The notes beneath the pieces are model-generated. The model searched no databases and was not told the origin of the DNA. It saw nothing but the letters and a program-made list of their open reading frames with translations. Of a stretch of DNA of 64,000 nt, positions 1 through 64,000 are shown piece after piece. Made by a program: the position numbers and the translations under genes. Source of the stretch: a virus. Positions within the stretch are counted from its first letter, which is position 1. Each line of letters starts with the position of its first letter. The stretch is from positions 1 to 64,000 of the IMG/VR virus record IMGVR_UViG_3300035703_000005. One strand, written 5' to 3'.

Positions 1-118
1 CATATTTTTGTTTAATCTTTATATCTAATGCTACTTGTGCTTTATCCTTGGAAGTGGAAGCACACAGAACGTGATAACCCAAATCAACATTATCAACCAC
101 ACAATAGATTTTAATCAT
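1..118 (-). CDS. hypothetical protein, cut by the window edge
   Basis: An ATG at 118 overlaps the TGA of the upstream gene (ATGA at 115-118) and the frame stays open for 39 codons to the window edge. The visible N-terminus begins MIKIYCVVDN and continues as a mixed alpha/beta sequence. The 3' end lies outside the window. I do not recognise it; the translational coupling supports it being a gene. Confidence 0.55.
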   Translation of the reverse strand, partial: MIKIYCVVDNVDLGYHVLCASTSKDKAQVALDIKIKQKY

Positions 119-315
119 AATTCTTCATCATTTACTTTAAGCATCGTTTTTTCGGTGATAATGTCCTTTTCAAGTTCGTATGGTGATGCTACTTTGAGAT
201 AGGTTTGATACTGATACTCGTTGAGGTCTTTGGATGGAATGTATCCCTTATAAGACAGCATTTTTTGAATTGCCTTACGAGTTGGTTCTTCCCAATCCTC
301 TTTGAAGTTGAACAT
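115..315 (-). CDS. hypothetical small protein (66 aa)
   Basis: A charged, mostly helical soluble protein starting MFNFKEDWEE, with no cysteines and no membrane segment. Its ATG overlaps the stop of the upstream gene (TGATG at 313-317) and its own stop overlaps the next start. It is part of a tightly coupled run of small minus-strand genes at 1-1.4 kb. Function not recognised. Confidence 0.6.
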   Translation of the reverse strand: MFNFKEDWEEPTRKAIQKMLSYKGYIPSKDLNEYQYQTYLKVASPYELEKDIITEKTMLKVNDEEL

Positions 316-575
316 CAGTCATCCCACCCATCAAAGTATTCTGTGAAAAATTCAAAAGCAAGAGATTGTTTGTCGTTGTTGAGTTCTACACCAAAAAAAG
401 AACTGGCAAGAAAAGAAAGTGTGACATGAAATCCACCAGAAGACCAATGATGAGCGGTAGGATTTTCATAATTCACCCACAGAAATGAATGATTTTTGAA
501 AACACCAAACTGCCAAGTATGAGATGTTTCGCCATTATCCCAAACTTTTTTATCGTATTGAAAGAGTTTAGTCAT
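315..575 (-). CDS. hypothetical protein (86 aa)
   Basis: I placed the start at the ATG at 575 (MTKLFQYDKK), which overlaps the TAA of the upstream 51-aa gene; a longer version would need a TTG at 614 inside that gene. The protein is rich in Trp, Phe and His and ends in acidic residues (FDGWDD). No known motif. A soluble phage protein of unknown function. Confidence 0.6.
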   Translation of the reverse strand: MTKLFQYDKKVWDNGETSHTWQFGVFKNHSFLWVNYENPTAHHWSSGGFHVTLSFLASSFFGVELNNDKQSLAFEFFTEYFDGWDD

Positions 576-723
576 AATAATAATCACCAGTAGTATAAAG
601 AAGTAAAGAACCAAATGCCACCAGAAAAGAAATCAAATAATCATCACCAACAATTGAGTTTATTCCAGTAACAAAAAAGAAAAGTAGAGGTACTTGAAGT
701 AAATATTTGATTATGAGTTTCAT
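568..723 (-). CDS. small predicted membrane protein (51 aa)
   Basis: An ATG at 723 overlaps the TGA of the upstream gene (ATGA) and the TAA at 568-570 overlaps the next start. There are two hydrophobic stretches, around residues 8-20 (VPLLFFFVTG) and 31-43 (ISFLVAFGSLLLY), separated by a short polar turn, so a two-pass inner-membrane protein is likely. The tail is acidic and Tyr-rich. Function unknown; coupling on both sides is the best evidence that it is real. Confidence 0.55.
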   Translation of the reverse strand: MKLIIKYLLQVPLLFFFVTGINSIVGDDYLISFLVAFGSLLLYTTGDYYYD

Positions 724-1001
724 AGCAACTCCAATTTACATTGACCATTTACATCATAAACTACTTTGACTTGATAATCTACTGACATATCTGCTCTCCA
801 CATAGCATCTTTGAACTCTTGTGTTTCTTTTTCTGGGTATTTGGGAACAATTTTCATATTCTCATCATACTCATTACAATTTACATCACCAAGATAATGG
901 AGATTTAGATAACGACGGAGTTGTTGTCTTTGTTCGTGGTCAAGTCGAATTCTCACAAATGTGATGAATTCGTTTGATACTGGGAGTTCTTCGTTAGTCA
1001 T
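720..1001 (-). CDS. hypothetical protein (93 aa)
   Basis: The start at 1001 (MTNEELPVSN) forms an ATGA overlap with the stop of the gene at 998-1258; an upstream ATG would overlap that gene by 80 bases and is less likely. It is a charged alpha/beta protein with the segment FVRIRLDHEQRQQLRRYLNL. No recognised family. Confidence 0.6.
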   Translation of the reverse strand: MTNEELPVSNEFITFVRIRLDHEQRQQLRRYLNLHYLGDVNCNEYDENMKIVPKYPEKETQEFKDAMWRADMSVDYQVKVVYDVNGQCKLELL

Positions 1002-1258
1002 TCTACAATCAGGCAATAACGACATTGAAAGGCAAAAGTTTCTTTTTGCCAGATTTTCTTCACACCATTTTCTTCCCAAGAATACACAACTTCATACCAA
1101 GGATCTGTGCTTCCATAAGAATTGAGACCTTCAACGGTCACATAACCTTTAGAACCATCTGCCCGTGCCCAACGAGAACCAACTTGGATTTCGTGTGCTT
1201 TGAAGAAATGACGGACAACTGCTTTGCGTCCATCTATGATTTCAGTTTCGTAGTCCAT
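998..1258 (-). CDS. hypothetical protein (86 aa)
   Basis: The start at 1258 (MDYETEIIDG) overlaps the upstream stop (TGATG), which fixes it against the alternative ATG 36 bases upstream. The sequence VGSRWARADGSKGYVTVEGL reads like a small beta-barrel (SH3 or Tudor-like) fold, which is inference only. Adjacent small genes on both sides are translationally coupled. Confidence 0.6.
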   Translation of the reverse strand: MDYETEIIDGRKAVVRHFFKAHEIQVGSRWARADGSKGYVTVEGLNSYGSTDPWYEVVYSWEENGVKKIWQKETFAFQCRYCLIVE

Positions 1259-1431
1259 CAGTTCTGGTGTTGTTTGAGGTGAAGTTTGACACATTCCATA
1301 ACATCATCAAGAGTTAGAGCATTACCTTCATAGTAGTAATCCATATTCATTACATCTGTAACCTTGAGAGTGTAATAAACTCTATCATCAGGGGAATACT
1401 GGTGAATGTTGAGGTAAGTTTCGTAGTCCAT
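1258..1431 (-). CDS. hypothetical protein (57 aa)
   Basis: An open frame from ATG 1431 to TGA 1258 with product start MDYETYLNIHQYSPDDRVYY. The stop overlaps the next start. A TATAAT hexamer at 1454-1459 just upstream, after the hairpin at 1469-1487, may be the -10 box for the small-gene run to the left, but no convincing -35 is visible. Function unknown. Confidence 0.55.
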   Translation of the reverse strand: MDYETYLNIHQYSPDDRVYYTLKVTDVMNMDYYYEGNALTLDDVMECVKLHLKQHQN

Positions 1432-1468
1432 CGGTTTGGTTGCTTATGAAGTCATTATAGACCAAAAA

Positions 1469-1487
1469 GGGGTCTTATGGAGACCCC
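1469..1487 (-). terminator. rho-independent terminator
   Basis: A 7-bp GC-rich perfect stem (GGGGTCT/AGACCCC) with a 5-nt loop, followed on the minus strand by TTTTTGG. It lies 14 bases after the stop of the gene ending at 1501, so it separates the 1.5-3.1 kb transcript from the genes at 0-1.4 kb. Confidence 0.8.
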
Positions 1488-1500
1488 CTGTGCCAGTTCT

Positions 1501-1785
1501 TCAAGTGTCCTTGTATTTCTCTTCTACTTCTTTCACCCGTTCCATAAAACTATCCTCACCATGATCACCTGAATACAGATAATCAATGTGCCTCATAATC
1601 TCTGCCATCTTACGCATCTTGGTAACCTGTTCTAGAAGATACTCACAAACTTCTGGTGGATATTCGTGAGAAAAACCATACTCATCCTTCTCAAAGTTGT
1701 TACGAACTTCTGCTTCAAGTTCATCAGCAAACTGTGAGACATTATAGTATTCGTATCCGCAATCGTTGAAGTGTCCGCCGCTCAT
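1501..1785 (-). CDS. conserved hypothetical protein, MSGGHFN type (94 aa)
   Basis: The protein opens MSGGHFNDCGYEYYNVSQFA, an N-terminus I recall from a widespread family of small phage and bacterial proteins that begin MSGGHF and have a helical, acidic body. Residues 20-94 are strongly charged and helical. The ATG is coupled to the upstream stop (ATGA at 1782-1785). No biochemical function is known to me. Last gene before the terminator at 1469-1487. Confidence 0.65.
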   Translation of the reverse strand: MSGGHFNDCGYEYYNVSQFADELEAEVRNNFEKDEYGFSHEYPPEVCEYLLEQVTKMRKMAEIMRHIDYLYSGDHGEDSFMERVKEVEEKYKDT

Positions 1786-1967
1786 GAGTAATACTCCGAC
1801 TCATCAAATGTGAAGTATTCATGAATTGCAGACATCACTGCATCCTCAATAGCTTCTTTGATACTTTCTTCAGAAGGATTCTCTACATGTTTATGGGCAC
1901 GATACCATCCTCGTTTGACACCTTCCTCAACTGCAATATCAAGTATGTGATAGATTTTGGGTTTCAT
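1782..1967 (-). CDS. hypothetical protein (61 aa)
   Basis: A small helical protein starting MKPKIYHILDIAVEEGVKRG, with an acidic Tyr-rich tail. The ORF is coupled by ATGA to the following gene. The upstream region holds a 9-bp inverted repeat (1980-2005) around a TATGAT hexamer. I recall similar short proteins in other cyanophages, but no function. Confidence 0.65.
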   Translation of the reverse strand: MKPKIYHILDIAVEEGVKRGWYRAHKHVENPSEESIKEAIEDAVMSAIHEYFTFDESEYYS

Positions 1968-1979
1968 GAGATTTCTGTT

Positions 1980-2005
1980 CTGATGTGGCCATCATACCAC
2001 ATCAG
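1980..2005. repeat. 9-bp inverted repeat overlapping a possible -10 box
   Basis: CTGATGTGG and CCACATCAG flank an 8-nt loop that contains, on the minus strand, TATGAT. Neither strand has a downstream U-tract, so it is a poor terminator. It lies between the stop of the gene ending at 2002 and the start at 1967, so it could be an operator or an mRNA structure. Confidence 0.5.
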
Positions 2006-2367
2006 GTTTCTTCTGTCTCGTCGGGTGTACCAGTTTCTGAAGTGTCCTCATCATCAATAAGTTCTTTAAGTCTATCCATAAAGTCCTCATCCATAGGTAT
2101 CAACTTCTCTTCACCTCTATCAATTCTATCACACATTTCCATCAGGTATTCTAGAAACTCTTTTGGATATGTTTCATCAAGATTGATAGAAGTCCAGAAC
2201 CACTGATAACATTCTTCATATGGGTCGTCGTTTTTCAGTAGGGCATAGTTCTCATAATTTCCAGTGATAAGGTCACGCCACATCTTGAAATTGTTCCACA
2301 TCTCTCTCCAACCAGTCTGGAAACAATGTCCGAAGTAGTATTCAAACCAATTCAGTTTCGTCTTCAT
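2002..2367 (-). CDS. hypothetical acidic protein (121 aa)
   Basis: The N-terminal half is rich in aromatic residues (WFEYYFGHCF, WREMWNNFKMW) and the C-terminal 40 residues are very acidic, ending in a Glu/Thr tail. It overlaps the upstream gene by 26 bases. No membrane segment or known motif. Function unknown. Confidence 0.6.
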   Translation of the reverse strand: MKTKLNWFEYYFGHCFQTGWREMWNNFKMWRDLITGNYENYALLKNDDPYEECYQWFWTSINLDETYPKEFLEYLMEMCDRIDRGEEKLIPMDEDFMDRLKELIDDEDTSETGTPDETEET

Positions 2368-2632
2368 CTACTTTCTCCAAATGATCCCAGTTCCAAGTGC
2401 GGGAGAACAAATCAATATCAAACCCGAACTTATATGCCCAAAATAGAATACTCAATAATCCATTACTACCAGAAGTGATTTGAATATAGGGCCAAGATGG
2501 ATAATCATTCCAACTTACAGATGATTGAAAAAATGCCCAACGATCGGTAAAAAATAGTTGAATATACCATTCATGTCCAAAGTCTTCACGATAACGCCAT
2601 TTAGCAACTTGAAAAAATTTAATTGGTTTCAT
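2342..2632 (-). CDS. hypothetical Trp-rich protein (96 aa)
   Basis: The ATG at 2632 (MKPIKFFQVA) lies two bases after the stop of the upstream gene. The body is full of Trp and Phe (WAFFQSSVSWNDYPSWPYI), and a weak hydrophobic stretch (GLLSILFWAYKFGF, about residues 60-73) is too short to be sure of membrane insertion. Function unknown. Confidence 0.6.
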   Translation of the reverse strand: MKPIKFFQVAKWRYREDFGHEWYIQLFFTDRWAFFQSSVSWNDYPSWPYIQITSGSNGLLSILFWAYKFGFDIDLFSRTWNWDHLEKVDEDETELV

Positions 2633-2634
2633 AA

Positions 2635-3075
2635 TCAATACCTATTACATCCGAACAAAGCACCACCGATTGCTGCACCCACAGGAACAGACCAATAATA
2701 ACCATTTCCGCGACTCATACTAGCAGCGATTCCTCCACCCAAAAGAGCACCCAACGAAGTTCTAGTAGGATTACAATATACACCACCATTATAATATCCA
2801 TTATAATATGCTCTCGGAGAAACGTAAGGTTGTTGATATTGTGTTTGTTGATAAGGTGTTGGACTTGCAGGTCCAGTAGCAACACCAGTTTGACAATTAG
2901 CTCTATATTCTTGAGTTACTACACTCCCCTGAATATATCTACCATAATTATCATAAAATCCTGGAGTATATATTTCTTTATATTTCTTGCAGGTCAAATA
3001 CTCGTTAACTTGTTGAGCTTGAACTGGCACTGAAAACAATGACGCTACCAGTGGAATCAGGAGCAGTTTTTTCAT
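2635..3075 (-). CDS. secreted or envelope glycine-zipper protein
   Basis: Residues 1-20 (MKKLLLIPLVASLFSVPVQA) are a clear Sec signal peptide with an AQA cleavage site. The middle is rich in Tyr, Gln, Asn and Pro; the end (about 107-140) has the alternating Gly/Ala pattern of glycine-zipper outer-membrane proteins (LGALLGGGIAASMSRG, VGAAIGGALFG). Cysteines at 29, 60, 100 and 143 could pair in the periplasm. It has its own strong promoter at 3097-3125. A role at the host envelope during infection, for example superinfection exclusion or lysis, is inference. Confidence 0.7.
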   Translation of the reverse strand: MKKLLLIPLVASLFSVPVQAQQVNEYLTCKKYKEIYTPGFYDNYGRYIQGSVVTQEYRANCQTGVATGPASPTPYQQTQYQQPYVSPRAYYNGYYNGGVYCNPTRTSLGALLGGGIAASMSRGNGYYWSVPVGAAIGGALFGCNRY

Positions 3076-3096
3076 TGGTCTTGTAGATTTGATGCC

Positions 3097-3125
3097 ACGA
3101 TAACAGGTATTTAGTTATTTGTCAA
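3097..3125 (-). promoter_or_regulatory. overlapping early (sigma70) and late promoter
   Basis: On the minus strand TTGACA (3120-3125), 17-nt spacer, TATCGT (3097-3102). The spacer itself contains the T4-type late motif CTAAATA (3108-3114). Both would start transcription ahead of the signal-peptide gene at 2635-3075. Confidence 0.7.
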
Positions 3126-3129
3126 GGGC

Positions 3130-3417
3130 TTACCATTTAGCCATTGGGCACTCCGCGCTTTTAAACTTAATCTTATGTTCCATAAAACAACCACACATGT
3201 AGCATCTTTTACTTTCTTTATTAAATTGACTACATGAATTACATATGGACAATCTTTGATTTCTTTTTTGTTCCGAAACAAGAATAGAATTTCCTTCAGC
3301 AACATCTTGTCCAACAGATTTTGCAAATTCGGAAAAACCTTTCATTTGTTCCCAAAAATCTGGATAGTTTTTTTGATCAATAAACTCTGGAAAATTATTG
3401 TTATTCATAATTACCAT
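3130..3417 (-). CDS. zinc-ribbon-like small protein
   Basis: The C-terminal third holds a cysteine array: CNSC about residues 59-62, CYMCGC about 72-77 and a late C near 90 (ECPMAKW), the pattern of a zinc ribbon or knuckle. The N-terminal part is helical. Two in-frame ATGs exist (3417 and 3408), neither with a good ribosome-binding site; the shorter form begins MNNNNFPEFI. I recall similar cysteine-rich proteins in other cyanophages, without known function. Confidence 0.6.
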   Translation of the reverse strand: MVIMNNNNFPEFIDQKNYPDFWEQMKGFSEFAKSVGQDVAEGNSILVSEQKRNQRLSICNSCSQFNKESKRCYMCGCFMEHKIKFKSAECPMAKW

Positions 3418-3429
3418 AAAAGTAAAAAA

Positions 3430-3449
3430 GTCTGTCAGAATTGACAGAC
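3430..3449. terminator. rho-independent terminator (both strands possible)
   Basis: A perfect 8-bp stem GTCTGTCA/TGACAGAC with a 4-nt loop. On the minus strand it is followed by TTTTTTACTTTT, ending the gene at 3484-3663. The plus strand is followed by a T7 tract slightly further away. Confidence 0.8.
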
Positions 3450-3483
3450 CCTCATTTTTTTAGTATAATAACTCTGTGGAGGT

Positions 3484-3663
3484 TTATAAGTTTTCTTGTG
3501 TCATTATTTGTAAAGCTTCTAAAGCCCCTTGAGCTCTAAAGAACTGTTCTTTTTTGAGATTGAATTGTTTTTCAATTTCCATCAATTCATCCCTGAGTTT
3601 TTCTAGTTGTTCGGTCAACTCAGCAGATAATTTTTGCATCTTTTCATCTTTAGTTTCAGTCAT
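3484..3663 (-). CDS. coiled-coil small protein (59 aa)
   Basis: Start at ATG 3663 (MTETKDEKMQ); an upstream TTG is unlikely. The whole protein is one long helix with heptad-like Leu/Ile spacing (LTEQLEKLRDELMEIEKQF), so a coiled-coil dimer is likely. It stands alone between its own promoter (3693-3721) and the terminator at 3430-3449, a monocistronic unit. Function unknown. Confidence 0.65.
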   Translation of the reverse strand: MTETKDEKMQKLSAELTEQLEKLRDELMEIEKQFNLKKEQFFRAQGALEALQIMTQENL

Positions 3664-3692
3664 AAGAAATAAATCAGTGAATGACAATTACG

Positions 3693-3721
3693 ATTTTATT
3701 TAGTAACTTAAATAGAGTCAA
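3693..3721 (-). promoter_or_regulatory. overlapping early and late promoter
   Basis: TTGACT (3716-3721), 17-nt spacer, TAAAAT (3693-3698), with the late motif CTAAATA (3697-3703) overlapping the -10 box. It serves the coiled-coil gene at 3484-3663. Confidence 0.6.
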
Positions 3722-3726
3722 TTTTT

Positions 3727-4530
3727 TTATTTCCAAAAAGGATTGATGTCATATGAAAAATACTCAAAATCATTTTCATATGTTTCTTGAACCCATTCAA
3801 TTAATTCATTATCGAATAATTTCTCATAATTACGCTCATAAAGTCCATAATTTATTTTTTCTTTTATTAAATTTGGAAGATTAAAATCATAAGAAAGTTG
3901 TTCCAAATCTGATTCCATTTTGTAAAATTTATCGCAAATAATCTCACCAGAATTATTTTTTAAATAATCTATTTGATTTATTTTATAATTCATAAATTTA
4001 CAATTATCCGTAATTAAATTTATACAATTGTTTTTTATGAATTCTTTTATGGATAGATCAAAATTAAAATATTTTTTTAATCCATATACTATATTTGTGT
4101 AGTATGAAATGAATCTGGTATATGGATTTCTTACAATAGAAAATACATGTTGATCATTATATATTGAATATTTTTCCCACACATTTAATGGAAAGTGTTT
4201 AATATTATGTGAGTGATTTATTGATATTTCTGATTTAGAAATAAAGTGTATATTATTATAATATTCACAATATTGTGGTTTTATTTGAATATTCTTTTGA
4301 TTAAAAGCAGTAGCTATTGATAAAAAAGATTCGAATTCATCATTCAAATCTTTTTTTGATATTTTTTTAAACTCGTTAAGTTTAGTATCATCTAAGTTAC
4401 CAAAAGGTGGTTCATTAGAATAATTTGAATAATTTGATTCCGAGTATGTATTGATTACATTTGATCTAAAATTAGTTCCAGATGTTTTTGGTATATGGAT
4501 AAACATCCATTTGTTGTTCAAAATTAACAT
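3727..4530 (-). CDS. sulfotransferase-family protein
   Basis: Near the N-terminus FIHIPKTSGTNFR (residues 10-22) matches the 5'-phosphosulfate-binding loop of PAPS-dependent sulfotransferases, and SIVRNPYTRFISYY (about 131-144) matches the 3'-phosphate-binding motif. The length (267 aa) fits a single-domain enzyme of the Sulfotransfer_2 type. Start at ATG 4530, five bases after the upstream stop; an in-frame TTG at 4554 would overlap the upstream gene. It follows a run of 2OG oxygenase genes, so the acceptor could be a virion glycan, a modified fibre residue or a host surface sugar (inference). Confidence 0.8.
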   Translation of the reverse strand: MLILNNKWMFIHIPKTSGTNFRSNVINTYSESNYSNYSNEPPFGNLDDTKLNEFKKISKKDLNDEFESFLSIATAFNQKNIQIKPQYCEYYNNIHFISKSEISINHSHNIKHFPLNVWEKYSIYNDQHVFSIVRNPYTRFISYYTNIVYGLKKYFNFDLSIKEFIKNNCINLITDNCKFMNYKINQIDYLKNNSGEIICDKFYKMESDLEQLSYDFNLPNLIKEKINYGLYERNYEKLFDNELIEWVQETYENDFEYFSYDINPFWK

Positions 4531-4534
4531 AGTA

Positions 4535-5098
4535 TTAAGCAAATGGTTCTCCAAGTATCCAAGAAACCATAGAATATCTTACTCCCTTTTTTATTGGATT
4601 AACCTTATGATTTAAGTAACTTGGAAAAACGTGAACAGATCCTTGTTGTTGATTTAATTTAATCGGACTTAATGCGTCTCCATAAATCACAAATGCTCCT
4701 CCTTCATAATCTGATGGATCCGATAAGTCTAGAACAACGGTTAATTTTCGATAGAATGACTGAGAATTTCTATTTGGTGATGTATCGCAATGAACTTTAT
4801 AGAACATTCCTGGTTCATACTTTAAGAATTGAATATTTGACACTCCTTCAATTCTATATTGAAAATTTTCAAAATTAGCATCAAATCCATAATATTGAAA
4901 AATGGAAGTTATCCACTCAGATTTATCTAGTGTTAAAGTTTTGACATTTCTTATACTCAAATCCACTTCATAATTACTGATGATTCCATTTTCTAATGAA
5001 TCTGAATCATATTTTTTTATTATCTGTTCACAAATATCTTTTGGGATTGCTGAATTATATTCCCATAAAGTATGCTTTTTTTCAAAAATTTCTTTCAT
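4535..5098 (-). CDS. prolyl-4-hydroxylase-like 2OG-Fe(II) oxygenase
   Basis: The C-terminal two thirds form the double-stranded beta-helix of a 2-oxoglutarate/Fe(II) dioxygenase: iron ligands H103 and D105 (in YKVHCDTS) and H164 (in FPSYLNHKV), and R174 (KGVRYSMVSW) for 2-oxoglutarate. All catalytic residues are present. Closest in look to the P4Hc-type hydroxylases common in cyanophages. Substrate unknown; the neighbours are a sulfotransferase and more oxygenases, upstream of two fibre genes. Confidence 0.85.
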   Translation of the reverse strand: MKEIFEKKHTLWEYNSAIPKDICEQIIKKYDSDSLENGIISNYEVDLSIRNVKTLTLDKSEWITSIFQYYGFDANFENFQYRIEGVSNIQFLKYEPGMFYKVHCDTSPNRNSQSFYRKLTVVLDLSDPSDYEGGAFVIYGDALSPIKLNQQQGSVHVFPSYLNHKVNPIKKGVRYSMVSWILGEPFA

Positions 5099-5108
5099 TT
5101 TAATTGTT

Positions 5109-5792
5109 TTATTTGTATATTTTCCAGTACTGTGGATCCAAATACCCCATTGATAATGAAAGTTCTTTTTCTTTTAGAACCAATGTTATGTCACCAACAA
5201 TAGCAAGTCGTTCTCCATCAAAATCTCCAAATATATTTTTTGTGCAGTGTCGAATAGAGCTTGGAAATAGTACAATGTGACCTTCTTCTGGAGTTATGTA
5301 AAACGTGTTAGCATTGTGATAGTTATAATCTTTAACTATCATTCTATCTCTTTCTTTATATTCAGTATTCATTCCTAAAAATAAATTGTTAGGTGCGTTA
5401 AAATTTAAGAATTGAATCGAATTTGAATTCTTTGGAACATTTATATAGTAAATAAAAGATATTTGACTCGTTGAATGTATATGCCATGGTATTTCTTGAG
5501 TCTTATTCCTAGATCTAGAAATCCAACTTTTAGTTATCGCAACATTAAAGATATCTCTAACTAGAAGAACTTCATGAATATAAGTTTTTGTATTAGAAAC
5601 TACTTCTTTAAATAAATTTTCTAAGTCTTGATCTAAATGAAGTAAAGGATTTCCAGAATTTTCACTTACTGTCGTATCTTCAAAATCATATTTTGAGTAC
5701 ACATTATAAAAATTTTTCTTATTGTTTTTGTGATCAGTCGATTTTCCTACATATACAGTTGTTGGAAAAATTGAAAAAAGGTCATAATTCAT
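5109..5792 (-). CDS. putative 2OG-Fe(II) oxygenase (TIGR02466-like)
   Basis: WHIHSTSQISFIYYINVP (about 103-120) gives H104 and H106, GHIVLFPSSIRHCTKN (171-186) gives H182, and ERLAIVGD gives R195. The HxH in place of HxD matches the family of phage and bacterial putative 2OG oxygenases I know as TIGR02466. The N-terminus IFPTTVYVG is also typical of that family (F-P-T-x-V). Start coupled by ATGA to the upstream gene. Activity is not proven for the family. Confidence 0.75.
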   Translation of the reverse strand: MNYDLFSIFPTTVYVGKSTDHKNNKKNFYNVYSKYDFEDTTVSENSGNPLLHLDQDLENLFKEVVSNTKTYIHEVLLVRDIFNVAITKSWISRSRNKTQEIPWHIHSTSQISFIYYINVPKNSNSIQFLNFNAPNNLFLGMNTEYKERDRMIVKDYNYHNANTFYITPEEGHIVLFPSSIRHCTKNIFGDFDGERLAIVGDITLVLKEKELSLSMGYLDPQYWKIYK

Positions 5793-6307
5793 ACAATTAA
5801 TTTAAATAATCCAACTTCGGAAGTTTCATTTAAGTTCAATTTATATTCTTCGCCTACTTTTAAACGAGCAAAGTTATACTTTTGAAATTCTTTATCGTTA
5901 ACAAACATTGATCCATTAAAACAAATAATAACAGATGTGAATTCACACTTAATAGAGGTTTGTTCAACATTAATTAATTCGGCATCCCATCTATCATTAT
6001 GATATTCTGAGTTGAACCCTATTATTTCCGTAGGCTCCTCAGATTCATACATTACTGCATCACACTCCATATATTTTTCAACGTTAATAATTGTTTTTGG
6101 AGTTAAAATTTGACAATTAGAAGGATCATTATTATCAAATAATTTTCCTTTACCGTATACTGCGTAATAATGTGAAGTTCTCCACCTTTGATTTTTATTT
6201 TCAAGTAAGGACAGAGGTTTTTCTGTAATATTAATACAGATTTTAAAATTTTGACCTCTCAAGTAATATGTTCTTAGTCCGTCTATGGGAGTAGTTCTTA
6301 ATGACAT
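5789..6307 (-). CDS. hypothetical beta-rich protein (172 aa)
   Basis: An alternating hydrophobic/polar pattern throughout suggests an all-beta, possibly cupin or jelly-roll fold, but no metal-binding HxH is seen, so I do not call it an oxygenase. It is coupled to both neighbours (overlaps at 6307 and 5789-5792) and so is co-produced with the oxygenase at 5109-5792. Function unknown. Confidence 0.6.
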   Translation of the reverse strand: MSLRTTPIDGLRTYYLRGQNFKICINITEKPLSLLENKNQRWRTSHYYAVYGKGKLFDNNDPSNCQILTPKTIINVEKYMECDAVMYESEEPTEIIGFNSEYHNDRWDAELINVEQTSIKCEFTSVIICFNGSMFVNDKEFQKYNFARLKVGEEYKLNLNETSEVGLFKLIV

Positions 6308-6618
6308 TATAGTTCAATTTCGTAGTTAATTTCTTTTAAATATCTTTTTATGTATTGTATTTTATATACACTATTTGTCATTGAATCATATGAAATTAAA
6401 CTATCATCAAATTCATTTAAATTAACTATTTCCATTTCACTGCCATCATTATCTTCTTCCAAAGCCCGCATTGCAATTCTAAACAGGTTTTGGATGAATT
6501 CTTTTAGAGTATATGAATGATACTTACTAAAACACAAATTAATTTTATCATTAATACTAAACAGTATTAAATCATTTTCTAACTCAGTGTCAATAATTTT
6601 AATTGATACACTTTCCAT
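6307..6618 (-). CDS. hypothetical acidic protein (103 aa)
   Basis: Starts MESVSIKIID; acidic and helical in the middle with no cysteine motifs. Its stop overlaps the start of the next gene. A late-type AATAAATA sits at 6648-6655, 30 bases upstream. Function unknown. Confidence 0.6.
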   Translation of the reverse strand: MESVSIKIIDTELENDLILFSINDKINLCFSKYHSYTLKEFIQNLFRIAMRALEEDNDGSEMEIVNLNEFDDSLISYDSMTNSVYKIQYIKRYLKEINYEIEL

Positions 6619-6647
6619 TTAAAATTAAATTATGTAGTAGATAATAA

Positions 6648-6655
6648 TATTTATT
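6648..6655 (-). promoter_or_regulatory. candidate late promoter
   Basis: AATAAATA on the minus strand, one mismatch to the T4 late consensus TATAAATA, about 30 bases ahead of ATG 6618. Sequence match only. Confidence 0.4.
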
Positions 6656-6657
6656 CA

Positions 6658-7140
6658 TTAAATTTCAACAGCGCAGGATTTTTTGACATCTAAAAATAAG
6701 AATTTCATTGGTTTGTCTGAATAATTGTATCCTTCGTGAAGATAATCCATGACCGCAAATATTTGCGGATCTCCTTCATTCCAATAAATTTTTTTACCCC
6801 TCCAAATCATATAACATTTCTTTTTATCTGGTATTTGGATAGGTATCTGAATTCTTTTATACGGTTCTCTATAAATGTTTGGATCTCTATGAGGTTTTAA
6901 TTCAGTTCCTTCATCAAAAGAAGCATACATTGAAAATAAAATGTCTTCATTTTGATATATTCTTAATACCTCTTCAGTCATTAATTTTTTTCTAATAGTT
7001 ACTCCATTACCCACACCCTTTAACCAACAATAATATATTTCTTTATTGGCATATCCTTCGGATGTTGGAGCTTTTTTTATCGGAAAATTATCTAAAACTG
7101 CCCATTTATATAAAACTTCTAAGTCTTTTTTTGTTATCAT
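6658..7140 (-). CDS. aspartyl/asparaginyl beta-hydroxylase-like oxygenase
   Basis: ELKPHRDPNIYREPYKRIQI supplies H84 and D86 and a conserved Arg at 96; FAVMDYLHEGYNYSDKP supplies H135. This order (HxD, Arg, His in a short C-terminal strand) is that of the Asp/Asn hydroxylase branch of cupin dioxygenases. 160 aa matches a bare catalytic domain. It lies directly after the glycine-rich fibre gene at 7157-8128 in transcription order, so a fibre or adhesin residue is a natural candidate substrate (inference). Confidence 0.75.
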   Translation of the reverse strand: MITKKDLEVLYKWAVLDNFPIKKAPTSEGYANKEIYYCWLKGVGNGVTIRKKLMTEEVLRIYQNEDILFSMYASFDEGTELKPHRDPNIYREPYKRIQIPIQIPDKKKCYMIWRGKKIYWNEGDPQIFAVMDYLHEGYNYSDKPMKFLFLDVKKSCAVEI

Positions 7141-7156
7141 ACAAATTTACTCAAAT

Positions 7157-8128
7157 TTAATAATTTGTTCCTCCAATATATGTTCCCGAATTGCTGATTG
7201 TTACACTTAGGAATGATATTGGTTTGAAAACTCCAAATCCATTTGTTCCTGCATTCCCACCGGTTCCATTAGCTAAATTACCTCCAGATCCATTTCCTCC
7301 AGATTGTGCATTTCCCGCTGGCGATCCTCCAGCCCCTCCAGTTCCTCCACTGTGACTACCTTGACCACATCTAGCACCAGCTCCACCAGCACCACCGGTA
7401 GATAAAGCTCCAGAACTTCCTGCAGCACCATTACAACCTCCACCTCCAGCTCCTGTCCCTGAAGCACCTCCGGCACCAGCTGGAAATCCAGCTCCTCCTC
7501 CACCACCGCCACCAGTGTTTACTGGATCAGCTGGGTTTTTATTTGGATCTGCGTATGATCCTCCGCCGCCACCGCCACCACCAAATCCACATTGAATTGT
7601 TCCACTATTTTCGATAGTAGAGGGATACCTAACAGTCATCGCAGGAGAACCAGGAGATCCCGGAGATCCACCACCACTTCCAGCACTACCCGCTCCACCA
7701 GCACCTCCGACTCCATATATGGAACCTGATGATGTAATTAGGTATCTTAATGATAGGGTATTTGAATCCCAAGTACCGGAATCAAAAGACCCTAATTGTT
7801 TTCTGATTAGGTGAATTACTTTTTTAGTTTGAGAAGAATTTGGAATTCCTCTAAATCCTCCAACTACTGTACCACTGGATGTGTATCTATTTTGGGAATT
7901 TATGTTAGTCTCTGCAGCCCCAGAATAATCTACAACAACATTTACAGTTTTTCCTCGCAATTGACTAAAACTTATAGAACCAGTTGTGGGAACTCCATTA
8001 TCTAAAGGCCAAGATCTATCTCCTATAGTTTGATTTACACGAAAAGAACCAAAATTATTTCCAGAAGGTGATCCGAATTCGGCAGTTATTTGGGAAAAAC
8101 TAATACTACCTGTTGATGGAGTAGTCAT
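7157..8128 (-). CDS. glycine-rich tail-fibre adhesin-like protein
   Basis: The N-terminus contains two SISFSQ units (TGSISFSQITAEFG and TGSISFSQLRGKT), a motif I recall at the head of many cyanophage structural proteins. From about residue 135 to 310 it is dominated by poly-Gly runs (up to eight glycines), GSPGSPGSP and GGAGG repeats, the composition of polyglycine-II sandwich adhesins such as the gp38 tip of T-even-like phages. Good ribosome-binding site (GGAGG). It lies next to the 2289-aa fibre gene, so it is probably a receptor-binding or fibre-associated protein. Confidence 0.7.
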   Translation of the reverse strand: MTTPSTGSISFSQITAEFGSPSGNNFGSFRVNQTIGDRSWPLDNGVPTTGSISFSQLRGKTVNVVVDYSGAAETNINSQNRYTSSGTVVGGFRGIPNSSQTKKVIHLIRKQLGSFDSGTWDSNTLSLRYLITSSGSIYGVGGAGGAGSAGSGGGSPGSPGSPAMTVRYPSTIENSGTIQCGFGGGGGGGGSYADPNKNPADPVNTGGGGGGGAGFPAGAGGASGTGAGGGGCNGAAGSSGALSTGGAGGAGARCGQGSHSGGTGGAGGSPAGNAQSGGNGSGGNLANGTGGNAGTNGFGVFKPISFLSVTISNSGTYIGGTNY

Positions 8129-8143
8129 TTTTGATACCTCCGA

Positions 8144-11100
8144 TTATTTGTTTCTTTTTAATTCATCAATTTCATTCTTCAATTCTTTAATTGCTTCAAT
8201 AAGTAGTGGAACAATTTTTTCATATTTTACAATCAAAATTTCTTCATCATTAAGTTTTTCCTTCTTAACCGCCTCTGGGAGAACTTCTTGGACTTGTTGT
8301 GCAGAAACACCGACTTGTGAAATACCACCCACAAATCCAAGACTAATTGCTTTTTCATTCCAATTAAATGTAAATCCACTTAATGATAGTACCTTTTGAA
8401 GCGCATTAGAAATGGTTGTTCTATTAGTCTTAAGTCTATCGTCAGACGCAGCACCAGCAAAAGCAGTAATATCTCCTCTTATATACAAATTAGATTGAGA
8501 TGCAGTATTATCTGGTAGATAGTAAATATTTGGTGAGGTATATAGAAGTTCACTTGCCGATGATCCATTATCAGAATCTACAAAGGTTAAGAAATGTGCG
8601 CTTGGTGTGGCTAACTGCCTCGATATAGTTGCAATAGTATTTGCGTTTGTCGCTGTTGTTGCAGTAGCTGCGTTTCCGTTTACATTTCCAGTCAAATTAC
8701 CCACAAAAGTCGTTGCAGTGATAATACCTGCAGCAAAACCACCTAAACCATTTCTAATAACTGCATAATTTGCAGTATTATTTGATGATCCATTCAATCC
8801 AATTGTCAAGTTTCCACTATTATCAAATGTTCCACCAGTCAGAACACCAGATGTTTGGATAGTGAATTGTAGTGATCCACTAAATTGGGTTGCGGTAACA
8901 ACTCCTGCTCTGAAATTACCAAATTGGTCACGTCTTACAATTCTATTAGCAGTATTTGCAGTATCTGTTGACCAACCTTGTAGTAAGGAAGCATTTAAGT
9001 TGGATACCTGTGTAGTAGAATTTACGGACAGTGGAGCAGTTCCTGTAGCAACTGTGGAATTAAATATTTGGGCAGTTACTTGACCAGAAGTTCCACAATT
9101 GATATTCATGTTATTTGGAGAACCTGGTGATGTAGCTCCAGGTCCAAAAGCACTGATAATACCAGCATTGGCATAAATTCCTTCACCTGTTCCAGATCCA
9201 GAAATCCAAAGTTTACTGGTAATCTGAGCGTTTGTATAAGTTGCACCAGTACCTGTAATAGCAGTAATGACACCAACATTGATGAATGCTGTTAAAGGAT
9301 CTGCTGATGAATTTCCTCTTAAGGTTCTGATCGTTGCAGTTGTAATAATTCCACTATTTACATAAGCAGTAGGAGATCCAATCCAATCAGTTACTACTTT
9401 ATTCGTACTTGTAGAAATGCCGAAAGTTCCTGAACTATAATTTAAATTTGTTCCACTTAGAGCAGTTATAACACCTGTATTAACATGTGCTGTCGGAGTT
9501 GCAAATCTAAGTTCAGCTCTCATTCCTTGAATAAAAGCATCAGTTCCTCTGTATGTTGTAATTGTAGCTGCAACACCAGAAAGTGAAATAATATTTGAAT
9601 TTTGTGATGTAAAGTTAGAACAAGTACCGATGGAACTGTTAAATGAAGTTATAATACCATTTGTGATGAAGGCATCTTTATATACAGTTATAGTTTGAAC
9701 GCCAATTTGCGTTCCGATGAGTTCCGTGGATGTAATTACTCCAGCATTACATACCAAGTTTCCAACATTTAGAGTCCCAGCAACAGTTGAAATTCCAGAA
9801 AATACGGAATTAAATGAATTTTCAAATCTTACTGTTGCATTTGTAAATGTAGCTGCAGTTCCCGTAACTTCCATTCTCTGGAATTGGGCAATAGAATCAG
9901 CATTAGTATGTCTAATTGTATAATTGGAACTACCAGACCCAATGTAGACTGTTTGATTATTAATCGTAATCTCATCGAATACGGCTTGTCCAATTGCTTG
10001 GTTTCCAGCAAATGTAACTGCACCACCTACATAAAGATTTTTAACTTTAACTGTTCCATTAACTTCTAAAGCATCTCTAAAGTTGTAGATACCAGAACTT
10101 TGACCAATACCAACTTTATCTAAAACTAAGAAATCACTATCCTTTTCTCTGGAAATATTTCCCCATCTACGCCAATCACCATCTACATAAGCATGTCCAA
10201 TATATCCACCAGGTTCTGGTAGTGCTAGAAGTGAAATATCTCCAGATTTCTTTGGATCGATAGGAGTAGAAATTCCAACCGTTATTAATTTTGGTTGAGA
10301 AGCAACACCCTTAATATAAAGATCTCTAGTTTCTAATCCATCTTCAGAAGAGTTGGTAACTTTTTGTGAGAAGTTTACTGGGCCATAAAACTGTGATGTT
10401 TGATTACTGTTTTCTCCACCTTCAACAGTAATTCTTTCTTTTACAACAAGATCATCAAATACTCCACTATTTCTCTTGGTAATTTCTGCATCCGCATCAT
10501 CGCCAAAGAAAGTTACGATAGGAGCTTCAATTACTTCTTCTTCACCTGTAGCTCCGTTAATCTTAGTAGCTCCAGAGAAGAATTCTCCCCTATCGTTCAT
10601 TCCAGTGTAAACGACCGTTCCACCATCCTGTTCTCTAGCTTGAGAGACTAAGACCTCATCATTACTTAACACCCTGTCTTGGACCACTGGCAATCCAGTA
10701 GAATAGTTTCCGGGTCCATATCCAAGATACTCAAATGTATGGCCAGAAGCACGAAGAATTGAGTGTCTACGAACCTCCATTGGGAGAATTCTTATTTTTC
10801 TGATTACAGATCCAGCAACAGCTTCTACTTTTGCTGTAGAAAATTGTCCCCTATTTACTGTAATAGTATTTACAACAGGATTATTGGAAACCCTTACAAT
10901 TTCAGCATTAACAATGAGATAATCACCCTTTGAGATACCTCCAGTCGAAGACAGAGTGAATGTTGATGTAGTTTTACTTATATCTGATGCAAGAGTTGTA
11001 GTAATTCCAGCATAGATGTAACTTCCTCTTCCTCCAATATTTTCTTCTCCAGCTCCAAGGGCTCTTCCATTCGCAGAATATCCATATTTGTGAACACTGA

Positions 11101-14100
11101 TTCCACTTGCGGAAACTGTCTGGGTAATAGTCGTAATTCCCGCATTGAAATTAAAAGTTGTAATTCCGACTATTTCACTTACAGTAAATTTATCAGAGAA
11201 GAACGTATTTCCAGTTCCAACCATTTTGAAGGCGTTTCCTGGAAGTAAACCATGAGAATTTAAACAAGTTACTGTTGCAATTCCTGATTCTTTATTGAAG
11301 TTGATATTAGATACCCTGATACCTTCAGAAACTAATGATATAATCGGTAGAGAGTCATCAGTTCTTGGTAAATATGTTGCTCCAATTCCATTTGGATTAA
11401 AGATTGCAACACTATTTGATGAAGGAACACTTACAATTCTGAAAACTCCATTTAATTTAGTATCAGCAAATCCAGTCAATTCAAGAGTGTCCCCAACATT
11501 GTTGGATATTTCTGTAACTTGGACAACCGCAGATTGAGTTGGGGTTGCTGCTGGAGAAGCAGAAATGGTCATGGTGTTTCCTACACCATAAGCACATCCA
11601 CTATCCACAATTTCAATTGATGTAATTGTATTACCTACAGAAATAGTTGATTTTACGGTAGCATTTTTACCAGAAATGAGTGGATTACTTAATTCTGCAG
11701 AATAAAGTGTACTTGTAACTCCTGCAGAATTGTTATAACCTTGCCCGGGTTCAATTAAACTTAATGACTTAATTTGATTTAGATTATGATCTACATTCGT
11801 AAATATGGTAACAGTTGTATTTCCTGTTCCCGTTATTACTACACCAGTAACAGCATATCCAATTCTATTATTTTCTAAGAATACATTTAGTGCTTCCTTT
11901 GTAATAGAATTCTTTTTATCATTTGATACAACTTTTCCTAAGGGGAAAAGTTTAGCGTGACTTACAGAATCTCTAGGATCCGAATCAAAATTATCCCTAT
12001 CTTGTTGTGGATAAAGATCACGAATATCTTGATTAAATCTCTTTTCACTTAAACCAAATCCAACATTTTGATTTGGTGAAATACTACCACTTAATGCGGT
12101 AATAATATAGATACCATCCTGTCCATCAATACCAGGAATATGTTTTTTAATTTCACTACTTCTATAGATGAACAGACTGTCCCTGTATTTCTCTCTTTGA
12201 ACTACAGGTAAAGAGTCTACCTGTTGTTGAGTGGATCTTTGGTTAGTCTGATTTAGGAAAGTTCCTGGACTACTAGAAAGACCAGTATAGGTAAATTGTT
12301 TTGTACTTGGAACACTAAAAACTTCAAATGTTCCATTATAAGGAATGTCTTCAGTACCCTGTAAATTATTACTACTTACAATATTGGTTATTTTTACTCT
12401 GTCTCCAACAACCAAGTTGTGTGGTAACTCGGTTTTTATAGTTACTGTTCCAGTATTATATGTAGCTCCAACAATAATTTTTGGATTTCTCAATTGAGTT
12501 GGATCATCTATAGATGAAGATAGGAAAGATGCACTACCAACTCCAACAGTTTTTGACTCTTGTAGGATAAATCCATCCGTTGGTGGACGAGCGTTAATAA
12601 ATTCTTTTGGAATTACATAACGAATTTTATAAATTCTATCTTCAAGTCCTCTATTATCTACTTTTCTTGTAATAAATGTTGCACCAGTAACACTTCCTAA
12701 AATACTAGTGCCTATTCCAACAATACCACCTTCACCTGGAGCACCATAAATTGTATTAAAAATTGTGGCTTTTGAACCTAAAATGTACCACTGTCTTTCA
12801 TTATTATCATATTGGATCGGATGTCCAACTTGACCTGGGCGTTTATCGGAAACAGAACTAACTACTTTTAAAATTCCACCGCCATTTGAAATACCAGTAA
12901 TTGTATTTCCAGCATTCGCATCATTAAGTGAAGATGAAATTTTAATTTGATTTGGATTTAATCCTGTTGTGTAAGCATAATAAACTTTATTTTCTTGAAT
13001 ATTTGATGGTAATTCTCCAGTGTCACTGTATATTCTGATGGATTCTCCATTAAAAAGTTGGTGATTTGTTTTTAATGTGAAAATATTTGAGGTAACACTG
13101 TTAATACCAGCAACTCTACCTACTTCATATACCTTTTCTGCAGATGTACCGATACCTGATGGAACATCCATCAGAATTGGACTTTTAAAAGTAGTTTCTT
13201 GACTTGATATAATTACGGAAAGATATAATTCTTCACCTCTTTTTGCACCAATTCTGTATGAATCGATTTGAGAGGGTGGTTCAATGTCTGGGCTAGTATA
13301 ATCTGCAAGATAAAGTCTATCGGTAATTCCGACCGAAACAATTTTAGCAGCATCTAAGGCCAACCAGGAAACAGCAGTAGTTCTTGGAGCTGGTTCTCTT
13401 GGTGGAATAATGTGAGTAATATAACCAACATCATCCCTATCAAAAGATTCTGATCTGAATCCTGATGATTCGAGAGCAATTGCTCCAAAGTTTGAGTTTG
13501 AGTTGGTAATTGACTGGTCACCACCAGATTCCGCAACAAAGTGTTTTGCATAACCAATAGCAAAGATAGAAACACATTGAATGATAGCATTATTGCTACA
13601 CTTCATGTGAACATTTTCATAATCTGTTTTGTATATTGCTTTTGAATTAGTATGTAAAGGTTTTTGACTATCCGATACAGTCAAATTATCATTATAGATT
13701 CCAGTTTCAGGATCATACAAAATAAAAGCATTATCATCTTTTTGTAGAGAAATTCCTGTAAATTGTGCAGTCAACATGGATTTGAATCCAGTCGCTTTAT
13801 TTCCATCTGCATGTAATCCGTTCATACCATAAACGGATCTTAATGTACAAGAGAAAATATATGGAGATGCAGAAGATACGCTATCAGATTCTACGACAAT
13901 ATTTGCATTTACATATTTTTCAAAAGTTGGAAGTGGATCCGTTGGAGTTGATGAAGCAGTATATGTAAAAGTTGTATTGTTAACAACGTCAGAAACTAGG
14001 AAAGAACCGTTATATGAAGAGATATTTGTAGTAATACCCGAAATCAAAATTGGTGTGTCTTTGAACAGATTGTGGTCTACATCTGTAGAAACAGTTACTG

Positions 14101-15013
14101 TTTGTGTTGGAACAATCCCATTACCAGATCTAATACTTGTAATACCAATTGCATTTGCACGAAGATCGCCTACAATTCTATATTCGTCAATAGATGGTTC
14201 AAAATCTGTTCCAGATGAAACTGGGAAATTGGCTAATCCTCTACCAGAAGTATCACCATAAGCATGAGTAATCTTATAGTAATACATCTCTAAATCTGTC
14301 AAATCCGTTAATTCGGATCCGAGTCTCACTAGATTTACACCATCAGCATATTCAAAACAGGTTAGTTTGTGGTGAGAGAAATTTGGAGCAACTTTTCTGA
14401 CGGTTGTGTCTTTATATGCAGGTCGATTAGGGTCAGCATCAAATAAAGTAAATGATGTGAAGTAACAAGTTCCAGTTACTCTAAAGATTGATGAAGGCGA
14501 TACGTTCTCATTTTCTGGATCGGGAACATATAATGGTCTAATTTTAGTTTTTCTTAAATCTAAACCTACGATAGAGGTTCCTCTTGGTAGGATAACTCCA
14601 CCTTCTATAGAGTTAAACTTTCTTAAATCATTGTCCTCATCAAAAATATCAAAATTTGAATTTTCCGTAAATTCTGTGATGGTTGCTCCTGAAGTTGTCC
14701 ATCCAAAATTCAAAGGTCTTTTAAATACTGCTGCTGAACTAATGTTCTGTATAGAAAATCCAGGTCTATTGTCAATGTAGTGAGTTCCAGGATATACTAA
14801 AACAGTTGTATTATCAATTTTATCGTTATTTCTTCCTACCTGATATGAAAATCTTGCTGCTTCAATAAGTGCTCTCTGAATTGTTCTGAACGGTCTTGTT
14901 AATGAATTACCTCTATTTTCAAAACTATCAGTAGCATCAAAATCTGAAGGATTGACATAAAGAATATTACCTTCGGCATTCTTAAGAAAATTCTCTAATC
15001 TACTTAAAGGCAT
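8144..15013 (-). CDS. giant tail-fibre protein with S74 self-cleaving chaperone
   Basis: A single 2289-aa frame. The N-terminus (LYVNPSDFDATDSFENRG, then RTIQRALIEAARF) resembles the start of pectate-lyase-like beta-helix fibres. The body is Ser/Thr/Gly/Ile-rich with many short beta repeats, including a region around residues 1600-2000 where units with VITA and TGATYTNA recur. The last 100 residues are an intramolecular chaperone of the S74 (endosialidase) family: S2190-DDRLK-K2195 is the Ser/Lys cleavage dyad, followed by GVSAQQVQEVLPEAV and a C-terminal coiled coil. Late promoter at 15049-15055. It is the main fibre candidate; on maturation about 100 residues should be released. Confidence 0.85.
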   Translation of the reverse strand: MPLSRLENFLKNAEGNILYVNPSDFDATDSFENRGNSLTRPFRTIQRALIEAARFSYQVGRNNDKIDNTTVLVYPGTHYIDNRPGFSIQNISSAAVFKRPLNFGWTTSGATITEFTENSNFDIFDEDNDLRKFNSIEGGVILPRGTSIVGLDLRKTKIRPLYVPDPENENVSPSSIFRVTGTCYFTSFTLFDADPNRPAYKDTTVRKVAPNFSHHKLTCFEYADGVNLVRLGSELTDLTDLEMYYYKITHAYGDTSGRGLANFPVSSGTDFEPSIDEYRIVGDLRANAIGITSIRSGNGIVPTQTVTVSTDVDHNLFKDTPILISGITTNISSYNGSFLVSDVVNNTTFTYTASSTPTDPLPTFEKYVNANIVVESDSVSSASPYIFSCTLRSVYGMNGLHADGNKATGFKSMLTAQFTGISLQKDDNAFILYDPETGIYNDNLTVSDSQKPLHTNSKAIYKTDYENVHMKCSNNAIIQCVSIFAIGYAKHFVAESGGDQSITNSNSNFGAIALESSGFRSESFDRDDVGYITHIIPPREPAPRTTAVSWLALDAAKIVSVGITDRLYLADYTSPDIEPPSQIDSYRIGAKRGEELYLSVIISSQETTFKSPILMDVPSGIGTSAEKVYEVGRVAGINSVTSNIFTLKTNHQLFNGESIRIYSDTGELPSNIQENKVYYAYTTGLNPNQIKISSSLNDANAGNTITGISNGGGILKVVSSVSDKRPGQVGHPIQYDNNERQWYILGSKATIFNTIYGAPGEGGIVGIGTSILGSVTGATFITRKVDNRGLEDRIYKIRYVIPKEFINARPPTDGFILQESKTVGVGSASFLSSSIDDPTQLRNPKIIVGATYNTGTVTIKTELPHNLVVGDRVKITNIVSSNNLQGTEDIPYNGTFEVFSVPSTKQFTYTGLSSSPGTFLNQTNQRSTQQQVDSLPVVQREKYRDSLFIYRSSEIKKHIPGIDGQDGIYIITALSGSISPNQNVGFGLSEKRFNQDIRDLYPQQDRDNFDSDPRDSVSHAKLFPLGKVVSNDKKNSITKEALNVFLENNRIGYAVTGVVITGTGNTTVTIFTNVDHNLNQIKSLSLIEPGQGYNNSAGVTSTLYSAELSNPLISGKNATVKSTISVGNTITSIEIVDSGCAYGVGNTMTISASPAATPTQSAVVQVTEISNNVGDTLELTGFADTKLNGVFRIVSVPSSNSVAIFNPNGIGATYLPRTDDSLPIISLVSEGIRVSNINFNKESGIATVTCLNSHGLLPGNAFKMVGTGNTFFSDKFTVSEIVGITTFNFNAGITTITQTVSASGISVHKYGYSANGRALGAGEENIGGRGSYIYAGITTTLASDISKTTSTFTLSSTGGISKGDYLIVNAEIVRVSNNPVVNTITVNRGQFSTAKVEAVAGSVIRKIRILPMEVRRHSILRASGHTFEYLGYGPGNYSTGLPVVQDRVLSNDEVLVSQAREQDGGTVVYTGMNDRGEFFSGATKINGATGEEEVIEAPIVTFFGDDADAEITKRNSGVFDDLVVKERITVEGGENSNQTSQFYGPVNFSQKVTNSSEDGLETRDLYIKGVASQPKLITVGISTPIDPKKSGDISLLALPEPGGYIGHAYVDGDWRRWGNISREKDSDFLVLDKVGIGQSSGIYNFRDALEVNGTVKVKNLYVGGAVTFAGNQAIGQAVFDEITINNQTVYIGSGSSNYTIRHTNADSIAQFQRMEVTGTAATFTNATVRFENSFNSVFSGISTVAGTLNVGNLVCNAGVITSTELIGTQIGVQTITVYKDAFITNGIITSFNSSIGTCSNFTSQNSNIISLSGVAATITTYRGTDAFIQGMRAELRFATPTAHVNTGVITALSGTNLNYSSGTFGISTSTNKVVTDWIGSPTAYVNSGIITTATIRTLRGNSSADPLTAFINVGVITAITGTGATYTNAQITSKLWISGSGTGEGIYANAGIISAFGPGATSPGSPNNMNINCGTSGQVTAQIFNSTVATGTAPLSVNSTTQVSNLNASLLQGWSTDTANTANRIVRRDQFGNFRAGVVTATQFSGSLQFTIQTSGVLTGGTFDNSGNLTIGLNGSSNNTANYAVIRNGLGGFAAGIITATTFVGNLTGNVNGNAATATTATNANTIATISRQLATPSAHFLTFVDSDNGSSASELLYTSPNIYYLPDNTASQSNLYIRGDITAFAGAASDDRLKTNRTTISNALQKVLSLSGFTFNWNEKAISLGFVGGISQVGVSAQQVQEVLPEAVKKEKLNDEEILIVKYEKIVPLLIEAIKELKNEIDELKRNK

Positions 15014-15048
15014 TGTGTTATCCTATAGCGACAAATCTATTCTTTTTA

Positions 15049-15055
15049 TATTTAG
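15049..15055 (-). promoter_or_regulatory. late promoter of the giant fibre gene
   Basis: CTAAATA on the minus strand, followed by an A-rich stretch, 36 bases ahead of ATG 15013. Matches the cyanophage variant of the T4 late promoter. Confidence 0.6.
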
Positions 15056-15064
15056 ACACTAAAA

Positions 15065-15084
15065 AACCTCCCTATGGGGAGGTT
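15065..15084 (-). terminator. rho-independent terminator
   Basis: An 8-bp perfect stem AACCTCCC/GGGAGGTT with a 4-nt loop, followed on the minus strand by TTTTAGTG. It ends the transcript of the Mom-like gene and sits just upstream of the late promoter of the fibre gene. Confidence 0.8.
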
Positions 15085-15126
15085 TAGATTAACACAATTA
15101 AAATTCCTTCACACGGAATTTATATC

Positions 15127-15738
15127 TTACCACTTAACTTCTTTCCAGTCAAGTTTCTCTTTTAATTGTTTTTGAAACACCATAAGATACCGATGTTTAC
15201 GAGAGCGATCCCTCCACTCACCATCAATACCTCTAATACTACCTCTAGAGTGTTTAGTCCCGTCACTGTAATAAAAATCCTTTTTAGGGTCTGTTAAGCC
15301 GTAATACTTAAAATTACAAGCTCTGTATATAGTTCCATTGTGGTGATCAGCATCAGCGTAACTAAGAATACAATGAACGCGGGCATCTTTTCTAAACCTC
15401 TTAATGCAGCGACTAACGAACCATGAAGTAATGTTATATTCTTCTTTTTGAACTTCTGGGTCTATACAGAGACGAGAAAGTTCAAACAAACCTTCTTGTT
15501 CATCTCTTTGAAGACCAAAAGCACCTACTGCAATTTCTGGGACTGGGAGGCCAGTAAAAACGCAAGCACCAAGGCACCTGCCAATTCTAAGGGGACATTC
15601 CCATTCAGTATGTCTGAAAAGTCCATAATTGTAGCCGGATTTGAAGTCTTTGGATTCGTCTTTTAAGTAATGATGATTATAAAGTAAATCTTTAATTTCA
15701 TCTTTACTAACTCTATCTATATAAAAATCACTTTTCAC
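15127..15738 (-). CDS. Mom-like DNA modification protein (GNAT fold)
   Basis: The central part reads FELSRLCIDP (about 93-102), SWFVSRCIKRF, LSYADADHHNGTIYRACNFKYYG and, at the end, RSRKHRYLMVF. These correspond in order to the conserved blocks of phage Mu Mom and its relatives, which modify adenines in DNA to block restriction. Length 203 aa fits. Mom proteins are acetyltransferase-fold enzymes. If active it would protect phage DNA from host restriction. No methylase or restriction gene is adjacent. Confidence 0.75.
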   Translation of the reverse strand: MKSDFYIDRVSKDEIKDLLYNHHYLKDESKDFKSGYNYGLFRHTEWECPLRIGRCLGACVFTGLPVPEIAVGAFGLQRDEQEGLFELSRLCIDPEVQKEEYNITSWFVSRCIKRFRKDARVHCILSYADADHHNGTIYRACNFKYYGLTDPKKDFYYSDGTKHSRGSIRGIDGEWRDRSRKHRYLMVFQKQLKEKLDWKEVKW

Positions 15739-15747
15739 TGAGTATTT

Positions 15748-15885
15748 TTACTTACTTTGTTTGTGTTTCACAATATATTCTACCGTTGTTGCAACATCAT
15801 TCATTGCAGTACGAAGATCACTCTGATTTCCTGCATGTTGTTCCATGGTTGATGGGTCTGTTAATGTCCATCTCCATTGATTCAT
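15748..15885 (-). CDS. hypothetical small protein (45 aa)
   Basis: An ATG at 15885, product start MNQWRWTLTDPSTMEQHAGN, stop TAA at 15748, nine bases before the Mom-like gene. A TATAAT hexamer (15892-15897) lies immediately upstream, too close to the ATG to leave a leader, so its role as promoter is uncertain. The reading frame is plausible and fills the gap between the tRNA and the next gene. Function unknown. Confidence 0.5.
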   Translation of the reverse strand: MNQWRWTLTDPSTMEQHAGNQSDLRTAMNDVATTVEYIVKHKQSK

Positions 15886-15934
15886 GTCTTTATTATACCA
15901 GAGATTTATGATCATTTTAGAATTTTAAATCTAA

Positions 15935-16007
15935 AGCCCCCGCTCGGAATCGAACCGAGAATCTTCCGCTTACAAGGCGGATGCAGTAACCGTTATGCTA
16001 CAAGGGC
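15935..16007 (-). tRNA. tRNA-Thr (anticodon TGT)
   Basis: 73 nt. Acceptor GCCCTTG pairs with CGGGGGC (with U-G wobbles), anticodon stem TCCGC/GCGGA with loop CTTGTAA giving TGT, T-arm CTCGG-TTCGATT-CCGAG. No encoded CCA. Reads ACA and other ACN codons, which suits an AT-rich phage. Confidence 0.93.
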
Positions 16008-16020
16008 GTAAAAGATTGGA

Positions 16021-16500
16021 TTATTTCCGATCAAACTGGAAAAGGCCGTGATATGAACCCCAGACTTGTTCATCTGTTTCTGGATTAAATCCTTTATCTA
16101 CAACATTATAATAGTTATTTCCAAGAAAAGCTTCTGTAACTAGATATGTATTTTTTCCAGATTTTTCAATAAAACATTCTTTACATGTATTTTGCCCGTG
16201 AAATTCATCTTTCTCTTCATCGTAAGTAAAGATGACATTACATCCTTCTAGGTAAGGTTGTTCTTCTGTATCCTTATAAGATTTTAGAATAATGTTTCCA
16301 TTTTCTTCGATGACTTCAATAATAGATTGTCTATATGGATTTTGATCCATTATATATTTTTGAGTCACTCTAAATTTATTGTCTGAAATTTTTGTGTGGT
16401 TAACTTCAATTAATGCAAATTCCCTAGGCATATAAAATGCTTGTTTTTGGTTATCAAAATAACCTTCGAAATAAGAAATAAATTTAGATGTAAGGGTCAT
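16021..16500 (-). CDS. cpeT: CpeT-like phycobilin lyase / phycobiliprotein protein
   Basis: 159 aa with the CpeT/CpcT signature layout: FEGYFDNQKQAFYMPREFA near the N-terminus, RQSIIEV and IILKSYK strands, and the cysteine segment CKECFIEKSG about 108-117. CpeT-family proteins attach or chaperone phycoerythrobilin on phycobiliproteins; the phage version is a known auxiliary gene in cyanomyoviruses. Late promoter TATAAATA 21 bases upstream, so it would be made late. Catalytic activity of the phage form is not something the sequence can settle. Confidence 0.82.
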   Translation of the reverse strand: MTLTSKFISYFEGYFDNQKQAFYMPREFALIEVNHTKISDNKFRVTQKYIMDQNPYRQSIIEVIEENGNIILKSYKDTEEQPYLEGCNVIFTYDEEKDEFHGQNTCKECFIEKSGKNTYLVTEAFLGNNYYNVVDKGFNPETDEQVWGSYHGLFQFDRK

Positions 16501-16520
16501 TTTAAAAAATATTTTTGATT

Positions 16521-16528
16521 TATTTATA
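16521..16528 (-). promoter_or_regulatory. late promoter of cpeT
   Basis: An exact TATAAATA on the minus strand, 21 bases ahead of the cpeT ATG at 16500 and directly after the tRNA-Leu 3' end. Confidence 0.65.
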
Positions 16529-16531
16529 CAA

Positions 16532-16616
16532 TAGGAACGGGGAGACTTGAACTCCCACGAGCATAATGCCCAACTGATTTTAAGTCAGGTGCGTCTACCG
16601 ATTCCGCCACGCTCCC
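16532..16616 (-). tRNA. tRNA-Leu (anticodon TAA)
   Basis: 85 nt with a class II long variable arm. 5' GGGAGCG followed by the Leu-type TGGCGGAATCGGTAGACGC; anticodon loop CTTAAAA gives TAA; T-arm GGGAG-TTCAAGT-CTCCC. The terminal pair is G1-U72. No encoded CCA. Reads UUA (and UUG). Confidence 0.92.
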
Positions 16617-16626
16617 ATGTTTTAGG

Positions 16627-16698
16627 TAGGACTGCAGGGAATTGAACCCCGTTCACTCCGTTATAAGCAGAGGGCTTTAACCAATAAGCAACAGTCCC
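16627..16698 (-). tRNA. tRNA-Ile (anticodon TAT)
   Basis: 72 nt. Acceptor GGGACTG pairs with CAGTCCT (G1-U72), anticodon stem CTCTG/CGGAG with loop CTTATAA giving TAT, T-arm CGGGG-TTCAATT-CCCTG. It reads AUA directly, whereas bacteria usually read AUA with a modified CAT tRNA. AUA codons are frequent in this AT-rich genome. Confidence 0.9.
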
Positions 16699-16707
16699 AT
16701 AAAGATC

Positions 16708-16917
16708 CTACTCGGTTTTGTAGGTTTTAGGATTATACTTCAAGAACTCAAAGAATGTCAACTTCATTTCTTTTTGAGTCATTCCACAATGTTTTGCTGC
16801 AGCAGGCAAAGTCATTTTTGCCTGAAATAATCCTTGATTAGCTTCATGAACATTTTCTGGAGTAGTTTTCACTGGATACTCATAAAGATTTTTGTAACTA
16901 ATTTTAAATGGATTCAT
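16708..16917 (-). CDS. hypothetical protein, possible helix-turn-helix (69 aa)
   Basis: Start ATG 16917 (MNPFKISYKN), one base after the stop of the upstream 49-aa gene. The segment TLPAAAKHCGMTQKEMKLTF looks like a helix-turn-helix (short helix, CGMT turn, recognition helix), so DNA binding is possible but unproven. I recall conserved homologues in other cyanophages without known function. Confidence 0.6.
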   Translation of the reverse strand: MNPFKISYKNLYEYPVKTTPENVHEANQGLFQAKMTLPAAAKHCGMTQKEMKLTFFEFLKYNPKTYKTE

Positions 16918-16918
16918 T

Positions 16919-17068
16919 TTAGATTGGTACAATCTCCAGGTTTTGTGCATTGAGTTCGGTCTTAACGTAAGACTCCCACCTCATTGCGTCTTCTATATTG
17001 TAGAACACCACTTCGTGTTTGGCAAGGCCCTTTTTCTTGGGTTTAAGGTACTGAACCTTATACTTCAT
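16919..17068 (-). CDS. conserved hypothetical basic protein (49 aa)
   Basis: ATG 17068 to TAA 16919; begins MKYKVQYLKPKKKGLAKHEV and ends EIVPI. The beta-alpha-beta look with a basic patch (KPKKKG) recalls short single-domain proteins found in many cyanophages. Coupled to the next gene with a one-base gap. Confidence 0.6.
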   Translation of the reverse strand: MKYKVQYLKPKKKGLAKHEVVFYNIEDAMRWESYVKTELNAQNLEIVPI

Positions 17069-17094
17069 AATGATTGCATTGATGAACATTAATT

Positions 17095-17826
17095 TTATAG
17101 GATAAATCCGGATTCCTCAACAGTTTTTGACATACTGTAATATTTTTTAGGGTCTCTAAAAGTTTCATGTATATCAAAATTTCTATCTTCAAAAAATTTT
17201 AAAAGATATTTGGAAAATTCTACATTTTGGATAAGCGTAAGATGATTTGGTCTTATATGTGGATATTCGAATACTCTTATTTTCGAAAACTGTATCATAT
17301 CTTGTAATTGTATTCTCCACATTCCTGGTATTTTTTCTGATAAAATTTTATTTTTTTTCATTTTACTAAAATCAAATGAATCTATATTAAAAGAATCTGG
17401 TCTTTTAAGTTTTACACTATCTTTCATGGAAATGACATTTATTAAATTTTTTAATTTATATTCTTTTGAGTTTTCTTTTTCATTAATAATCCAATTTTTT
17501 AATTCATTTGTTAGAGGTCTTTTTTCGTATATTTGTTGTGATTCAAATATATTATCTAAAGTATCTGATTGAATAAAACTACAATAATGTTCTAAAATAT
17601 TATTATTATTAAAATCTGAAATTAACCAACTTCTAGTAGGTTGAGTCCAGAAAAATAATACATAATCATATTTTTCATGAGTTTCTAAAAATTTTAAATA
17701 AGAATATCCAACAGAAGTCCCAGCACGAGCAAATATATCAACTTTACCTTTTGTTAATTTTTCAAAACATTTTGGCCAACCTTGATATGTGGAGGCAAAA
17801 CTGTCTCCGTATATAGCTATTTTCAT
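17095..17826 (-). CDS. SGNH/GDSL hydrolase-like protein, copy 2
   Basis: Opens MKIAIYGDSFAS, the block I motif of SGNH hydrolases with Ser9 as nucleophile, and near the C-terminus has IRPNHLTLIQNVEFSKYL, a block V-like His. The usual Asp three residues before that His is not evident, so catalysis is uncertain. It is a close paralogue of the gene just upstream (17823-18569), sharing FLETHEKYD, SVKLKRPDS and the RKxHLT block. SGNH enzymes commonly remove acyl groups from glycans. Start coupled by ATGA. Confidence 0.65.
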   Translation of the reverse strand: MKIAIYGDSFASTYQGWPKCFEKLTKGKVDIFARAGTSVGYSYLKFLETHEKYDYVLFFWTQPTRSWLISDFNNNNILEHYCSFIQSDTLDNIFESQQIYEKRPLTNELKNWIINEKENSKEYKLKNLINVISMKDSVKLKRPDSFNIDSFDFSKMKKNKILSEKIPGMWRIQLQDMIQFSKIRVFEYPHIRPNHLTLIQNVEFSKYLLKFFEDRNFDIHETFRDPKKYYSMSKTVEESGFIL

Positions 17827-18569
17827 TGCAAAAATCCAGAATCCTCATATGTTTTTGACATAGTGTAATATTTCTTGGGATTTTTGAATGTTTTGTGAAT
17901 ATCAAAATCTTTACGTTCAAATTGAATATGCATATATTTTGCAAACTCTATATTTTGAACGTATGTTAGATGATTTTTTCTAACGTTAAAGTCTTCGGCA
18001 AGAAAAAAACATTGACCAAACATTTTTTTTGAAAATTGCATCATATCTACCAGAGTCACATTAGTAATTCCTTTAGTTTTTCTAAAATTAAAACATTCAA
18101 CATTAATTGAATCTGGTCTTTTTAGTTTAACACTATCTCTCATAGCGAGATTTAATAACACATTATTATGTGGATATAAATTCATAAATTGGTGTTGATA
18201 AACCGTCCACTTTTTTAAGTTTTCATTTAATTCTGGAAAATATTTTCGAAGAGGTTTGTTTTTAAACATCAAAAGTTGAGTTTCAAAACAATTTTCTAAA
18301 GTCCAATCGCAGGATAAAGATATATGATGATTTATCTTTAAAGTATTTGGATTTTCAGAAACTAAACTACTTCTTTTATTGGAACTCCATAAAAAAATAA
18401 TACGATCATATTTTTCATGAGTTTCTAAAAATCTTAGATACGAAAAGTCAGCACTGGTAGATGAAACTGCAAAAATATCTATAGAACTTGATTTTACCAA
18501 GTTTGCAAAATATTTTGGCCATCCATCATATTCTCTTCCAAAACTGTCTCCGTATATAGCTATTTTCAT
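17823..18569 (-). CDS. SGNH/GDSL hydrolase-like protein, copy 1
   Basis: Opens MKIAIYGDSFGREYDGWPKY and carries NVRKNHLTYVQNIEFAKYM near the end. 248 aa, head-to-tail duplicate of 17095-17826; the N-terminal 80 residues and the C-terminal 40 are the best conserved. A late-like TATAAATT is at 18598-18605. An enzyme acting on host surface or virion glycans is inference. Confidence 0.65.
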   Translation of the reverse strand: MKIAIYGDSFGREYDGWPKYFANLVKSSSIDIFAVSSTSADFSYLRFLETHEKYDRIIFLWSSNKRSSLVSENPNTLKINHHISLSCDWTLENCFETQLLMFKNKPLRKYFPELNENLKKWTVYQHQFMNLYPHNNVLLNLAMRDSVKLKRPDSINVECFNFRKTKGITNVTLVDMMQFSKKMFGQCFFLAEDFNVRKNHLTYVQNIEFAKYMHIQFERKDFDIHKTFKNPKKYYTMSKTYEDSGFLQ

Positions 18570-18597
18570 TAGTAGGAGTTTGTGAAATCTCTTTATT

Positions 18598-18605
18598 AAT
18601 TTATA
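18598..18605 (-). promoter_or_regulatory. candidate late promoter of the SGNH pair
   Basis: TATAAATT, 7 of 8 matches to TATAAATA, 28 bases ahead of ATG 18569. Confidence 0.35.
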
Positions 18606-18613
18606 ATCGAAAA

Positions 18614-18784
18614 TTAATCTGCATCAACTTCACCACGCAATTCTGCAAGTTTTGCAGTTGCAAAACATTCGACCGCAGTCCAATATACTTCACCACTCAT
18701 GGGAAAAAATTCATCAACAAAATGAGCTGCACAATCTTCCTGAAATTCACGAAGTTCTTGCAGAGTGTTACGATCAATGTGCAT
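18614..18784 (-). CDS. hypothetical acidic protein (56 aa)
   Basis: ATG 18784 to TAA 18614, product start MHIDRNTLQELREFQEDCAA. Helical and acidic. It is the first gene after a very good sigma70-type promoter (18811-18839), so it should be expressed early. Function unknown; possible host-takeover mini-protein (inference from promoter and size only). Confidence 0.65.
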   Translation of the reverse strand: MHIDRNTLQELREFQEDCAAHFVDEFFPMSGEVYWTAVECFATAKLAELRGEVDAD

Positions 18785-18810
18785 GTAAGGGCGGTTGAGA
18801 GAACGACCTT

Positions 18811-18839
18811 ATCATATCAAGATGTGTAGGCGGTGTCAA
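18811..18839 (-). promoter_or_regulatory. early (sigma70-type) promoter
   Basis: TTGACA (18834-18839), 17-nt spacer, TATGAT (18811-18816) on the minus strand. It leaves a leader of about 20 bases before ATG 18784. Confidence 0.82.
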
Positions 18840-18867
18840 GGGGGGGTGTGGACAGTTTTCCAACTGG

Positions 18868-20553
18868 CTATTCGAATTCAGTGAAATCTGTATTTTCTAA
18901 GGTTGTAATTTGAGTCATTAATTTATTAATTTCTGCAGTTAGAAATCCCATTCCTCTTCTCAATGACCAGGCAGTATTTTCTTTATCATCACGAACATCA
19001 CGAAGTACTCCAGAAGCATTGGCGTAATAATTAATTATGGGTAATTTTTCGGCAATAACTGCATTCATATTTGCTTCTGCAGCAGTAATGTTCGAATTAT
19101 AAGTATTACAAGTTGCAGTGCTAGCCGCACCTGGTGGTTTTGCACTAGTAGTTGTAATTACGGACTGTGGTGTGGTTAGCCCTAATCCAATCACTACTGT
19201 AGTTCCTTCTGGTTTATACTGAAAAGTATAACTCACCACCGTTCCACCAACAACGGTAGGAACATTGAGTCCAGGCCAACTTGCAGCACCAATATAATAT
19301 GGTGCAAAACCAGCTCCTACTGGAGGTTCTGGGTCAATAACTTCTCTCCAATAGGTTACTACATCTGGATCCCCATTGTTAATTATTTTCAAACTATGAC
19401 CATATCCTATTTTTGATTCATTTTTTATAAGAGATATTTCTACAGGATCGGATCCACTCTTAGTGTAATCAAAAGTTTCATCTATACTTGCATCATTTCT
19501 AATAATTACAAATTTTGCATTTGTTCCACCTGAAGGACTTGTAGTACTGATGAAGATGGTTGGATAAAAGGTTACAATTCCGACTCCAAAAGATCCTAAT
19601 GTAGTGGATGCTATTGCAGGTTTACTTAGAATAATAGTATTTACTGTAGCAGTAGCAACTCCAGATACACCTTCATCGTTTACAATTTGTATTTCAGTAG
19701 TAGTTGTTCCAAAACCAACAACTACTGTATCTGATGATGTTACACCAACACGAATGATTCTATCTCCAGTAGAAATTCCTGTAGTTACAATTCCCTGACC
19801 AGTGTGTATTAGGATTGTAGATCCTATTGAAATATCTGCACCAAAAGTTGTTGAAAATCCAATTATAGAAGTAGAACCAAATCCTACTACTTCTGGGAGA
19901 TTTCCTATCGAAAAAATACTTGGACTTTCCAGATCATCTGAGATAGTATCTCCAATCTCTATATTATCTAATGCGGTTGAACTTGAATCATTAACAACAA
20001 TATATGTACTACCTATACCCACAGATCCATCTGGTATTTCTTTTACTAGGTTTGCTCCATAATCTCTATTATGAGGTCTCTTATAATATTTTGCACCATA
20101 GTAATTAATTTGACGATATTGATCTGGGTCTTTTTGAACTTGCCAATATTGATATGTAACTAAAGTTGGACCCGAACTTCCAAAAATACTTGTTCTTTTT
20201 ACTTCTCCAGTCTTTACCCATTTCAAATTGCTTAAACAATTATCCGATATTCTTATATCATAAGCTTGTTTCACGGGAGTAATTGCGGTATTGATATCTT
20301 CAATTAGTCCTGGAATTTTTTTATCCATTTCAACTATTAACTTGTCATAACCATCAATAGTTACATCTGTTAATAGAAGGATGTCATTAATAGATTCTCT
20401 TTGATTTATTTTTTGTTGTTTATCATCCTTTAATGAATCTATAATACTTCTAGAAGTATTAGTACCTCTTGTCAATCCTAAAGAAGATCTTATCAGATCT
20501 GAAGCTTCAGGTCCCGTTGTTGATATACTTGTGGTTCCTATTCCTATAGTCAT
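18868..20553 (-). CDS. virion structural protein (561 aa)
   Basis: Ser/Thr/Gly/Ile/Val-rich with dense beta-strand repeats in the centre and helical segments at both ends (about 35-95 and 480-550), a build typical of cyanophage baseplate or neck structural proteins. It is the last gene of the hub operon, overlapping the previous one by one base. No catalytic motif. I do not know its position in the virion. Confidence 0.65.
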   Translation of the reverse strand: MTIGIGTTSISTTGPEASDLIRSSLGLTRGTNTSRSIIDSLKDDKQQKINQRESINDILLLTDVTIDGYDKLIVEMDKKIPGLIEDINTAITPVKQAYDIRISDNCLSNLKWVKTGEVKRTSIFGSSGPTLVTYQYWQVQKDPDQYRQINYYGAKYYKRPHNRDYGANLVKEIPDGSVGIGSTYIVVNDSSSTALDNIEIGDTISDDLESPSIFSIGNLPEVVGFGSTSIIGFSTTFGADISIGSTILIHTGQGIVTTGISTGDRIIRVGVTSSDTVVVGFGTTTTEIQIVNDEGVSGVATATVNTIILSKPAIASTTLGSFGVGIVTFYPTIFISTTSPSGGTNAKFVIIRNDASIDETFDYTKSGSDPVEISLIKNESKIGYGHSLKIINNGDPDVVTYWREVIDPEPPVGAGFAPYYIGAASWPGLNVPTVVGGTVVSYTFQYKPEGTTVVIGLGLTTPQSVITTTSAKPPGAASTATCNTYNSNITAAEANMNAVIAEKLPIINYYANASGVLRDVRDDKENTAWSLRRGMGFLTAEINKLMTQITTLENTDFTEFE

Positions 20554-21353
20554 TATTGTTTATACTCCACTTCAAGTTTTTCTACGTCAATTCTTTCAGC
20601 GTAAATAATATAACTACAATCAATTGATCCGCCTGTATTATTTACTATGTTTATTTTTCTTCCCCATTCTATATTTTTTACATATAATTCTTGATAGAAT
20701 GTATGTGAAGTTAGATTCACCGTAATTGTTTCTGGGTCTATTAAGTTATTCCAGTAATCTGGCAATTCTATTACATTATTTCCAATCAATCTACCTCTGT
20801 AATAGACCCCTATTTCCGGACCTTCCAAACAAGAATGTTTAAGTCTCATTCCCAGTTTATTTGGGTGGGGAATATCAAATAGTTTAAAGGGAGCAGCAAC
20901 AGAAGCAAACTGACCAAAAGCAGCTTCAATCCTAGGAGTAATTATCTTTGTTGCAGTTAGGGTTCTATCGACAATTACAGTATTAAATGTATTAAATTTT
21001 GTCCCTTGATTCATTCCATTTTTTATATTAATGGAATTACTCAAACTTAAGGCATTTCTTATCGTAACCCCAATTTTTGAAGTTAATCCTGTTACATTTG
21101 AAACCGCAGCTCTGTTAACAACTCCAAAAACATTCGTAATACCTACAATTTCCAAAGAAACTGGAATACCTGGAGCTAAAGGTGGTCCGATCATGCAACC
21201 AGCTCTAGGAACTCCTGCAGAAATTGTTGCACCAATATAAACCGGTCCGTTTAACACAGTAACACCAGGAAGTGCTCTGGTACTAATATCTAAGAAAGAT
21301 GTGTCTAGTTGTCCTACTATGAGTTTATCGAAATTTTCGATAGATCCGAACAT
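20553..21353 (-). CDS. virion structural protein, fibre/baseplate type (266 aa)
   Basis: The C-terminal half from KLFDIPHPNKLGMRLKHSCL (about 157-176) through LEGPEIGVYYRG, IELPDYWNNL and VNLTSHTFYQELYVKN is a domain I recall next to the fibre ends of many marine phages, often beside S74 chaperones. The N-terminal half is beta-rich with short repeats. Probably a small fibre or baseplate appendage attached near the hub. Confidence 0.65.
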   Translation of the reverse strand: MFGSIENFDKLIVGQLDTSFLDISTRALPGVTVLNGPVYIGATISAGVPRAGCMIGPPLAPGIPVSLEIVGITNVFGVVNRAAVSNVTGLTSKIGVTIRNALSLSNSINIKNGMNQGTKFNTFNTVIVDRTLTATKIITPRIEAAFGQFASVAAPFKLFDIPHPNKLGMRLKHSCLEGPEIGVYYRGRLIGNNVIELPDYWNNLIDPETITVNLTSHTFYQELYVKNIEWGRKINIVNNTGGSIDCSYIIYAERIDVEKLEVEYKQ

Positions 21354-21365
21354 AATTTATTTTAC

Positions 21366-21932
21366 CTATGTAAGAAATTTTTGAACTTTAGTTAACACAG
21401 ATAAAATTTTACCTATACTAAATCCTTGGAACAAATCTGATAATACACCTCTGGCTAGTTGTATGCCTCCAGCTAATTCTATTACTTGAGCAACAAGAGT
21501 AATATTATTTGAACCCAAAATAGTCGTATTAGTTGATTGAATATTGGTAACTGGAGCCTTTAGATTCATAATCTTGGGTGAGTTCAAAGTAACTTCACCA
21601 TTTCCATCAGTAGATTCAATTCTAATATTTTTGCCTCTAATTATCACATCTCCACTCATAGCCTCGATGACTATATCACCAGTCTGTGTTCTAATAATTT
21701 TGGCGGGTTGTTTATCTGGAACTGGTTTATTTGGATCACATCCAGATATTTCATAAGAAACTTGTTTGCACTGTTCGTAGTAATTGCCGTTTTGCAAAAA
21801 CATAAACCCCTGACCATTGTCAGTGGTTATCGAATAATCAATAGTCTGCTTCAAGATTTGATCTCTTGTTCCAGATTTTACTACATATCCAGGTTTCTTT
21901 TCGTAATATTCTTTAGGATGATTGTCTGTCAT
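21366..21932 (-). CDS. beta-helical spike (needle) protein of the baseplate
   Basis: From about residue 80 the sequence repeats short strands of the type GDIVIEAMSGDVIIRGKNIR followed by EVTLNSPKIMNLKAPVTNIQ, the look of the triple-stranded beta-helix of the T4 gp5 C-terminal needle and of VgrG spikes. It starts three bases after the gp5-like gene ends. So the spike that is fused to gp5 in T4 may be encoded here as a separate protein. Confidence 0.65.
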   Translation of the reverse strand: MTDNHPKEYYEKKPGYVVKSGTRDQILKQTIDYSITTDNGQGFMFLQNGNYYEQCKQVSYEISGCDPNKPVPDKQPAKIIRTQTGDIVIEAMSGDVIIRGKNIRIESTDGNGEVTLNSPKIMNLKAPVTNIQSTNTTILGSNNITLVAQVIELAGGIQLARGVLSDLFQGFSIGKILSVLTKVQKFLT

Positions 21933-21935
21933 TTT

Positions 21936-24194
21936 TTACACACACTGAACTACTGATTTAATTTCATCTGTTCCAATTCCAGTTCTTAAATCTGGGTTAT
22001 CAACAATATATTGTGGAACATACTGAACTACTGGATATAATTCCGCACCTTCTCCTGTATTTGTATTTATTACCACTGGTGGAACTGACTTAAATTCGGT
22101 AGAACAATAATTCGCTGAAGTAACTCCTATGATAGATCCATTTTTGGAAAGAATTGGACCATAAACGCAGTTTCCAATGTTTATAGTATCTCCAGATGTA
22201 TAACCAACACCGGGTCTTTCCACAATGACATTAGTTACTATACCAACGGGAGTACTTGATACTCCAACAATTCTTCTAGTTTGTTGCGTAGTTGTTCTTT
22301 GTACTGTTGACGACTCTGGTGTTATTTCAGTTTCTACTACAGGTTCAGTTAAATTTGTTTGGCAATATCCAGACCCCACACTTCTTAAGTAGATTGCTGA
22401 AATATTTCCGTTAGGATTTATTACACTTGTAGCTTCTGCTCCAGATCCGTAATTGGAATTATCTACTATAGAAACTCTTGGTGGATATGTGTAACCTCTT
22501 CCTGGATCATCTACTCGAATCGTAAGTAAAGATCCGTCCGTTGGAGATACTACAGCAGTTGCTCTTGCTCCAATACCGTCACCAGAAATAATAATTTCTG
22601 GTGGAATACAATTATAAAATCTTACTCCAAATGGCAATGGACCCAAATCTGTTTGTGTTAGTGGATTAATAATTCTAGATCTGCAATCTCTAAAAGGAGT
22701 ATCTCCAGATCCAAATATAGAGAGATATCCTAAAGTTTCATCAATATTGTTTCCTAATCCATTAAGAATGTCAATAGTTCCAATTGAATTTGCCCAACTA
22801 TCTGGAGGGGGAAATTTAATTCCATTAAAAGGATCATATTCTGAGGTTGATTGACATTGAAGAGAGTCACAATCTAAGAAACTTAATAATTGATTTAAAA
22901 TATTTACTGCACCCCTCATTGTACCAACAATACCACTAATTCCCCCAGATAACCACTCCAACCCAGATAAAACAGTTCCAAGAGCACCATCAATTATATC
23001 TGCAAGTTTTTGAATTAATGCTCCAGCTAGTTCTTCTGTTGCACATCTAGGAATGTTGGGACTTTTTCCTAATATTCCACTTAAAAGACTTATAATAAAG
23101 TCTAATAATGGTCCAAAAATTTTTTCAAACAGACAAAAAATAATATTAAGAACTTGTTTTCCAGCTTCAGAAACTTGCAATTGTTGTGGTTTGGGAATTA
23201 CTAGAGCGATCAAATCTCTAAACAAATTACCAACAAGTTTCATAACCATATCTCTCATTCCATTGATAACCAATTTCATGATTGATGCTATTGATCTCGC
23301 AACTCTTCTAATAAATTGTTCAATATCAACAATTGAGTTTCTTATTGGATCGATAAAACCTAAAGCAGTTTTTTCTAATCCATTAACAAATCCAATAAAA
23401 CTTTGAAGGGTATTGGTAAGTTGTGCGAGAATATTGTCACCACAACCATTTGAACTTTGAATTGCCCCAGCATCCCTAAAAGGTTTTAAAAATGCACCCA
23501 AAGAAGCATCATCCAAAAATAATTGATCCGTAACAACACCCTGATATGAAAAATTTGAACCAGAGTTACTTTGAGTGTTTGGTGTGAGTGGAGAAAAATC
23601 TGGAGATACGCTCAAACTTTCGGCAGTGTCTATACCGAATTGAGGATTACTTTGCATTGTAAATGCAGACCCAGAATCAACCGTGTTTTGATTAACTGGG
23701 TTAACTGTTCCCTGTTGGTTTGCGTATTGTCTTGTTAATCCTGTTTTGAAATTACCTTTCATTCCCGTAAAAGGTTTGAATGGTCCTGGTTCTTTTGCAT
23801 TTTTAACTGCTTGTGTCCTATAAAAACAGGACATGATGACAGGTTGTTGACCCTCTTCACCATCCAAAAAGAAACCTAATACAGATTCTCCACCAACAAG
23901 TGTTGGAATTTTTCCAAACCCACCCTGACCTGGAGCTCCATCTGAAGCACTCGTTAAAACATGAGCCCATGGCAGATCTTTATCTGGAAGAATATTACTA
24001 TCAAATGAGTGGTATCCAATTATCCTAACTTTTACTCGATATGCCCAACTATTTTCTTTTTTATTTGATTCTAATTTTCCATCTACTCTTGATTTTTCGT
24101 CACGCCAAACTTGTGGATCTGCGACTTGTCCGATCCACCATACAAAACCATCTTTTCCGATAAAGTTTGACTTTAATAAAGATTCTTCAATCAT
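21936..24194 (-). CDS. 5: baseplate hub subunit gp5, lysozyme-free
   Basis: The N-terminus (NFIGKDGFVWWIGQVADPQV, then YRVKVRIIGYHS and LPWAHVLTSASDG) is the OB-fold of T4 gp5. T4 gp5 has an internal lysozyme; here the region after residue 150 has no lysozyme motif and instead contains a hydrophobic helical stretch (about 270-430) and GxGY-type beta repeats (GRGYTYPPRV, GSGYCQT). The peptidoglycan-degrading activity seems moved to the genes at 25679 and 27574. It shares one base with cp12 upstream. Confidence 0.8.
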   Translation of the reverse strand: MIEESLLKSNFIGKDGFVWWIGQVADPQVWRDEKSRVDGKLESNKKENSWAYRVKVRIIGYHSFDSNILPDKDLPWAHVLTSASDGAPGQGGFGKIPTLVGGESVLGFFLDGEEGQQPVIMSCFYRTQAVKNAKEPGPFKPFTGMKGNFKTGLTRQYANQQGTVNPVNQNTVDSGSAFTMQSNPQFGIDTAESLSVSPDFSPLTPNTQSNSGSNFSYQGVVTDQLFLDDASLGAFLKPFRDAGAIQSSNGCGDNILAQLTNTLQSFIGFVNGLEKTALGFIDPIRNSIVDIEQFIRRVARSIASIMKLVINGMRDMVMKLVGNLFRDLIALVIPKPQQLQVSEAGKQVLNIIFCLFEKIFGPLLDFIISLLSGILGKSPNIPRCATEELAGALIQKLADIIDGALGTVLSGLEWLSGGISGIVGTMRGAVNILNQLLSFLDCDSLQCQSTSEYDPFNGIKFPPPDSWANSIGTIDILNGLGNNIDETLGYLSIFGSGDTPFRDCRSRIINPLTQTDLGPLPFGVRFYNCIPPEIIISGDGIGARATAVVSPTDGSLLTIRVDDPGRGYTYPPRVSIVDNSNYGSGAEATSVINPNGNISAIYLRSVGSGYCQTNLTEPVVETEITPESSTVQRTTTQQTRRIVGVSSTPVGIVTNVIVERPGVGYTSGDTINIGNCVYGPILSKNGSIIGVTSANYCSTEFKSVPPVVINTNTGEGAELYPVVQYVPQYIVDNPDLRTGIGTDEIKSVVQCV

Positions 24195-24406
24195 CAGCTT
24201 TCGTAAATTCTACACTCTAGTGCATCTGGATTTAGTTCACAAAACAATTCCAAGGGAGTTGGGTCATGATCATCGTCCGGATGATTTAATTTATAAGTCT
24301 CAAGAGATTCTAGTTCTTCTTGAGTATGTCTTCTTGCTTGTGGGGAAGTAATTGGATTGTCAAGAATGTCTTTATCCTTGGCAATATGTTCGTCTATGTT
24401 TTTCAT
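24194..24406 (-). CDS. cp12: CP12-like Calvin cycle inhibitor
   Basis: 70 aa ending PTPLELFCELNPDALECRIY, the CP12 C-terminal signature with cysteines 56 and 65 separated by eight residues. A degenerate version of the central AWDxVEEL element (QEELESLETY) precedes it; the N-terminal cysteine pair is missing, as in some short forms. CP12 ties GAPDH to phosphoribulokinase and shuts down the Calvin cycle; the phage protein is thought to steer carbon into the pentose phosphate pathway. Unusually, it sits inside the baseplate hub operon, overlapping gp5 by one base. Confidence 0.8.
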   Translation of the reverse strand: MKNIDEHIAKDKDILDNPITSPQARRHTQEELESLETYKLNHPDDDHDPTPLELFCELNPDALECRIYES

Positions 24407-24408
24407 GA

Positions 24409-25677
24409 TTAGTATAGTCCGTAGGAGTCTCTAATAAGTTTAAGAGAAGTTACCACTTGTCCACCCTCAAAGTGATGTCTAAGTTCTTTAATCAAGTATT
24501 TTCCACTTTGTTCTTCATCTACAGTAGATCTTTTAGTTGAATCTACTTTAGGAAAATGTGCTTCTATGACATCGCCAGCTTTAAGATTAATATTGCAGGG
24601 AACTACCATATTTAGTGACTGAGTAAACAATAAGTTATACCTCGAAAAAGATTTAGCCATATCAGTATTATCTCTACCAGAACTACCTGCAATATCATTT
24701 GGATCTAAAGTTCCTCGATCACTAGTCCTAACTAAAATTCTTGAAAAAGATTCACCAAAACCCTCCGGAATACTTAATTCTTCTTGAGCTCCCAATTTAC
24801 TTTTGATTTCATCCTTCAAGTAATAACCATAAATGTCTACTTTATTTTCATATAAATCATAAAAGTAAGTTTTGTTGGCATACATACCAACTCTTAAGGA
24901 CTTCATTAAATCTATATTTTTCTCTACATTATAGTTAAGAATTGTAAAGTTCGCAGCATTTGATTGATGTTCTATTACGGAATTATAGGTATATTTTGGA
25001 ACAGAACCTTGTGATTTAGTTGCAGACACTAATTTTTCTATACTTTTAAAATTAAATCCTTCCTTATTTTCGTAAAATAAGAATCCAGCAACACCTTTTG
25101 CTTGAGATCCTCTAGTCCCAGATGAAGTATTATCTGGTATTCCTTTTGGACCCAACCAAGTTAAAATGTGGAATGGTTTTTTCTGATTTCCTATGAAAGA
25201 GTAAGAATTAGAAGTTTTTTCTATATTTTCACTCTGAAATTTGTTGGTGCGCAAAATATCTCTAAGAATTGAAGTTACATGTTCATTAATTGGAACTTTT
25301 TGATATTTCTTCTCTACTCTAGAAGTTTCATTTGTAAGTCCTTCTCTGGATACTAAGTTCAAAGTAAACTGTTCACTAACTCCATTTGATACATAATTAC
25401 TAACTTTGTAAACATACATTCCATCATCACCGTCAAGAATAAAATTACCTGTGGCCACAGATAAATCTAGAATTACCTTTTCTCCACCACGAATCGGCAA
25501 TCCATGAACTAAACTGTTAGACATTGCAACATTAATTGTCATGGTAACGCAGGGTGAAAGAATATCTTCAAAATAATCTATAGACAATACACTATTTGTG
25601 ATATCAATTCTTTTTTTCCCGTCAAGAGAAAAAATTTCAAGGGCGTTATATTTTAAACCTGCTACTGCCTGTGACAT
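24409..25677 (-). CDS. baseplate hub protein, gp27-like
   Basis: 422 aa with the features of hub proteins of the gp27/GpD type: an N-terminal beta-barrel that begins with an interaction with the long axis (ITNSVLSIDYFEDILSPCVTMTINV), a middle alpha/beta part, and a final barrel (GDVIEAHFPKVDS, GKYLIKELRHHFEGGQVVTSLKL). It precedes cp12 and gp5 in the same operon, as gp27 is the partner of gp5. Homology to T4 gp27 at sequence level is too weak for me to be certain. Confidence 0.65.
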   Translation of the reverse strand: MSQAVAGLKYNALEIFSLDGKKRIDITNSVLSIDYFEDILSPCVTMTINVAMSNSLVHGLPIRGGEKVILDLSVATGNFILDGDDGMYVYKVSNYVSNGVSEQFTLNLVSREGLTNETSRVEKKYQKVPINEHVTSILRDILRTNKFQSENIEKTSNSYSFIGNQKKPFHILTWLGPKGIPDNTSSGTRGSQAKGVAGFLFYENKEGFNFKSIEKLVSATKSQGSVPKYTYNSVIEHQSNAANFTILNYNVEKNIDLMKSLRVGMYANKTYFYDLYENKVDIYGYYLKDEIKSKLGAQEELSIPEGFGESFSRILVRTSDRGTLDPNDIAGSSGRDNTDMAKSFSRYNLLFTQSLNMVVPCNINLKAGDVIEAHFPKVDSTKRSTVDEEQSGKYLIKELRHHFEGGQVVTSLKLIRDSYGLY

Positions 25678-25678
25678 G

Positions 25679-27574
25679 TTATGTTGATGAAAGGGATGTT
25701 AAGAGAATGTTCTTCATTAAACTATTTAACACCTGACCTTCAGTTGGACCAGGCAAAACTATGGTTTCAGATCCTCCAGGAGAAGATATAACCATTGGAG
25801 TTTGATTATTGCCACCCTGAGAAATTGGAATGAGAGTAATACTCGATTGTGGTAAATTATAGGTAGGATATTGTTGTATTTGTTGTGGAATAGTTTTTTG
25901 AATTGTTGTCGATGCGTATACTGTAGGTGGAGGAGAAATGTAAGACTGTCTAGACCTCTGTGTTGCTTCAATAGAAGAAATTAATACTTTTCTTTCTAAA
26001 TCTTCTCCACTTAATCCCTGAAGTTCTGCGGATTCTCTTGCTTGTGTTGCAGCAGCAAAAACCGTGGGATCAGAAGCACCAGTTCTAGCTGGATCCATCA
26101 TCCCCCTCAATCTATCTGTTGGCATATTGGATAAATCTTGTCTAGAGATAGGTTCAGATTTTTGTTGTGTTATGGGGTTACCTGCTACATTTTGTTGAGG
26201 TTTTACTGTGGGTTTTACCCTAATATTTCCCCCAAATCTAAAAACTCTGTCTTGATATGGAGTAGGATCTGTTGTCTTTCCATTTACATCAACTTCAAAG
26301 TGTAAATGTGGCCCTGTGGATTGTCCTGTTGATCCTACAGTTCCTATTACTGTTCCTGGAGTTATTTGTTGTCCTGGTCTCACGTTGACGGAGTTTAAGT
26401 GAGCATAAAAACTACTAATTCCTCCTGGATGATCGACTTTTACTTGATTTCCATATCCGTTGCGAACAAATCCAGCATTTGCAACAACACCTGGTTGAAT
26501 TACACTCACTGGAGTTCCTGAAGGCATAGGGTAATCATTACCTCTATGCATTCTCATCCCACCTCTAATTGGATGAGATCTCATTCCATACCTAGATCCC
26601 AACTTGGAACTTGGTAAAGAACCTCCAGATGCCTCAAGATCTTGCATTGTTCCCCCAAGTCCACTACTACTAGTATCCCTATCTCCATATTGATCATTTT
26701 CCATTACCTCTTCAGAGTCACTAATCTGTTCATTGACATCTTTACTAGATTCATCTCTTGTTCCAAAAGTTCCTAAAGAAGTTGTTCTTTGAAATTGAGT
26801 TACTACATTATCGAATTTGTCTAATACTTCTGAAAAAGTAACTTTTCTTGTTGCTTCAATTGCTAATTGTTTTTGTCTCTGTTCTTCTTGTTTTAATTTT
26901 ACTGTTGTTTTTTGTTTACCTTCTTTAGTTGCTGCTTCATAAGCTCTATCTGCTAGATAACCACCAGCAAATGCACCTAGACCTCCAACAGCGGCACCAA
27001 GAACAAATCCTAATCCAGGTATAGGGACAAGACCCTGACCTATCATGCCCGCCGTTATGGCACCAGCAAGAGCACCTCCTGCAGCTGCACCAGCTGCAGC
27101 TCCAGCAGCAGATCCAACAGCACCAGCTCCGGCTTTACCTACAGATTCACCTTGAGATAACCCTTGAGCAAAGTCCAATCCGGCAAGTAATGGTGTTAAA
27201 ACTCCTAAAGCTCTGACTCCAGAAATTCTTACTCTTCCTCCTTTTTGTATTGGTTTTCCCGTCTTTGGTGGTGGTTGTTTTTTATCTCTACCAAAAAAAT
27301 CACCAACAAAAGATCCTGCATCAAGAGCACCACTTGCCAATCCACTTAATAGATTTCCAGCATTTCCAAATGTAGATGTTATATTGGCTTTTAAAGCTTT
27401 TTTTAATTTTTTGTCATTAAATTTAATATTTGTAAGTTGTTGCGTTTCTATGTCCATAAAACGCAAAAAATCTTGATAATTTCTTTGAGTTTTTTTCATT
27501 ACACTCGTAGATCTATCAAGATTGATGATCTTATTTGCTGCTTCGAGTAGGGGAGAAGAAATAGGTTTTTCCAT
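25679..27574 (-). CDS. tail protein with M23 peptidoglycan endopeptidase domain
   Basis: Residues 1-130 are helical, 145-210 form a long Gly/Ala-rich hydrophobic stretch like those of tape-measure proteins, and about 325-440 form an M23 (LytM-type) zinc endopeptidase: H343 and D347 in MHRGNDYP, then H423 and H425 in GPHLHFEVD. The tail is Gln/Pro-rich. Complete zinc ligands suggest an active enzyme that cuts peptide cross-links during DNA entry. Coupled to its neighbours (ends two bases before the hub gene). Confidence 0.8.
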   Translation of the reverse strand: MEKPISSPLLEAANKIINLDRSTSVMKKTQRNYQDFLRFMDIETQQLTNIKFNDKKLKKALKANITSTFGNAGNLLSGLASGALDAGSFVGDFFGRDKKQPPPKTGKPIQKGGRVRISGVRALGVLTPLLAGLDFAQGLSQGESVGKAGAGAVGSAAGAAAGAAAGGALAGAITAGMIGQGLVPIPGLGFVLGAAVGGLGAFAGGYLADRAYEAATKEGKQKTTVKLKQEEQRQKQLAIEATRKVTFSEVLDKFDNVVTQFQRTTSLGTFGTRDESSKDVNEQISDSEEVMENDQYGDRDTSSSGLGGTMQDLEASGGSLPSSKLGSRYGMRSHPIRGGMRMHRGNDYPMPSGTPVSVIQPGVVANAGFVRNGYGNQVKVDHPGGISSFYAHLNSVNVRPGQQITPGTVIGTVGSTGQSTGPHLHFEVDVNGKTTDPTPYQDRVFRFGGNIRVKPTVKPQQNVAGNPITQQKSEPISRQDLSNMPTDRLRGMMDPARTGASDPTVFAAATQARESAELQGLSGEDLERKVLISSIEATQRSRQSYISPPPTVYASTTIQKTIPQQIQQYPTYNLPQSSITLIPISQGGNNQTPMVISSPGGSETIVLPGPTEGQVLNSLMKNILLTSLSST

Positions 27575-29322
27575 TATCCGTCAACTATATTGTAAACCAT
27601 CTTAGAATATAAAGTTAAAAAGTTATCATTATTTGTTGACATCAAAAATGGAACTTGTTGACCTCCTATTTTCTCTGCAGGTAATTGTGGTTTTTGTTGA
27701 GTAGATCTCTGATTCATTCTTCCAGACATGGGAACAATATTTACTTGTGGAGGAGGCGCAATAATAACTGGTTGTGAAACTTGTTGAGCAACTTGTTGTT
27801 GTATTTGCGACTGTTGTGGAGAAGCAGAAACTTGACCTGCAGTTACTTGATTAACCTGAGCTTTTATATCACTCCTTTGAGTAATTTGTTGAGTAACTTG
27901 TTGAGTTGGAACAGGTTGTTGTTTTCCTCTAATATTACTTTGTGTTCCCTTACCAAATTCTTTATGGGCCAGTTCCGCAAATTTATATCTTCTATCCATG
28001 TGCGGAATTCCCGCAGCTAACATTTCTTTTTCAAAAAGATCTGTAGCCTCTTTTACATTTTTGATATCTTTTAGTCTTCTAATAGTTCCACGTTGTCTCA
28101 TTTCCATAATCAACCATTCATATTGAGTTTCCAATTTCATTGGATCTTTTCCACTACTTCTAGCCCAATCGACTAATCTATCCCATCTTTCTCCACTACC
28201 TTTTCCAGTTCCCCATTGAGCAATTCCTCTTCCTGGTCCTCCACCAATTTGTTTTTGTGTCGGATTTACACTAGACTCTTGCATCAGGTTTCCAATTACA
28301 CCAGAAGCTGCTTCTGGTGTAAATCCTTCAGAGATTAAAGCATTATAAACTTTTTCTGCATTAGTATTACCTTTCAGAGATTCTGTTGATACTGGAGCTC
28401 CTCCACCTCCTCCAGGTGGGCTTTGTTCTGATGATGGTGAAGGTTTGAATGAACCAGCAGAAGGTTTTGATCCTTGTTCTCTAGGTTTGAGACCTTTTAG
28501 AACAGAATCGAACCTGTCCAAAATCATACTAAATCTTTCTAACAATGGAGTAGGGACGTTTTCTCCCCCAGCGGATATGGCTTCTACAGTTCCACCTCTG
28601 GGTTGAGCAAGAGCACTGACAACTTGTGATCCCCCCACACCAGCTAAAGCCGCACCACCCAACATTAGTCCTGGGCGTCTTCTCATGGATCTCATTATTC
28701 CAGTTGGGGCACTTCTCTTTAGTCCTCCTCCTGGAACTTTAACATCTAAATTAAGACCAGACCCTCCAGCACTAGCGGTAGGTAAATTTGAAAGTTGATT
28801 GACAACTCTTATAATTGTTTTTCTAATATTTTTTGCTACTTCAAAAGTTTCTGCAAATACTTTTTGTAAATTTTCTAAATTTTCACCAAGTTTTTTGACA
28901 TTGGATGGATTTGCAAAAAAGTTTATATACCCAATAGCCTTATCATAAAGACTTAAAAACTTTTCTAGAATTCTATTTGGAGTTCTTGCATCAATTTGAT
29001 TAACCTTGTCATTATAACTCTTTTCCAATCTATCTAATCTAGAACCTACAATCTGATTAACGTTTTGGTTTATTGATTGGACTCTGGTTTCTACATTATT
29101 TAAAATATTTGAAGATAATGTTTGAATAATTGATCCTAAATCAGGAACTTGGGGAGCAACACCAGCAGCTCCTCTATAAAATCCAACAATTTTATTAGCA
29201 GCAGTCGAAACTACTGAAGAACCTAGAGGAACTCCACCACTAATAAAATTTTGAGCAGCTTCAGCCGTCGTAGTTCTTTCTCTAACAATAGTAGACGGAT
29301 TTAGTGGTGAACTAATTGCCAC
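27574..29322 (-). CDS. tape-measure-like protein with tail lysozyme domain
   Basis: About 582 aa, near the 590 aa of the T4 tape measure gp29, and placed directly after gp26 and the gp51-like gene, where tape-measure genes lie. The N-terminal half is helical coiled coil; about 318-470 is a phage tail lysozyme (Phage_lysozyme2 type): AEKVYNALISEGFTPEAASG, GNLMQESSVNP with the catalytic Glu, RGIAQWGTGKG. The C-terminus is Gln-rich. Start: I take GTG 29322, overlapping the upstream stop by 11 bases; the alternative TTG at 29361 overlaps by 50. Confidence 0.72.
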   Translation of the reverse strand: MAISSPLNPSTIVRERTTTAEAAQNFISGGVPLGSSVVSTAANKIVGFYRGAAGVAPQVPDLGSIIQTLSSNILNNVETRVQSINQNVNQIVGSRLDRLEKSYNDKVNQIDARTPNRILEKFLSLYDKAIGYINFFANPSNVKKLGENLENLQKVFAETFEVAKNIRKTIIRVVNQLSNLPTASAGGSGLNLDVKVPGGGLKRSAPTGIMRSMRRRPGLMLGGAALAGVGGSQVVSALAQPRGGTVEAISAGGENVPTPLLERFSMILDRFDSVLKGLKPREQGSKPSAGSFKPSPSSEQSPPGGGGGAPVSTESLKGNTNAEKVYNALISEGFTPEAASGVIGNLMQESSVNPTQKQIGGGPGRGIAQWGTGKGSGERWDRLVDWARSSGKDPMKLETQYEWLIMEMRQRGTIRRLKDIKNVKEATDLFEKEMLAAGIPHMDRRYKFAELAHKEFGKGTQSNIRGKQQPVPTQQVTQQITQRSDIKAQVNQVTAGQVSASPQQSQIQQQVAQQVSQPVIIAPPPQVNIVPMSGRMNQRSTQQKPQLPAEKIGGQQVPFLMSTNNDNFLTLYSKMVYNIVDG

Positions 29323-29497
29323 GATTTGCTGCCTGTTGTGCCTTAAGGTTTTCTTCTTCAATATGTTGTTTCAATAGGGCAAGATAAACATCTCTTTCCC
29401 AAGGCATTAAATTTTCAATCTCAGTCAAAGAATATTTATGGAACTGCATAAGAGCAAAGTTGATGCGGAAATATGACTCAAGATCAATATGAGCCAT
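29312..29497 (-). CDS. tail assembly chaperone-like protein, gp51 position (61 aa)
   Basis: Starts MAHIDLESYFRINFALMQFH; contains TEIENLMPWERDVYLALLKQ, the kind of short helical sequence seen in the second tail-assembly chaperone of many phages. It lies between gp26 and the presumed tape measure, as T4 gp51 lies after gp26. The assignment rests on position and helical composition. Confidence 0.6.
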   Translation of the reverse strand: MAHIDLESYFRINFALMQFHKYSLTEIENLMPWERDVYLALLKQHIEEENLKAQQAANRGN

Positions 29498-29499
29498 GA

Positions 29500-30231
29500 T
29501 TAACCGAAAAAACTTGTTAATCCCTCCAACGTTACAGTATTCTCTTGTTTAGTCTTTGGATTTACCACAGTAAATGTATGTTCTAGTTTGGGCATAGTTT
29601 CAAAAAACTCTTCAATCTTTTTAAACTGTGAAGAATTCATACTTTCAATAAATTCAATTAATTCTTTTTTAGTTACATCAGAAGCAGCCCAAGATTCTTC
29701 TGCAGTAAAAATCATTTCAATACAACAAGAAATGATATCAAAGGACTTTTCAATTGTTGAAACTGATTCATCGGATCGTTTAAAGTCAAAATTATTCTTA
29801 ATAAATTGATCCAATGAAGGATATTTCATTTTAACTACGATTTTATCATCAACTTTAATTTCTGTTGTATGATTTGGATCTTTTTGTACTTTAACTTCAT
29901 CAACAAAAATTTTAACGGGAACTTCTGTTTCTCCATCATCTGCACAAGTCACGATAAGATCAATCGACTCTCCTACAGATTTTCCACGAACATTTAAGAA
30001 AATATATTCAATATCAAAAGAAGGTAGTTCTTCTACTTTAATATTTCTAGTTAAAATACAATCTTTTAGAACAGATTTAATTGCAAGAGTGATTTGTTTA
30101 ATATCCTGACTTTCTAAAGCTAGAATTAAAACTTTTTCTTCTTTAACTAAAAATGGTCTATATTTTATAGTTTTTCCTGTAGATGGCAACTCAAGTTCAT
30201 AAGTTGGTGTAGCAATTTTTGGTAATGGCAT
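29500..30231 (-). CDS. 26: baseplate hub assembly protein gp26
   Basis: Begins MPLPKIATPTYELELPSTGK and continues IKYRPFLVKEEKVLILALES, the hallmark of the T4_baseplate (gp26) family. 243 aa, slightly longer than T4 gp26. Residues 60-150 are beta-rich and the C-terminal third helical. It acts in hub assembly, probably as a chaperone for the tape measure. Late promoter at 30259-30266. Confidence 0.82.
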   Translation of the reverse strand: MPLPKIATPTYELELPSTGKTIKYRPFLVKEEKVLILALESQDIKQITLAIKSVLKDCILTRNIKVEELPSFDIEYIFLNVRGKSVGESIDLIVTCADDGETEVPVKIFVDEVKVQKDPNHTTEIKVDDKIVVKMKYPSLDQFIKNNFDFKRSDESVSTIEKSFDIISCCIEMIFTAEESWAASDVTKKELIEFIESMNSSQFKKIEEFFETMPKLEHTFTVVNPKTKQENTVTLEGLTSFFG

Positions 30232-30258
30232 TGGAATGATTACGAATTCAGTTAATGA

Positions 30259-30266
30259 TATTTATC
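30259..30266 (-). promoter_or_regulatory. late promoter of gp26
   Basis: GATAAATA on the minus strand, 28 bases ahead of ATG 30231, overlapping the end of the gp54 gene. Confidence 0.5.
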
Positions 30267-31182
30267 GGTTGGTATTGATGGTTGCAGAACTTGTATTTGC
30301 ATTACTTTGGCCAACTGGACTACCTTGTTCAGAGACAACTTGAGGACTTGCAAGAAGTAATCTTTCTCCATTATTTGTGATGAGTTCATTGAATTTGGAA
30401 AATCCTGTTCCAAAGTGTTTCATAACAGTATATCTATCATAATTAAATGTAACTGTCGTTTTGGTAATTGTACTTCCATCATAAGATACTGGTAAAGCAG
30501 TTAAATTTGTAGGAAATGCATTCACAAATCTATAAGTCAACATTGAGGGAGTTCTTTGAACATCTCCAGTATTACTAATTTCAAAGTCTCTTTCAAATTT
30601 TGTTATAGCCAATTCTCTCTTATAGGTATCTGGATATCTCATTCTGTAGAAATTAGTATTTTCAAATGCAGCTTTATTACTGGTACTACCTCTTTCAGAA
30701 GGACCAAATGGAGATGATCCCGAATAAAGAGGATTAATGAAATTCATCCACTCTTCGAAAAGACGAATGATATTATAATCGGAATCAACGTAAAACTCTA
30801 AGGTTAGATCTGCAAACTGACGCATCACCGGAAATCTTTCAGTAACTCCTTGTCTACTTCCAATCTCTTCTGTCATAGAAAAAGTAGAACCAGGCAAAAC
30901 TGCACTGTGACACATGAACTCATACTTTAGGGTAGATAAAGCTTCTGGAAAAATTCCACATGCGGATAACCAAGAGTTAATATCTTCAGATTGCCCTGGA
31001 TTGCTAGCAAAAAATAAAGTGGTCTTAAATTGGCTAGTTACAGAAAGCTGACCAAATAGATCTCTAACACTAGGTAATGCACCTCTACCATCATTGGTAT
31101 CTCTAGGTACAGTCATTCTAATGTAAAGTGGATCCACTCTATATGGATTACTTGGGTAATCAACTCTAAATGGTTCCGCCAT
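30262..31182 (-). CDS. 54: baseplate tail tube initiator gp54
   Basis: 306 aa with the tail-tube fold pattern: CHSAVLPGSTFSMTEEIG, ADLTLEFYVDSDYNIIRLFEEW, YKRELAITKFERD, TYRFVNAFPTNLTALPVSYD and TTVTFNYDRYTV. These strands match tube-like proteins gp19/gp54 of T4-like phages, and the location beside gp26 and (divergently) gp48 fits gp54, on which tube polymerisation starts. It is divergent from gp4 with only 28 bases between starts. Confidence 0.78.
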   Translation of the reverse strand: MAEPFRVDYPSNPYRVDPLYIRMTVPRDTNDGRGALPSVRDLFGQLSVTSQFKTTLFFASNPGQSEDINSWLSACGIFPEALSTLKYEFMCHSAVLPGSTFSMTEEIGSRQGVTERFPVMRQFADLTLEFYVDSDYNIIRLFEEWMNFINPLYSGSSPFGPSERGSTSNKAAFENTNFYRMRYPDTYKRELAITKFERDFEISNTGDVQRTPSMLTYRFVNAFPTNLTALPVSYDGSTITKTTVTFNYDRYTVMKHFGTGFSKFNELITNNGERLLLASPQVVSEQGSPVGQSNANTSSATINTNR

Positions 31183-31183
31183 C

Positions 31184-31191
31184 TATAAATA
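31184..31191 (+). promoter_or_regulatory. late promoter of the gp4-gp48-gp53 operon
   Basis: An exact TATAAATA on the plus strand, 20 bases ahead of ATG 31211, in the 28-base gap between divergent gp54 and gp4. Confidence 0.65.
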
Positions 31192-31210
31192 TTTTTTGAG
31201 GATCTATAGT

Positions 31211-31654
31211 ATGTATATGAGTTATAAGGGAAAATACAAACCAGAAAACCCCAAAAAATATAAAGGAGACCCCACAAATATCGTTTATCGTTCTTTGTGG
31301 GAGAGGAAGTTCATGAGATATTGTGATCTTACGGAAAGTGTGGATCAATGGCAATCTGAAGAATTCTGGGTTCCATATAGATCTCCTCTTGATGGAAAAG
31401 TTCATAGATATTTTCCAGATTTTTTTGTAAAATATAAAGATAAAGAAGGAAATACACGAACAGTAGTGATTGAGATAAAACCTAAAAAAGAATTGGAAAT
31501 GCCGGAACAAAATCCCAAAAGAAGAACGAAAGCCTGGGCATATAAAGTTCAGACTTGGGTAAAAAATCAGGCAAAGTGGAAAGCAGCAAGAGAATATTGT
31601 GCAGATCGTAACTACGAATTCCGAATCATGACTGAGGAGGATTTAGGAATATGA
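31211..31654 (+). CDS. 4: head completion nuclease gp4
   Basis: SYKGKYKPENPKKYKGDPTN, YRSLWERKFMRYCD, PYRSPLDGKVHRYFPDFFV and VVIEIKPKKE match T4 gp4 block by block; the D and ExK are nuclease-fold residues. gp4 is needed to finish DNA-filled heads before tail joining. Start chosen at ATG 31211 because GAGG lies nine bases upstream; an ATG two codons later is possible. The stop overlaps the next gene by ATGA. Confidence 0.88.
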   Translation: MYMSYKGKYKPENPKKYKGDPTNIVYRSLWERKFMRYCDLTESVDQWQSEEFWVPYRSPLDGKVHRYFPDFFVKYKDKEGNTRTVVIEIKPKKELEMPEQNPKRRTKAWAYKVQTWVKNQAKWKAAREYCADRNYEFRIMTEEDLGI

Positions 31655-32175
31655 AAGACTTACCATACGAAAAGGGTAAAGGTATTGGTGACCAGATCAT
31701 AAGAGAAGCTGGAAAGAAAAATCGCAGTGGAGATTGGTATAGTGGTAGATTACGACAAATTCTTGGAGAACTTCAAAAAGATGATATAAATCTTCTCGAT
31801 ACTGGCGGCATTGAAGTTGGAAAAATGTATTTTTTCATTTATGGTGCAAATAGCCCTAAACTATCTTTTTTTGATAGACAACCTTTAACATACATTACGG
31901 AAATTAATTATAACCAAGGATATTTTATAGGTATTAATTTACATTATGTTGGAAGACAATATCGGGAGGGGCTTGCAAAAAGTTTAATAAATAAGTCAGA
32001 TACCGTAGGTGTTCCTCGCAATACTATTCATCGTTACTTTTTTTCTGGAGTTGCTGGAGGATTTTTAAGAGTTCCAGAAAAGGATTGGCCCTCCGTTGCA
32101 TTATTACCAACTGAAAAATTTGTTGATATGAGAGGACAATCTTTCCCGAATCATAAAGCCTGGAGCAAACCTTAA
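31651..32175 (+). CDS. conserved T4-like protein of unknown role (174 aa)
   Basis: Contains KMYFFIYGANSPKLSFFDRQ, YFIGINLHYVGRQYREGLAK, NTIHRYFFSGVAGGF and DWPSVALLPTEKF. I recall a family in T4-like phages with the same order of motifs (D-x-x-PL, G-x-N-x-HY, then a helical part with a final LPTE), encoded in structural clusters, but cannot give its T4 gene number with confidence. ATGA overlap with gp4 and a direct join to gp48. Confidence 0.65.
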   Translation: MKDLPYEKGKGIGDQIIREAGKKNRSGDWYSGRLRQILGELQKDDINLLDTGGIEVGKMYFFIYGANSPKLSFFDRQPLTYITEINYNQGYFIGINLHYVGRQYREGLAKSLINKSDTVGVPRNTIHRYFFSGVAGGFLRVPEKDWPSVALLPTEKFVDMRGQSFPNHKAWSKP

Positions 32176-33660
32176 GTGGCATATCAAAATTTAAGTCCAA
32201 AACCATATTTGTCAAATAATGGAGTAAATTATTTACTTCAATACGATCCAAACAATGGTGCAGTTCAAGTCATTCAGGAGAATGCTCCTGCAGGAACTCA
32301 ACCAATTTATAAGGATGGAAATTGGACTTCATTTGCAAATGATACAACGATAGTCAATCAAGAGAAAATATCTATACATAACAATATTCAACGTTCGGTT
32401 CAAAACGCACATAAAGCCGGTGGTGGTAATGCAAAAGGACTGAGATTACCTCTTTGGGCAGCAAGTGCTCAACAAGGAAGTCTTCCCGGTTCCACTAATG
32501 TAGAGATACCTAATTCAGCAAATGGAAATTCCTCAAGTGGCGGTGGAATTACTGGAGCTTTTGGGTCAGTTTTAGATCCAAATGAAACATTAAAAAATAT
32601 ATCAGTAGCAAATGAAAATTTATATGGACCTGCGAATGAAAGATCATTATTCAAAAGAGATGATCTGAGATATCCAACTGATCTAAAAATAAAAGAACAA
32701 GATGTATTGGTAATTAGTCAACATAGATACTCACCACCCCTTGGTCAAGATTTTTTAAGTTCTAATTTTAATGATATTATACAAGGGGGATTTCTAAGAA
32801 GAACTGATGTTCTGGAAGAAACACTCGGTACAGTATATTTTCCCATGCCCACCAGTATTGTAGAAAGTAAAGATGCTGGTTGGGGTCCTGATAATATGAA
32901 TAATCTAGCGGGTGCTTTAACAAATCTAGCTTTAAATAATACAGAGGCTTTAGGAGTTGCTGGTGGAGTTGGTGGAATTTTGGGTAAGATTGCACAAAGT
33001 AAACTTGGTGTAGGTGGAGTTTTATCTGGAGCACGGGCTGGAGTTCAAGCAGGAGCATATGGAGCTTTAGCTGCAGGAATGATGCAACAGGGAACTCAAG
33101 ATGCACAAGCTTTATTTGGGACAAGTATGGTCAGTAATCTTATAGGATTAACTGGATATGAAGTTCCTACAGAAACTATTTTATCTAGAGGTGCAGGAAT
33201 AGTTCCTAACGAAAATTTAGAATTATTATTTACTGGACCAAGCCTTAGAACTTTTACAATTAGTTATAGACTTACGGCAAGAAGTAGAGATGAAGCAAAA
33301 ATAATAAGACTTATCATAAGATTTTTCAAACAGGGAATGTCACCTAAAAAAAGAAGAGGTGCAGCAGGAGCAAGATCTTTCTTTTTAGGAACACCAAATG
33401 TATTCAGACTAAAGTTTATAACTACCGGTGGGAGCGAAATTGAGGGAGTATCTAAATTTAAAACCTGTGCTCTAACATCCTTTCAAACAGATTACACTCC
33501 AGATGGATTTTGGAGTGCATATGAAAATGGGCAACCAGTATCTACAAGAATTAGTATAAACTTTGCTGAGTTAGAGCCAATTTATGATACGGATTATCAG
33601 AGTGATGTATTCCCAGAAACAGGTCTTTCACCAGTTACAGATTCTCAAGTAGGTTACTAA
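32176..33660 (+). CDS. 48: baseplate tail tube cap gp48
   Basis: The start is a GTG that follows the stop of the previous gene without a gap, with GGAG about 11 bases upstream. The C-terminal 170 residues (LELLFTGPSLRTFTISYRLT, RDEAKIIRLIIRFFKQGMSP, PNVFRLKFIT, STRISINFAELEPIYDTDYQ) follow the gp48 tube-like fold. The N-terminal 250 residues are longer than in T4 (494 against about 364 aa) and include a Gly/Ala-rich hydrophobic stretch near 250-310. gp48 with gp54 caps the baseplate and starts the tube. Confidence 0.8.
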   Translation: MAYQNLSPKPYLSNNGVNYLLQYDPNNGAVQVIQENAPAGTQPIYKDGNWTSFANDTTIVNQEKISIHNNIQRSVQNAHKAGGGNAKGLRLPLWAASAQQGSLPGSTNVEIPNSANGNSSSGGGITGAFGSVLDPNETLKNISVANENLYGPANERSLFKRDDLRYPTDLKIKEQDVLVISQHRYSPPLGQDFLSSNFNDIIQGGFLRRTDVLEETLGTVYFPMPTSIVESKDAGWGPDNMNNLAGALTNLALNNTEALGVAGGVGGILGKIAQSKLGVGGVLSGARAGVQAGAYGALAAGMMQQGTQDAQALFGTSMVSNLIGLTGYEVPTETILSRGAGIVPNENLELLFTGPSLRTFTISYRLTARSRDEAKIIRLIIRFFKQGMSPKKRRGAAGARSFFLGTPNVFRLKFITTGGSEIEGVSKFKTCALTSFQTDYTPDGFWSAYENGQPVSTRISINFAELEPIYDTDYQSDVFPETGLSPVTDSQVGY

Positions 33661-33661
33661 T

Positions 33662-35998
33662 ATGTCATATTTCAGAGAACTTCCAAATTTAGAATATGTC
33701 AATAGATTCAAAAATTCTGGATCTAATGATGAAACTACAATAGCAAAAAATATTTTCAAAAGACCAAAATTACGTGAAGATCTTGGTTCTATTTTTTCTT
33801 CTTTTGATTATTACTCTGTTCAGGATGGCGAAAGACCAGATCATATTTCAGATAAGGTTTATGGCGATCCTCAATATGATTGGGTCATCCTAATTGCTAA
33901 CAATATTATTAACGTTAATGATGAATGGCCTTTAAGTTCTGCTCAATTAAATGAATATTTACTCAAAAAATATCCTACAGAAGAAGAATTGCAATCAATA
34001 AGGTATTATGAAACAATAGAACTTAAAGATTCAAATGGTAGAGTCGTATTACCTGGAGGATTGATTGTAGATGAGGCTTTTTACAAAGCTCCAGAGTATG
34101 AAAGTTTGGATGAATTGCCTCCTGGAATTACCTTTCCTCCAATATTTTTAAATGGAATTGTAGCGATTACTAGTTCAGTTCTAGGAAATACAGCTAGTGA
34201 TCAATATAGTGTTCAATCGGTAATTGTCCAAAACGAAGGGAGGGGATATAAAACAACTCCTTTAGTTCAATTCTCGGAACCAACAATAACCGAACTTGCA
34301 ACCGCAACTGCAGGAATAACAAGTTTTAGTGTGAGTTCAATAGTAGGTTTAAGTACTGGAAGAGGATATAGATCTACTCCACAAGTCACCTTTTCGGAGC
34401 CTCCTATCTCAGTTCAAGCAACTGCAACCTGTTCATTGGGAACAGATTTTAATGCAAATAAAGTTGCAACAATTTCAATTACAAATAATGGTATTGGTTA
34501 TGGAGTTACTTCTCCCACTGTAACGTTTTCCTTACCACCTGAGTTCATTGTTGGAGCAACATATACAAATGAGTCCCAAAATGCAGTTGGTGATCAAATA
34601 GATGGAATGTATATTCGTTCCGATGGAATGAGATTATATACAGCTAGCACTTTCGGAACACCTTTACTAAGACAATATAGTTTTTCTACCGCTTGGAATG
34701 TAAGAACTCTGAGTTCAAGTGGAAGTCTAGATGTAAGTGACAAATTCTCATATTGTAGTGGAATAGAACTAAGTCCAGACGGTACTAGGTTATATGTGGT
34801 TGGAGGAAAAAGTGGTTCATTCTTAGTTGCACAATATAGTCTATCAAGTCCATGGACAATTTCTTCTGCTTCTTTTGTTTCCCAACTTCTTCTAACTGCT
34901 CCAGGTGGTGTTAGATTAAAATCAGATGGAACTAGGTTGTATATATTAAATTCCAATTCACCAGATAGTATTCAAGAATACGAATTATCAATTCCATGGA
35001 ACGTTAGTTCTGCATCTCTTTTAAATTCCTATAATATAGAATCTTCAACTGGTGATAATGGCATTTTGGGTTTTTCTTTTAATACAGAAGGAACCAAAAT
35101 GTTTGCGACTGGAGTTTCCAACTCTTCGATTTATGAATTTGATTTGGAAAGTTGGAACTTAAGTACATTAACTTTTAAAACACTTTTATATGTTGGTGAT
35201 AGGATTTCTAATCCTTCCGATGCATTTGTTAGTCCAAATGTAGAAAAACTACTTTCTGTCGGAGGATCTGGTGATAGACTATTTGAATACACTATAAACG
35301 TAAGGGCAAAGGGTACGGCAACAGTATTAAATAGTTCTGTCAGTCAGATTACATTAACAAATTCTGGTATAGGTTATACAGAACCACCAACTATTACAAT
35401 TTCCGCTCCATATCCATCGGTAAGAGCTCAGGGCATTTCATCAATATCTTCTGGTCATGTTTCATCAATTACGATAACTAATCCTGGTTTTGGATATATA
35501 CTATCACCGACAATCACGATAGAATCTCCTCCTGAATATAGAACAGCTTCTGGAATAGCAAGTGTAAGTGATGGAAAATTAATTTCAATTACTGTTATAG
35601 ATGGAGGGGTTAATTATGATCAACCACCAACTGTAACATTATCAGTATTACCTGAACCAGTAGTGAATGTTGAAATCAACGAAACATATTCACAAAACAA
35701 TAAAACTTGGAAATGGACTGGAAGTGAATGGCAAGAAAAAATTACAGAAGAATTTAAATTTTTAGACAATGAATTAATTGTTAATGTTTTCGGAAACGCA
35801 ATATCAAAACCAATCACTAACTATGAACATGAAATTCGAATAAATGAACAAAAAAGAGTGATTATAGTTCCAAGACCTGAATATTTAACTGGTATAGTAA
35901 AAGACCTTAAAGATATGATGAAATATGATAAAGAAGCCCCTGGAGTAATAAACTCTAAATTAAAGAGAACCTATAATCCCAAATTAACTGGAGTTTGA
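33662..35998 (+). CDS. 53: baseplate wedge gp53 with a large internal insertion
   Basis: Residues 1-110 (RELPNLEYVNRF, VQDGERPDHISDKVYGDPQY, NDEWPLSSAQLNEYLLKKYP) and the C-terminal 90 (NYEHEIRINEQKRVIIVPRP) are gp53. T4 gp53 is about 196 aa; here 778. Between the two halves are GxGY-type beta repeats (GRGYKTTP, GRGYRSTP, GIGYGVTSP) up to about 300, a propeller-like part at about 300-545 with repeated RLY units (RLYTAST, RLYVVGG, RLYILNS), and further repeats (GIGYTEPP, GFGYILSP). The insertion probably projects from the wedge. Confidence 0.85.
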   Translation: MSYFRELPNLEYVNRFKNSGSNDETTIAKNIFKRPKLREDLGSIFSSFDYYSVQDGERPDHISDKVYGDPQYDWVILIANNIINVNDEWPLSSAQLNEYLLKKYPTEEELQSIRYYETIELKDSNGRVVLPGGLIVDEAFYKAPEYESLDELPPGITFPPIFLNGIVAITSSVLGNTASDQYSVQSVIVQNEGRGYKTTPLVQFSEPTITELATATAGITSFSVSSIVGLSTGRGYRSTPQVTFSEPPISVQATATCSLGTDFNANKVATISITNNGIGYGVTSPTVTFSLPPEFIVGATYTNESQNAVGDQIDGMYIRSDGMRLYTASTFGTPLLRQYSFSTAWNVRTLSSSGSLDVSDKFSYCSGIELSPDGTRLYVVGGKSGSFLVAQYSLSSPWTISSASFVSQLLLTAPGGVRLKSDGTRLYILNSNSPDSIQEYELSIPWNVSSASLLNSYNIESSTGDNGILGFSFNTEGTKMFATGVSNSSIYEFDLESWNLSTLTFKTLLYVGDRISNPSDAFVSPNVEKLLSVGGSGDRLFEYTINVRAKGTATVLNSSVSQITLTNSGIGYTEPPTITISAPYPSVRAQGISSISSGHVSSITITNPGFGYILSPTITIESPPEYRTASGIASVSDGKLISITVIDGGVNYDQPPTVTLSVLPEPVVNVEINETYSQNNKTWKWTGSEWQEKITEEFKFLDNELIVNVFGNAISKPITNYEHEIRINEQKRVIIVPRPEYLTGIVKDLKDMMKYDKEAPGVINSKLKRTYNPKLTGV

Positions 35999-36000
35999 TA

Positions 36001-36285
36001 ATGAGTCATATAAAAGTATTTTTTATCGCAAAGATAAAAAATTTCAATGAAGAATATGAAAACTATAATAAAAATTTATTCGAAAGTGCTAAAAAAATAC
36101 CAGGATTTATTGACATTGAAAGTCAACAAATTGATGATGTTGAGATAACAATAAGTATGTGGAAAAGTAAAGATGATGTTATAAAATGGTCAAAAGATCC
36201 GGAACATGTAGAAGCAAAAAGAAAAGTTTATGATTGGTATCATTGGGTTAAAGGAATTCACTTAGAATGTGTAGATGATAATTAA
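36001..36285 (+). CDS. ABM-domain-like small protein (94 aa)
   Basis: ATG 36001 with GGAG upstream, two bases after the gp53 stop. MSHIKVFFIAKIKNF, KKIPGFIDIESQQIDD, ITISMWKSKDDVIKWSKDPE and a C-terminal WYHWVKG follow the beta-alpha-beta pattern of antibiotic-biosynthesis-monooxygenase (dimeric ferredoxin-like) proteins, in which a Trp and a His line the pocket. A role in haem or small-molecule handling is possible but not shown. Confidence 0.6.
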   Translation: MSHIKVFFIAKIKNFNEEYENYNKNLFESAKKIPGFIDIESQQIDDVEITISMWKSKDDVIKWSKDPEHVEAKRKVYDWYHWVKGIHLECVDDN

Positions 36286-36291
36286 CAAAAA

Positions 36292-36317
36292 AAATCTCCT
36301 ACCGAAGTAGGAGATTT
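36292..36317. terminator. bidirectional terminator between gp53 operon and gp32
   Basis: An 11-bp perfect stem AAATCTCCTAC/GTAGGAGATTT with a CGAA tetraloop. On the minus strand a run of eight T follows, ending gp32; the plus strand ends the gp4-gp53 operon. Confidence 0.88.
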
Positions 36318-36325
36318 AAAGTTTA

Positions 36326-37249
36326 TCAGGACTCTGCAAGTTTCTGGAAATAACTCAGAGCATCATCTGCATCTTCATCATCTTCTTCTTGAACTGCAGG
36401 TCGAGCAATTTCAAAGGAAGGAGTGGAACGTTTCGGGGCGGATTCACCACGACGTTCTGATTCCCACTGTTCGTCCTCTTCAACGGTCTCAGGATCCTGT
36501 CGTGCAGGAGCTTTTGCACCCAGAACATAATCCAGACGCTTCTTCAGTTCATCATAGGATTTGAAGTTTGATGTAGCACTGAACTCATTCAGATCATTGA
36601 GATTCTTATAGATGCGTTCCAGTTTGTCATCATCATCCAGAAGTGCAGAAGGTTTTTCAAACTCAGACTTATCGTAGTTCCAGTAACCTTCAACTTTACG
36701 AATCTTCAGTTTAAAGTTGGCACCAGTCCAGAAGTCAAAAGGATTCACAGCTTCTTCATCTGCAAACTGAGGTTGCATTGCTTCGGTAATCTTATCATAG
36801 ATTTTCTTACCGAACTTGTAGAGGAACACACGACCCTCGTTCTCAGGGTGTGCAGGATCACTCACCACATAGATGTTGGCATAGTAAGAGAGTTTGCGTT
36901 TCTGTTTCCGAGCAATCTCCTTGTCACGATCAGATCCAGAGTTCCACAGAACACGATTGTGTTCAGACACTGGATCTTTTTGTCCCAGAGTCGTCAGAGA
37001 GTTTTCGATGTACCAACCACCAGGGCCTTGGAATGCATGACTCCAAACTTGGGCCCAAGGAAGTTCACATCCTTCGGGTGCAGGGAGGAATCGGATGACT
37101 GCATAACCATTTCCGGCTTTGTCTACTTCGGGTTTCCAGAAGCGGTCATCAGCACCACCTTCTCCACTATTCAGTTTTTCGACTTGTTTGATCAGTTTTT
37201 CAGTCAGTGAACCAGCACGGGACTGTTTCTTGAGATCAGCAAAAGACAT
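36326..37249 (-). CDS. 32: single-stranded DNA-binding protein gp32
   Basis: MSFADLKKQSRAGSLTEKLI is the basic cooperative N-terminus; ANIYVVSDPAHPENEGRVFL, YKFGKKIYDKI and GANFKLKIRKVEGYWNYD are the OB-core blocks of T4 gp32; the C-terminal 60 residues are acidic, the partner-binding tail. The zinc cysteines of T4 (after WYIEN) are replaced: the corresponding stretch WYIENSLTTLGQKDPVSEHN has none, so the core is zinc-free. It coats replicating DNA and recruits gp59. Strong early promoter at 37294-37322 and a GGAG site. Confidence 0.93.
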   Translation of the reverse strand: MSFADLKKQSRAGSLTEKLIKQVEKLNSGEGGADDRFWKPEVDKAGNGYAVIRFLPAPEGCELPWAQVWSHAFQGPGGWYIENSLTTLGQKDPVSEHNRVLWNSGSDRDKEIARKQKRKLSYYANIYVVSDPAHPENEGRVFLYKFGKKIYDKITEAMQPQFADEEAVNPFDFWTGANFKLKIRKVEGYWNYDKSEFEKPSALLDDDDKLERIYKNLNDLNEFSATSNFKSYDELKKRLDYVLGAKAPARQDPETVEEDEQWESERRGESAPKRSTPSFEIARPAVQEEDDEDADDALSYFQKLAES

Positions 37250-37293
37250 TTGTATTCTCCGTATTGAGTGTATTTGGCCTTTGGGACGACTTT

Positions 37294-37322
37294 ATCTTAC
37301 ACGGGGTAGGAATGGTTGTCAA
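37294..37322 (-). promoter_or_regulatory. early promoter of gp32
   Basis: TTGACA (37317-37322), 17-nt spacer, TAAGAT (37294-37299) on the minus strand, leaving about 38 bases of leader to ATG 37249 with ACGGAG in front. The leader and the -35 lie between gp32 and the gene ending at 37336. Confidence 0.85.
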
Positions 37323-37335
37323 GCCGGAGTTTTGA

Positions 37336-37605
37336 TCAATCTTTAGGCATTTCCTCTGGATTTTCCAGAGCCACTTCAAAAAGAAGTGGGTGACACATTT
37401 CATCAATCAGATAATTAGACCATTTAAACATATCTTCGGCACTATATTCGTAATTATTATTAGCTTCTACCTGAATATATGGATCATCTTGCATAATTAA
37501 AGGAATATCATCAAAGGTAAAAGGAATTCCATTTATAAAATACATATCCACAATCTCACCTTCGTGGTAACAATATGATGAGGTGATTTTGTAGTGATAG
37601 GACAT
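37336..37605 (-). CDS. hypothetical protein (89 aa)
   Basis: ATG 37605 (MSYHYKITSS), one base before the TAA of the upstream gene. Contains GEIVDMYFINGIPFTFDDIP, a beta-hairpin-like start, then acidic helical residues. It lies between the gp59 block and gp32. Function unknown. Confidence 0.6.
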   Translation of the reverse strand: MSYHYKITSSYCYHEGEIVDMYFINGIPFTFDDIPLIMQDDPYIQVEANNNYEYSAEDMFKWSNYLIDEMCHPLLFEVALENPEEMPKD

Positions 37606-37606
37606 T

Positions 37607-37936
37607 TTACATATCTGCAATTTTGTCTAATCTTTCCAGAGAATTTTCCATCTCTGCAAATAATTGGTTAATATTATTTCCATTAAATCCCAAAAACTTT
37701 GCTGCATCTTCAATTCTTTCTTTCATTTCAAGTGCTTCTGGGTCATCAGATAAAGAGAGACGGAAGTATAAATTCTTCTGTTTCTCTAGAAAAGTTCTCA
37801 TGAGTTCAACATGTTCCTTCTTCTCTTCCTTACTCATAACAGGAGCTTTGAAGGTATCTTGAATAATTTTTTGTTGAAGTTCTTCCATCTCTTTGATGGA
37901 TTCCCTTACAATTTCGGATTGAAAGAATCCACTCAC
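37607..37936 (-). CDS. hypothetical helical protein in the gp33-gp59-gp32 block (109 aa)
   Basis: Start coupled by ATGA to gp59. Almost all helix and strongly charged (KEMEELQQKIIQDTFKAP, EALEMKERIEDAAKFLGF); a likely helical bundle. It is conserved in position in cyanophages as I recall, but I cannot assign it. Its place between gp59 and gp32 suggests a replication accessory. Confidence 0.62.
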   Translation of the reverse strand: MSGFFQSEIVRESIKEMEELQQKIIQDTFKAPVMSKEEKKEHVELMRTFLEKQKNLYFRLSLSDDPEALEMKERIEDAAKFLGFNGNNINQLFAEMENSLERLDKIADM

Positions 37937-38523
37937 AATACGATCTCCTTTAGTGTTTGTGTGTACTTTTCCTTATCAATATTTAGGAAGGACTTGTATT
38001 TTTTTATACGTAAACTGACTGATTCCCACACTGGATCCATGAGTTTTTTATCAAATTTTTTAGTAAAGTTCAGAATCATATCCATGATCACAAAGGTTTC
38101 TATGGATACAGCGTTTTGTAAATATTTTTTAAGAATTTCTGGATGAGAAGAACCTTTAATTTCAAACATCGAATCAAAGGTTTCTTTGTGTAGGAAAACT
38201 TCAGCCTCTGTCTTAAAGAGATAAAAGAGGCTTTGTGATCTTTTTAACCAGTTTGCGTAATTCTTTTCACCTGATTCAATAATTTCACCGATCCAAAGTT
38301 TAGATGGATCATCACATTCTACAAAATTAGCCAAGAAATATTGACGAATTTCATCATCGGACTTCTGACGAGACATGCGTTCAAAAAAGTAACGATCTTT
38401 TCTTTTATTGAACGATTCTTTAGAAGCCCTAGATTTTCCGCAATATTGAAAGTAATCGTAGTTTGGTTTAGTGAAATGATTTTTGAATGCCAGGTATGTT
38501 TTGTATACCTCTATTGGCGTCAT
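37933..38523 (-). CDS. 59: helicase loader gp59
   Basis: VYKTYLAFKNHFTKPNYDYF, KRKDRYFFERMSRQK, ANFVECDDPSKLWIGEI, SIETFVIMDMILNFTKKFD and a terminal LRIKKYKSFLNID correspond in order to T4 gp59. 196 against 217 aa. gp59 binds forked DNA and gp32 and loads the gp41 helicase. Coupled to the following gene. Confidence 0.85.
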   Translation of the reverse strand: MTPIEVYKTYLAFKNHFTKPNYDYFQYCGKSRASKESFNKRKDRYFFERMSRQKSDDEIRQYFLANFVECDDPSKLWIGEIIESGEKNYANWLKRSQSLFYLFKTEAEVFLHKETFDSMFEIKGSSHPEILKKYLQNAVSIETFVIMDMILNFTKKFDKKLMDPVWESVSLRIKKYKSFLNIDKEKYTQTLKEIVL

Positions 38524-38526
38524 AAA

Positions 38527-38790
38527 TCAAAAACTCAATTTTGCACGACTAGTTTTCTTTAAAAAGTTAAGTTGTGTAGCTTCACTCTTAAGTTTTTCTT
38601 TCAGGGGTTTTGAAATAAGTTTAGAAACGGATTCAAATTCTATTCCATTTTCTTCACAATAAGTGACAATAGCTTCAATATAATTAATTTTTGAAGTCAT
38701 GACTAGATATTCAATATCCTGAGCAAACTTGGACTGACAAAGAAACTTTTCCTTAATGAGTGAATTTACTTCCTCAGTTGTGTTCTGCAT
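38527..38790 (-). CDS. 33: late transcription co-activator gp33
   Basis: Start at ATG 38790 (MQNTTEEVNS), preceded by AGGA, overlapping the upstream gene by 17 bases. DIEYLVMTSKINYIEAIVTY, CEENGIEFESVSKLI, PLKEKLKSEATQLNFL match the body of T4 gp33, which bridges sigma factor gp55, RNA polymerase and the sliding clamp at late promoters. 87 aa against 112. Position next to gp59 as in T4. Confidence 0.75.
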   Translation of the reverse strand: MQNTTEEVNSLIKEKFLCQSKFAQDIEYLVMTSKINYIEAIVTYCEENGIEFESVSKLISKPLKEKLKSEATQLNFLKKTSRAKLSF

Positions 38791-39460
38791 AGGTTCCTGT
38801 TTTGTGAGTAACGTACTCTCTGATGTATTTGGTAAGAAGTTTAATATAGTAATCTTTGTTGCGTTTTTCATAAACGAAGCATTCTCCATTGTCAGCGACC
38901 ATAATTGTAATCAATTTTTTAACTGGAATACCAGTCATTTCATAATACATGCAAGCATATGCTGTTTCCTGGACAAAATAATTTTCAATCCATTCTTCAG
39001 GTTTAATTTTTTTTGAAGTCTTGAAGTCAATGACTGCGAGCTCTCCTTCGTACTCTGCGATGCAATCTACTCTACCCGCGAGTCCCAAGTAGTCACTATA
39101 AAGTGACTTTTCTAAAGCATGTATATTATTTATACGATCTAGATAAGGTTTTGCAGCAAGAAAAAGAAATTTTGTTACGGGAAGAGGATTGTACTTATCA
39201 ACATCCTCATTTAACAAATACTTTTCAACAATATCGTGAAACTTAGTTCCACGGTCTGTAGCAACTTTAGTGATCTTATTGGCTTCTTCCTCACCAACTT
39301 TTTTACGCCACTCAATGAATTTTTGTCTTCCATAAAAACTAGTTACGGAAGTAATAGAAGGATATAATTTACCAGAAGGGGTACGATAAAATCTCGTACC
39401 CTCAATCATTTCCGCTTCTAAGTCAACTTCTTCTTTTAAATAATCTAGATGAACAAACAT
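38774..39460 (-). CDS. PD-(D/E)XK (Cas4/RecB-like) exonuclease
   Basis: The nuclease motif GRVDCIAEYEGELAVIDFKT (about 129-148) has the D, D and ExK-type DFK residues; VATDRGTKFHDIVEKYLLN upstream supplies the His of motif I, and FVQETAYACMYYEMTGIPVK is the Q-x3-Y motif. This layout is that of single-domain RecB-type nucleases often annotated as exonuclease in cyanophages. Overlaps phoH by one base. Probably DNA processing or recombination. Confidence 0.78.
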   Translation of the reverse strand: MFVHLDYLKEEVDLEAEMIEGTRFYRTPSGKLYPSITSVTSFYGRQKFIEWRKKVGEEEANKITKVATDRGTKFHDIVEKYLLNEDVDKYNPLPVTKFLFLAAKPYLDRINNIHALEKSLYSDYLGLAGRVDCIAEYEGELAVIDFKTSKKIKPEEWIENYFVQETAYACMYYEMTGIPVKKLITIMVADNGECFVYEKRNKDYYIKLLTKYIREYVTHKTGTYAEHN

Positions 39461-40218
39461 TACATACCTAAAGTCAGTTTAGTAACAATATAGTTTTTGA
39501 CGAGTCCAGAACGAACGATATCATCAACTCCAAATTCAACAACAGAAAAATCATATTCCATTGCACGAATAATTTTCATGAAATCCAAAATTCCATTTTT
39601 TTCATGAGTTTTGACGAGATCAGATTGAGTTGCGTCACCACAAAAAACAATCTTACTATTCTCACCAATACGAGTAATTATACTATCTAATTCATGGAAA
39701 TTCAAGTTTTGCATTTCATCAACAAGTACGATTGCATTGTCGAGAGTAGTACCACGAATAAAACTAGTTGACCAGAATGAAATAGTTTCTTGTGCTTTTA
39801 AGTTTCCATAAAGCATTTCAAAATCAGAGTCACTTGGAAGTTCGAACATGTATTTACACATGTTTTTATATGGAATTTGATAAAGAGAAGATTTGTCTTC
39901 GTGGTCCCCTGGCAAAAATCCAATTTCACGAGTAGAGACGAGAGATCTTACAATATAAACTTTTTCATATGGAGTTCTCTCATCAAGAACATCTTTTAAT
40001 GCAAGATAAAGTCCAACAAATGTTTTTCCTGTCCCTGCTGCACCATAAGCAAAAATATTTTTGCCTTTTTTATATTCTTCAAAGAATTTAGTTTGATTAT
40101 CAGTCAATGGAGAAATATTCACCATTGAGTCTGAATTTATTGGTTTTTTACGGCGCATCTGTTTTGCGCTCATACCAATACCGATGTTACCATTAGAAGA
40201 CTTTCTTGATCTTGGCAT
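39460..40218 (-). CDS. phoH: PhoH-like P-loop ATPase
   Basis: Walker A GAAGTGKT at residues 59-66, Walker B AIVLVDEMQN about 163-172, sensor ENSKIVFCGDATQSD. 252 aa with a basic N-terminal tail (MPRSRKSSNGNI). PhoH is one of the commonest auxiliary genes in marine phages and is related to RNA-associated ATPases; its role in infection is unsettled. Coupled to the exonuclease gene. Confidence 0.92.
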   Translation of the reverse strand: MPRSRKSSNGNIGIGMSAKQMRRKKPINSDSMVNISPLTDNQTKFFEEYKKGKNIFAYGAAGTGKTFVGLYLALKDVLDERTPYEKVYIVRSLVSTREIGFLPGDHEDKSSLYQIPYKNMCKYMFELPSDSDFEMLYGNLKAQETISFWSTSFIRGTTLDNAIVLVDEMQNLNFHELDSIITRIGENSKIVFCGDATQSDLVKTHEKNGILDFMKIIRAMEYDFSVVEFGVDDIVRSGLVKNYIVTKLTLGM

Positions 40219-40219
40219 A

Positions 40220-40468
40220 CTAGATTTTCTTTACGCGAGAACCAGGTGCTTTAGAGGCTTTAGTGAGAACATCATTCCAGCCTGGATTTCTGGAAATGAG
40301 TTTGTCTTTCCACTCGCCAACTTCACCAGAACCAGGACAGGTAGATGGATCACTCCAATCTCTATCCCAGTCTGGATTGTTTTTCTTCCACTGATCCCAG
40401 TCGTGAACACTCATAGACACTTCTTTCTGTTCACCAGTGGACTTATTAATAACAGGATACGTCGCCAT
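40220..40468 (-). CDS. conserved hypothetical protein after phoH (82 aa)
   Basis: Start ATG 40468 (MATYPVINKSTGEQKEVSMS); the frame is also open upstream but without a good ATG. HDWDQWKKNNPDWDRDWSDP is the most recognisable part, and I recall this protein upstream of phoH in many cyanophages, related to FmdB-type zinc ribbons but without the cysteines. Function unknown. Confidence 0.65.
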   Translation of the reverse strand: MATYPVINKSTGEQKEVSMSVHDWDQWKKNNPDWDRDWSDPSTCPGSGEVGEWKDKLISRNPGWNDVLTKASKAPGSRVKKI

Positions 40469-40494
40469 GAGATTTACAAATTTCAATTATGATT

Positions 40495-40502
40495 TATTTA
40501 TT
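40495..40502 (-). promoter_or_regulatory. candidate late promoter
   Basis: AATAAATA on the minus strand, 27 bases ahead of ATG 40468, overlapping the stop of the 59-aa gene. Confidence 0.35.
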
Positions 40503-40677
40503 GACTGATTTCAAGTTCAGAATAGTCTAGTTTTTGGAGTTCTTCAGGTTTAATTTCTTTTGTCAAAAAATTTCCATTTTCACTATATTCTATAATATAG
40601 TTATTTTCAGTTGCATCTACAATTTTGCATGTAGTCCAAACTTTATCTTTTGATAAAGCTTGTGTTTGATAGTACAT
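40498..40677 (-). CDS. hypothetical small protein (59 aa)
   Basis: ATG 40677 behind an excellent ribosome-binding site (GAGGAGGT, five bases spacing). Product starts MYYQTQALSKDKVWTTCKIV; likely a small beta-barrel followed by an acidic helix. Unknown function. Confidence 0.68.
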   Translation of the reverse strand: MYYQTQALSKDKVWTTCKIVDATENNYIIEYSENGNFLTKEIKPEELQKLDYSELEISQ

Positions 40678-40707
40678 TTTACCTCCTCAGTGGGGTACTT
40701 GTATATA

Positions 40708-41340
40708 TCACCACTCTAGAGCCTCTGAGACTGAAGGGAATTGTTCTTTGAATACTTCCTTACAAGCTAGGGCAATCTCCATGTGTTCTTTTTGGGTTCC
40801 GTGTGCAGAACGAAGATTGATGTAATGAATCCATGAGCGGCAAGAACCGGTCATATAGATGCGTGTGGGAGTCGCCAAGGGGAGTACAAACCTAGCACAC
40901 TCCTTTGCCACCTCCGACTCAAGAAGTTCCTTGTAGAGTTCCTGGGCAGCGTCAAAATGATCTTGAATCTTTGCATACAAATGAATCTTAAGATCAATGG
41001 GAAGATCATCAATAGAATTCTGACGATTCTTGGTATCCTGACGGCGAAGTTCAGGAAGTGGAATCTCATCTCCTAAAAGATTAGTATCTGCATATCGTTG
41101 TGAAAATTCCTGGAACGTAAATGAACGGTGGCGAAGGATTTGGGCCGCGATACCGCGATTTGTTTCAATCTCAAGAGTCATAGAAGACTGTTCAAACACA
41201 GACCAATGATTATGCTTAATACAATAAGCAAGCAACTTGGCATAGTTTTCGTTGTCTTGATTCGCAGGATTAGAAACTCGCGCAATATACGCCATTGTTT
41301 TTTCTGCATCTGGAGTGATAGAAATAAGTTTTACAGTCAT
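40708..41340 (-). CDS. thyX: flavin-dependent thymidylate synthase ThyX
   Basis: 210 aa. The ThyX motif RHRSFTFQEFSQRY begins at R70, with Ser80 at the dUMP-binding position; HNHWSVFEQSSMTLEIETNR and SCRSWIHYINLRSAHGTQKE are the other FAD/nucleotide-binding blocks. It makes dTMP from dUMP using methylene-THF and FAD. Supplies thymidylate for phage DNA. Confidence 0.95.
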   Translation of the reverse strand: MTVKLISITPDAEKTMAYIARVSNPANQDNENYAKLLAYCIKHNHWSVFEQSSMTLEIETNRGIAAQILRHRSFTFQEFSQRYADTNLLGDEIPLPELRRQDTKNRQNSIDDLPIDLKIHLYAKIQDHFDAAQELYKELLESEVAKECARFVLPLATPTRIYMTGSCRSWIHYINLRSAHGTQKEHMEIALACKEVFKEQFPSVSEALEW

Positions 41341-41361
41341 TTAATTCCTCGGTCAGTAGTG

Positions 41362-41517
41362 TCAATCTTCGTCAAAAATCTCATCATAATCTGAGATGTG
41401 GTTCAAATTTTCTTTTACTTGTTTATAAGAATCTGGATCAGAATAAATCTCCATTTTTAATGCACCTACAAGTGACTCCAGATTTCTTACAATCAATTTA
41501 AGTTTTTCTTTGTCCAT
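41362..41517 (-). CDS. hypothetical acidic protein (51 aa)
   Basis: ATG 41517 to TGA 41362; begins MDKEKLKLIVRNLESLVGAL. A helical protein with a very acidic end (YDEIFDED). Lies 20 bases ahead of thyX on the same strand. Unknown function. Confidence 0.6.
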   Translation of the reverse strand: MDKEKLKLIVRNLESLVGALKMEIYSDPDSYKQVKENLNHISDYDEIFDED

Positions 41518-41556
41518 GATTATTCATAGTCTTTCACTATTTTACTACAAAAAAAA

Positions 41557-41572
41557 GGAGGTGTAAACCTCC
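41557..41572 (-). terminator. rho-independent terminator
   Basis: A 6-bp stem GGAGGT/ACCTCC with a 4-nt loop, followed on the minus strand by nine T. It ends the riboswitch-controlled mini-gene transcript eight bases after its last stop codon. Confidence 0.82.
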
Positions 41573-41580
41573 CCGAAATA

Positions 41581-41682
41581 TTAAGCAACTTGTGGTTGTT
41601 TTGCCATATTCAGTTGTGCGATTTTAAGAAAATTTTCTTTTTTTACTTTTTGTTTAAGATAGCGAACGAAATACGTATTCAT
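41581..41682 (-). CDS. mini-protein (33 aa), riboswitch operon
   Basis: ATG 41682 overlaps the stop of the 43-aa gene (ATGA) and the frame ends at 41581, eight bases before the terminator stem. Product MNTYFVRYLKQKVKKENFLK... is basic and amphipathic. Coupling, terminator and upstream promoter define a two-gene mini-operon. Unknown function. Confidence 0.6.
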   Translation of the reverse strand: MNTYFVRYLKQKVKKENFLKIAQLNMAKQPQVA

Positions 41683-41810
41683 TTTTGCGCCCCCTTTACA
41701 AACTTAACTCCACGATATGTTTCGTTATGTTGCTGAGGTTGCTGTTGCGCCTGTTGTTGACGGCGAACTTCGGTGTCATATGCGACACCGCGATATACAA
41801 CTTGTGACAT
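41679..41810 (-). CDS. mini-protein with YRGV motifs (DUF4278-like, 43 aa)
   Basis: ATG 41810 with AGGAG in front. MSQVVYRGVAYDTEVRRQQQ, a Gln-rich linker, then a second YRGVKF near the end. The YRG(V)xY motif is the mark of small cyanobacterial proteins of the DUF4278 type, which also occur behind nitrogen-responsive RNAs. It lies directly downstream of two tandem riboswitch-like elements, so its translation or transcription is probably set by the cell's glutamine level (inference). Confidence 0.7.
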   Translation of the reverse strand: MSQVVYRGVAYDTEVRRQQQAQQQPQQHNETYRGVKFVKGAQK

Positions 41811-41841
41811 TAGGTTTCTCCTTAATGGTTTAGGTTAAAGA

Positions 41842-41883
41842 GCGTTCCTTCAGTCGGCTTTTGCGTCCCATTGGGGATGAACG
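41842..41883 (-). ncRNA. glutamine-riboswitch/downstream-peptide type RNA, copy 2
   Basis: Read on the minus strand: CGTTCATC, a small hairpin CCC-AAT-GGG, GACGCAAAAGCCGACT, then GAAGGAACGC. The outer CGTTC/GAACG stem closes a three-way junction. This order of conserved bits is that of the glnA (glutamine) and downstream-peptide RNA motifs of cyanobacteria, as I remember them. 31 bases ahead of the 43-aa gene. Confidence 0.75.
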
Positions 41884-41885
41884 AT

Positions 41886-41927
41886 CCGTTCCGAGTCGGC
41901 TTACTTCCGTCGCATTAGCGATGAACG
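41886..41927 (-). ncRNA. glutamine-riboswitch type RNA, copy 1
   Basis: Minus strand: CGTTCATC, hairpin TCGC-TAAT-GCGA, GACGGAAGTAAGCCGACT, CGGAACGG. Same closing stem as copy 2 but with the GACGGAAGTA core nearer to the glnA RNA consensus. The two copies are directly adjacent (two bases apart), giving a tandem aptamer that starts about 10 bases after the -10 box. Confidence 0.75.
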
Positions 41928-41937
41928 TTAGAGGATT

Positions 41938-41967
41938 ATTATACCTCCATTCATCCTATATAGTCAA
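41938..41967 (-). promoter_or_regulatory. early (sigma70-type) promoter of the riboswitch operon
   Basis: TTGACT (41962-41967), 18-nt spacer, TATAAT (41938-41943). The transcript would begin just before the first riboswitch copy. Confidence 0.82.
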
Positions 41968-41969
41968 GT

Positions 41970-41995
41970 AATTCTGTAACTTTTATTACAGAATT
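41970..41995. repeat. 10-bp perfect inverted repeat upstream of the riboswitch promoter
   Basis: AATTCTGTAA/TTACAGAATT with a 6-nt loop, overlapping the stop of the gene ending at 41994 and lying two bases upstream of the -35 box. No U-tract follows on either strand, so it may be a weak terminator or an operator for a dimeric regulator. Confidence 0.55.
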
Positions 41996-42245
41996 AAGAT
42001 TCATTAAGAGCAAAATCCAAAGCTCTTTTGGCAGTTGAAAGTAACCTATATCTTCTTTTATCTTCTGCATAAGGTATAGAAAGAGAAAATCCCAGAAGAT
42101 CACCATTAGGATCATCTGGGATTCCTACTGGTTGCACAAAAAATATTCCTGCATGTGCAACACATTTCCAACCAATATCAACAAAACCTAAATCTCTCAA
42201 CGCACATTCTAGTTTGAGAGAATAACATCCGTCTTCTAGAGTCAT
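41994..42245 (-). CDS. hypothetical protein (83 aa)
   Basis: MTLEDGCYSLKLECALRDLG, then WKCVAHAGIFFVQPVGIPDD; three cysteines in the first 30 residues and a basic C-terminal helix. A CTAAATA late motif lies 24 bases upstream. Unknown function. Confidence 0.6.
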   Translation of the reverse strand: MTLEDGCYSLKLECALRDLGFVDIGWKCVAHAGIFFVQPVGIPDDPNGDLLGFSLSIPYAEDKRRYRLLSTAKRALDFALNES

Positions 42246-42267
42246 GTACGGTAAACCGAACTCTCAA

Positions 42268-42465
42268 TTATTTAGAGTTGATTCTAGCCTCTAACTGATT
42301 GATACGACTAAACTCTTCGTATGCCTGTTCGGATCTTTCGTGAAGAATATCCATCAGATCATCATAGATCACATCAATGTCCACATAGTCATTGAAGTAT
42401 GTTTCTAAAGCTTCTCGAAGATATCTTTTGCGATTCCACTCTGGTGAGTAGGGTTTATAATCCAT
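42268..42465 (-). CDS. conserved cyanophage protein (65 aa)
   Basis: MDYKPYSPEWNRKRYLREAL followed by a helical DYVDIDVIYDDLMDILHERS. I recall this N-terminal motif (YSPEWxRKRYLREAL) as strongly conserved among cyanomyoviruses. Fully helical, no known function. Confidence 0.68.
   Translation of the reverse strand: MDYKPYSPEWNRKRYLREALETYFNDYVDIDVIYDDLMDILHERSEQAYEEFSRINQLEARINSK
42269..42275 (-). promoter_or_regulatory. candidate late promoter
   Basis: CTAAATA on the minus strand 24 bases ahead of ATG 42245, overlapping the stop of the 65-aa gene. Confidence 0.4.
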
Positions 42466-42501
42466 GATACTGATAATTATATGATTATTATTTTAATTCT
42501 T

Positions 42502-42657
42502 TTACTCAGGATTGTCAAGTTCGTTCAGATAATCTATCCACCAATCTGGATCTTTCTTAACTTTCCAATCTGGCACTTCCATTCCTCTCTCAAAGTACCA
42601 CTCAAATAATGCCTTATCTATCTTTTCCGAAATTTCAGTCTGTCTCATCCTCTTCAT
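42502..42657 (-). CDS. hypothetical protein (about 51 aa)
   Basis: The frame is open from 42720, but the likely start is ATG 42657 (MKRMRQTEISEKIDKALFEW) because GGAG lies six bases upstream and longer forms overlap the membrane-protein gene heavily. PDWKVKKDPDWWIDYLNELD is Trp-rich and acidic. Start uncertain. Confidence 0.55.
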   Translation of the reverse strand: MKRMRQTEISEKIDKALFEWYFERGMEVPDWKVKKDPDWWIDYLNELDNPE

Positions 42658-42826
42658 CAGTATCTCCATATGGGTTTTCCACATAGGGTCCATGTTTTCG
42701 TTTGGCATCTTGTCGGACATAATTTACTTCTGATACGCTAGACGACAACCACAAAGATACTTTCATTATAACATAAATTATTGCAAGAGGAAGAAAACAT
42801 AGAGAAACGATAAGTGCGTGTTTCAT
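42635..42826 (-). CDS. small single-pass membrane protein (63 aa)
   Basis: Residues 4-26 (ALIVSLCFLPLAIIYVIMKV and following) form a hydrophobic helix; the C-terminal half is polar and acidic (DTDEEDETD). Coupled by ATGA to the upstream gene and overlapping the next by 23 bases. Unknown function. Confidence 0.62.
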   Translation of the reverse strand: MKHALIVSLCFLPLAIIYVIMKVSLWLSSSVSEVNYVRQDAKRKHGPYVENPYGDTDEEDETD

Positions 42827-43023
42827 TCTTCAATCTCCCAACATCTTTCAAATTTACCTCTCAACTCATTGATTTTCATTTCTTCCCAATAAGTTAAGAT
42901 ATGTTGATTAATTTCCTTTTCTTGTTCAGTAAAATCTAAACGATATTTATTTTTTAACACAATCACTTTTGTCATATCATCCAGAAAAGTCGTCGGCATA
43001 TCCAAAAACTCTTCGTAAGTCAT
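42823..43023 (-). CDS. hypothetical protein (66 aa)
   Basis: ATG 43023 overlaps the stop of the upstream gene (TGATG). MTYEEFLDMPTTFLDDMTKV, then LDFTEQEKEINQHILTYWEE; helical and charged. Unknown. Confidence 0.6.
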   Translation of the reverse strand: MTYEEFLDMPTTFLDDMTKVIVLKNKYRLDFTEQEKEINQHILTYWEEMKINELRGKFERCWEIEE

Positions 43024-43496
43024 CAATCTCCAAGCATATGAATGACTGGGTTTTCTTGAGTTAAAATGTGGTAAAGATCTTTATTCTGTGCTGCTGATAC
43101 AGGAATAAACTCTGTTTTATCATCAAAATCTTCATCACGAATTGCTTGATTAATGACTATTGATCCTTCTTCTCCTGACCAAGAGCGATGAAAAGTCATT
43201 TTTGGAATCACAAGAGCACCAGAAGAACGATTAAGATGTACAATATGATATGGATATCTCCATTCGGGATTCACCAACTCAAACGTTCTCATACCAGACA
43301 GAACACGGTTGTGGTCTATCTGGTGATAGTGAATATAAAACTGCTTTGCTCCTACAATATCATCAGGAGGAGAGATAGCAGGACCAGTATGAACAACAAG
43401 GTCTTGAGCATTTGACTGCTCCACTGAAATATCATAGAAAACAACCGCATCTGTTTCACGGAAAACTCTGTGTTTTTTGAATTGAACTTCACTCAT
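43023..43496 (-). CDS. hypothetical beta-rich protein (157 aa)
   Basis: Start ATG 43496 (MSEVQFKKHRVFRETDAVVF), overlapping the upstream stop. KQFYIHYHQIDHNRVLSGMR and PKMTFHRSWSGEEGSIVINQ show several His in beta context, suggestive of a cupin-like or lectin-like fold, but no full metal motif. Unknown function; conserved size for cyanophages as far as I recall. Confidence 0.58.
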   Translation of the reverse strand: MSEVQFKKHRVFRETDAVVFYDISVEQSNAQDLVVHTGPAISPPDDIVGAKQFYIHYHQIDHNRVLSGMRTFELVNPEWRYPYHIVHLNRSSGALVIPKMTFHRSWSGEEGSIVINQAIRDEDFDDKTEFIPVSAAQNKDLYHILTQENPVIHMLGD

Positions 43497-43825
43497 CAGT
43501 CTCTGCGTCTCCATTCGTCATTATCACTATCTCTATCACGACCAAACCATTCTGCAATATCATCAGGAGAATCAAAACCTCTAATTCCTTTACTCTCGTG
43601 ACCAAACCCACCAATATCTAACTGATTCAAAAAATCATCAAGGTCACCTTCTTGCATTTCAGGATTCTCTGCTTTTCTTCTTGCCTGACGAAGAAACTTT
43701 GATGCTGTCTGATTTGCCTTTGCAAGTTTCTCTGCCCAAATCATATCCTCTAGGGATACTTCTTGATGCTTTGCAATTTTTTCACAGATTAATTCAAGAC
43801 GAAGACGATATTGTGTAGAGAGCAT
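43496..43825 (-). CDS. conserved cyanophage protein (109 aa)
   Basis: MLSTQYRLRLELICEKIAKH, then EDMIWAEKLAKANQTASKFL, with an acidic Gly-rich linker and a basic end (EWRRRD). Helical N-terminal half. Coupled to the following gene. Unknown function. Confidence 0.62.
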   Translation of the reverse strand: MLSTQYRLRLELICEKIAKHQEVSLEDMIWAEKLAKANQTASKFLRQARRKAENPEMQEGDLDDFLNQLDIGGFGHESKGIRGFDSPDDIAEWFGRDRDSDNDEWRRRD

Positions 43826-43844
43826 ATGTAATCCCCATATAAGG

Positions 43845-44045
43845 TTATTTAGAATTTTGTTTTACAAGATCAAAGTATATTTTATAATATTTTTTACATA
43901 AATTTCGTATATAATTATACTCTTCTTCTTCGCCCAATCTATCCAAAAAATAAGATACTCCTTCAAGTTCGCTGATAAGTCTTAGGATACTAGTAGGATT
44001 ATCGGGATCAAAGTTCCAATCTTTTCTTCTTTTGGTTTGTGTCAC
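43845..44045 (-). CDS. hypothetical protein (66 aa)
   Basis: MTQTKRRKDWNFDPDNPTSI followed by helical LRLISELEGVSYFLDRLGEE and a Tyr-rich helix. Coupled to speD by ATGA, so co-translated with it. Unknown. Confidence 0.6.
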   Translation of the reverse strand: MTQTKRRKDWNFDPDNPTSILRLISELEGVSYFLDRLGEEEEYNYIRNLCKKYYKIYFDLVKQNSK

Positions 44046-44368
44046 CTTTCAATATAACTTAAAGTATGATCTGTTGCGTATAGTTGTTCGATAATCATAT
44101 CACATCCAATTTTTGGATCGCAATCTCCACATGTATAAACATCACAAGCAGCTTTACCATCTTCAGGCCATGTATGAATACTTATGTGACTTTCAGATAA
44201 CAAACATAAAACGGTAACTCCTTGTGGATCAAACTTTTTAAAGATGGTTTGACATACCGTTGCACCACTTGCAGTTGCTGCTTGTTCTAAGAGTTCCATA
44301 AGATAATGCTCATCGTTTAGTAAAACGAATGAGCATCCAAAGAGATTTAGAAGATAGTGTTTGCCCAT
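44042..44368 (-). CDS. speD: S-adenosylmethionine decarboxylase proenzyme
   Basis: 108 aa with LCLLSESHISIHTWPEDGKA; self-cleavage before Ser60 in SES would give the pyruvoyl cofactor, H61 and H65 and the proton-donor cysteine (about C80 or C83 in YTCGDCDP) are in place. Short prokaryotic class 1b type. Makes decarboxylated SAM for polyamine synthesis; speD is a known cyanophage auxiliary gene. No speE is seen in this window. Confidence 0.93.
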   Translation of the reverse strand: MGKHYLLNLFGCSFVLLNDEHYLMELLEQAATASGATVCQTIFKKFDPQGVTVLCLLSESHISIHTWPEDGKAACDVYTCGDCDPKIGCDMIIEQLYATDHTLSYIER

Positions 44369-44530
44369 CTAAGTAGGATTATCCTCCTGATCCTTAAGTA
44401 AACGACTAACAATTTGTTCTCTTCCGTCCATCATAGCTACAGTGTAAATAGAAGATCTCATATATCTTTTAATTTTTTTATATTGTTTTCTCACTTCTTT
44501 GATTGCATCAAGATTCATTTCAACATTCAT
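44369..44530 (-). CDS. hypothetical basic helical protein (53 aa)
   Basis: Start ATG 44530 (MNVEMNLDAIKEVRKQYKKI), 11 bases after the upstream stop; a longer form would overlap the upstream gene by 70 bases. The stop TAG directly abuts the speD ATG. Charged helical. Unknown. Confidence 0.55.
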   Translation of the reverse strand: MNVEMNLDAIKEVRKQYKKIKRYMRSSIYTVAMMDGREQIVSRLLKDQEDNPT

Positions 44531-44541
44531 ATTACCAGAAA

Positions 44542-44799
44542 TTACTTTTTTTTCTTCTTCTCTGGTGGTTGATAGTTCCACATCTTTGGATTGATCGTTC
44601 CTTCCGTCCATTTAATACCTCTTACATCTCTATATTTGTCCCAATAATAATTAAAAATATCAAATTGTGATCCTGCTTGGACTACATCATGCTGCACATC
44701 ATCGTCCACTCCGTAAGTTACCAAATAAGAATTTCTTGGTAGATCACGATTTTTAGCAACGGATGGATCACAATTTCCATGAATAATGTTCACAGACAT
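44542..44799 (-). CDS. hypothetical protein with poly-Lys tail (85 aa)
   Basis: Start ATG 44799 (MSVNIIHGNCDPSVAKNRDL), one base after the upstream stop. RNSYLVTYGVDDDVQHDVVQ and FDIFNYYWDKYRDVRGIKWT form an alpha/beta core; it ends EKKKKKK. I recall similar conserved cyanophage proteins. Unknown function. Confidence 0.6.
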   Translation of the reverse strand: MSVNIIHGNCDPSVAKNRDLPRNSYLVTYGVDDDVQHDVVQAGSQFDIFNYYWDKYRDVRGIKWTEGTINPKMWNYQPPEKKKKK

Positions 44800-44800
44800 A

Positions 44801-45352
44801 TTAAGAACGATTCCCCCACTGGATATCTGGATAAGCCTCGGAAACAAGTTCTTTGGTTATATTATATTTAGTTTGTAGTTTTTTGTCCTTTACAAGACAT
44901 AATACTTCAGCTTCACCCGGATGAAAAGATTCAAGAATATTGATAAACATGGTCTCTTTGCGGAGTCTATTCATCGCATCATTACCACCTTTCACAAAAT
45001 TATAGAATTTACTCCACTCTTTACGAATGTTTGAAGATGGAGATTTCTCAGCATTTTCATTTTGTTGAATTGGTACTTCACCTTCAGGAAGAACTGACAC
45101 AATAGAGTCGTCAAAATTCCAAATCAACAGAGACTTGAGAAAATTTTCATTATATTGTCGGAGAATACCAATCTTCCTGTCCTTAGTTCTTTCTGCAACT
45201 ACAGCTGCAAAAATCTCATGAACATAAGAGGTTGGGGTAAGTTGAATTTTTTCAGCAGGTTTTTCTGCAGGTTTCCTACTAGTAGGAGTCTTTTTTGCGG
45301 CTGTAGAAGTTTTTCTACTAGTCGTCGCCGTCTTCTTCGTCGTAGTCGTCAT
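44801..45352 (-). CDS. conserved phage protein, DUF6433-like (183 aa)
   Basis: The first 40 residues (TTTTKKTATTSRKTSTAAKK...) are low-complexity, basic and histone-tail-like. The rest is helical: FAAVVAERTKDRKIGILRQY, LKSLLIWNFDDSIVSVLPEG, FHPGEAEVLCLVKDKKLQTK and YPDIQWGNRS, a pattern I associate with a conserved phage family (DUF6433). Start ATG 45352 inside the upstream gene. The basic tail suggests nucleic-acid contact (inference). Confidence 0.62.
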   Translation of the reverse strand: MTTTTKKTATTSRKTSTAAKKTPTSRKPAEKPAEKIQLTPTSYVHEIFAAVVAERTKDRKIGILRQYNENFLKSLLIWNFDDSIVSVLPEGEVPIQQNENAEKSPSSNIRKEWSKFYNFVKGGNDAMNRLRKETMFINILESFHPGEAEVLCLVKDKKLQTKYNITKELVSEAYPDIQWGNRS

Positions 45353-45548
45353 AGCTATTTTCAAATCGTACTGCAATTACTTCGTCAGGGATAAGGTTCC
45401 CTTGATTATCAAACATTTCGGGGTGCGCGAATACTTGTTGCGGAGTGGAGAAAACTACATGTTCTTTCCATAACCATCCAACTATACCACCAACAATCAA
45501 GAACATGAAAGATACCATGCAAAAGATGGCAACTACTGGTGCTGTCAT
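45318..45548 (-). CDS. small single-pass membrane protein (76 aa)
   Basis: Residues 5-27 (VVAIFCMVSFMFLIVGGIVG) are a transmembrane helix; the C-terminal part is soluble and very acidic (YDDYDEEDGDD). A strong GGAGG site precedes ATG 45548. I recall similar one-helix proteins in cyanophages. Unknown function. Confidence 0.65.
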   Translation of the reverse strand: MTAPVVAIFCMVSFMFLIVGGIVGWLWKEHVVFSTPQQVFAHPEMFDNQGNLIPDEVIAVRFENSYDDYDEEDGDD

Positions 45549-45567
45549 GGATCTGCCTCCGAGAGAT

Positions 45568-45744
45568 TTACTTCTTTTTTATATCAAATGAAAATTCAAA
45601 ATAGATGTTTATCTCTCGTCTGAGGAGAGTAACCATCTTACCAAAACTAAATTTAAATGTTTTTGGTTCTTCAGGTTTTCTTCTCCTTTTTCTTAACAAT
45701 AACTCCACACCTCTATTTATGTGTAACTCACGAGGTTTGGACAT
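45568..45744 (-). CDS. hypothetical basic protein (58 aa)
   Basis: Start ATG 45744 (MSKPRELHINRGVELLLRKR), two bases after nrdC ends. Contains LLLRKRRRKPEEPKTF and a beta-rich end. Basic enough to bind nucleic acid. Unknown function. Confidence 0.58.
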   Translation of the reverse strand: MSKPRELHINRGVELLLRKRRRKPEEPKTFKFSFGKMVTLLRREINIYFEFSFDIKKK

Positions 45745-45746
45745 AA

Positions 45747-45983
45747 TTAAATCAATGCAAATTCTTTTAAGTACTGAATTGTATCGGTACATCCACCGAG
45801 ATGTTTATCATCCATCAAAACTTGAGGGAAAGTAGATCCTTCACCAAATTCGGAATAAAATTCTTCTCTAGTAAAGTCTTTATCTAGAGTATAAACAACA
45901 AAATCTTTACCGCAAAGTTCTAAAACTTTTTTAATTTTGAAACAATATGGGCACTCTTCTTTAGAGTATACTGTAAATTTCAT
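45747..45983 (-). CDS. nrdC: glutaredoxin
   Basis: 78 aa, dithiol active site CPYC at 11-14, cis-Pro in TFPQVLMDD and the GGCTDT glutathione/helix motif. Reduces ribonucleotide reductase and other thiols. Early promoter at 46026-46054 and late motif at 46006-46012. Confidence 0.93.
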   Translation of the reverse strand: MKFTVYSKEECPYCFKIKKVLELCGKDFVVYTLDKDFTREEFYSEFGEGSTFPQVLMDDKHLGGCTDTIQYLKEFALI

Positions 45984-46005
45984 TTAATTTTGTAATAATT
46001 TGTAG

Positions 46006-46012
46006 TATTTAG
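46006..46012 (-). promoter_or_regulatory. late promoter motif of nrdC
   Basis: CTAAATA on the minus strand 23 bases ahead of ATG 45983, downstream of the early promoter. Confidence 0.5.
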
Positions 46013-46025
46013 AATCTCATTTTGT

Positions 46026-46054
46026 ATCATATATGTTTTTTTTAAATATGTCAA
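46026..46054 (-). promoter_or_regulatory. early promoter of nrdC
   Basis: TTGACA (46049-46054), 17-nt spacer, TATGAT (46026-46031), with an A-rich spacer. Leaves about 36 bases of leader. Confidence 0.83.
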
Positions 46055-46055
46055 C

Positions 46056-46220
46056 TCATTGATCTACACTATTCCAAGACCTCACAAGAAGTTCTGTAAA
46101 AATTTCCATCTTTTCTGGATGAACTGATGCTGGATTATCGTTGATAGCTTGTTTAAGAGCGACAAGTTCATTCCATTCGGAATCTGTCAATGAATTTGTT
46201 TTTTGTTGTGAGTAAGTCAT
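46056..46220 (-). CDS. hypothetical protein (54 aa)
   Basis: Start ATG 46220 (MTYSQQKTNSLTDSEWNELV), with GGGAG upstream. Helical and acidic. Unknown function; possibly regulated from a weak TAGAAT box upstream. Confidence 0.6.
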   Translation of the reverse strand: MTYSQQKTNSLTDSEWNELVALKQAINDNPASVHPEKMEIFTELLVRSWNSVDQ

Positions 46221-46331
46221 TGTTCTCCCTGTATTGTGTTCAAATTCTAACACAATCTACACTAATATCTATGATACTTTATAATGTTTTTAGATTTGAT
46301 TTACAAAACTTAAATATTACTAAAAACTTTA

Positions 46332-46973
46332 TTAGACTTGTTTAATTCTAAGTTTAAATCTAGAATGAGTGATTGGATTTAATGTATGATTTTTGGTGTA
46401 AGCAAATTGATGTCCAAAAATCCTATGTTTTGACATACCAAAAATTTTTGACCATATTTTACTACGTTTTTCAGATCCAATAACTACCTTTGTAATATCT
46501 AAATTGTTATAGTAATAATTTCCAAATTCGGGATCACAGGGAAAACACGAAATTAATTTACCATCTTCCCAGTTATTCAAAAAATATTTCATGTAAATAT
46601 GATAATATTTCATAAAAAAATAAATTGGTCTTGTAGAATACAAAAACCAATCTAAGGTATAAATCATATCATCGTTTTTTGTCAGTTCTTGAAACCAATT
46701 CAGTTCCTGATGAATATAATCTAATTCAATATAATAATCTGGAAGCGGGGTTAAAGTTGCAAATAAAGTATGAATTTCATCAAGTGCAAACTCATATGGA
46801 GTTCTACGCATGACTCGCAGAACTGTATTATCAAATTTATAATCAATCCATCTACGAGAATAATTTAATTCATCCTCATTAAAATACTCTTGAACAAGAT
46901 TCTCAATGTCTTTACCATTAATATCATATGGTGGACAATGTTTTCTATTTTTAAATCTACGATACCAACTCAT
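46332..46973 (-). CDS. hypothetical Tyr/Trp-rich protein (213 aa)
   Basis: MSWYRRFKNRKHCPPYDING, LPDYYIELDYIHQELNWFQE, MIYTLDWFLYSTRPIYFFMK. A helical, aromatic-rich soluble protein with a basic end. Coupled to the upstream gene (ATGA). I cannot link it to a family. Confidence 0.58.
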   Translation of the reverse strand: MSWYRRFKNRKHCPPYDINGKDIENLVQEYFNEDELNYSRRWIDYKFDNTVLRVMRRTPYEFALDEIHTLFATLTPLPDYYIELDYIHQELNWFQELTKNDDMIYTLDWFLYSTRPIYFFMKYYHIYMKYFLNNWEDGKLISCFPCDPEFGNYYYNNLDITKVVIGSEKRSKIWSKIFGMSKHRIFGHQFAYTKNHTLNPITHSRFKLRIKQV

Positions 46974-47365
46974 TTTTTTTGAGAAAAATTTTCAAGAGCA
47001 TCCAAGTCATCTTTCAGTTCTTTTTCTCTTTTTTGATCATGATAATAAGACCACAGAGCATTGTGAACGTCCATCAGATGATCAACCCAGAAACCTGCAG
47101 GATAGATTCCCAGTGCATCTTGAAGACCACGATGACTAGTTCCTTCACTTTCTGCCTTACACATGATATGACAGATTGCCTGAACCATGTCTAGTTTGTC
47201 TTCTTCAGAAAGCATGAAGTACTTTCCTATGGCTCGTTGTTTTGCCTCTTCATTTTTCTTCTGAAGTTCTTTGCAAGCATCAGAATTCCACCATTTTTGT
47301 AGGGCTTTACCAAGATCATTTGGTTTTTGCAATTCTTCTGAATTTACTACTGGTTCTTTATCCAT
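46970..47365 (-). CDS. conserved helical protein (131 aa)
   Basis: Start ATG 47365 (MDKEPVVNSEELQKPNDLGK), overlapping the HNH gene by eight bases. EEDKLDMVQAICHIMCKAES, SHRGLQDALGIYPAGFWVDH and LWSYYHDQKREKEL; I recall this protein in several cyanophages. Function unknown. Confidence 0.62.
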   Translation of the reverse strand: MDKEPVVNSEELQKPNDLGKALQKWWNSDACKELQKKNEEAKQRAIGKYFMLSEEDKLDMVQAICHIMCKAESEGTSHRGLQDALGIYPAGFWVDHLMDVHNALWSYYHDQKREKELKDDLDALENFSQKK

Positions 47366-47834
47366 AATGATACTGTCTCCATTCTTCAACGTTAGTTCTT
47401 TCAAGATCAAAGATCATTTTGTTTACGGGTGCTTGTGGTTTTTTCATGAGTTTCATTCCAGTATGTTCCAAAAGCATATTACCTTTTTTAGTATTGCAGG
47501 AACTACATGCAACCACAAGGTTTTCCCATGAGTCATCTCCACCTCTTGAACGAGGAAGAACGTGATCTATGGTTAGTTTAGATCTTGCACCACAATATTG
47601 GCAAGTATGATTATCCCTCTTATAAATCATAGAACGAGAAGGAGAAATATTCATAATCTTAGATAAAGGCAATTTTACATAATCTAAAAGTCGAATAACT
47701 CTACTTGAAAGAACTTGAGCTTTTTCTTTAAGGAGGAGAACTATGGCTCTTTTCCAGTTTGTAAAATTTATTGGTTCGTAACTAGAGTTTAAAACCAATA
47801 TTGTTTTGTATGGTTCTATTGGTAACTCATTCAT
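47358..47834 (-). CDS. HNH endonuclease (McrA-like)
   Basis: The zinc-finger HNH core: CQYC at 78-81, IDHVLPRSRGG with D90-H91, N105, CSSC at 110-113 and a following KKGN. N-terminal 60 residues (VLNSSYEPINFTNWKRAIVL) are the usual extension of McrA-type phage HNH proteins. It may be a free-standing homing nuclease or part of DNA processing; no terminase is adjacent. Confidence 0.88.
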   Translation of the reverse strand: MNELPIEPYKTILVLNSSYEPINFTNWKRAIVLLLKEKAQVLSSRVIRLLDYVKLPLSKIMNISPSRSMIYKRDNHTCQYCGARSKLTIDHVLPRSRGGDDSWENLVVACSSCNTKKGNMLLEHTGMKLMKKPQAPVNKMIFDLERTNVEEWRQYHYG

Positions 47835-47863
47835 GGTCTTTTTTATGAGCTTTCACTATCTAG

Positions 47864-48097
47864 TCAAGAACCGAATGGTCCCCAACGGCCTCTTTTACCA
47901 TCTTCATCACCTTTCATTCTTTCTTCAAGTTTATCAATGAGTTGATCTGCAGCAATAAGATTATCAATTTCCATAATCATTTCCGCAATATGTTTCCCGA
48001 CAAAGGGTTTCTCTTGACGAGCAGCATAAGCCAATGCATTACGCAAAGATTGTTCTGCTTCTCGCAAACTAGTTTCTACAGATTCTGATAATGCCAT
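47864..48097 (-). CDS. conserved hypothetical helical protein (77 aa)
   Basis: MALSESVETSLREAEQSLRN, AYAARQEKPFVGKHIAEMIM and a basic Gly-rich end (KRGRWGPFGS). Helical hairpin likely. Overlaps the upstream gene by one base. Unknown. Confidence 0.62.
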   Translation of the reverse strand: MALSESVETSLREAEQSLRNALAYAARQEKPFVGKHIAEMIMEIDNLIAADQLIDKLEERMKGDEDGKRGRWGPFGS

Positions 48098-48291
48098 TAA
48101 AATTCACTCCTACGTCTTGGTGGTTGGGGATTATCTTTCCATTTACAATATTCAGGAAGTTTCGACTTTTGTTCTTCAAAATATTGACAAAGTTGTGCAA
48201 CATCTGGAGGGTACTTAGGTCTATTAAGTTGATGAGTTATTGAATTAAACTGACATGTAAGATTAAATCCACATATAAGAAGATCAATCAT
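48097..48291 (-). CDS. hypothetical protein (64 aa)
   Basis: Start ATG 48291 (MIDLLICGFNLTCQFNSITH), overlapping the upstream stop. Basic end PPRRRSEF; a pair of cysteines in the first 15 residues and another pair later (LCQYF, EYCKW). Unknown function. Confidence 0.58.
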   Translation of the reverse strand: MIDLLICGFNLTCQFNSITHQLNRPKYPPDVAQLCQYFEEQKSKLPEYCKWKDNPQPPRRRSEF

Positions 48292-48947
48292 CAACACTCA
48301 TCCATTTTAATTGGTTTTGTAACTTTACGAATCATCCAAGTTCCGTCACCATTATCTACCCAATATACTTGATCACCTTCTTTAAGGTCTGCTGCTTCTA
48401 AGAGATCATCTGGGAAAACTACATAGTATTCTCCACTTAGACCATCCATCTCAACTGGAAGATGCCATTTAACTACTTTATCAATATCTCTCTGAGTTGC
48501 ACTTGGAGTTACATTGCTGTAATACTCCTCAGGATAATAGTTCTCTTCCCAGAAAGAAGTCCAAGCACCTTTACATTCTGGAGAAGGATCGTCTTTATCG
48601 CAAGTCAAAGGTTTTTTGTTGTTTGCAATGACATACTCCAGATCACTATGACCCCAAGGACGCATATAGTCATCCTTTCCTTCGTAATATTCTCTTTCTG
48701 CAAGTGATGTTTTAAGAAGTTCTTTTTGTGCAACCACAGTTTCTTTCCAAACTTTTTTAAACTTGTCATCAAATTCTTCTAAGTAATATCCAAGAAACTC
48801 ATGTGCAGCCATTGCAAGAGTTTCTGCTTTATTATACTCACTTTTCTGAATCGCATCTGCAACAGAATCAATAATCTCACGAGCAGAAACAATCTTGGAT
48901 GTTACCATCTCAAGATCATTCATCACTTCCCACGTTTTAGAGCTCAT
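48291..48947 (-). CDS. protein with C-terminal AbrB/MazE-like domain (218 aa)
   Basis: N-terminal 100 residues are helical (MVTSKIVSAREIIDSVADAI, KAETLAMAAHEFLGYYLEEF). The last 50 residues (GEYYVVFPDDLLEAADLKEG, DQVYWVDNGDGTWMIRKVTK) follow the swapped-hairpin AbrB/MazE fold used for DNA binding or dimerisation. It may be a regulator (inference). No toxin partner is adjacent. Confidence 0.62.
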   Translation of the reverse strand: MSSKTWEVMNDLEMVTSKIVSAREIIDSVADAIQKSEYNKAETLAMAAHEFLGYYLEEFDDKFKKVWKETVVAQKELLKTSLAEREYYEGKDDYMRPWGHSDLEYVIANNKKPLTCDKDDPSPECKGAWTSFWEENYYPEEYYSNVTPSATQRDIDKVVKWHLPVEMDGLSGEYYVVFPDDLLEAADLKEGDQVYWVDNGDGTWMIRKVTKPIKMDEC

Positions 48948-49131
48948 TTGCAAATTCCCCTAATGAATCTTGTTTACTTACCCATTCTTCTACTATAGAC
49001 TTAATTTGTGTATCTGTCAACCCATTCATCCAAGACCATCTTTCGTCTTTCGGATCCCACTCAAAAGCAAAAGAACCATCAGGATTTTGGATAATATTGA
49101 GACCAGAAGAATGAATATTATTATTAGTCAT
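48937..49131 (-). CDS. hypothetical protein (64 aa)
   Basis: MTNNNIHSSGLNIIQNPDGS, FAFEWDPKDERWSWMNGLTD and a helical C-terminus. First gene after the early promoter at 49186-49214. The FEWDPxDxRWSWMNGLT segment looks conserved in character. Unknown function. Confidence 0.62.
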   Translation of the reverse strand: MTNNNIHSSGLNIIQNPDGSFAFEWDPKDERWSWMNGLTDTQIKSIVEEWVSKQDSLGEFANEL

Positions 49132-49185
49132 AATTTTTGGTAATATAAGTAATTTATAATTATAAGAAACAGTTAAATAGGCTAT

Positions 49186-49214
49186 ATTATAGATAACTTG
49201 AAAATAAAAGTCAA
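49186..49214 (-). promoter_or_regulatory. early promoter, minus strand
   Basis: TTGACT (49209-49214), 17-nt spacer, TATAAT (49186-49191). It is divergent from the radical SAM gene whose ATG begins at 49216, so the two transcripts share this 85-base region. A TTAAATA at 49173-49179 on the plus strand could be the late-type promoter of that gene. Confidence 0.8.
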
Positions 49215-49215
49215 G

Positions 49216-50058
49216 ATGAACCCCGAAATATTAGATCTTCACATTACTCATAATTGCAATTTAACTTGCGAAAGTTGTTCAGATTTTACTAATAATAGTC
49301 TTTCTAAAATGTTATCATTAGAAGAGGCTAAAAATTGGATGTCTCTGTGGAATCAAAGGATAACTCCAAAAAATTTTCTTATTCTGGGAGGAGAACCTAC
49401 TCTCCACAAAGATTTGGAAAAATTTCTTTACTTGTCTAGAAAAATGTGGCCAAAAAGTAATTTAATATTAATTACTAACGGATTTTTCTTACATCTACAT
49501 GAAAATTTATGGAAAACTTTAAAAAATACTAATACAATATTATCAATTTCTTTGCATGATAATTCAAAAGAATATATGCAAAAAATAACTCAAAATTTAA
49601 TATTAGCAGAAAAATGGAATAAAGATCACGAAATAATAGTAACATGTAATAAAGAGTATGAAAAATGGAGTACTATCTATAAAGGGTATGGAGCAAACAT
49701 TTTACCCTTTGAAGACAATGATCCACAATCAAGTTGGAACAGTTGTTATATGGATGGCAAATGTTTCCAACTTCATGAGGGAAAAATTTGGAAATGTCCA
49801 CCCATTGCATATTTGCCTTTACAAAAAGAAAAATACAAAGATTTACTATCACCAAAGTGGGATCCATACTTAAAATATAAACCACTAGAATCGACTTGTA
49901 GTGACGAAGAAATAATAGAATTTTTTAATAGAAAGTGCGAATCGGTGTGCGGAATGTGTCCAGCAAATCCAATGATAAAAAATAAAGTTACAAAAAGCCC
50001 ACTAATGTCTGTTAGTGAAACTGAAAAATATTTTTCCACTCTAGAAAAACATATTTAA
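49216..50058 (+). CDS. radical SAM protein, copy A
   Basis: 280 aa. The [4Fe-4S] motif is C14, C18, C21 in HNCNLTCESC; GGEPTLHKDL (about 55-64) is the SAM-binding GGE motif. C-terminal cysteines (CPPIAYLP, and CESVCGMCPAN near 258) may bind an auxiliary cluster (SPASM-like). It is a paralogue of the gene at 54303-55091 but lies on the opposite strand. Such enzymes make peptide or sugar radical modifications. Its 3' end overlaps the next gene antisense by 47 bases. Confidence 0.85.
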   Translation: MNPEILDLHITHNCNLTCESCSDFTNNSLSKMLSLEEAKNWMSLWNQRITPKNFLILGGEPTLHKDLEKFLYLSRKMWPKSNLILITNGFFLHLHENLWKTLKNTNTILSISLHDNSKEYMQKITQNLILAEKWNKDHEIIVTCNKEYEKWSTIYKGYGANILPFEDNDPQSSWNSCYMDGKCFQLHEGKIWKCPPIAYLPLQKEKYKDLLSPKWDPYLKYKPLESTCSDEEIIEFFNRKCESVCGMCPANPMIKNKVTKSPLMSVSETEKYFSTLEKHI

Positions 50059-51217
50059 ACTCTGGTATGTTTTGAAGAAGATTTTCATTGCGTTCTATAT
50101 CAATTGCTTTATTTTTTCTCAAAAATCTTTTTACATTTTGTTCATTCATATCCAAATCTAAAATGTTTAAGATTGGTTTGAATTGATTTGATATGTCCGT
50201 TTTGTATTGTAAGTTATACTTATCGATAAAGGAAATTAATTTCTCTTTCGTTTTACCTTTAAATTCTGTTGGTAAAATATCAATTCCATATATACCAAAT
50301 TCAGTTGCACCATCTATCAAACTCAATTCAAAATTACAATAATTAAATTTCTCACTAATATATTCTATATCAGTAAGATATTGAATAATTTCAGGTAATC
50401 TAAAAACATTTAAACAAGATACAGTAATATTTGTAGATCTATTAAATTTTTGATTTGCAAGAATTTTTAAATTTTTATCTACTATTTTCCAGTTAGTACC
50501 TTTTCTAATATACTCTGCTCTATTTTCTATTTCATCTATGCTAACAAAAACTGTTAATTTGTTAGGATTCCATTGATTCCAATAATCTAATACGTTTTTA
50601 TTCTTATAAGATAAAATTGAAATATTTGTATTGTACCAAAGTTCTATATTAGTTTTTTTCTTTTCTATTAATTTTTGAAGTAATTCATATTGTTCATCCA
50701 TAAGGAGAGTTTCGCCACCAGCAAACTCTATTAACTCCAAACAGTCAATATTATCTTCTATAAATTTATCAATATCCAAATTTTCAGCATGTTCTAATAT
50801 TTTTCCAGTAAAAGAACTACTCAATCTTTCCGAACACATCCTGCATTTAAAATTACACTTATTGCTAATTTTAAAATCCCATCCTTTAAATTTTATTGTT
50901 TTTAAAGATCCATCTTTATTGGTATTTTTTAATATAGTAGGAAATGAGTCTTTAAAAAAATTATTATATTTCTCTCTTAAACTAATTCCATCCAACTTTT
51001 CAACATTTTTACAAGAAAGACACGAATCAGGTAGATCATCTTTCAATAAAGATAATCTAAAATTATTCATTTTTTCTCCATTCCAAATTTCATGCAGAGA
51101 ATTATTTTTTACATTACCTAATGACAAATCGTTAGCACAACATGGAGTAACTATTCCATCTGGAAAAATTTCTAAGTATATCCAGGGAACTATGCACTTA
51201 GGATAAGTATTTTTCAT
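50012..51217 (-). CDS. twitch-domain radical SAM protein
   Basis: 401 aa. Radical SAM motif C121, C125, C128 in SNKCNFKCRMCS, GGE motif in LIEFAGGETLL. N-terminal cysteines C8, C26, C27, C66 and C69 (CIVPW, PCC, CLSC) are the twitch/SPASM-like auxiliary cluster that here precedes the core, a domain order typical of this family. A biosynthetic radical enzyme, reaction unknown. First gene of the amidinotransferase cluster in gene-number order; last in transcription. Confidence 0.85.
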   Translation of the reverse strand: MKNTYPKCIVPWIYLEIFPDGIVTPCCANDLSLGNVKNNSLHEIWNGEKMNNFRLSLLKDDLPDSCLSCKNVEKLDGISLREKYNNFFKDSFPTILKNTNKDGSLKTIKFKGWDFKISNKCNFKCRMCSERLSSSFTGKILEHAENLDIDKFIEDNIDCLELIEFAGGETLLMDEQYELLQKLIEKKKTNIELWYNTNISILSYKNKNVLDYWNQWNPNKLTVFVSIDEIENRAEYIRKGTNWKIVDKNLKILANQKFNRSTNITVSCLNVFRLPEIIQYLTDIEYISEKFNYCNFELSLIDGATEFGIYGIDILPTEFKGKTKEKLISFIDKYNLQYKTDISNQFKPILNILDLDMNEQNVKRFLRKNKAIDIERNENLLQNIPEFKYVFLEWKNIFQFH

Positions 51218-51219
51218 AA

Positions 51220-52182
51220 TTATCCTCTTTCAAGATCCAAAGTAACGCAATGAAAACAACCACTCAATGTTCTTGTTTGTCTCATTGGAAGCATAATGCA
51301 TTCGATGTCATATTTTTCTAATTCTTTTCGTGTAGGTTCCTGATGTTTTTCGAGAGCAACTAAATTGGGATTAATACTAAAAAGATTCATATTACACCAA
51401 GGCGAACAGTTATTGTATCCAGGGTAATACCCAACATCAACTGGTTCTGGGCACCAGATTATATCCCATGTTTTAAATGGACCTGGTAAATCTTCTTTAC
51501 TTTTAATTCTTGAAGGGTTTGCAAGTAATAATCCTTCTCTTAGAAATGCTACCGTAGTGTCAATGTGCATATAACTATAAACACCTTGAAGTAAATGTAC
51601 TTTTATTTCAGGTCCTACTAAAGATTGAAGCAACTCTGCACCCTTTATATTACCACTATTTGATACCAAATATAATAAGTCATCGTTGGCTCTGATAATA
51701 TTAGCTGCATCAAATGAAGGTGAATGTTCAGTTAAGGCTAGAATTTCCTTATTTCCTAAACAATCCTCATTATATAATTCATCATCATAACTACAAGAAA
51801 GTGGAATCAAATTTTCGAAGTGATGTGCAATAGATCCAAAATTATATTTCCTGGATTTTAAAGGCATTGGAGCAGCAAAAGTTTTTCCCCCATGAACAAA
51901 TACGCAATCTCTTGGGCAAAAATTATAGTAGGGTGTTGCCTCTCGATGAGGTCTCAATACTTCCACACCTTCTTGTTCTAACACTTTAACAAAAATTTCT
52001 AAATCTTCGTTAGCTTCATCAATAACCTGTTTTGGATATAATCCGGATTTCACATCCGAAACATCTTTCCTATCAGCGTAATTAATAAATCTGAGAGAAT
52101 TATCTATTTCAGGAACTCTAGCATAATCAGCAATACCAACTATAACTTTTTTTAATTTATCCCATTCATTAGTACTGTTCAT
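51220..52182 (-). CDS. amidinotransferase (glycine/inosamine type)
   Basis: 320 aa with all the blocks of L-arginine:glycine and inosamine-phosphate amidinotransferases: CPRDCVFVHG, SPSFDAANIIRAND with D158, MHIDTTVAFL with H206, LFSINPNLVALEKHQEPTRK, and LSGCFHCVTLDLER with catalytic C312. The enzyme moves an amidino group from arginine to an amine; in antibiotic pathways the acceptor is an aminocyclitol sugar, elsewhere glycine. Coupled to a sugar-nucleotide epimerase (ATGA), suggesting an aminosugar acceptor (inference). Rare in phages as far as I know. Confidence 0.88.
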   Translation of the reverse strand: MNSTNEWDKLKKVIVGIADYARVPEIDNSLRFINYADRKDVSDVKSGLYPKQVIDEANEDLEIFVKVLEQEGVEVLRPHREATPYYNFCPRDCVFVHGGKTFAAPMPLKSRKYNFGSIAHHFENLIPLSCSYDDELYNEDCLGNKEILALTEHSPSFDAANIIRANDDLLYLVSNSGNIKGAELLQSLVGPEIKVHLLQGVYSYMHIDTTVAFLREGLLLANPSRIKSKEDLPGPFKTWDIIWCPEPVDVGYYPGYNNCSPWCNMNLFSINPNLVALEKHQEPTRKELEKYDIECIMLPMRQTRTLSGCFHCVTLDLERG

Positions 52183-53066
52183 TTTAAATTATCAATAATT
52201 TTTTTTACGCCTTGTTTAAAGTTAATTGGAGAATAATTTGGATAATAATTTAAAAGTTTTGTTAAATCAGGAACTCTTCTTTTAGCACTACCACGTCTAC
52301 CTTCAATTAACTGATAATTTGGATAATCATGCCCCAATAAAGTTCCAATTATTTTAGAAACTTCTAAAGAACTCAGTTCTTCATTACTTCCGATATTTAT
52401 TGTTTCATGAATTGCACATTTTTCTACACAAATAATTGTCGATTCAATAGCATCTTCGATATAAGTATAACATCTTGTTTCATTTGGACCAATAACTTTA
52501 TAAATTCCAAGTTTATGATTATCAATTTGATCATAGACTATATGGCCACTTTTTGTTTCTGGTCCATAAACATTGAAATACCTAATAATTACCCAAGGCA
52601 AATCACTGTTATGCAAATAATTTTCTCCTACCATTTTAGAAATTTTATAACTCCAACGAGGATTTGAAAGATCATCAACTTCAACAGAGTTATTTTCATA
52701 ACAAATTTCGGAATGAGACATTATTTCACTACTACTAGCATAAACAATTTTTTTTAAATTTGTACACTTTTTTGCAAACTCAAATATATTGAGATCTACT
52801 CTTGTATTATTTGAAATAACTTCATTTGGTCTTTCATAAAAATTAGTTGTTCCATTAATGGCTGCAAGATGATAAATTACATCAACATTATCAGGTAAAA
52901 TTGCAGTAGATTTAGAAAGATCTGTTTTTAAAAAAATGTGAGATTTAGGAATAGTATTTGATCTAGACATATTATCTACGGCAATTACATAATGACCTTT
53001 ATCATTAAGTTGTTTACATAATTCTGATCCAATAAGACCGGCAGCTCCCGTCACCAAGATATTCAT
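52179..53066 (-). CDS. NAD-dependent sugar epimerase/dehydratase (extended SDR)
   Basis: GAAGLIGS at 7-14 is the NAD-binding glycine motif, YKISK at 140-144 the catalytic Tyr/Lys, with SSSEI supplying the catalytic Ser. 295 aa. Looks like the UDP-sugar decarboxylase/epimerase branch (VIIRYFNVYGP, then NIGSNEE). Overlaps both neighbours by four bases, so it forms one operon with the compact dehydrogenase and the amidinotransferase. Confidence 0.87.
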   Translation of the reverse strand: MNILVTGAAGLIGSELCKQLNDKGHYVIAVDNMSRSNTIPKSHIFLKTDLSKSTAILPDNVDVIYHLAAINGTTNFYERPNEVISNNTRVDLNIFEFAKKCTNLKKIVYASSSEIMSHSEICYENNSVEVDDLSNPRWSYKISKMVGENYLHNSDLPWVIIRYFNVYGPETKSGHIVYDQIDNHKLGIYKVIGPNETRCYTYIEDAIESTIICVEKCAIHETINIGSNEELSSLEVSKIIGTLLGHDYPNYQLIEGRRGSAKRRVPDLTKLLNYYPNYSPINFKQGVKKIIDNLK

Positions 53067-53803
53067 TTATCTTCTCTAACTGTAATTTTTAATTTGGAGT
53101 TATCATTTTTTATTGCTTTAAATAATTCAACATCTCCAAAAATATCAATCATAAAATCAATATCCTTTGGCAAACACTTTCCACCATATCCTCTTAGGTT
53201 ATCATTTACTTCAAGATACGATTGGCCATTTTTGGACTTATTGAATGCGTTTAATAAATTATTATAATTTACGTCATATTTTTTACACATATTATAGTAA
53301 TGATTTGCAAAAACAACTTTCATTGCATGATAATTATTTCGCATCATCTTTAAAAGTTCCAACTCGACAAATTCAAGTTTTCTGAGTTTATAATTAAATC
53401 TATCAAAATTAACCAACAAACTATTATCACAGTTTGTCGCATAAAACATTCTCTTACAATTGAGGGAATCTTCCAGAGAATATCTTTCCCTCAAAAATTC
53501 TGGAAGATATGTCAATGGATTTTTAATTTTTTCCTGCAAATTATTGAAAAATCCCGGAATTACTGTACTTCTAACCACAATTTCAATTGTAGGATTTAAT
53601 GAAGAAATATTTAAACAAAGAGACTCCAATTCTTCAATATTTTGTTGAGTATTAGTTGGAATGCAAACAAAAACTAAATCACAATTAGAAATATCTTCTA
53701 AACTAGTATCTAAAAAAATATCGTGTATAATTATACTTTCATCGGGAAAAAGAGCTTTTTTTGTTGCCTTTCCAACTATTCCATATCCAACAATTCCGAT
53801 CAT
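53063..53803 (-). CDS. compact UDP-sugar dehydrogenase-like protein
   Basis: 246 aa. GIVGYGIVGKA is the NAD-binding loop, YLPEFLRERYS the substrate-binding block, K152 and N157 (LKMMRNNYHA) the catalytic pair, and GGKCLPKD carries the catalytic Cys210. Normal UDP-glucose or UDP-ManNAc dehydrogenases have 400 or more residues; the C-terminal sugar-binding domain is almost entirely missing here. Either a minimal enzyme or one that works with a partner. Confidence 0.8.
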   Translation of the reverse strand: MIGIVGYGIVGKATKKALFPDESIIIHDIFLDTSLEDISNCDLVFVCIPTNTQQNIEELESLCLNISSLNPTIEIVVRSTVIPGFFNNLQEKIKNPLTYLPEFLRERYSLEDSLNCKRMFYATNCDNSLLVNFDRFNYKLRKLEFVELELLKMMRNNYHAMKVVFANHYYNMCKKYDVNYNNLLNAFNKSKNGQSYLEVNDNLRGYGGKCLPKDIDFMIDIFGDVELFKAIKNDNSKLKITVREDK

Positions 53804-54306
53804 TTTAAAACTCCTGTTATTTGAATTGCATATCTATCTTCTAGACTAAGATTATAAAAAGCATGTGTTTTCAAATAATCCCACCCAAAACAATCTCCAG
53901 GATTCCAATTTGTAAAAAAATTATCCTCAATTTGAAGTATTTGGCCAGATATACCCTCTTCTAACATTACAACATATCTAACTATTTTGTCAATAGGTAC
54001 ATTATAAATTTTAATGTATTTTTCAAAAATATCTATATGCAAAGGCAGATATTGTCCAGGTTTAAAGTAATTGATAGCTACTGCAACATTATTCAAAAAA
54101 TTAAATTGTGGAATAATGTATTCAAATACACAATCTGGCATAAAACTAGGTTGATGACAATTATAAAGAGTCATATGATTTTCACTATGACCAGAATCTA
54201 TATATTGATTCATTAATTTTTGGTCTTTGTGTGTAGTAAGAAAATAATCGAGGTGGTGAAAATCAGATATTTCCCACTTTGGTGTTATATTAAACTTTTT
54301 GATCAT
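53800..54306 (-). CDS. 2OG-Fe(II) oxygenase-like (Asp/Asn hydroxylase type)
   Basis: GQYLPLHIDIFEKY gives H90 and D92, DYLKTHAFYNLSLEDRYA gives H148 and R158. The spacing fits the beta-hydroxylase branch. 168 aa, single domain. Coupled to both neighbours in the operon between a radical SAM gene and the dehydrogenase, so it probably acts on the same product. Confidence 0.72.
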   Translation of the reverse strand: MIKKFNITPKWEISDFHHLDYFLTTHKDQKLMNQYIDSGHSENHMTLYNCHQPSFMPDCVFEYIIPQFNFLNNVAVAINYFKPGQYLPLHIDIFEKYIKIYNVPIDKIVRYVVMLEEGISGQILQIEDNFFTNWNPGDCFGWDYLKTHAFYNLSLEDRYAIQITGVLK

Positions 54307-55091
54307 TTTCTTAATAATGGGGAATTTTTCTTTAAGGATTTTTTATTAGAAGGGCACATAGAACAAAATTTTTCTGCACCTTTATCAAAAAAATCTTCCA
54401 ATTCTTTGTCTGTACAATTTGGGGACAATGGGACATATTCCAAATAAGGATCCCATTTTTCGGATATATCATACTTTTCTTTCATCATAGGAAGAAATGC
54501 TAGTGGAGCACATTTCCATATTTTTCCTTGATGTAATTGAAAACATATTTGACCTGTTGGACAATTTTCCCAACTTTGTTTAGGATTATTATCTTCAAAA
54601 GGCATTATATCTTTACCATATCCCAAGTAAACTTGATTCCAATCTTTTATAGAATTATAAATTTTAATCTTAACTCCTTTGGATTTCCAGTCATTTATTG
54701 TTAATATTTTTTTACGTATTAATTGCAAATATGTCGGGTCATTACTATGAATAGAAATTGACAATGTAATATCATTTTTAATAATATCTTCAAATATTTC
54801 CGAATGCAAATGAATTAGAGTAAGATTGGTCACAATTTCTATATTAGAATTTGGCCACATTTTCCTAGTCAAATAACAATACTCTTTCAAATTTTTATGC
54901 AAAAATGGTTCACCACCCAATATTCCAATATTATCTGGAATTAATCTTTCATTCCAATAAGACATCCACAATTCACACTCGTTTAAACTAACATGAGTAT
55001 CAAATCCATGATTCATAAAATGCGAACAACTATCACAAGTAAAGTTACATTTATGTGTAATGTGAATATCTAAATTTGGAATTCTTTTCAT
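54303..55091 (-). CDS. radical SAM protein, copy B
   Basis: Start ATG 55091 (MKRIPNLDIHITHKCNFTCD), coupled by ATGA to the DegT-like gene. [4Fe-4S] cysteines C15, C19, C22; GGEPFLHKNL; C-terminal cysteines in CAPLAFLP and FCSMCPSN. Strong overall similarity to the plus-strand gene at 49216-50058 (ILGGEP, RKMWPNSN, LPFEDN/MPFEDN, WDPYL). Confidence 0.85.
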   Translation of the reverse strand: MKRIPNLDIHITHKCNFTCDSCSHFMNHGFDTHVSLNECELWMSYWNERLIPDNIGILGGEPFLHKNLKEYCYLTRKMWPNSNIEIVTNLTLIHLHSEIFEDIIKNDITLSISIHSNDPTYLQLIRKKILTINDWKSKGVKIKIYNSIKDWNQVYLGYGKDIMPFEDNNPKQSWENCPTGQICFQLHQGKIWKCAPLAFLPMMKEKYDISEKWDPYLEYVPLSPNCTDKELEDFFDKGAEKFCSMCPSNKKSLKKNSPLLRK

Positions 55092-55678
55092 TTTTGAAAT
55101 ACAGACATATTGGGTAAGTAAGGATAATCCCTGTGGCTCCATTTTTTACCGGGAATTTTTTTCCGCTCATTTAGTAATTCAATTCCCGTTTTGGCCACCT
55201 CTGGAGTCATGTAGTAATGATACCCAATAGTATCTATGTCTTGTTCAGCCCATGGACGACTAAGATCACGACCATCATAAGACATTTTTTTTAATTCACG
55301 ATAATCATTTTTATCAGACAAAAGAATCATTCCACCTCTACCCAAAGGTAAATGTTTTTTAAATTGAAAACTTAAACACATAAAAGTATTTGAGATATAT
55401 GTGTTTTCCCCCCAAAAAACTGCTGCATCAATAATATTAGTGTTACCTAAACGATAATAATTATCCCACTCTTCGTTTTTCCAATTCCATCTCAATCCCA
55501 ATTTCATTAAAGTCATGGGAACTGAAATGTATGTTTGTGTAGGTATCGTTATATCATTACACCCAGTATATCGTAAACACAATTCTAATGCATGAGTACA
55601 AGAATCAGTGGCTACCCCATATGGGGAACCAAAAAATTCGGATACTTTTTGTTCAAAATCAGATACTAAATGAAACAT
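55088..55678 (-). CDS. DegT/DnrJ/EryC1-type aminotransferase, compact
   Basis: 196 aa. VSEFFGSPYGVATDSCTHAL (PLP phosphate site), IPTQTYISVPMTLMKLG, and SFQFKKHLPLGRGGMILLSD with the Schiff-base Lys107 or 108. Full-length members have about 370 residues; the C-terminal domain is mostly missing. Sugar aminotransferases of this family make amino sugars that amidinotransferases can use. Possibly a minimal or degraded enzyme. Confidence 0.78.
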   Translation of the reverse strand: MFHLVSDFEQKVSEFFGSPYGVATDSCTHALELCLRYTGCNDITIPTQTYISVPMTLMKLGLRWNWKNEEWDNYYRLGNTNIIDAAVFWGENTYISNTFMCLSFQFKKHLPLGRGGMILLSDKNDYRELKKMSYDGRDLSRPWAEQDIDTIGYHYYMTPEVAKTGIELLNERKKIPGKKWSHRDYPYLPNMSVFQK

Positions 55679-55697
55679 ATATTATACTCATCCACGA

Positions 55698-56585
55698 TTA
55701 TTGATTTTCCAATTCATCAATATTATTAACATTTATTATAAAGTCATTCGGTTTGCCATAAAGAAAAAAATCTTCCAAAGAATAAGAATCTCTAAATTTT
55801 TTCCACCATAAATTTACAGCTCTATTAGTAAAATGTAGTCCAGGAAAGTCAGATGTTCTAATTATATTCTTAGTATAACTTCCAATTGTATTACTTTGAG
55901 CTATTAATGGCAAACAATAAGTAACTCCAGAATGGCCCATGATATAGTCTATGGTTACATTTGGGTGATGTCTTATAGCATGATGATACCATTTGGGTTC
56001 TAACAATCTACTACATTGAGTCCATTGGAAATTAGAAACTCTTTTTGTCAAATCAAATTTCCCATCTGTAGTGATACGTTTAATAATTTTTTCAACATAA
56101 GATCTAGTTACTAAAGCACCTCCCATTGAATGTTTTGCCAAAATTCTATGCAAAAAACATGGAATCATTGCATCATTTTCAAAAGACAGTAAAATACAAT
56201 CCCAATCATATGGAATAATATTCATTAAATATTGCCAATCAAAGTGCCAGTAATCAATAAAACTAAGATCATAGTCATCTTCCATTAATAAAACATACTG
56301 ATCATTAGTTGTTTCTAACCAATGTTTTATTAATTCCAAATAAGTCAAAGTAATAGCGCAATGTATGATGTGTAACGACTTTCTAGGGTCTATATCGACA
56401 TCATTTAAAATTAATTTATCTTTCCATTCAGAAAAGTTATGAAGTTGATATTTAGAAGTAGAATATCGAGTAAAAGTTTTTATTTTATATTTTTCATATT
56501 GGGTTTCAGTATATTCTCTTCTATCTGGTCTTTCATCCAGATTTAAATAAATGATGGGAGGTAATCCTTTTAATTTATCAGTCAT
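55698..56585 (-). CDS. GT25-like glycosyltransferase, copy 1
   Basis: IIYLNLDERPDRREYTETQY at the N-terminus and YVLLMEDDYDL (acidic triad) about 96-106 are the marks of LPS-type family 25 transferases (YxINLxxxxxR, LxxEDD). 295 aa. A relative lies at 57407-58228. Transfers a sugar to a lipid, protein or glycan acceptor; acceptor unknown. Confidence 0.75.
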   Translation of the reverse strand: MTDKLKGLPPIIYLNLDERPDRREYTETQYEKYKIKTFTRYSTSKYQLHNFSEWKDKLILNDVDIDPRKSLHIIHCAITLTYLELIKHWLETTNDQYVLLMEDDYDLSFIDYWHFDWQYLMNIIPYDWDCILLSFENDAMIPCFLHRILAKHSMGGALVTRSYVEKIIKRITTDGKFDLTKRVSNFQWTQCSRLLEPKWYHHAIRHHPNVTIDYIMGHSGVTYCLPLIAQSNTIGSYTKNIIRTSDFPGLHFTNRAVNLWWKKFRDSYSLEDFFLYGKPNDFIINVNNIDELENQ

Positions 56586-56587
56586 GT

Positions 56588-57397
56588 TTATAATTTAGGA
56601 AGAGCTATATAATTTTGAGAGTCTATTTTATTTACGTTCCACTCATAAAGTCTTTTAACAACAATATCTTCAACTCTACCATAAATTTGTCTATTTTTTT
56701 TATTATGTTCTAAAGCTAAAAGAACCGATATTTTTTTATCTAAAATATCAGTATCGTATTTTTCGAAAAGGTCTTCTCTTATTTTTTGTTCATATTCTTC
56801 CATTTCTGGATTATTATAAGTTCCCTCAAAATTTTCAACTCTTTTTGAATATGGATGTGGTAAATGAATAACTCTATTACTTTGTGGTATTATCTTTTTT
56901 ATAGACATTCCAGATAATTTTAATCTACCCAAAATCTCATCATCTTCAAAGGAATAATACTTACCCATTTTTTCATTATATCCATTAACACGCAAAAAAT
57001 CTTTTTTTCTGATGTATAACAATCCAAATATTCCTCTATATAAATCATTTTTTATATGATTAATTCCAGAAATACATGAATTTTCTTCAAGTATATAATC
57101 TTCAAAAAAATTATAATAGGGATTTAATATATGATCACAGTCAAGTTTTAATAATTTATCTGAAGACGCTACATCTGCGGCTAAGTTTAAAGGTTGAGGT
57201 TGATTAAAATACTTTTGATTAGGAACTGTTATTATTTTTATTCTCTTATCTAAAGAAGTCAAATGATTGATAGGAACATCGGAACTCCAATCGACAATAA
57301 TAATTTCAGATACTTCTGGAAACATTATCCAAGTATTTAAAGAAATAATTAAAGATTTTTCTCTATTCTTACAAGCGCAAATTATACTTACAGACAT
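56588..57397 (-). CDS. family 2 glycosyltransferase
   Basis: GT-A fold: VSIICACKNREKSLIISLNT, LKLDCDHIL with the DxD motif, and FLRVNGYNEKMGKYYSFEDD (galactosyltransferase-C element). 269 aa. Two bases separate it from the GT25 gene. Confidence 0.85.
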   Translation of the reverse strand: MSVSIICACKNREKSLIISLNTWIMFPEVSEIIIVDWSSDVPINHLTSLDKRIKIITVPNQKYFNQPQPLNLAADVASSDKLLKLDCDHILNPYYNFFEDYILEENSCISGINHIKNDLYRGIFGLLYIRKKDFLRVNGYNEKMGKYYSFEDDEILGRLKLSGMSIKKIIPQSNRVIHLPHPYSKRVENFEGTYNNPEMEEYEQKIREDLFEKYDTDILDKKISVLLALEHNKKNRQIYGRVEDIVVKRLYEWNVNKIDSQNYIALPKL

Positions 57398-57406
57398 AAT
57401 ATATTA

Positions 57407-58228
57407 TTAATAAACTATAGGGATCATAAGATTTTTTCTTTGATATGAATCTAGTGAAAATAAATCGGTTAATGAAAATTTATCACTTTCTTCTTTCCAC
57501 CATTTTAATGTAAAATAATCAGATTTTTTGGCCATTGAATTTATAGGTTCTTTGTAACCATTACTACTAACGCTGGAAGTAGTGATAAACAGGGGAAATG
57601 AATATGTGATTCCTATTTCATAGGGAACAAAGTCTGCAGATTGGTAGTGATAAATTGGCCAATTATCTCCATATCCATAGTTTTCATACAATTGAAATTT
57701 TCCATTTACATAGTGCATTTCAATTAATTTTTTTGCATATCTCCTATTAATTAAATAACAAGTTGCAGAATGATTATTCCGTGTCCTTTTCGTAAGACCC
57801 ATTGGTACATATTTTTCACCTATAATATGCAACTGTACACAATCCCAGTTAATCGGTAAGTGTTGCTCAAAATATTTCCAATTAAAATTCCAATATTTGG
57901 TTGTTAAAAATGAAAGATCATCTTCCAAAATTAAACAAGTTTCTGACACAGAGTTGTTATACCAATCAACTATACTCTGTAGTTGATTAATTAAAATCGA
58001 TAAACAACTTATTTTGTTATTTATTTTTTTTATTAATAATTTATTCTTCCATTCATTAAAATTTTGAGGAGAGTGTTTATTAGCAGACACTCTCACATAA
58101 TCAGTTATACCAAATATGTTGAATTGATTTTCAATGTATTCTTTTCTATCTGTCCTTTCATCAAGATTTAAATATCTAATATGGGGAATGCCCTTGAGTT
58201 TATATTTGATATTTTCAACATCAGACAT
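57407..58228 (-). CDS. GT25-like glycosyltransferase, copy 2
   Basis: Start ATG 58228 (MSDVENIKYKLKGIPHIRYL), overlapping the upstream stop by eight bases. IRYLNLDERTDRKEYIENQF and TCLILEDDLSF mirror copy 1 at 55698. Lower similarity in the second half suggests different acceptors. Confidence 0.73.
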   Translation of the reverse strand: MSDVENIKYKLKGIPHIRYLNLDERTDRKEYIENQFNIFGITDYVRVSANKHSPQNFNEWKNKLLIKKINNKISCLSILINQLQSIVDWYNNSVSETCLILEDDLSFLTTKYWNFNWKYFEQHLPINWDCVQLHIIGEKYVPMGLTKRTRNNHSATCYLINRRYAKKLIEMHYVNGKFQLYENYGYGDNWPIYHYQSADFVPYEIGITYSFPLFITTSSVSSNGYKEPINSMAKKSDYFTLKWWKEESDKFSLTDLFSLDSYQRKNLMIPIVY

Positions 58229-59423
58229 ACCATGTAATAACAGAATATCTAGTTCCTTCAATAACAGGCATTATTTCGTGAGGGTACATAAAATTAGAAG
58301 GAAATACAATTACAGATCCAACACTGTTACGAATCATCATTTCTCTATCAAAAAATGCAAATTCACCTCCCACATAGTCATCATTTAAAGTTAGAGAACA
58401 GGATACACTTCTTTGTTGATGAATAAACGAATCTGTATGTTGAGTGTAAAATTGTCCAGATTCATACATCAATAAGTCATATCCTGTATCAATACTGGGA
58501 GAAAATTCTAAAAATTCTTTTGAATACATTTCAACTACTTTTAATAGTTGTTGGTGAAGTTCTACATCTATAAATTTTCTAACTTCGTAATTTTTATCTA
58601 TGATATTAGAATCAGAAAGTTGAATAACAGAACAATTTCTAATATTAGTATTTAAAATTCCATCCCCAACTAAAGTTTTATTCCATTCTTGACTATTTTT
58701 GTATTCTTGCAATATTTTATTACAAAGATCTGCAGACACAACATTATCATAAATTTTAATAAAATCTTCCAACTTTCTGGTAGATTTTAATGTGATTGAA
58801 GAAATATGTTGATCCGATTTTACAATACTATTTTCTTCTTTAGTTGTAGTTTTATTTTCTTTTTTATCAGACTCAATCAAATTCGATTCTTTTTCTTTAT
58901 CAAAATAAGCATAAGAACACTCACCACGACTTCTTACATAATGCAAGAAAACCTGTGAATAGTAACTACCTTTATACTCTTCTCTCCAGTGTGGTGCAAT
59001 ACGTCCAAGATAGACCATTGCATCACCTGGATTTAAACTAACAAATTTTTTTTCTTTTTGAGGAGTTTCGATCCAGATTGGCCATGGATAATCACCATCA
59101 AGATGTAATGTCAATGAAATTTCACAGGCATCTCTGTCAACATGATTCTCCAGAACAGATCCCTCCTTATATACTCTTGCGTAAGAATAGGTGGGAAGAA
59201 CAGTTTCCTCAATTAATGTAGATACTTCGGGAGTTTTTTCACAAAGTAATTCCAAAAAAGAAATATGATTATATATTGAATGTGAATTTGGAGATTGATC
59301 ATCTCCTGATAAATTTTCTTTTTCACAATAAAGTTTAAATTCATCGGACAAAATTTTAGATCTTTCGGGAGAAATAAAATTAGGAATGATCAAATAATTA
59401 TTTTCAATTAGTTTATTATTCAT
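58221..59423 (-). CDS. two-domain 2OG-Fe(II) oxygenase fusion
   Basis: 400 aa. The N-terminal domain has H94 and D96 (LENHVDRDACEI) and H145 (IAPHWREEY). A charged linker follows (about 173-205). The C-terminal domain is prolyl-4-hydroxylase-like, with H329 and D331 (YTQHTDSF), H382 (YPHEIMP) and R392 (GTRYSVITWY). Both sites look complete, except that no clear Arg is placed for 2OG in the first. Two linked hydroxylation steps or a tandem substrate are possible. Confidence 0.82.
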   Translation of the reverse strand: MNNKLIENNYLIIPNFISPERSKILSDEFKLYCEKENLSGDDQSPNSHSIYNHISFLELLCEKTPEVSTLIEETVLPTYSYARVYKEGSVLENHVDRDACEISLTLHLDGDYPWPIWIETPQKEKKFVSLNPGDAMVYLGRIAPHWREEYKGSYYSQVFLHYVRSRGECSYAYFDKEKESNLIESDKKENKTTTKEENSIVKSDQHISSITLKSTRKLEDFIKIYDNVVSADLCNKILQEYKNSQEWNKTLVGDGILNTNIRNCSVIQLSDSNIIDKNYEVRKFIDVELHQQLLKVVEMYSKEFLEFSPSIDTGYDLLMYESGQFYTQHTDSFIHQQRSVSCSLTLNDDYVGGEFAFFDREMMIRNSVGSVIVFPSNFMYPHEIMPVIEGTRYSVITWYV

Positions 59424-59451
59424 AGTTAATTGGACAAAAAGTTATATAAAA

Positions 59452-59874
59452 TCAAAGATCTGCAAGAAGTTTTTCAATATCAAAATCCATATCTCCATAA
59501 ACAGCTGCCATTGCAGCTTCTTCTTCTTCTTTTAATCTCTGGGCTTCGGCTTCTGCTGCTGCAATTCTTTCTTCTTCTGCAAGTTTAGATTTTTCCCAAA
59601 GAAAAATTGATCTTTCATAAATTCCTAGTTCTTTAATTATAAAATTTGGAACTGTTTTTTTGAATTCAATTTCTCCATAAGCTTCATCTAATCCAAAACC
59701 ATACTCGCCCTCTTCATCGGGATCACCATACCATTGTAACGCATGAAATTTTCCCCAAGTTTTTAGATCATAACCTTCTATCCAACTAAGATCATCAAAT
59801 TCACTCAGATCTGCATAGTATCCAATGCCATCTTTAATGATGAGATTATCATCTCTGATTATTGTCAATCTCAT
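59452..59874 (-). CDS. conserved protein with acidic coiled-coil tail (140 aa)
   Basis: N-terminal 95 residues are beta-rich (MRLTIIRDDNLIIKDGIGYY, ADLSEFDDLSWIEGYDLKTW, KFHALQWYGDPDEEGEYGFG), then a Glu/Ala helix (EERIAAAEAEAQRLKEEEEA). I recall this family in cyanophage genomes close to fibre genes. Unknown function; may be a fibre assembly chaperone (inference). Confidence 0.62.
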   Translation of the reverse strand: MRLTIIRDDNLIIKDGIGYYADLSEFDDLSWIEGYDLKTWGKFHALQWYGDPDEEGEYGFGLDEAYGEIEFKKTVPNFIIKELGIYERSIFLWEKSKLAEEERIAAAEAEAQRLKEEEEAAMAAVYGDMDFDIEKLLADL

Positions 59875-60211
59875 TATTTTCTTCTCCTTTTAAAATATTT
59901 TGATTAGTTAAAGGGGTAACATTAACTGGAAGAATTTGTTGTTGCATAAGGCCTTGAATATATAGTTCTTTATTTTCTTCGTTAGCTTTTACAACTTCAT
60001 TTCTAAATGATTCTACAGCTGCTGCAGTAGATCTTTGTTGTTGAGAATTTTCAATAGTCATTATGGGAAGCCAAGTTATAGCACAACCCCATTCGTCAAT
60101 GTCTTCACCAGTGTTTGGATTCATTCCACGGACTCTCATAAACCAAGAACACTTTAGTCCAATACAATCTTTTTTAATAAGAGGACAAAATTTACCTTGT
60201 TCTAATTTCAT
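59849..60211 (-). CDS. conserved Cys-containing phage protein (120 aa)
   Basis: Start ATG 60211 (MKLEQGKFCPLIKKDCIGLK). C9, C16, C21 and C42 (CSWF, WGCAIT) could bind metal. DEWGCAITWLPIMTIENSQQ is followed by a Gln-rich helix. I recall strong conservation of this protein in marine phages, with no known function. Overlaps the next gene by 26 bases. Confidence 0.66.
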   Translation of the reverse strand: MKLEQGKFCPLIKKDCIGLKCSWFMRVRGMNPNTGEDIDEWGCAITWLPIMTIENSQQQRSTAAAVESFRNEVVKANEENKELYIQGLMQQQILPVNVTPLTNQNILKGEENNEIDNNQR

Positions 60212-60246
60212 AAAATAAAAAATATCTAGATTTAGTATAACACAAA

Positions 60247-60774
60247 TTATGCAAAAGTACAATATATTACGTTAATATATTGTACTCTAAAATCTACAGA
60301 AGTATTAAGGGGACCATTAGCTGAAGTAAAAGTAACTGGATGAGTGTGAGATCCACTATTACCATTATTACCAGTATTACCACCATTAGCAACTCTAGTA
60401 ACACTTCCAAAAGTAGGAGAAGGAGATCCAGTTTGAGCATTACCTCCAGAATTAGCTGGATGAGCATGTTGTACCATGGTATTTACATCAATGGTATTCG
60501 CATTAGCTGCAAGTCCAGAAATTGATACAGGGACATTAGCAGTTACGGGTACAGAAATAAGAGTATTCGTAAATACATTTGTTCCGCCTGAACCTGCTCC
60601 AGTTCCACTAACTACTCTTAACGTTTTATCATTATGAGTTGTTACTATAGACCATCCAGTTGGTGCTGATGCCTGATAAAAAACGACAGGTGTTGTTTGT
60701 GGAAAAATACCATATTTGGAATTTAATGAAGTAGAGTCACTAAAAGTTATTCCAGTGCTTGTTAATACTGCCAT
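60247..60774 (-). CDS. fibre-tip/collar-like protein, copy 1
   Basis: MAVLTSTGITFSDSTSLNSK, then PTGWSIVTTHNDKTLRVVSG, QHAHPANSGGN and SHTHPVTFTSANGP. The paired His motifs resemble the metal sites in trimeric tips of gp12 (short tail fibre) and tail-collar proteins; VDFRVQYINVIYCTFA is the conserved ending. Late promoter at 60793-60799. Confidence 0.75.
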   Translation of the reverse strand: MAVLTSTGITFSDSTSLNSKYGIFPQTTPVVFYQASAPTGWSIVTTHNDKTLRVVSGTGAGSGGTNVFTNTLISVPVTANVPVSISGLAANANTIDVNTMVQHAHPANSGGNAQTGSPSPTFGSVTRVANGGNTGNNGNSGSHTHPVTFTSANGPLNTSVDFRVQYINVIYCTFA

Positions 60775-60792
60775 TTTTTTATAATTTTATTT

Positions 60793-60799
60793 TATTTAG
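60793..60799 (-). promoter_or_regulatory. late promoter of fibre-tip copy 1
   Basis: CTAAATA, about 19 bases ahead of ATG 60774, overlapping the end of copy 2. Confidence 0.55.
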
Positions 60800-61332
60800 T
60801 TTAAAGTGCAGATAATAACATCTACATATTGGACCCTAAAATCAAGAGTAGTTGCACCAGGGCCATTGGCTGAAGAAAAAGTAACTGGATGAGAGTGAGA
60901 TCCACTATTACCATAGTTACCTGTACTATTTCCAGGAGCTGTACCACCCTGAGATCCTGACGCAGGGCTGGCACCACCAGCACCTACGTTTCCTCCAGAA
61001 TTTAGTGGATGAGCATGTTGAGGTACTGTATTAACACTTAAAGTTGTACCTCCAGCAGATAATCCGGAAATTGATACTGGAACATTAGCACTCACTGGGC
61101 GACTAGCAAATGTTCCAGAAAAAGTATTTGTTCCAGCAGCAGTTCCACCACTGGTGGTATTATTAACCACTCTCAATGCTTTATCATTTTGGGTAGTTAC
61201 TTGAGTCCATCCAGTTGGAGCAGCAGACCTTATAAAAACCATAGGAGTTGACTGAGGAATGATTCCATATTTGGAATTTAAAGTCCCTCCGCCACTACCA
61301 AAGATTATTCCAGTGCTTGTTAATACTGCCAT
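60796..61332 (-). CDS. fibre-tip/collar-like protein, copy 2
   Basis: 178 aa, same layout as copy 1: MAVLTSTGIIFGSGGGTLNS, QHAHPLNSGGN, SHSHPVTFSSANGP, LDFRVQYVDVIICTLN. The central Gly/Ser loop between the two His motifs is the most variable part among the copies. Confidence 0.75.
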   Translation of the reverse strand: MAVLTSTGIIFGSGGGTLNSKYGIIPQSTPMVFIRSAAPTGWTQVTTQNDKALRVVNNTTSGGTAAGTNTFSGTFASRPVSANVPVSISGLSAGGTTLSVNTVPQHAHPLNSGGNVGAGGASPASGSQGGTAPGNSTGNYGNSGSHSHPVTFSSANGPGATTLDFRVQYVDVIICTLN

Positions 61333-61359
61333 TTTATGACACTTTTTCGATTATTTTCA

Positions 61360-61367
61360 TATTTATC
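61360..61367 (-). promoter_or_regulatory. late promoter of fibre-tip copy 2
   Basis: GATAAATA, 28 bases ahead of ATG 61332. Confidence 0.5.
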
Positions 61368-61884
61368 CGTTAAAACTACATATAATAATGTCTACATATT
61401 GAACTCTGAAGTCAAGAGTTGTGCTCCATGGACCACTAGCTGATGTGAATGATGCTGGATGACCATGACCTCCACTATTACCATAGTTACCTGTACTATT
61501 TCCAGGAGCAACACATACTACACCTCCAGAAGAACCTCCGGTATTACCTCCATTATTTGCAGGATGTCCATGTATAGGTATAGTATTAACACTTAAAGTT
61601 GTACCTTGAACAGTTAATCCACTAATTGATACAGGAACATTAGCACTTATAGATCTATTAGTAAACGTATTACTAAAAGCATTAGTTCCACCTGCGCCTC
61701 CGCCGGTTCCACTAACAACTCTTAATATTTTATCATTTTGAGTAGTTACTTGAGTCCAATTTGTTGGAGCAGTAGATCTATAAAACAAAGAAACTGTACC
61801 AGAAGGTGCAAAAAAAGACGATCTTGCAGATACACTAGTTCCATCATTAAAATTTATTCCAGCAGCAGTTAATGTAGCAGGCAT
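61363..61884 (-). CDS. fibre-tip/collar-like protein, copy 3
   Basis: 173 aa: MPATLTAAGINFNDGTSVSA, IPIHGHPANNGGN, GGHGHPASFTSASGP, LDFRVQYVDIIICSFNG. Same His arrangement but HGH in place of HAH/HTH. It is the most diverged at the N-terminus. Confidence 0.75.
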   Translation of the reverse strand: MPATLTAAGINFNDGTSVSARSSFFAPSGTVSLFYRSTAPTNWTQVTTQNDKILRVVSGTGGGAGGTNAFSNTFTNRSISANVPVSISGLTVQGTTLSVNTIPIHGHPANNGGNTGGSSGGVVCVAPGNSTGNYGNSGGHGHPASFTSASGPWSTTLDFRVQYVDIIICSFNG

Positions 61885-61907
61885 TTATATAAAAGATATT
61901 TTTTTAT

Positions 61908-61915
61908 TATTTATA
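61908..61915 (-). promoter_or_regulatory. late promoter of fibre-tip copy 3
   Basis: An exact TATAAATA on the minus strand, 24 bases ahead of ATG 61884. Confidence 0.65.
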
Positions 61916-61919
61916 GAAT

Positions 61920-62495
61920 TTAATGATATGCATGAGTGTATAGCCAACCAGTACACAAATATTTTACCACCCCTTTAGGAGGCATAATTCCTCTATGAAT
62001 AAAATCCCAAGTTGCGGGGAAAAAAATTAATTTACCCTCTTCTGGTTTTATTTTAGTTCCATCTATAAATTCTGTTTCTCCGCCACCCTCTACATCATTT
62101 AAATACCAAATAAAAGTTATTCTTCTAACACCATTGCAATCATCTCTACAAAAATCATGATGCCAATTATAAAAACCTTCTCCACCAATAGTTCTTTGTA
62201 TTTGATATCCAGTATCGTTGAGATCTAAATCAGTTATATTAGTATATAAATTTTCAAGTAAATATTGTTTATATTCTTTTAATCCATCATTCAAAGACTG
62301 GTAAAAGATTTTATCTTCCTTTTCCCAACCAGCCATATGGCTTATTGCAATGTCAGTAGATACTTTTACTTTATTATTAAGTCCACCTAAAGTTTTACCA
62401 GAACATTTTCTAAGATCCCTTTCAAATTTATAAATAACATTCTTACAAAATTCACTAGTTAAAGCATTTTGTTTTTCCCATATAAATTTATTCAT
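61920..62495 (-). CDS. 2OG-Fe(II) oxygenase (prolyl hydroxylase type)
   Basis: YNWHHDFCRDDCNG gives H112 and D114; GGGETEFIDGTKIKPEEGKL and IFFPATWDFIHRG give H167, and K178 (VVKYLCTGW) replaces the usual Arg for 2OG. 191 aa. It lies directly upstream of the triplicated fibre-tip genes. Confidence 0.8.
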   Translation of the reverse strand: MNKFIWEKQNALTSEFCKNVIYKFERDLRKCSGKTLGGLNNKVKVSTDIAISHMAGWEKEDKIFYQSLNDGLKEYKQYLLENLYTNITDLDLNDTGYQIQRTIGGEGFYNWHHDFCRDDCNGVRRITFIWYLNDVEGGGETEFIDGTKIKPEEGKLIFFPATWDFIHRGIMPPKGVVKYLCTGWLYTHAYH

Positions 62496-62689
62496 TCTCT
62501 TGGTTTTGGTTTGTTACACTCATTACAATAATAGGAAAACCCAGACTTAAATGACTTTACAACCTGGAAATATTCTATACAAAGTGGTTTAACTTCACCA
62601 CATTTACTGCACTTCCTTTTTGTATAACTTACGCACTTTTTTGAGTTCGTTGAGTTCAGTTTTAATATTCTTGTAAGCAGTTTCAGCAT
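62492..62689 (-). CDS. zinc-ribbon protein (65 aa)
   Basis: CSKCGEVKPL (27-30) and YYCNECNKP (about 54-59) form a treble-clef or ribbon with two CxxC. The start is at ATG 62689 although it overlaps the upstream gene by 86 bases, because a strong GGGAGGA site lies just before it. Coupled to the oxygenase gene by ATGA. Possibly HNH-like but without H/N residues. Confidence 0.62.
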   Translation of the reverse strand: MLKLLTRILKLNSTNSKKCVSYTKRKCSKCGEVKPLCIEYFQVVKSFKSGFSYYCNECNKPKPRE

Positions 62690-62783
62690 CTATTCTTCCT
62701 CCCATCTCCATAGCACAAATAATATCAACTCTTGTTCCGAAATACGATAGCGCTTTTTCGAAGGTATCTAAATTTTCATACAT
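62604..62783 (-). CDS. hypothetical helical protein (59 aa)
   Basis: Start ATG 62783 (MYENLDTFEKALSYFGTRVD), overlapping the upstream stop by eight bases. IDAETAYKNIKTELNELKKV is a helix with a Lys-rich end. Unknown. Confidence 0.58.
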   Translation of the reverse strand: MYENLDTFEKALSYFGTRVDIICAMEMGGRIDAETAYKNIKTELNELKKVRKLYKKEVQ

Positions 62784-63030
62784 CGTAATCAATCCTGCAA
62801 TGTTCTGCAATTATATCTATACGAGCATCCAAAGAGTTCTCAAGACGATAGAGTTCACTTGTAGTTTCAATGTTTTCTTCTTCAAGTCTTTTAATATCTT
62901 CAAGTGCTCCTGAATATTTTTCTTCAAGTTGCCTGACTGTAATTTCTAAATCAGACAACCTTTTGTAAACATCATCCATAGGGACTTCATCAATTCCCCA
63001 TTTTCTATGAAACCAGTGCGTTCCAATCAT
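62776..63030 (-). CDS. coiled-coil protein (84 aa)
   Basis: MIGTHWFHRKWGIDEVPMDD then a long heptad stretch LSDLEITVRQLEEKYSGALE through SELYRLENSLDA. Coupled to its neighbour (ATGA at 63027-63030). A coiled-coil dimer is likely; function unknown. Confidence 0.62.
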   Translation of the reverse strand: MIGTHWFHRKWGIDEVPMDDVYKRLSDLEITVRQLEEKYSGALEDIKRLEEENIETTSELYRLENSLDARIDIIAEHCRIDYDV

Positions 63031-63248
63031 ATTACACCTACAGATTTTAAATAACGACGATATGCCATAAATCTACCTACACTTGGTTGTCCTGGTATAG
63101 GTCCTAAGCTATCACATATTTCACAATAACACAACCAATCATACCATGGAGTTGTTGGATCCAGAGATGGATGAAGACTTGTTTGTGTGTAATTCTTTAA
63201 GGAGTCGAAGAAGTTCTGGAGTTTCGTCCCATTCCCAAATTGTTCCAT
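63027..63248 (-). CDS. hypothetical protein, possible downstream part of a frameshifted gene (73 aa)
   Basis: The C-terminal 45 residues (LDPTTPWYDWLCYCEICDSL, GPIPGQPSVGRFMAYRRYLK) look well conserved and folded; the N-terminal 28 look like an out-of-frame reading of the overlapping gene at 63139-63276. The only in-frame ATG is 63248. See the finding on a +1 shift. Confidence 0.5.
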   Translation of the reverse strand: MEQFGNGTKLQNFFDSLKNYTQTSLHPSLDPTTPWYDWLCYCEICDSLGPIPGQPSVGRFMAYRRYLKSVGVI

Positions 63249-63276
63249 CTTTTTGTGTATAAGTTCGTTTAGTCAT
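63139..63276 (-). CDS. hypothetical protein (45 aa), possible upstream part of a frameshifted gene
   Basis: ATG 63276 overlaps the stop of the upstream gene by eight bases. MTKRTYTQKDGTIWEWDETP then LLRLLKELH look real, while the last 12 residues (SSSISGSNNSMV) look random. Continuing this frame by +1 would join it to the well-formed C-terminus encoded at 63027-63170. Confidence 0.5.
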   Translation of the reverse strand: MTKRTYTQKDGTIWEWDETPELLRLLKELHTNKSSSISGSNNSMV

Positions 63277-63475
63277 TTTTTTCCAATAATTCTAATTCTT
63301 TTTGATTCTTACAATATTTTTCTATTATTTCTTTTCTTAAGAAAATATAATAAAGTTTATAAGCTGGATGATCATTTTCTGGAGATAATGAAGCAGTAAC
63401 AGCTTGTTTCCATAGAGATTTTAATTTTACATCTGAAATTGATGTAGGGTTATTTAATGGCTTTTCTTCAGACAT
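63269..63475 (-). CDS. hypothetical protein (68 aa)
   Basis: MSEEKPLNNPTSISDVKLKS, WKQAVTASLSPENDHPAYKL, and a helical charged end. First gene after a probable promoter at 63498-63527. Unknown function. Confidence 0.6.
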   Translation of the reverse strand: MSEEKPLNNPTSISDVKLKSLWKQAVTASLSPENDHPAYKLYYIFLRKEIIEKYCKNQKELELLEKND

Positions 63476-63497
63476 AAGAGTAAAAAAATATAATATT

Positions 63498-63527
63498 ATT
63501 CTATTATGTATTTAAGTTATAAGTCAA
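63498..63527 (-). promoter_or_regulatory. probable early promoter
   Basis: TTGACT (63522-63527), 18-nt spacer, TAGAAT (63498-63503). The -35 lies in the last codons of the next gene. The spacer contains TTAAATA, a late-like motif. Confidence 0.45.
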
Positions 63528-64000
63528 GTCTTTTATTTTTCGATTGTATTCCATTCCAAACTTCTTGATCTAACCAATATTCATCAACATATTTAACATA
63601 TTTTTTATTGGGATCTTCGGTAATAAATTTGAAAATATCTGGATTATCATAATCAATAGGAAAATTTAAAATTTCACCAACCCATTTTAAATAATGTTGT
63701 TTATGTAAAAATAACGCTTCATTATCTAAAAAATGAATTTTAAACCCAGAAGGAATAAGAGTATTATAGTAATAATCTTGTGCAATTGGTGTTGTAATTT
63801 CTTTTCTAACTCTTAGTTGCTGTTGAGAATTAATATTAGAGTCTCTTACAATAATTGCAATTTGAACATTTATTCCAAAAGATTGGACTCGTTCTACAAA
63901 CTCTTTAATTTTTGGAACATATCTAACACCATCATAAAAAAATGGACAACTTACATTTGCTAACCAATGGTCGTATCCATCAAAATCTTTTTCTGTAACT
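63517..64000 (-). CDS. hypothetical protein, cut by the right edge
   Basis: An open frame of 160 codons running in from the window edge and ending at TAA 63517. Visible parts: GYDHWLANVSCPFFYDGVRY, VPKIKEFVERVQSFGINVQI, AIIVRDSNINSQQQLRVRKE, and a C-terminal WVGEILNFPIDYDNPDIFKF. VRYVPKIKEFVERV with IIVRDSNIN recalls the 3' half of P-loop kinase or sulfotransferase proteins, but the N-terminal P-loop would be outside the window. Not assigned. Confidence 0.6.
   Translation of the reverse strand, partial: VTEKDFDGYDHWLANVSCPFFYDGVRYVPKIKEFVERVQSFGINVQIAIIVRDSNINSQQQLRVRKEITTPIAQDYYYNTLIPSGFKIHFLDNEALFLHKQHYLKWVGEILNFPIDYDNPDIFKFITEDPNKKYVKYVDEYWLDQEVWNGIQSKNKRLDL

Follow-up and report, generated by a model that had tools for sequence, protein, structure and literature searches.

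A leader RNA in the virus record IMGVR_UViG_3300035703_000005 (IMG/VR) appears, from its sequence, to be a single RNA, with a second sensor core lying inside a loop of the first, rather than two sensors side by side; it is probably best explained overall as a nested double-core glutamine-I type riboswitch RNA, which we infer to be ON with glutamine. The nested layout recurs across many cyanophages, and is almost absent from the bacterial genomes searched. Cyanophage glnA elements (PMC9964418) and tandem glnA RNAs (PMC2864571) were already known. The element is a nested phage form of the glutamine-I riboswitch (RF01739), apparently undescribed: in the open literature we found no description of a nested or shared-P3 layout, and no account of near restriction to phages, the phage YRG link or the loop ORFs, although priority is not certain.

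Layout of the element in the window

The stretch analysed, here called the window, comprises 64,000 nucleotides (positions 1 to 64,000 of the record). The initial annotation had described a sigma70-type promoter, two adjacent glnA-like copies, a 43-aa YRG ORF with a coupled 33-aa ORF, and a terminator; all are found, on the minus strand (Table 1). The rest of the window's virus record (248,835 bases) held no further RF01739 match. Among annotated phages, the best DNA match to the window is Synechococcus phage S-SRM01, in which the YRG gene is likewise followed by an ORF equal in length to the window's 33-aa one; downstream in that phage, the YRG gene and small genes are succeeded by thymidylate synthase and then by a phosphate-starvation gene. 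Elsewhere in the window, three tRNA genes are clustered at 15935-16698 (-).

Table 1. Features of the locus, with the helices and cores assigned under the putative nested structure
Feature	Position	Strand	Basis or remark
Sigma70-type promoter, TTGACT-18-TATAAT	41938..41967	-	11/12 consensus bases; 10 nt from -10 end to P1
glnA-like copy 1	41929-41887	-	RF01739, 26.2 bits, below the 35-bit gathering cut-off
glnA-like copy 2	41885-41839	-	RF01739, 38.6 bits, above the 35-bit gathering cut-off
Putative nested double-core glutamine RNA, whole (85 nt)	41843..41927	-
Outer P1, 5' strand CGUUC	41923..41927	-	Partner 41843-41847; P1 strand table
P2a hairpin, outer core	41910..41921	-	May enclose an ORF in relatives
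Outer core CGGAAGUA, including loop E 5' strand	41902..41909	-	RF01739 consensus match
P3 5' strand AGCCGACU (copy 1)	41894..41901	-	Covaries with 41852-41859
Inner P1' hairpin GAACG-GAU-CGUUC	41879..41891	-	RNAalifold, P1 strand table, mispair scans
P2b hairpin, inner core	41866..41877	-	May enclose an ORF in relatives
Inner core CGCAA	41861..41865	-	3' half conserved at junction loci
P3 3' strand AGCCGACU (copy 2)	41852..41859	-	Covaries with the copy 1 strand
GAAG, loop E 3' strand	41848..41851	-	RF01739 alignment
Outer P1, 3' strand GAACG	41843..41847	-	P1 strand table
Hairpin CUCUUUAA/UUAAGGAG over Shine-Dalgarno AAGGAG; candidate expression platform	41818..41842	-	Minimum-energy fold
43-aa YRG protein, DUF4278-like, PHROG 5049	41679..41810	-
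33-aa protein	41581..41682	-	Start overlaps the YRG gene stop via ATGA
Intrinsic terminator	41555..41574	-

The proposed membership of the glutamine (glnA) riboswitch family stands, with copy 2 alone reaching the RF01739 gathering score. The Rfam scan gave no such match to the other family suggested, the downstream-peptide RNA (glutamine-II, RF01704), which scored 18.2 bits against a 33-bit cut-off and is rejected; it has the CGUUCA, CGCA and GGAACG pieces in common with glutamine-I, and small DUF4278 proteins lie downstream of it in picocyanobacteria (PMC6316151), but it is a pseudoknot without P3.

The cores of the two copies do differ, as had been noted (GACGGAAGTA against GACGCAAAAG), and the copies are complementary halves. 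Loop E is built from the strands AGUA and GAA, and each copy lacks one: against the Rfam model, copy 1 aligns with CGGAAGUA and lacks GAAG ahead of its GAACG, and copy 2 aligns with GAAG and lacks GUA. Because the copies miss opposite strands, together they make one full consensus. Neither copy by itself supplies the full P1/P2/P3 junction with loop E in the RF01739 alignment, which is provided by the 5' half of copy 1 and the 3' half of copy 2; a P1 and P3 closed within each copy, as in independent tandem aptamers, were not found. The outer core would thus be a complete glnA aptamer, comprising P1 (first and last strands), P2a, the AGUA/GAA loop E and P3, with P3 apparently bearing a circularly permuted inner core (P1', P2b and CGCAA) instead of a small apical loop. 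The pocket contacts known from glutamine-I, C1:G59, G2:C58 and G22 (PMC6698751), are present by sequence in both cores, G22 being the G of GACG by our own assignment, via alignment to glutamine-II G18.

The phage form accordingly has all the core motifs of RF01739, its P1/P2/P3 and loop E, and a DUF4278-type downstream gene, but differs in that P3 joins two copies and carries a permuted second core, and in that the P2 loops can hold ORFs. It resembles the tandem glnA RNAs (Weinberg 2010, PMC2864571) in having two motif copies in one leader, but its copies are interdependent halves and not self-contained aptamers. Thermodynamic folding does not separate the two arrangements: the window P3 has two A-C mismatches (6/8 pairs formed), by nearest-neighbour energy the local tandem fold comes out slightly ahead there (-27.3 against -25.2 kcal/mol), and across 30 elements nested and tandem energies are nearly equal.

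Comparative evidence and distribution

Pattern scans of viral contigs yielded at least several hundred loci, with ORF-bearing elements parsed by pattern because their long loops give poor covariance-model scores. A nested-element model scored 100.3 bits on the window, itself a training sequence, and 82-96 bits on S-PM2, P-TIM68, Bellamy and S-CREM1, none of them in the training set; since these untrained phages score so well, the element is not a chance match. The S-CREM1 element had been annotated as one 99-nt glnA match of 44.0 bits (PMC9964418); it is the same element, reaching 82.2 bits with the nested model (L212), but the accessible part of that report presents it as an ordinary glnA element, without nested structure or YRG link.

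Covariation in P3 supports pairing between the copies. The matches listed contain 37 distinct combinations of strands in which the variable stretches of the two copies pair with each other, among them AGUCG/CGACU, AGUCA/UGACU, AGUCU/AGACU, AGCCAACU/AGUUGACU and GGUUAACG/CGUUAAUU; distinct P3 types in these matches had a mean helix score of 5.08, against 3.77 (sd 0.14) for permuted partners (0/2000). Across 32 ORF-less elements, 95.1% of cells pair in the nested structure and six of the eight nested P3 pairs show changes on both sides, compared with none of the local P3 pairs; the observed cells-paired or covariation values were matched in 0/500 shuffles. RNAalifold, unprompted, returned the outer P1 and the inner P1' hairpin.

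The P1 strands point the same way. Among the matches listed, 339 parsed elements carried their four P1 strands as CGUUC/GAACG/CGUUC/GAACG (257), CGUUC/CAACG/CGUUG/GAACG (73) or CGUUU/CAACG/CGUUG/AAACG (9); in the 82 listed elements in which inner and outer P1 differ (73 + 9), pairing is possible only between first and fourth and between second and third strands. Most of these variants came from a scan that required the inner CAACG...CGUUG pair and left the outer strands free; that the free strands were still of the nested type speaks for nesting, since local pairing would have changed the outer strands too. The P1 changes may nevertheless trace to few ancestral events. Scans for mispaired inner strands, run to completion, gave 0 and 4 matches, the 4 being chance by sequence and without a score with the nested model. 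The linker between the inner strands, for which the scan patterns set a maximum length, is 3-6 nt (3 nt in 207/277 of the matches listed) and in these matches never falls below 3 nt, though the pattern allowed it, as a hairpin loop needs. The 3' half of the inner core was present at 242 of 246 junction loci among the matches listed, compared with 0/400 shuffled controls, and GAAG or AAAG at 242/242.

The initial annotation had read the locus as a pair of independent aptamers in tandem, with a separate P1 and P3 for each copy, that would respond steeply to glutamine and perhaps differ in affinity. One motif is indeed repeated twice, local-fold energies are similar to those of the nested fold, and tandem glnA RNAs are on record (PMC2864571); but each copy lacks one loop E strand, the P1 strand classes among the matches listed are compatible with nesting only, no local hairpin exists for short P3 types like AGUCG, and the mispaired-strand scans returned nothing beyond chance. 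We give this reading hardly any credence, as the compensatory changes in P1 and P3 make the copies a single nested RNA, which leaves neither the steep tandem response nor the difference in affinity between two aptamers. Complete tandems do exist on phage contigs and score accordingly (58.4 and 61.6 bits in L353), which argues that the window type is something else. A pseudoknot with local P1 helices and an inter-copy P3 was also rejected, as P3 fits but the P1 strand table does not.

At each of two such loci, L334:2345-2449 (-) and L353:4963-5067 (+), a protein with three YRG motifs is preceded by a true tandem of complete glutamine-I aptamers, unlike the nested form.

As far as searched, the nested form is nearly restricted to phages. 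A strict pattern run over 84,980 genomes of bacteria and archaea matched 7 stretches, one of them chance (L369) and six apparently real; two of the six belong to contigs as large as a cyanomyovirus genome (188,235 and 189,106 bases, the latter matching a viral record in length), and these are probably phage contigs within the assemblies. With stricter filters, the nested-element model matched 2 of 300 picocyanobacterial-family genomes, one on the 189-kb contig and one as a 49-nt, 40.8-bit match of single-aptamer size. RF01739 itself occurs in 41 of 121 host cyanobacterial genomes; the host elements examined mostly have a CGUUG/CAACG P1 with a P3 of their own, and as far as searched the host cyanobacteria have ordinary single forms and not the nested one. 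A general pattern found 60 nested, 25 single and 2 unclear elements at 87 phage loci. Several of the single phage aptamers also precede YRG genes, so that nested and single forms can replace each other. Among cultured phages, S-PM2, S-CREM1, Bellamy and P-TIM68 carry the short-loop element, and S-SRM01, P-SSM2, P-SSM4, P-SSM7, P-HM1, S-SSM7, P-RSM6, DSL-LC02 and DSL-LC03 one with an ORF in P2b.

Three further observations concern individual contigs. A cyanophage-type nested element lies at L370:7818-7847 on NZ_RMVE01000006.1 (188,235 bases, filed as Nonlabens xiamenensis), a contig whose length suggests a phage genome within that assembly. One phage contig combines a PhotoRC-II RNA (L135:8471-8565, 80.1 bits) with a YRG gene preceded by a single canonical glutamine aptamer (L135:4448-4494, 53.6 bits). 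On the viral contigs L139, L142, L156 and L202, single glutamine aptamers precede non-YRG proteins (e.g. MDILLELAANFWQWSVLIVLVLIG..., MADMDRFQGDMSRNEVELD...).

Loop reading frames and the downstream YRG protein

The P2a or P2b loop of many relatives is occupied by an ORF some 50-75 codons long; we extracted at least 67 P2a and at least 124 P2b ORFs, the window element having neither. Among the matches listed, nearly all begin with an ATG 3-5 nt beyond CGUUCA, and 118/124 P2b ORFs have their stop 12 or 15 nt beyond the point where GACG begins, a position that makes the last codons (DAND or DAKAD) part of the aptamer core and P3 strand. Differences between the listed ORFs fall by codon position 3/1/2 as 2760/1798/1070 for P2a and 10699/6734/3203 for P2b, a bias (3>1>2) that we read as the mark of translated genes in both loops. 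Of 117 distinct P2b products among the matches listed, 115 retain two cysteines, and the one product modelled was predicted to form two helices (mean pLDDT 83.5). The nested-ORF proteins fit PHROGs 6471, 504 and 13397; eight searched against Pfam matched no family at E < 0.09, and a weak search with two queries found no homologues elsewhere in the window's genome. Hypothetical genes of S-SRM01 (L210:2557-2724) and P-SSM4 (L420:1300-1500 and 1540-1713) lie inside riboswitch P2 loops, those of P-SSM4 being annotated as T4-GC 429 and 430. In at least 55 elements (e.g. L203, L204, L211) P2b is filled by a palindrome, TTCGCTATT...AATAGCGAA, possibly a mobile hairpin, which is absent from the window's genome.

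The suggested link to phage mini-proteins is borne out: among the matches listed, a YRG protein lies downstream of 178 of 180 elements, and of 80 of 82 in the CAACG class. The window YRG protein scored 21.3 bits against DUF4278 (PF14105; E=3.6e-4), under the 25.3-bit Pfam cut-off; 26 of 30 diverse YRG relatives match at E<=0.01 (best 1.7e-7), and by sequence the window protein appears related to DUF4278 though below the cut-off. No relative of the YRG family was found in the PDB. DUF4278 genes are the main downstream genes of host glutamine riboswitches, and the same domain forms the N-terminus of IF17, an inhibitor of glutamine synthetase that can inhibit without it (PMC6316151). In Synechocystis, the gifB/IF17 riboswitch is a comparable case of a glutamine aptamer controlling a DUF4278 nitrogen-assimilation regulator (Klahn 2018, as covered in PMC6316151); the host protein there is full IF17, however, and the phage protein spans roughly the DUF4278 part only.

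Proposed switching and its meaning

Glutamine binding, ligand number and switching direction are what we infer for the nested RNA. Glutamine would bind the outer core, and probably the inner core too, and would stabilise the two P1 helices together with the P3 that the cores share; the stabilised fold would alter ribosome-binding-site access of the DUF4278-like YRG gene. The phage would thereby couple an early small protein, whose target is probably nitrogen metabolism, to the host glutamine level. A ligand other than glutamine, or a role as a processing or protein-binding site, seems improbable: the pocket bases are invariant in both cores, RF01739 matches above cut-off, and a DUF4278-type gene lies downstream as in hosts. 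A more serious alternative, to which we give weight somewhat short of even, is a nested RNA in which the outer core alone binds glutamine and the inner core is a structural cap. Loop E is confined to the outer core, and the same kind of YRG gene follows single canonical aptamers in other phages; the inner core, however, retains C1:G59, G2:C58 and the G of GACG, its 3' half is conserved among the matches listed as described above, and the glutamine-II pocket functions without loop E (PMC6698751).

Among the matches listed, 195 of 283 relatives have a -10 box (5/6 or better) at a distance of 7-10 nt from P1 on its 5' side, which puts the sensor at the very start of the RNA. Translation is the most likely level of control, as about 30 nt separate the element from the start codon and a hairpin in the window covers the Shine-Dalgarno sequence. 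With modest confidence, and by analogy with the tested type I and II glutamine riboswitches, both ON with glutamine (PMC6316151), we suggest that the switch is ON. We consider it unlikely that the nested RNA is instead an OFF switch, in which glutamine-stabilised P1 would stack on the Shine-Dalgarno hairpin and hold it closed: the window hairpin, which starts right after P1, would fit such a switch equally well, and the accessibility predicted there is 0.01 with the nested fold or without it, energy modelling with that fold enforced giving no clear change; but the tested riboswitches are ON, and the hairpin was not seen in marine leaders and is not general among relatives.

In ORF-bearing relatives the P2b ORF crosses the inner core and P3, so nested-ORF translation and aptamer folding are expected to be mutually exclusive, and glutamine would favour the YRG protein over the nested one. 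The nested RNA may then be, tentatively and on balance somewhat doubtfully, a phage-evolved two-pocket riboswitch, serving many phages as a translatable sensor, in which ribosome passage against glutamine binding selects the nested two-cysteine protein or YRG.

If the nested reading is true, many of the elements counted as "tandem glnA aptamers" in marine data could each be one nested RNA, and phages have remodelled a nitrogen sensor of their hosts into a layout not found in those hosts. The element would be a natural example of an aptamer core within an aptamer core, and of protein-coding ORFs running through a ligand-binding RNA core. Cyanophage reading of host nitrogen status becomes testable, as the cultured phages S-PM2, P-SSM4, P-HM1, S-SSM7 and S-SRM01 carry the element.

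Follow-up and report, generated by a model that had tools for sequence, protein, structure and literature searches.

A 248.8-kb T4-like cyanophage genome carries a cassette which, on balance, we expect to make a guanidino sugar late in infection and to transfer it, with a collar/fibre-like protein as the likeliest recipient. The cassette lies in a stretch of 64,000 nucleotides (positions 1 to 64,000 of IMG/VR record IMGVR_UViG_3300035703_000005, hereafter the window); psbA and psbD are found 10-15 kb beyond it. The island at 49216-59423 exceeds every other 10-kb stretch of the window in AT content (28.4% GC vs 34.4% elsewhere), and each gene originally named in it is found as a long ORF within a closely packed series (Table 1). 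The original prediction counted 11 genes, ten of them on the minus strand, yet its own list sums to 12, with 11 on the minus strand; the only plus-strand gene, encoding radical SAM enzyme A, overlaps the end of the gene for enzyme B convergently by 47 bp. Pfam confirmed the named families (three radical SAM proteins, SDR, UDP-glucose-dehydrogenase-like protein, DegT, GT2/GT7C-like glycosyltransferase and OX1), and the amidinotransferase (AMT) call was borne out by a full-length match to StrB1 (1bwd, E 7e-59). The island genes are real and belong together, their grouping being beyond chance because the genes surrounding AMT are repeatedly the same ones across 47 lineages, and the functional unit reaches past the island, up to fibre-like genes ending at 61884. 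Phage records searched by Megablast contained no match to the island, and scans for sigma-70 promoters and terminators gave matches no more frequent than in shuffled sequence. As to a possible bacterial origin, one pattern-limited scan gave only two actinobacterial relatives (35-36%).

Table 1. Features of the cassette and of the adjoining fibre-like genes (positions in the window).
Feature	Position	Strand	Evidence and remarks
Radical SAM enzyme A	49216..50058	+	PF04055 2e-11; paralogue of C, 46% identical; convergent; accessory
Radical SAM enzyme B, N-terminal SPASM/twitch	50012..51217	-	Rare accessory
AMT, StrB1/AGAT-type arginine amidinotransferase	51220..52182	-	1bwd, E 7e-59
SDR nucleotide-sugar dehydratase/decarboxylase/epimerase-like protein (EPI)	52179..53066	-	PF01370 2e-38; optional
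Compact UDP-sugar dehydrogenase-like protein (UGD)	53063..53803	-	PF00984; TIGR03026 below cut-off; optional
ox2, 2OG-Fe(II) oxygenase	53800..54306	-	Motif and fold; core
Radical SAM enzyme C, C-terminal cysteines	54303..55142	-	PF04055; optional
Compact DegT/StrS-type PLP sugar aminotransferase, 196 aa	55088..55678	-	PF01041 7.5e-15
GT25-like glycosyltransferase a	55698..56585	-	PHROG 2835 1e-31; cyanophage GT25 relatives
GT2/GT7C-like glycosyltransferase	56588..57397	-	PF02709 1.4e-8
GT25-like glycosyltransferase b	57407..58246	-	PHROG 2835 2e-42; PF01755 sub-threshold; conserved EDD
OX1, 2OG-Fe(II) oxygenase, extra N-terminal domain	58221..59423	-	PF13640 1.6e-15; HTD motif
g140, small conserved protein	59452..59874	-	25/47 AMT lineages; no PHROG or Pfam family
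g137, small conserved protein	59849..60262	-	27/47 AMT lineages; no PHROG
Collar/fibre-like protein, paralogue	60247..60774	-	
Collar/fibre-like protein, paralogue	60796..61332	-	
Late-promoter-like GATAAATA	61360..61367	-	Upstream of second fibre-like gene
Collar/fibre-like virion protein, two HxH motifs	61363..61884	-	Homology
Late-promoter-like (T)ATAAATA	61907..61915	-	Upstream of first fibre-like gene

The AMT gene occurs in at least 316 IMG/VR stretches, and co-occurrence was counted over 47 distinct AMT lineages in that database. Homologues of the set proved not to be scattered among relatives, so that the predicted association withstood the comparison: alongside AMT, the core consists of GT25 (46/47), a half-size DegT (43/47) and ox2 (38/47). 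Radical SAM proteins, epimerase, dehydrogenase and a carbamoyltransferase are optional. The epimerase and dehydrogenase, originally listed with the rest, thus turn out to be accessories (EPI and UGD families in 11 of the 47 lineages each), as do the enzymes behind the suggested radical peptide chemistry (radical SAM A/C, 15/47; B, 4/47). Variant loci contain carbamoyltransferase, sulfotransferase-like and nucleotide-sugar genes, and DegT is missing from a few AMT loci (L041, L055 and L061). Loci with DegT come in two forms, one combining it with ox2 and AMT, the other with GDP-mannose dehydratase/cupin genes but without AMT. Among deduplicated loci, ox2 accompanies DegT in 31 of 35 cases when AMT is present, and an acyltransferase in none, whereas the loci without AMT have ox2 in 1/20, an acyltransferase in 6/20, a cupin in 9/20 and GDP-mannose dehydratase in 11/20; because the loci are related to one another, Fisher values overstate independence. 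Some DegT loci without AMT carry an acetyltransferase, and AMT loci without ox2 often have a 2OG oxygenase of the sporadic carbohydrate cluster (NCBIfam SpoChoClust), a WbuC cupin or GDP-mannose dehydratase. One family, f72, is called a cupin rather than an FdtA-type ketoisomerase: its PDB matches were all spurious, and NCBIfam, below cut-off, points to WbuC cupin.

Residues 4-319 of AMT align with StrB1 of streptomycin synthesis, its closest relative among solved structures and nearer than AGAT, indicating full-length pentein homology. The catalytic triad (D158, H206 and C312, aligned to FDAAN, HVDST and FHC) is invariant in relatives; Pfam and NCBIfam had no match for the protein. The family includes glycine users and polyamine users, and automated annotation labels the viral gene glycine or inosamine amidinotransferase. 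The acceptor is not readable from the sequence, an amino sugar being the presumed one. A creatine/glycine reading was rejected on the proximity to StrB1, the enzyme of a 2024 paper on ocean auxiliary metabolic genes being GAMT, a member of another family. The small core oxygenase ox2 likewise has no family match in Pfam or NCBIfam, and is assigned to the 2OG oxygenases on account of its fold and HxD...H motif with a distal Arg: the model (pLDDT 95.6) is a jelly roll with Foldseek matches to P4H/AspH, and H90, D92, H148 and R158 are invariant. At 196 aa, with relatives of similar length, the compact DegT falls short of the two-domain form of ~370 aa and has no C-terminal domain. Nevertheless, the core fold is present (pLDDT 93), D84 (the cofactor Asp) and K108 (the PLP lysine) are invariant, and every one of the best Foldseek matches is a sugar aminotransferase (perosamine synthase, ArnB and BtrR).

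The accessory UGD-like protein also lacks its C-terminal domain but retains the GGKC motif, whereas the SDR protein, nearest in the PDB to 6zl6, UXS1 and ArnA, has YxxxK and SSE. The radical SAM proteins combine PF04055 with an invariant CxxxCxxC motif, and enzyme B scores 297.7 bits against NCBIfam N_Twi_rSAM (NF033640; cut-off 170). Their identification as BtrN was not upheld, the resemblance being weak (4m7s, E 0.03) and not recovered in the profile search. The two glycosyltransferases called GT25-like are assigned through PHROG 2835, annotated cyanophage relatives and PF01755, whose gathering score (24 bits) is reached by neither (15.2 bits for one, none for the other). OX1 belongs to PHROG 3531, 61; its PHROG family is labelled ferrochelatase.

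The two forms of DegT locus fit a route from hydroxyl to ketone to amine to guanidine, followed by transfer by GT25. Ox2, the proposed ketone former, would oxidize a sugar hydroxyl, and the keto sugar may be provided or modified by accessory enzymes (dehydrogenase, SDR or radical SAM). The compact DegT, with its sugar-aminotransferase fold and catalytic residues, would then aminate the keto sugar with PLP, and AMT, judging by its family and triad, would pass the amidino group of arginine to that amine. The tandem GT25/GT2 enzymes would attach the sugar to a growing oligosaccharide, for which the likeliest acceptor would be the collar/fibre-like virion protein at the operon head, possibly hydroxylated beforehand by OX1. 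The prediction that these genes serve to build and transfer an amidino-amino sugar is supported for the four-gene core, and a guanidino-sugar glycan is the probable product; given such a glycan, we lean slightly towards a virion protein as its acceptor.

The same chemical order, dehydrogenation, DegT amination and amidino transfer, is followed by the streptomycin/butirosin enzymes StrB1, StsC/BtrR and BtrN, but the cassette lacks the inositol route, its DegT is half the size and GT25-like transferases follow. The UGD-like, SDR and DegT proteins form a trio analogous to Ugd-ArnA-ArnB of L-Ara4N synthesis, with a Foldseek match to ArnB; however, none matches at equivalog level, UGD and DegT are without C-terminal domains, the SDR is nearest to 6zl6 and UXS (ArnA only 5e-11), and the trio is absent from most relatives. 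SpoChoClust, too, ties a 2OG oxygenase to sugar genes, and a fused homologue occurs in some AMT loci without ox2, yet ox2 itself matches no family. The LPS-type clusters of the large T4-like cyanophages P-SSM2, S-SSM7 and S-SRM01 likewise combine GT25, nucleotide-sugar enzymes and 2OG/phytanoyl-type oxygenases, P-SSM2 sharing a GT25 homologue at 26% identity. Unlike in the cassette, neither an amidinotransferase nor a DegT or radical SAM gene is listed in the examined stretches of P-SSM2 and S-SRM01. Campylobacter phages CP220 and CPt10 have a swappable module that groups an amidinotransferase with radical SAM and GT-like genes (PMC2853527), which differs in an AMT only ~25% identical and in more radical SAM genes; profile searches of CP220 found no homologue of DegT or ox2. 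A further counterpart is Synechococcus phage S-SCSM2R (PQ898602), the only Synechococcus or Prochlorococcus isolate in which either AMT or DegT was found; there, OX1, the GT25s, DegT, radical SAM, ox2, AMT (76% identity) and GT2 are syntenic, but UGD, EPI and radical SAM B are absent inside; a literature search found no paper on this phage. Of the original claim of an undescribed system, novelty of the combination stands, since our literature searches found no description of a guanidino-sugar cassette, whereas cyanophage LPS-type clusters (P-SSM2) and the Campylobacter-phage radical SAM/AMT module had already been reported. The guanidino-sugar core and its linkage to fibre genes appear to be undescribed.

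In the window and in many relatives, the cassette comes last in a compact operon headed by collar/fibre-like genes. Homologues of the first are annotated as tail fiber (virion protein) in S-SCSM1 and as baseplate in S-SCSM2R. NATAAATA, the cyanophage late promoter (PMC2984593), stands just upstream of the first gene, and the genes are co-directional and tight, as in a T4-type late operon. The motif precedes 44 of 50 fibre genes vs 54 of 1194 other genes, and 237 of 240 junctions from fibre gene through AMT have gaps of at most 40 bp. Fibre genes adjoin the cassette in only 21/47 AMT lineages; in S-SCSM2R, 45 kb separate the fibre homologue from the cassette, which has no late motif just ahead of it. 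Taken together, the cassette most likely acts late in infection. Of the two small conserved proteins in this operon, g140 is a possible fibre-assembly factor, and the g137 ORF as listed begins at TTG, an internal ATG (MKLEQ...) being probably the true start.

Whether the product decorates the virion or remodels host LPS was originally left open, and the late-promoter operon common to the cassette and fibre genes favours the virion. In the LPS scenario, which we consider rather unlikely, the guanidino sugar would be placed on lipid-linked sugars or the LPS core (or the capsule), where it would block grazers or superinfection, a role put forward for P-SSM2. GT25 is indeed an LPS glycosyltransferase family found within the LPS-type clusters of P-SSM2 and S-SRM01, a second glycan cluster of LPS type lies in the same genome at 86-97 kb, separate from the cassette, and S-SCSM2R has KdsA/KdsB together with a second amidinotransferase-like gene. 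By contrast, membrane proteins are missing from the cassette, a flippase, polymerase and ligase among them, and its late-promoter operon includes fibre genes. The same operon could be read as direct modification of fibre-protein residues by AMT, radical SAM and 2OG enzymes with no sugar step, to which the SPASM/twitch-like cysteines of the radical SAM proteins would lend themselves; most loci, however, have no radical SAM genes, and the near-constant GT25 and sugar-type DegT make this improbable.

We give similarly little credence to a streptomycin-like pathway yielding a cytosolic guanidino sugar or aminocyclitol that would serve as a metabolite, a signal or an inhibitor. StrB1 is nearest to AMT, BtrR is among the DegT matches and, in Campylobacter phage CP20, a gene close to the amidinotransferase is annotated BtrN, but nearly every locus has several glycosyltransferases, an exporter is absent, and the aminocyclitol route was rejected because inositol-phosphate synthase is absent from three genomes examined. 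Least probable of all is hypermodification of phage bases with sugars or guanidino groups: DNA glycosylation occurs in phages and the radical SAM proteins bear a weak resemblance to QueE, yet the thymidylate synthase/dCMP hydroxymethylase and QueC families are absent from the source genome, from G003 and from S-SCSM2R, only ThyX being found.

Decoration of the virion with a guanidino sugar invites a broader and more tentative proposal, namely, that many aquatic T4-like phages might make the sugar from scratch along a new pathway (small 2OG oxygenase, half-size DegT and amidinotransferase) and attach it to the HxH-type tips of their own fibres, the cationic glycan aiding adsorption or evasion of host defence. 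If so, phages would make a guanidino sugar, a group mainly familiar from aminoglycoside antibiotics, and decorate a glycan with it, the widespread viral amidinotransferase gene would gain a function, and some of the 2OG oxygenases that are so puzzlingly abundant in cyanophages would be tied to glycan chemistry. The half-size DegT and UGD enzymes would represent minimal models, and the isolate S-SCSM2R makes the proposal testable now.

The island at 49216–59423 comprises 12 long ORFs, 11 of them on the minus strand, with nearly all junctions being overlaps or gaps of less than 30 bases; the tight packing of starts noted in the original prediction thus holds, whereas its count of 11 genes, ten on the minus strand, needs revision. 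Pfam families account for three radical SAM proteins, an SDR, a UGD-like dehydrogenase, DegT, a GT2-like protein and one 2OG oxygenase, and the two GT25-like proteins were assigned via PHROG 2835 and cyanophage relatives. The virus record (248,835 bases) carries psbD and psbA at 74.5–78.7 kb and therefore represents a cyanophage. An HNH endonuclease gene, 79–99% conserved in many relatives, the cassette genes of which are only 50–80% identical, forms a stable flank next to the fast-changing island. The cassette is also closely followed by homologues of a protein whose C-terminus resembles MazE; their length varies between about 150 and 370 aa.

Coordinates of the cassette genes and of other features discussed (L and G numbers denote compared stretches and genomes)
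Feature	Location	Remarks
AMT, amidinotransferase	window 51220–52182 (−)	
EPI, SDR epimerase-like	window 52179–53066 (−)	
UGD, dehydrogenase-like	window 53063–53803 (−)	
ox2, small 2OG oxygenase	window 53800–54306 (−)	
DegT, compact aminotransferase	window 55088–55678 (−)	
OX1, 2OG oxygenase	window 58221–59423 (−)	
g140	window 59452–59874	small conserved protein
g137	window 59849–60262	small conserved protein
Three collar/fibre-like genes	window 60247–61884	head of the operon
HNH endonuclease	window 47358–47834	
Protein with MazE-like C-terminus	window 48291–48953	
Sulfotransferase-like gene	window 3748–4515	
Glutamine riboswitch aptamer	window 41839–41885	glnA leader, 38.6 bits
Second glycan cluster	own genome 86312–96557 (L245), beyond window	GT10, GT11, GT1, GT2, UGDH, two SDRs
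Second amidinotransferase-like protein	L243:33354–34247; G001 about 5.9–6.8 kb; G003 178.5–179.3 kb; G000 147928–148098	
NodU-like carbamoyltransferase near AMT	L026:11814–13394 and 31 other loci	
S-SCSM1 gene 245, collar/fibre protein	L247:5880–7145	

A scan of IMG/VR with AMT retrieved at least 316 relatives, of which the best 80, together with the window and the Synechococcus phage isolate S-SCSM2R, which carries the same gene block, were clustered at 95% identity into 47 lineages. Within 8.5 kb of AMT, GT25 was present in 46 lineages, DegT in 43, ox2 in 38 and an OX1-type 2OG oxygenase in 29, bearing out the proposed co-occurrence of the set in other phages. The flanking g137, g140 and fibre-like genes were found in 27, 25 and 21 lineages, respectively, and optional genes included NodU-like carbamoyltransferase (17) and radical SAM A/C (15), with UGD-family (11), EPI-family (11) and radical SAM B (4) being rarer. 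The commonest order in relatives is OX1–GT25–GT25–DegT–ox2–AMT, with insertions, and AMT, 63–92% identical to the window copy, is one of the best-conserved parts of the cassette. Carbamoylation of the glycan is thus a further possibility, many relatives having this NodU-like gene close to AMT.

The cassette yields a specific, testable chemical prediction. A keto sugar would be made by some enzyme, putatively ox2, and aminated by DegT, whereupon the amine would be capped with an acyl group or, through AMT, with an amidino group. In aminoglycoside pathways, 2OG enzymes oxidizing sugar positions to ketones are known. The proposed order fits the observation that AMT nearly always occurs with DegT, whereas DegT often occurs without AMT: AMT was present in 47 of 80 DegT-seeded loci (and in 61 of 80 ox2-seeded ones). 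After deduplication, and with 8 kb as the minimum length, the 35 DegT loci with AMT included 31 with ox2, none with a hexapeptide (NeuD-like) acyltransferase and six with a GDP-mannose dehydratase (gmd-like, 375 bits, slightly under the 415 cut-off), compared to one, six and 11, respectively, plus nine with a cupin, among the 20 without AMT (Fisher, 6e−10 for ox2 and 0.001 for acyltransferase; descriptive only, the loci being related). AMT loci devoid of ox2 often contain a fused SpoChoClust 2OG oxygenase, a WbuC-like cupin or GDP-mannose dehydratase in its place.

AMT matches the inosamine-phosphate amidinotransferase StrB1 (1bwd) over its full length (E 7e−59), and HsvA (3e−37), AGAT (3e−32) and SxtG (3e−31) more weakly, and retains D158, H206 and C312. 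The half-size DegT still has D84 as well as K108, the PLP lysine, and its model (pLDDT 93) resembles the core of sugar aminotransferases; that of ox2 (95.6) is a jelly roll similar to prolyl hydroxylase and AspH, with H90, D92, H148 and R158 invariant. The radical SAM A/C family combines CxxxCxxC with conserved cysteines at the C-terminal end, its nearest solved relatives including MoaA, viperins and SPASM/twitch enzymes. UGD retains GYGGKC and lacks the C-terminal domain; like the half-size DegT encoded in the same cassette, it is a compacted nucleotide-sugar enzyme. The UGD, SDR and DegT of the window look like an analogue of the Ugd–ArnA–ArnB trio, but none reaches equivalog level.

The operon context favours a virion acceptor. 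At least two HxH motifs are present in all 95 members of the fibre-like family vs 28 of 2155 other ORFs; the S-SCSM1 homologues bear the annotation ‘tail fiber protein (virion protein)’, S-SCSM1 being a phage with a measured virion proteome, and the S-SCSM2R homologue is annotated ‘baseplate protein’. The published late promoter of cyanophages is NATAAATA (PMC2984593). ATAAATA, rarer in the window than expected (16 vs 38), lies 24–28 bases upstream of two fibre-like genes there and, across deduplicated loci, upstream of 44 of 50 fibre-like genes vs 54 of 1194 others, and of no AMT, ox2 or OX1-family gene. As 237 of 240 junctions from fibre gene to AMT span at most 40 bases, cassettes with fibre genes attached would most simply be transcribed late, together with a virion protein. 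No likely membrane segment was detected in any cassette protein. S-SCSM1 gene 245, with a long Arg-Pro-Gln-rich repeat inserted, is flanked by seven 2OG oxygenase genes and is a possible hydroxylation substrate.

Counting against a virion acceptor, the fibre linkage is absent in S-SCSM2R, and remodelling of LPS by the cassette stays the main rival because the same genome harbours a conserved LPS-type cluster of the kind present in P-SSM2. This cluster, 65–87% identical and syntenic to that of S-SCSM2R and preceded by a wcaG RNA, is far more conserved than the cassette. Aminocyclitol synthesis by the cassette would lack the first enzyme of the pathway, and DNA hypermodification is unlikely. Next to KdsA/KdsB, S-SCSM2R encodes another amidinotransferase-like protein, divergent and about 300 aa long, to which the own genome also has a weak match.

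Cyanophage LPS-type clusters have long been known (PMC2984593, PMC3037559, PMC9602691), and for Campylobacter phages a swappable module in which an amidinotransferase accompanies radical SAM genes was noted in 2010, with no function assigned (PMC2853527). The AMT of that module is about 25% identical, and profile searches of Campylobacter phage CP220 with DegT and ox2 gave no match. Among 50,697 phage records, AMT occurs only in S-SCSM2R and Campylobacter phages; we found no description of the cassette in a literature search that covered few subscription journals. Elsewhere in the window, the sulfotransferase-like gene occupies a GC-poor stretch (26% at 4–6 kb), perhaps another glycan island, and a glutamine riboswitch aptamer is also present.
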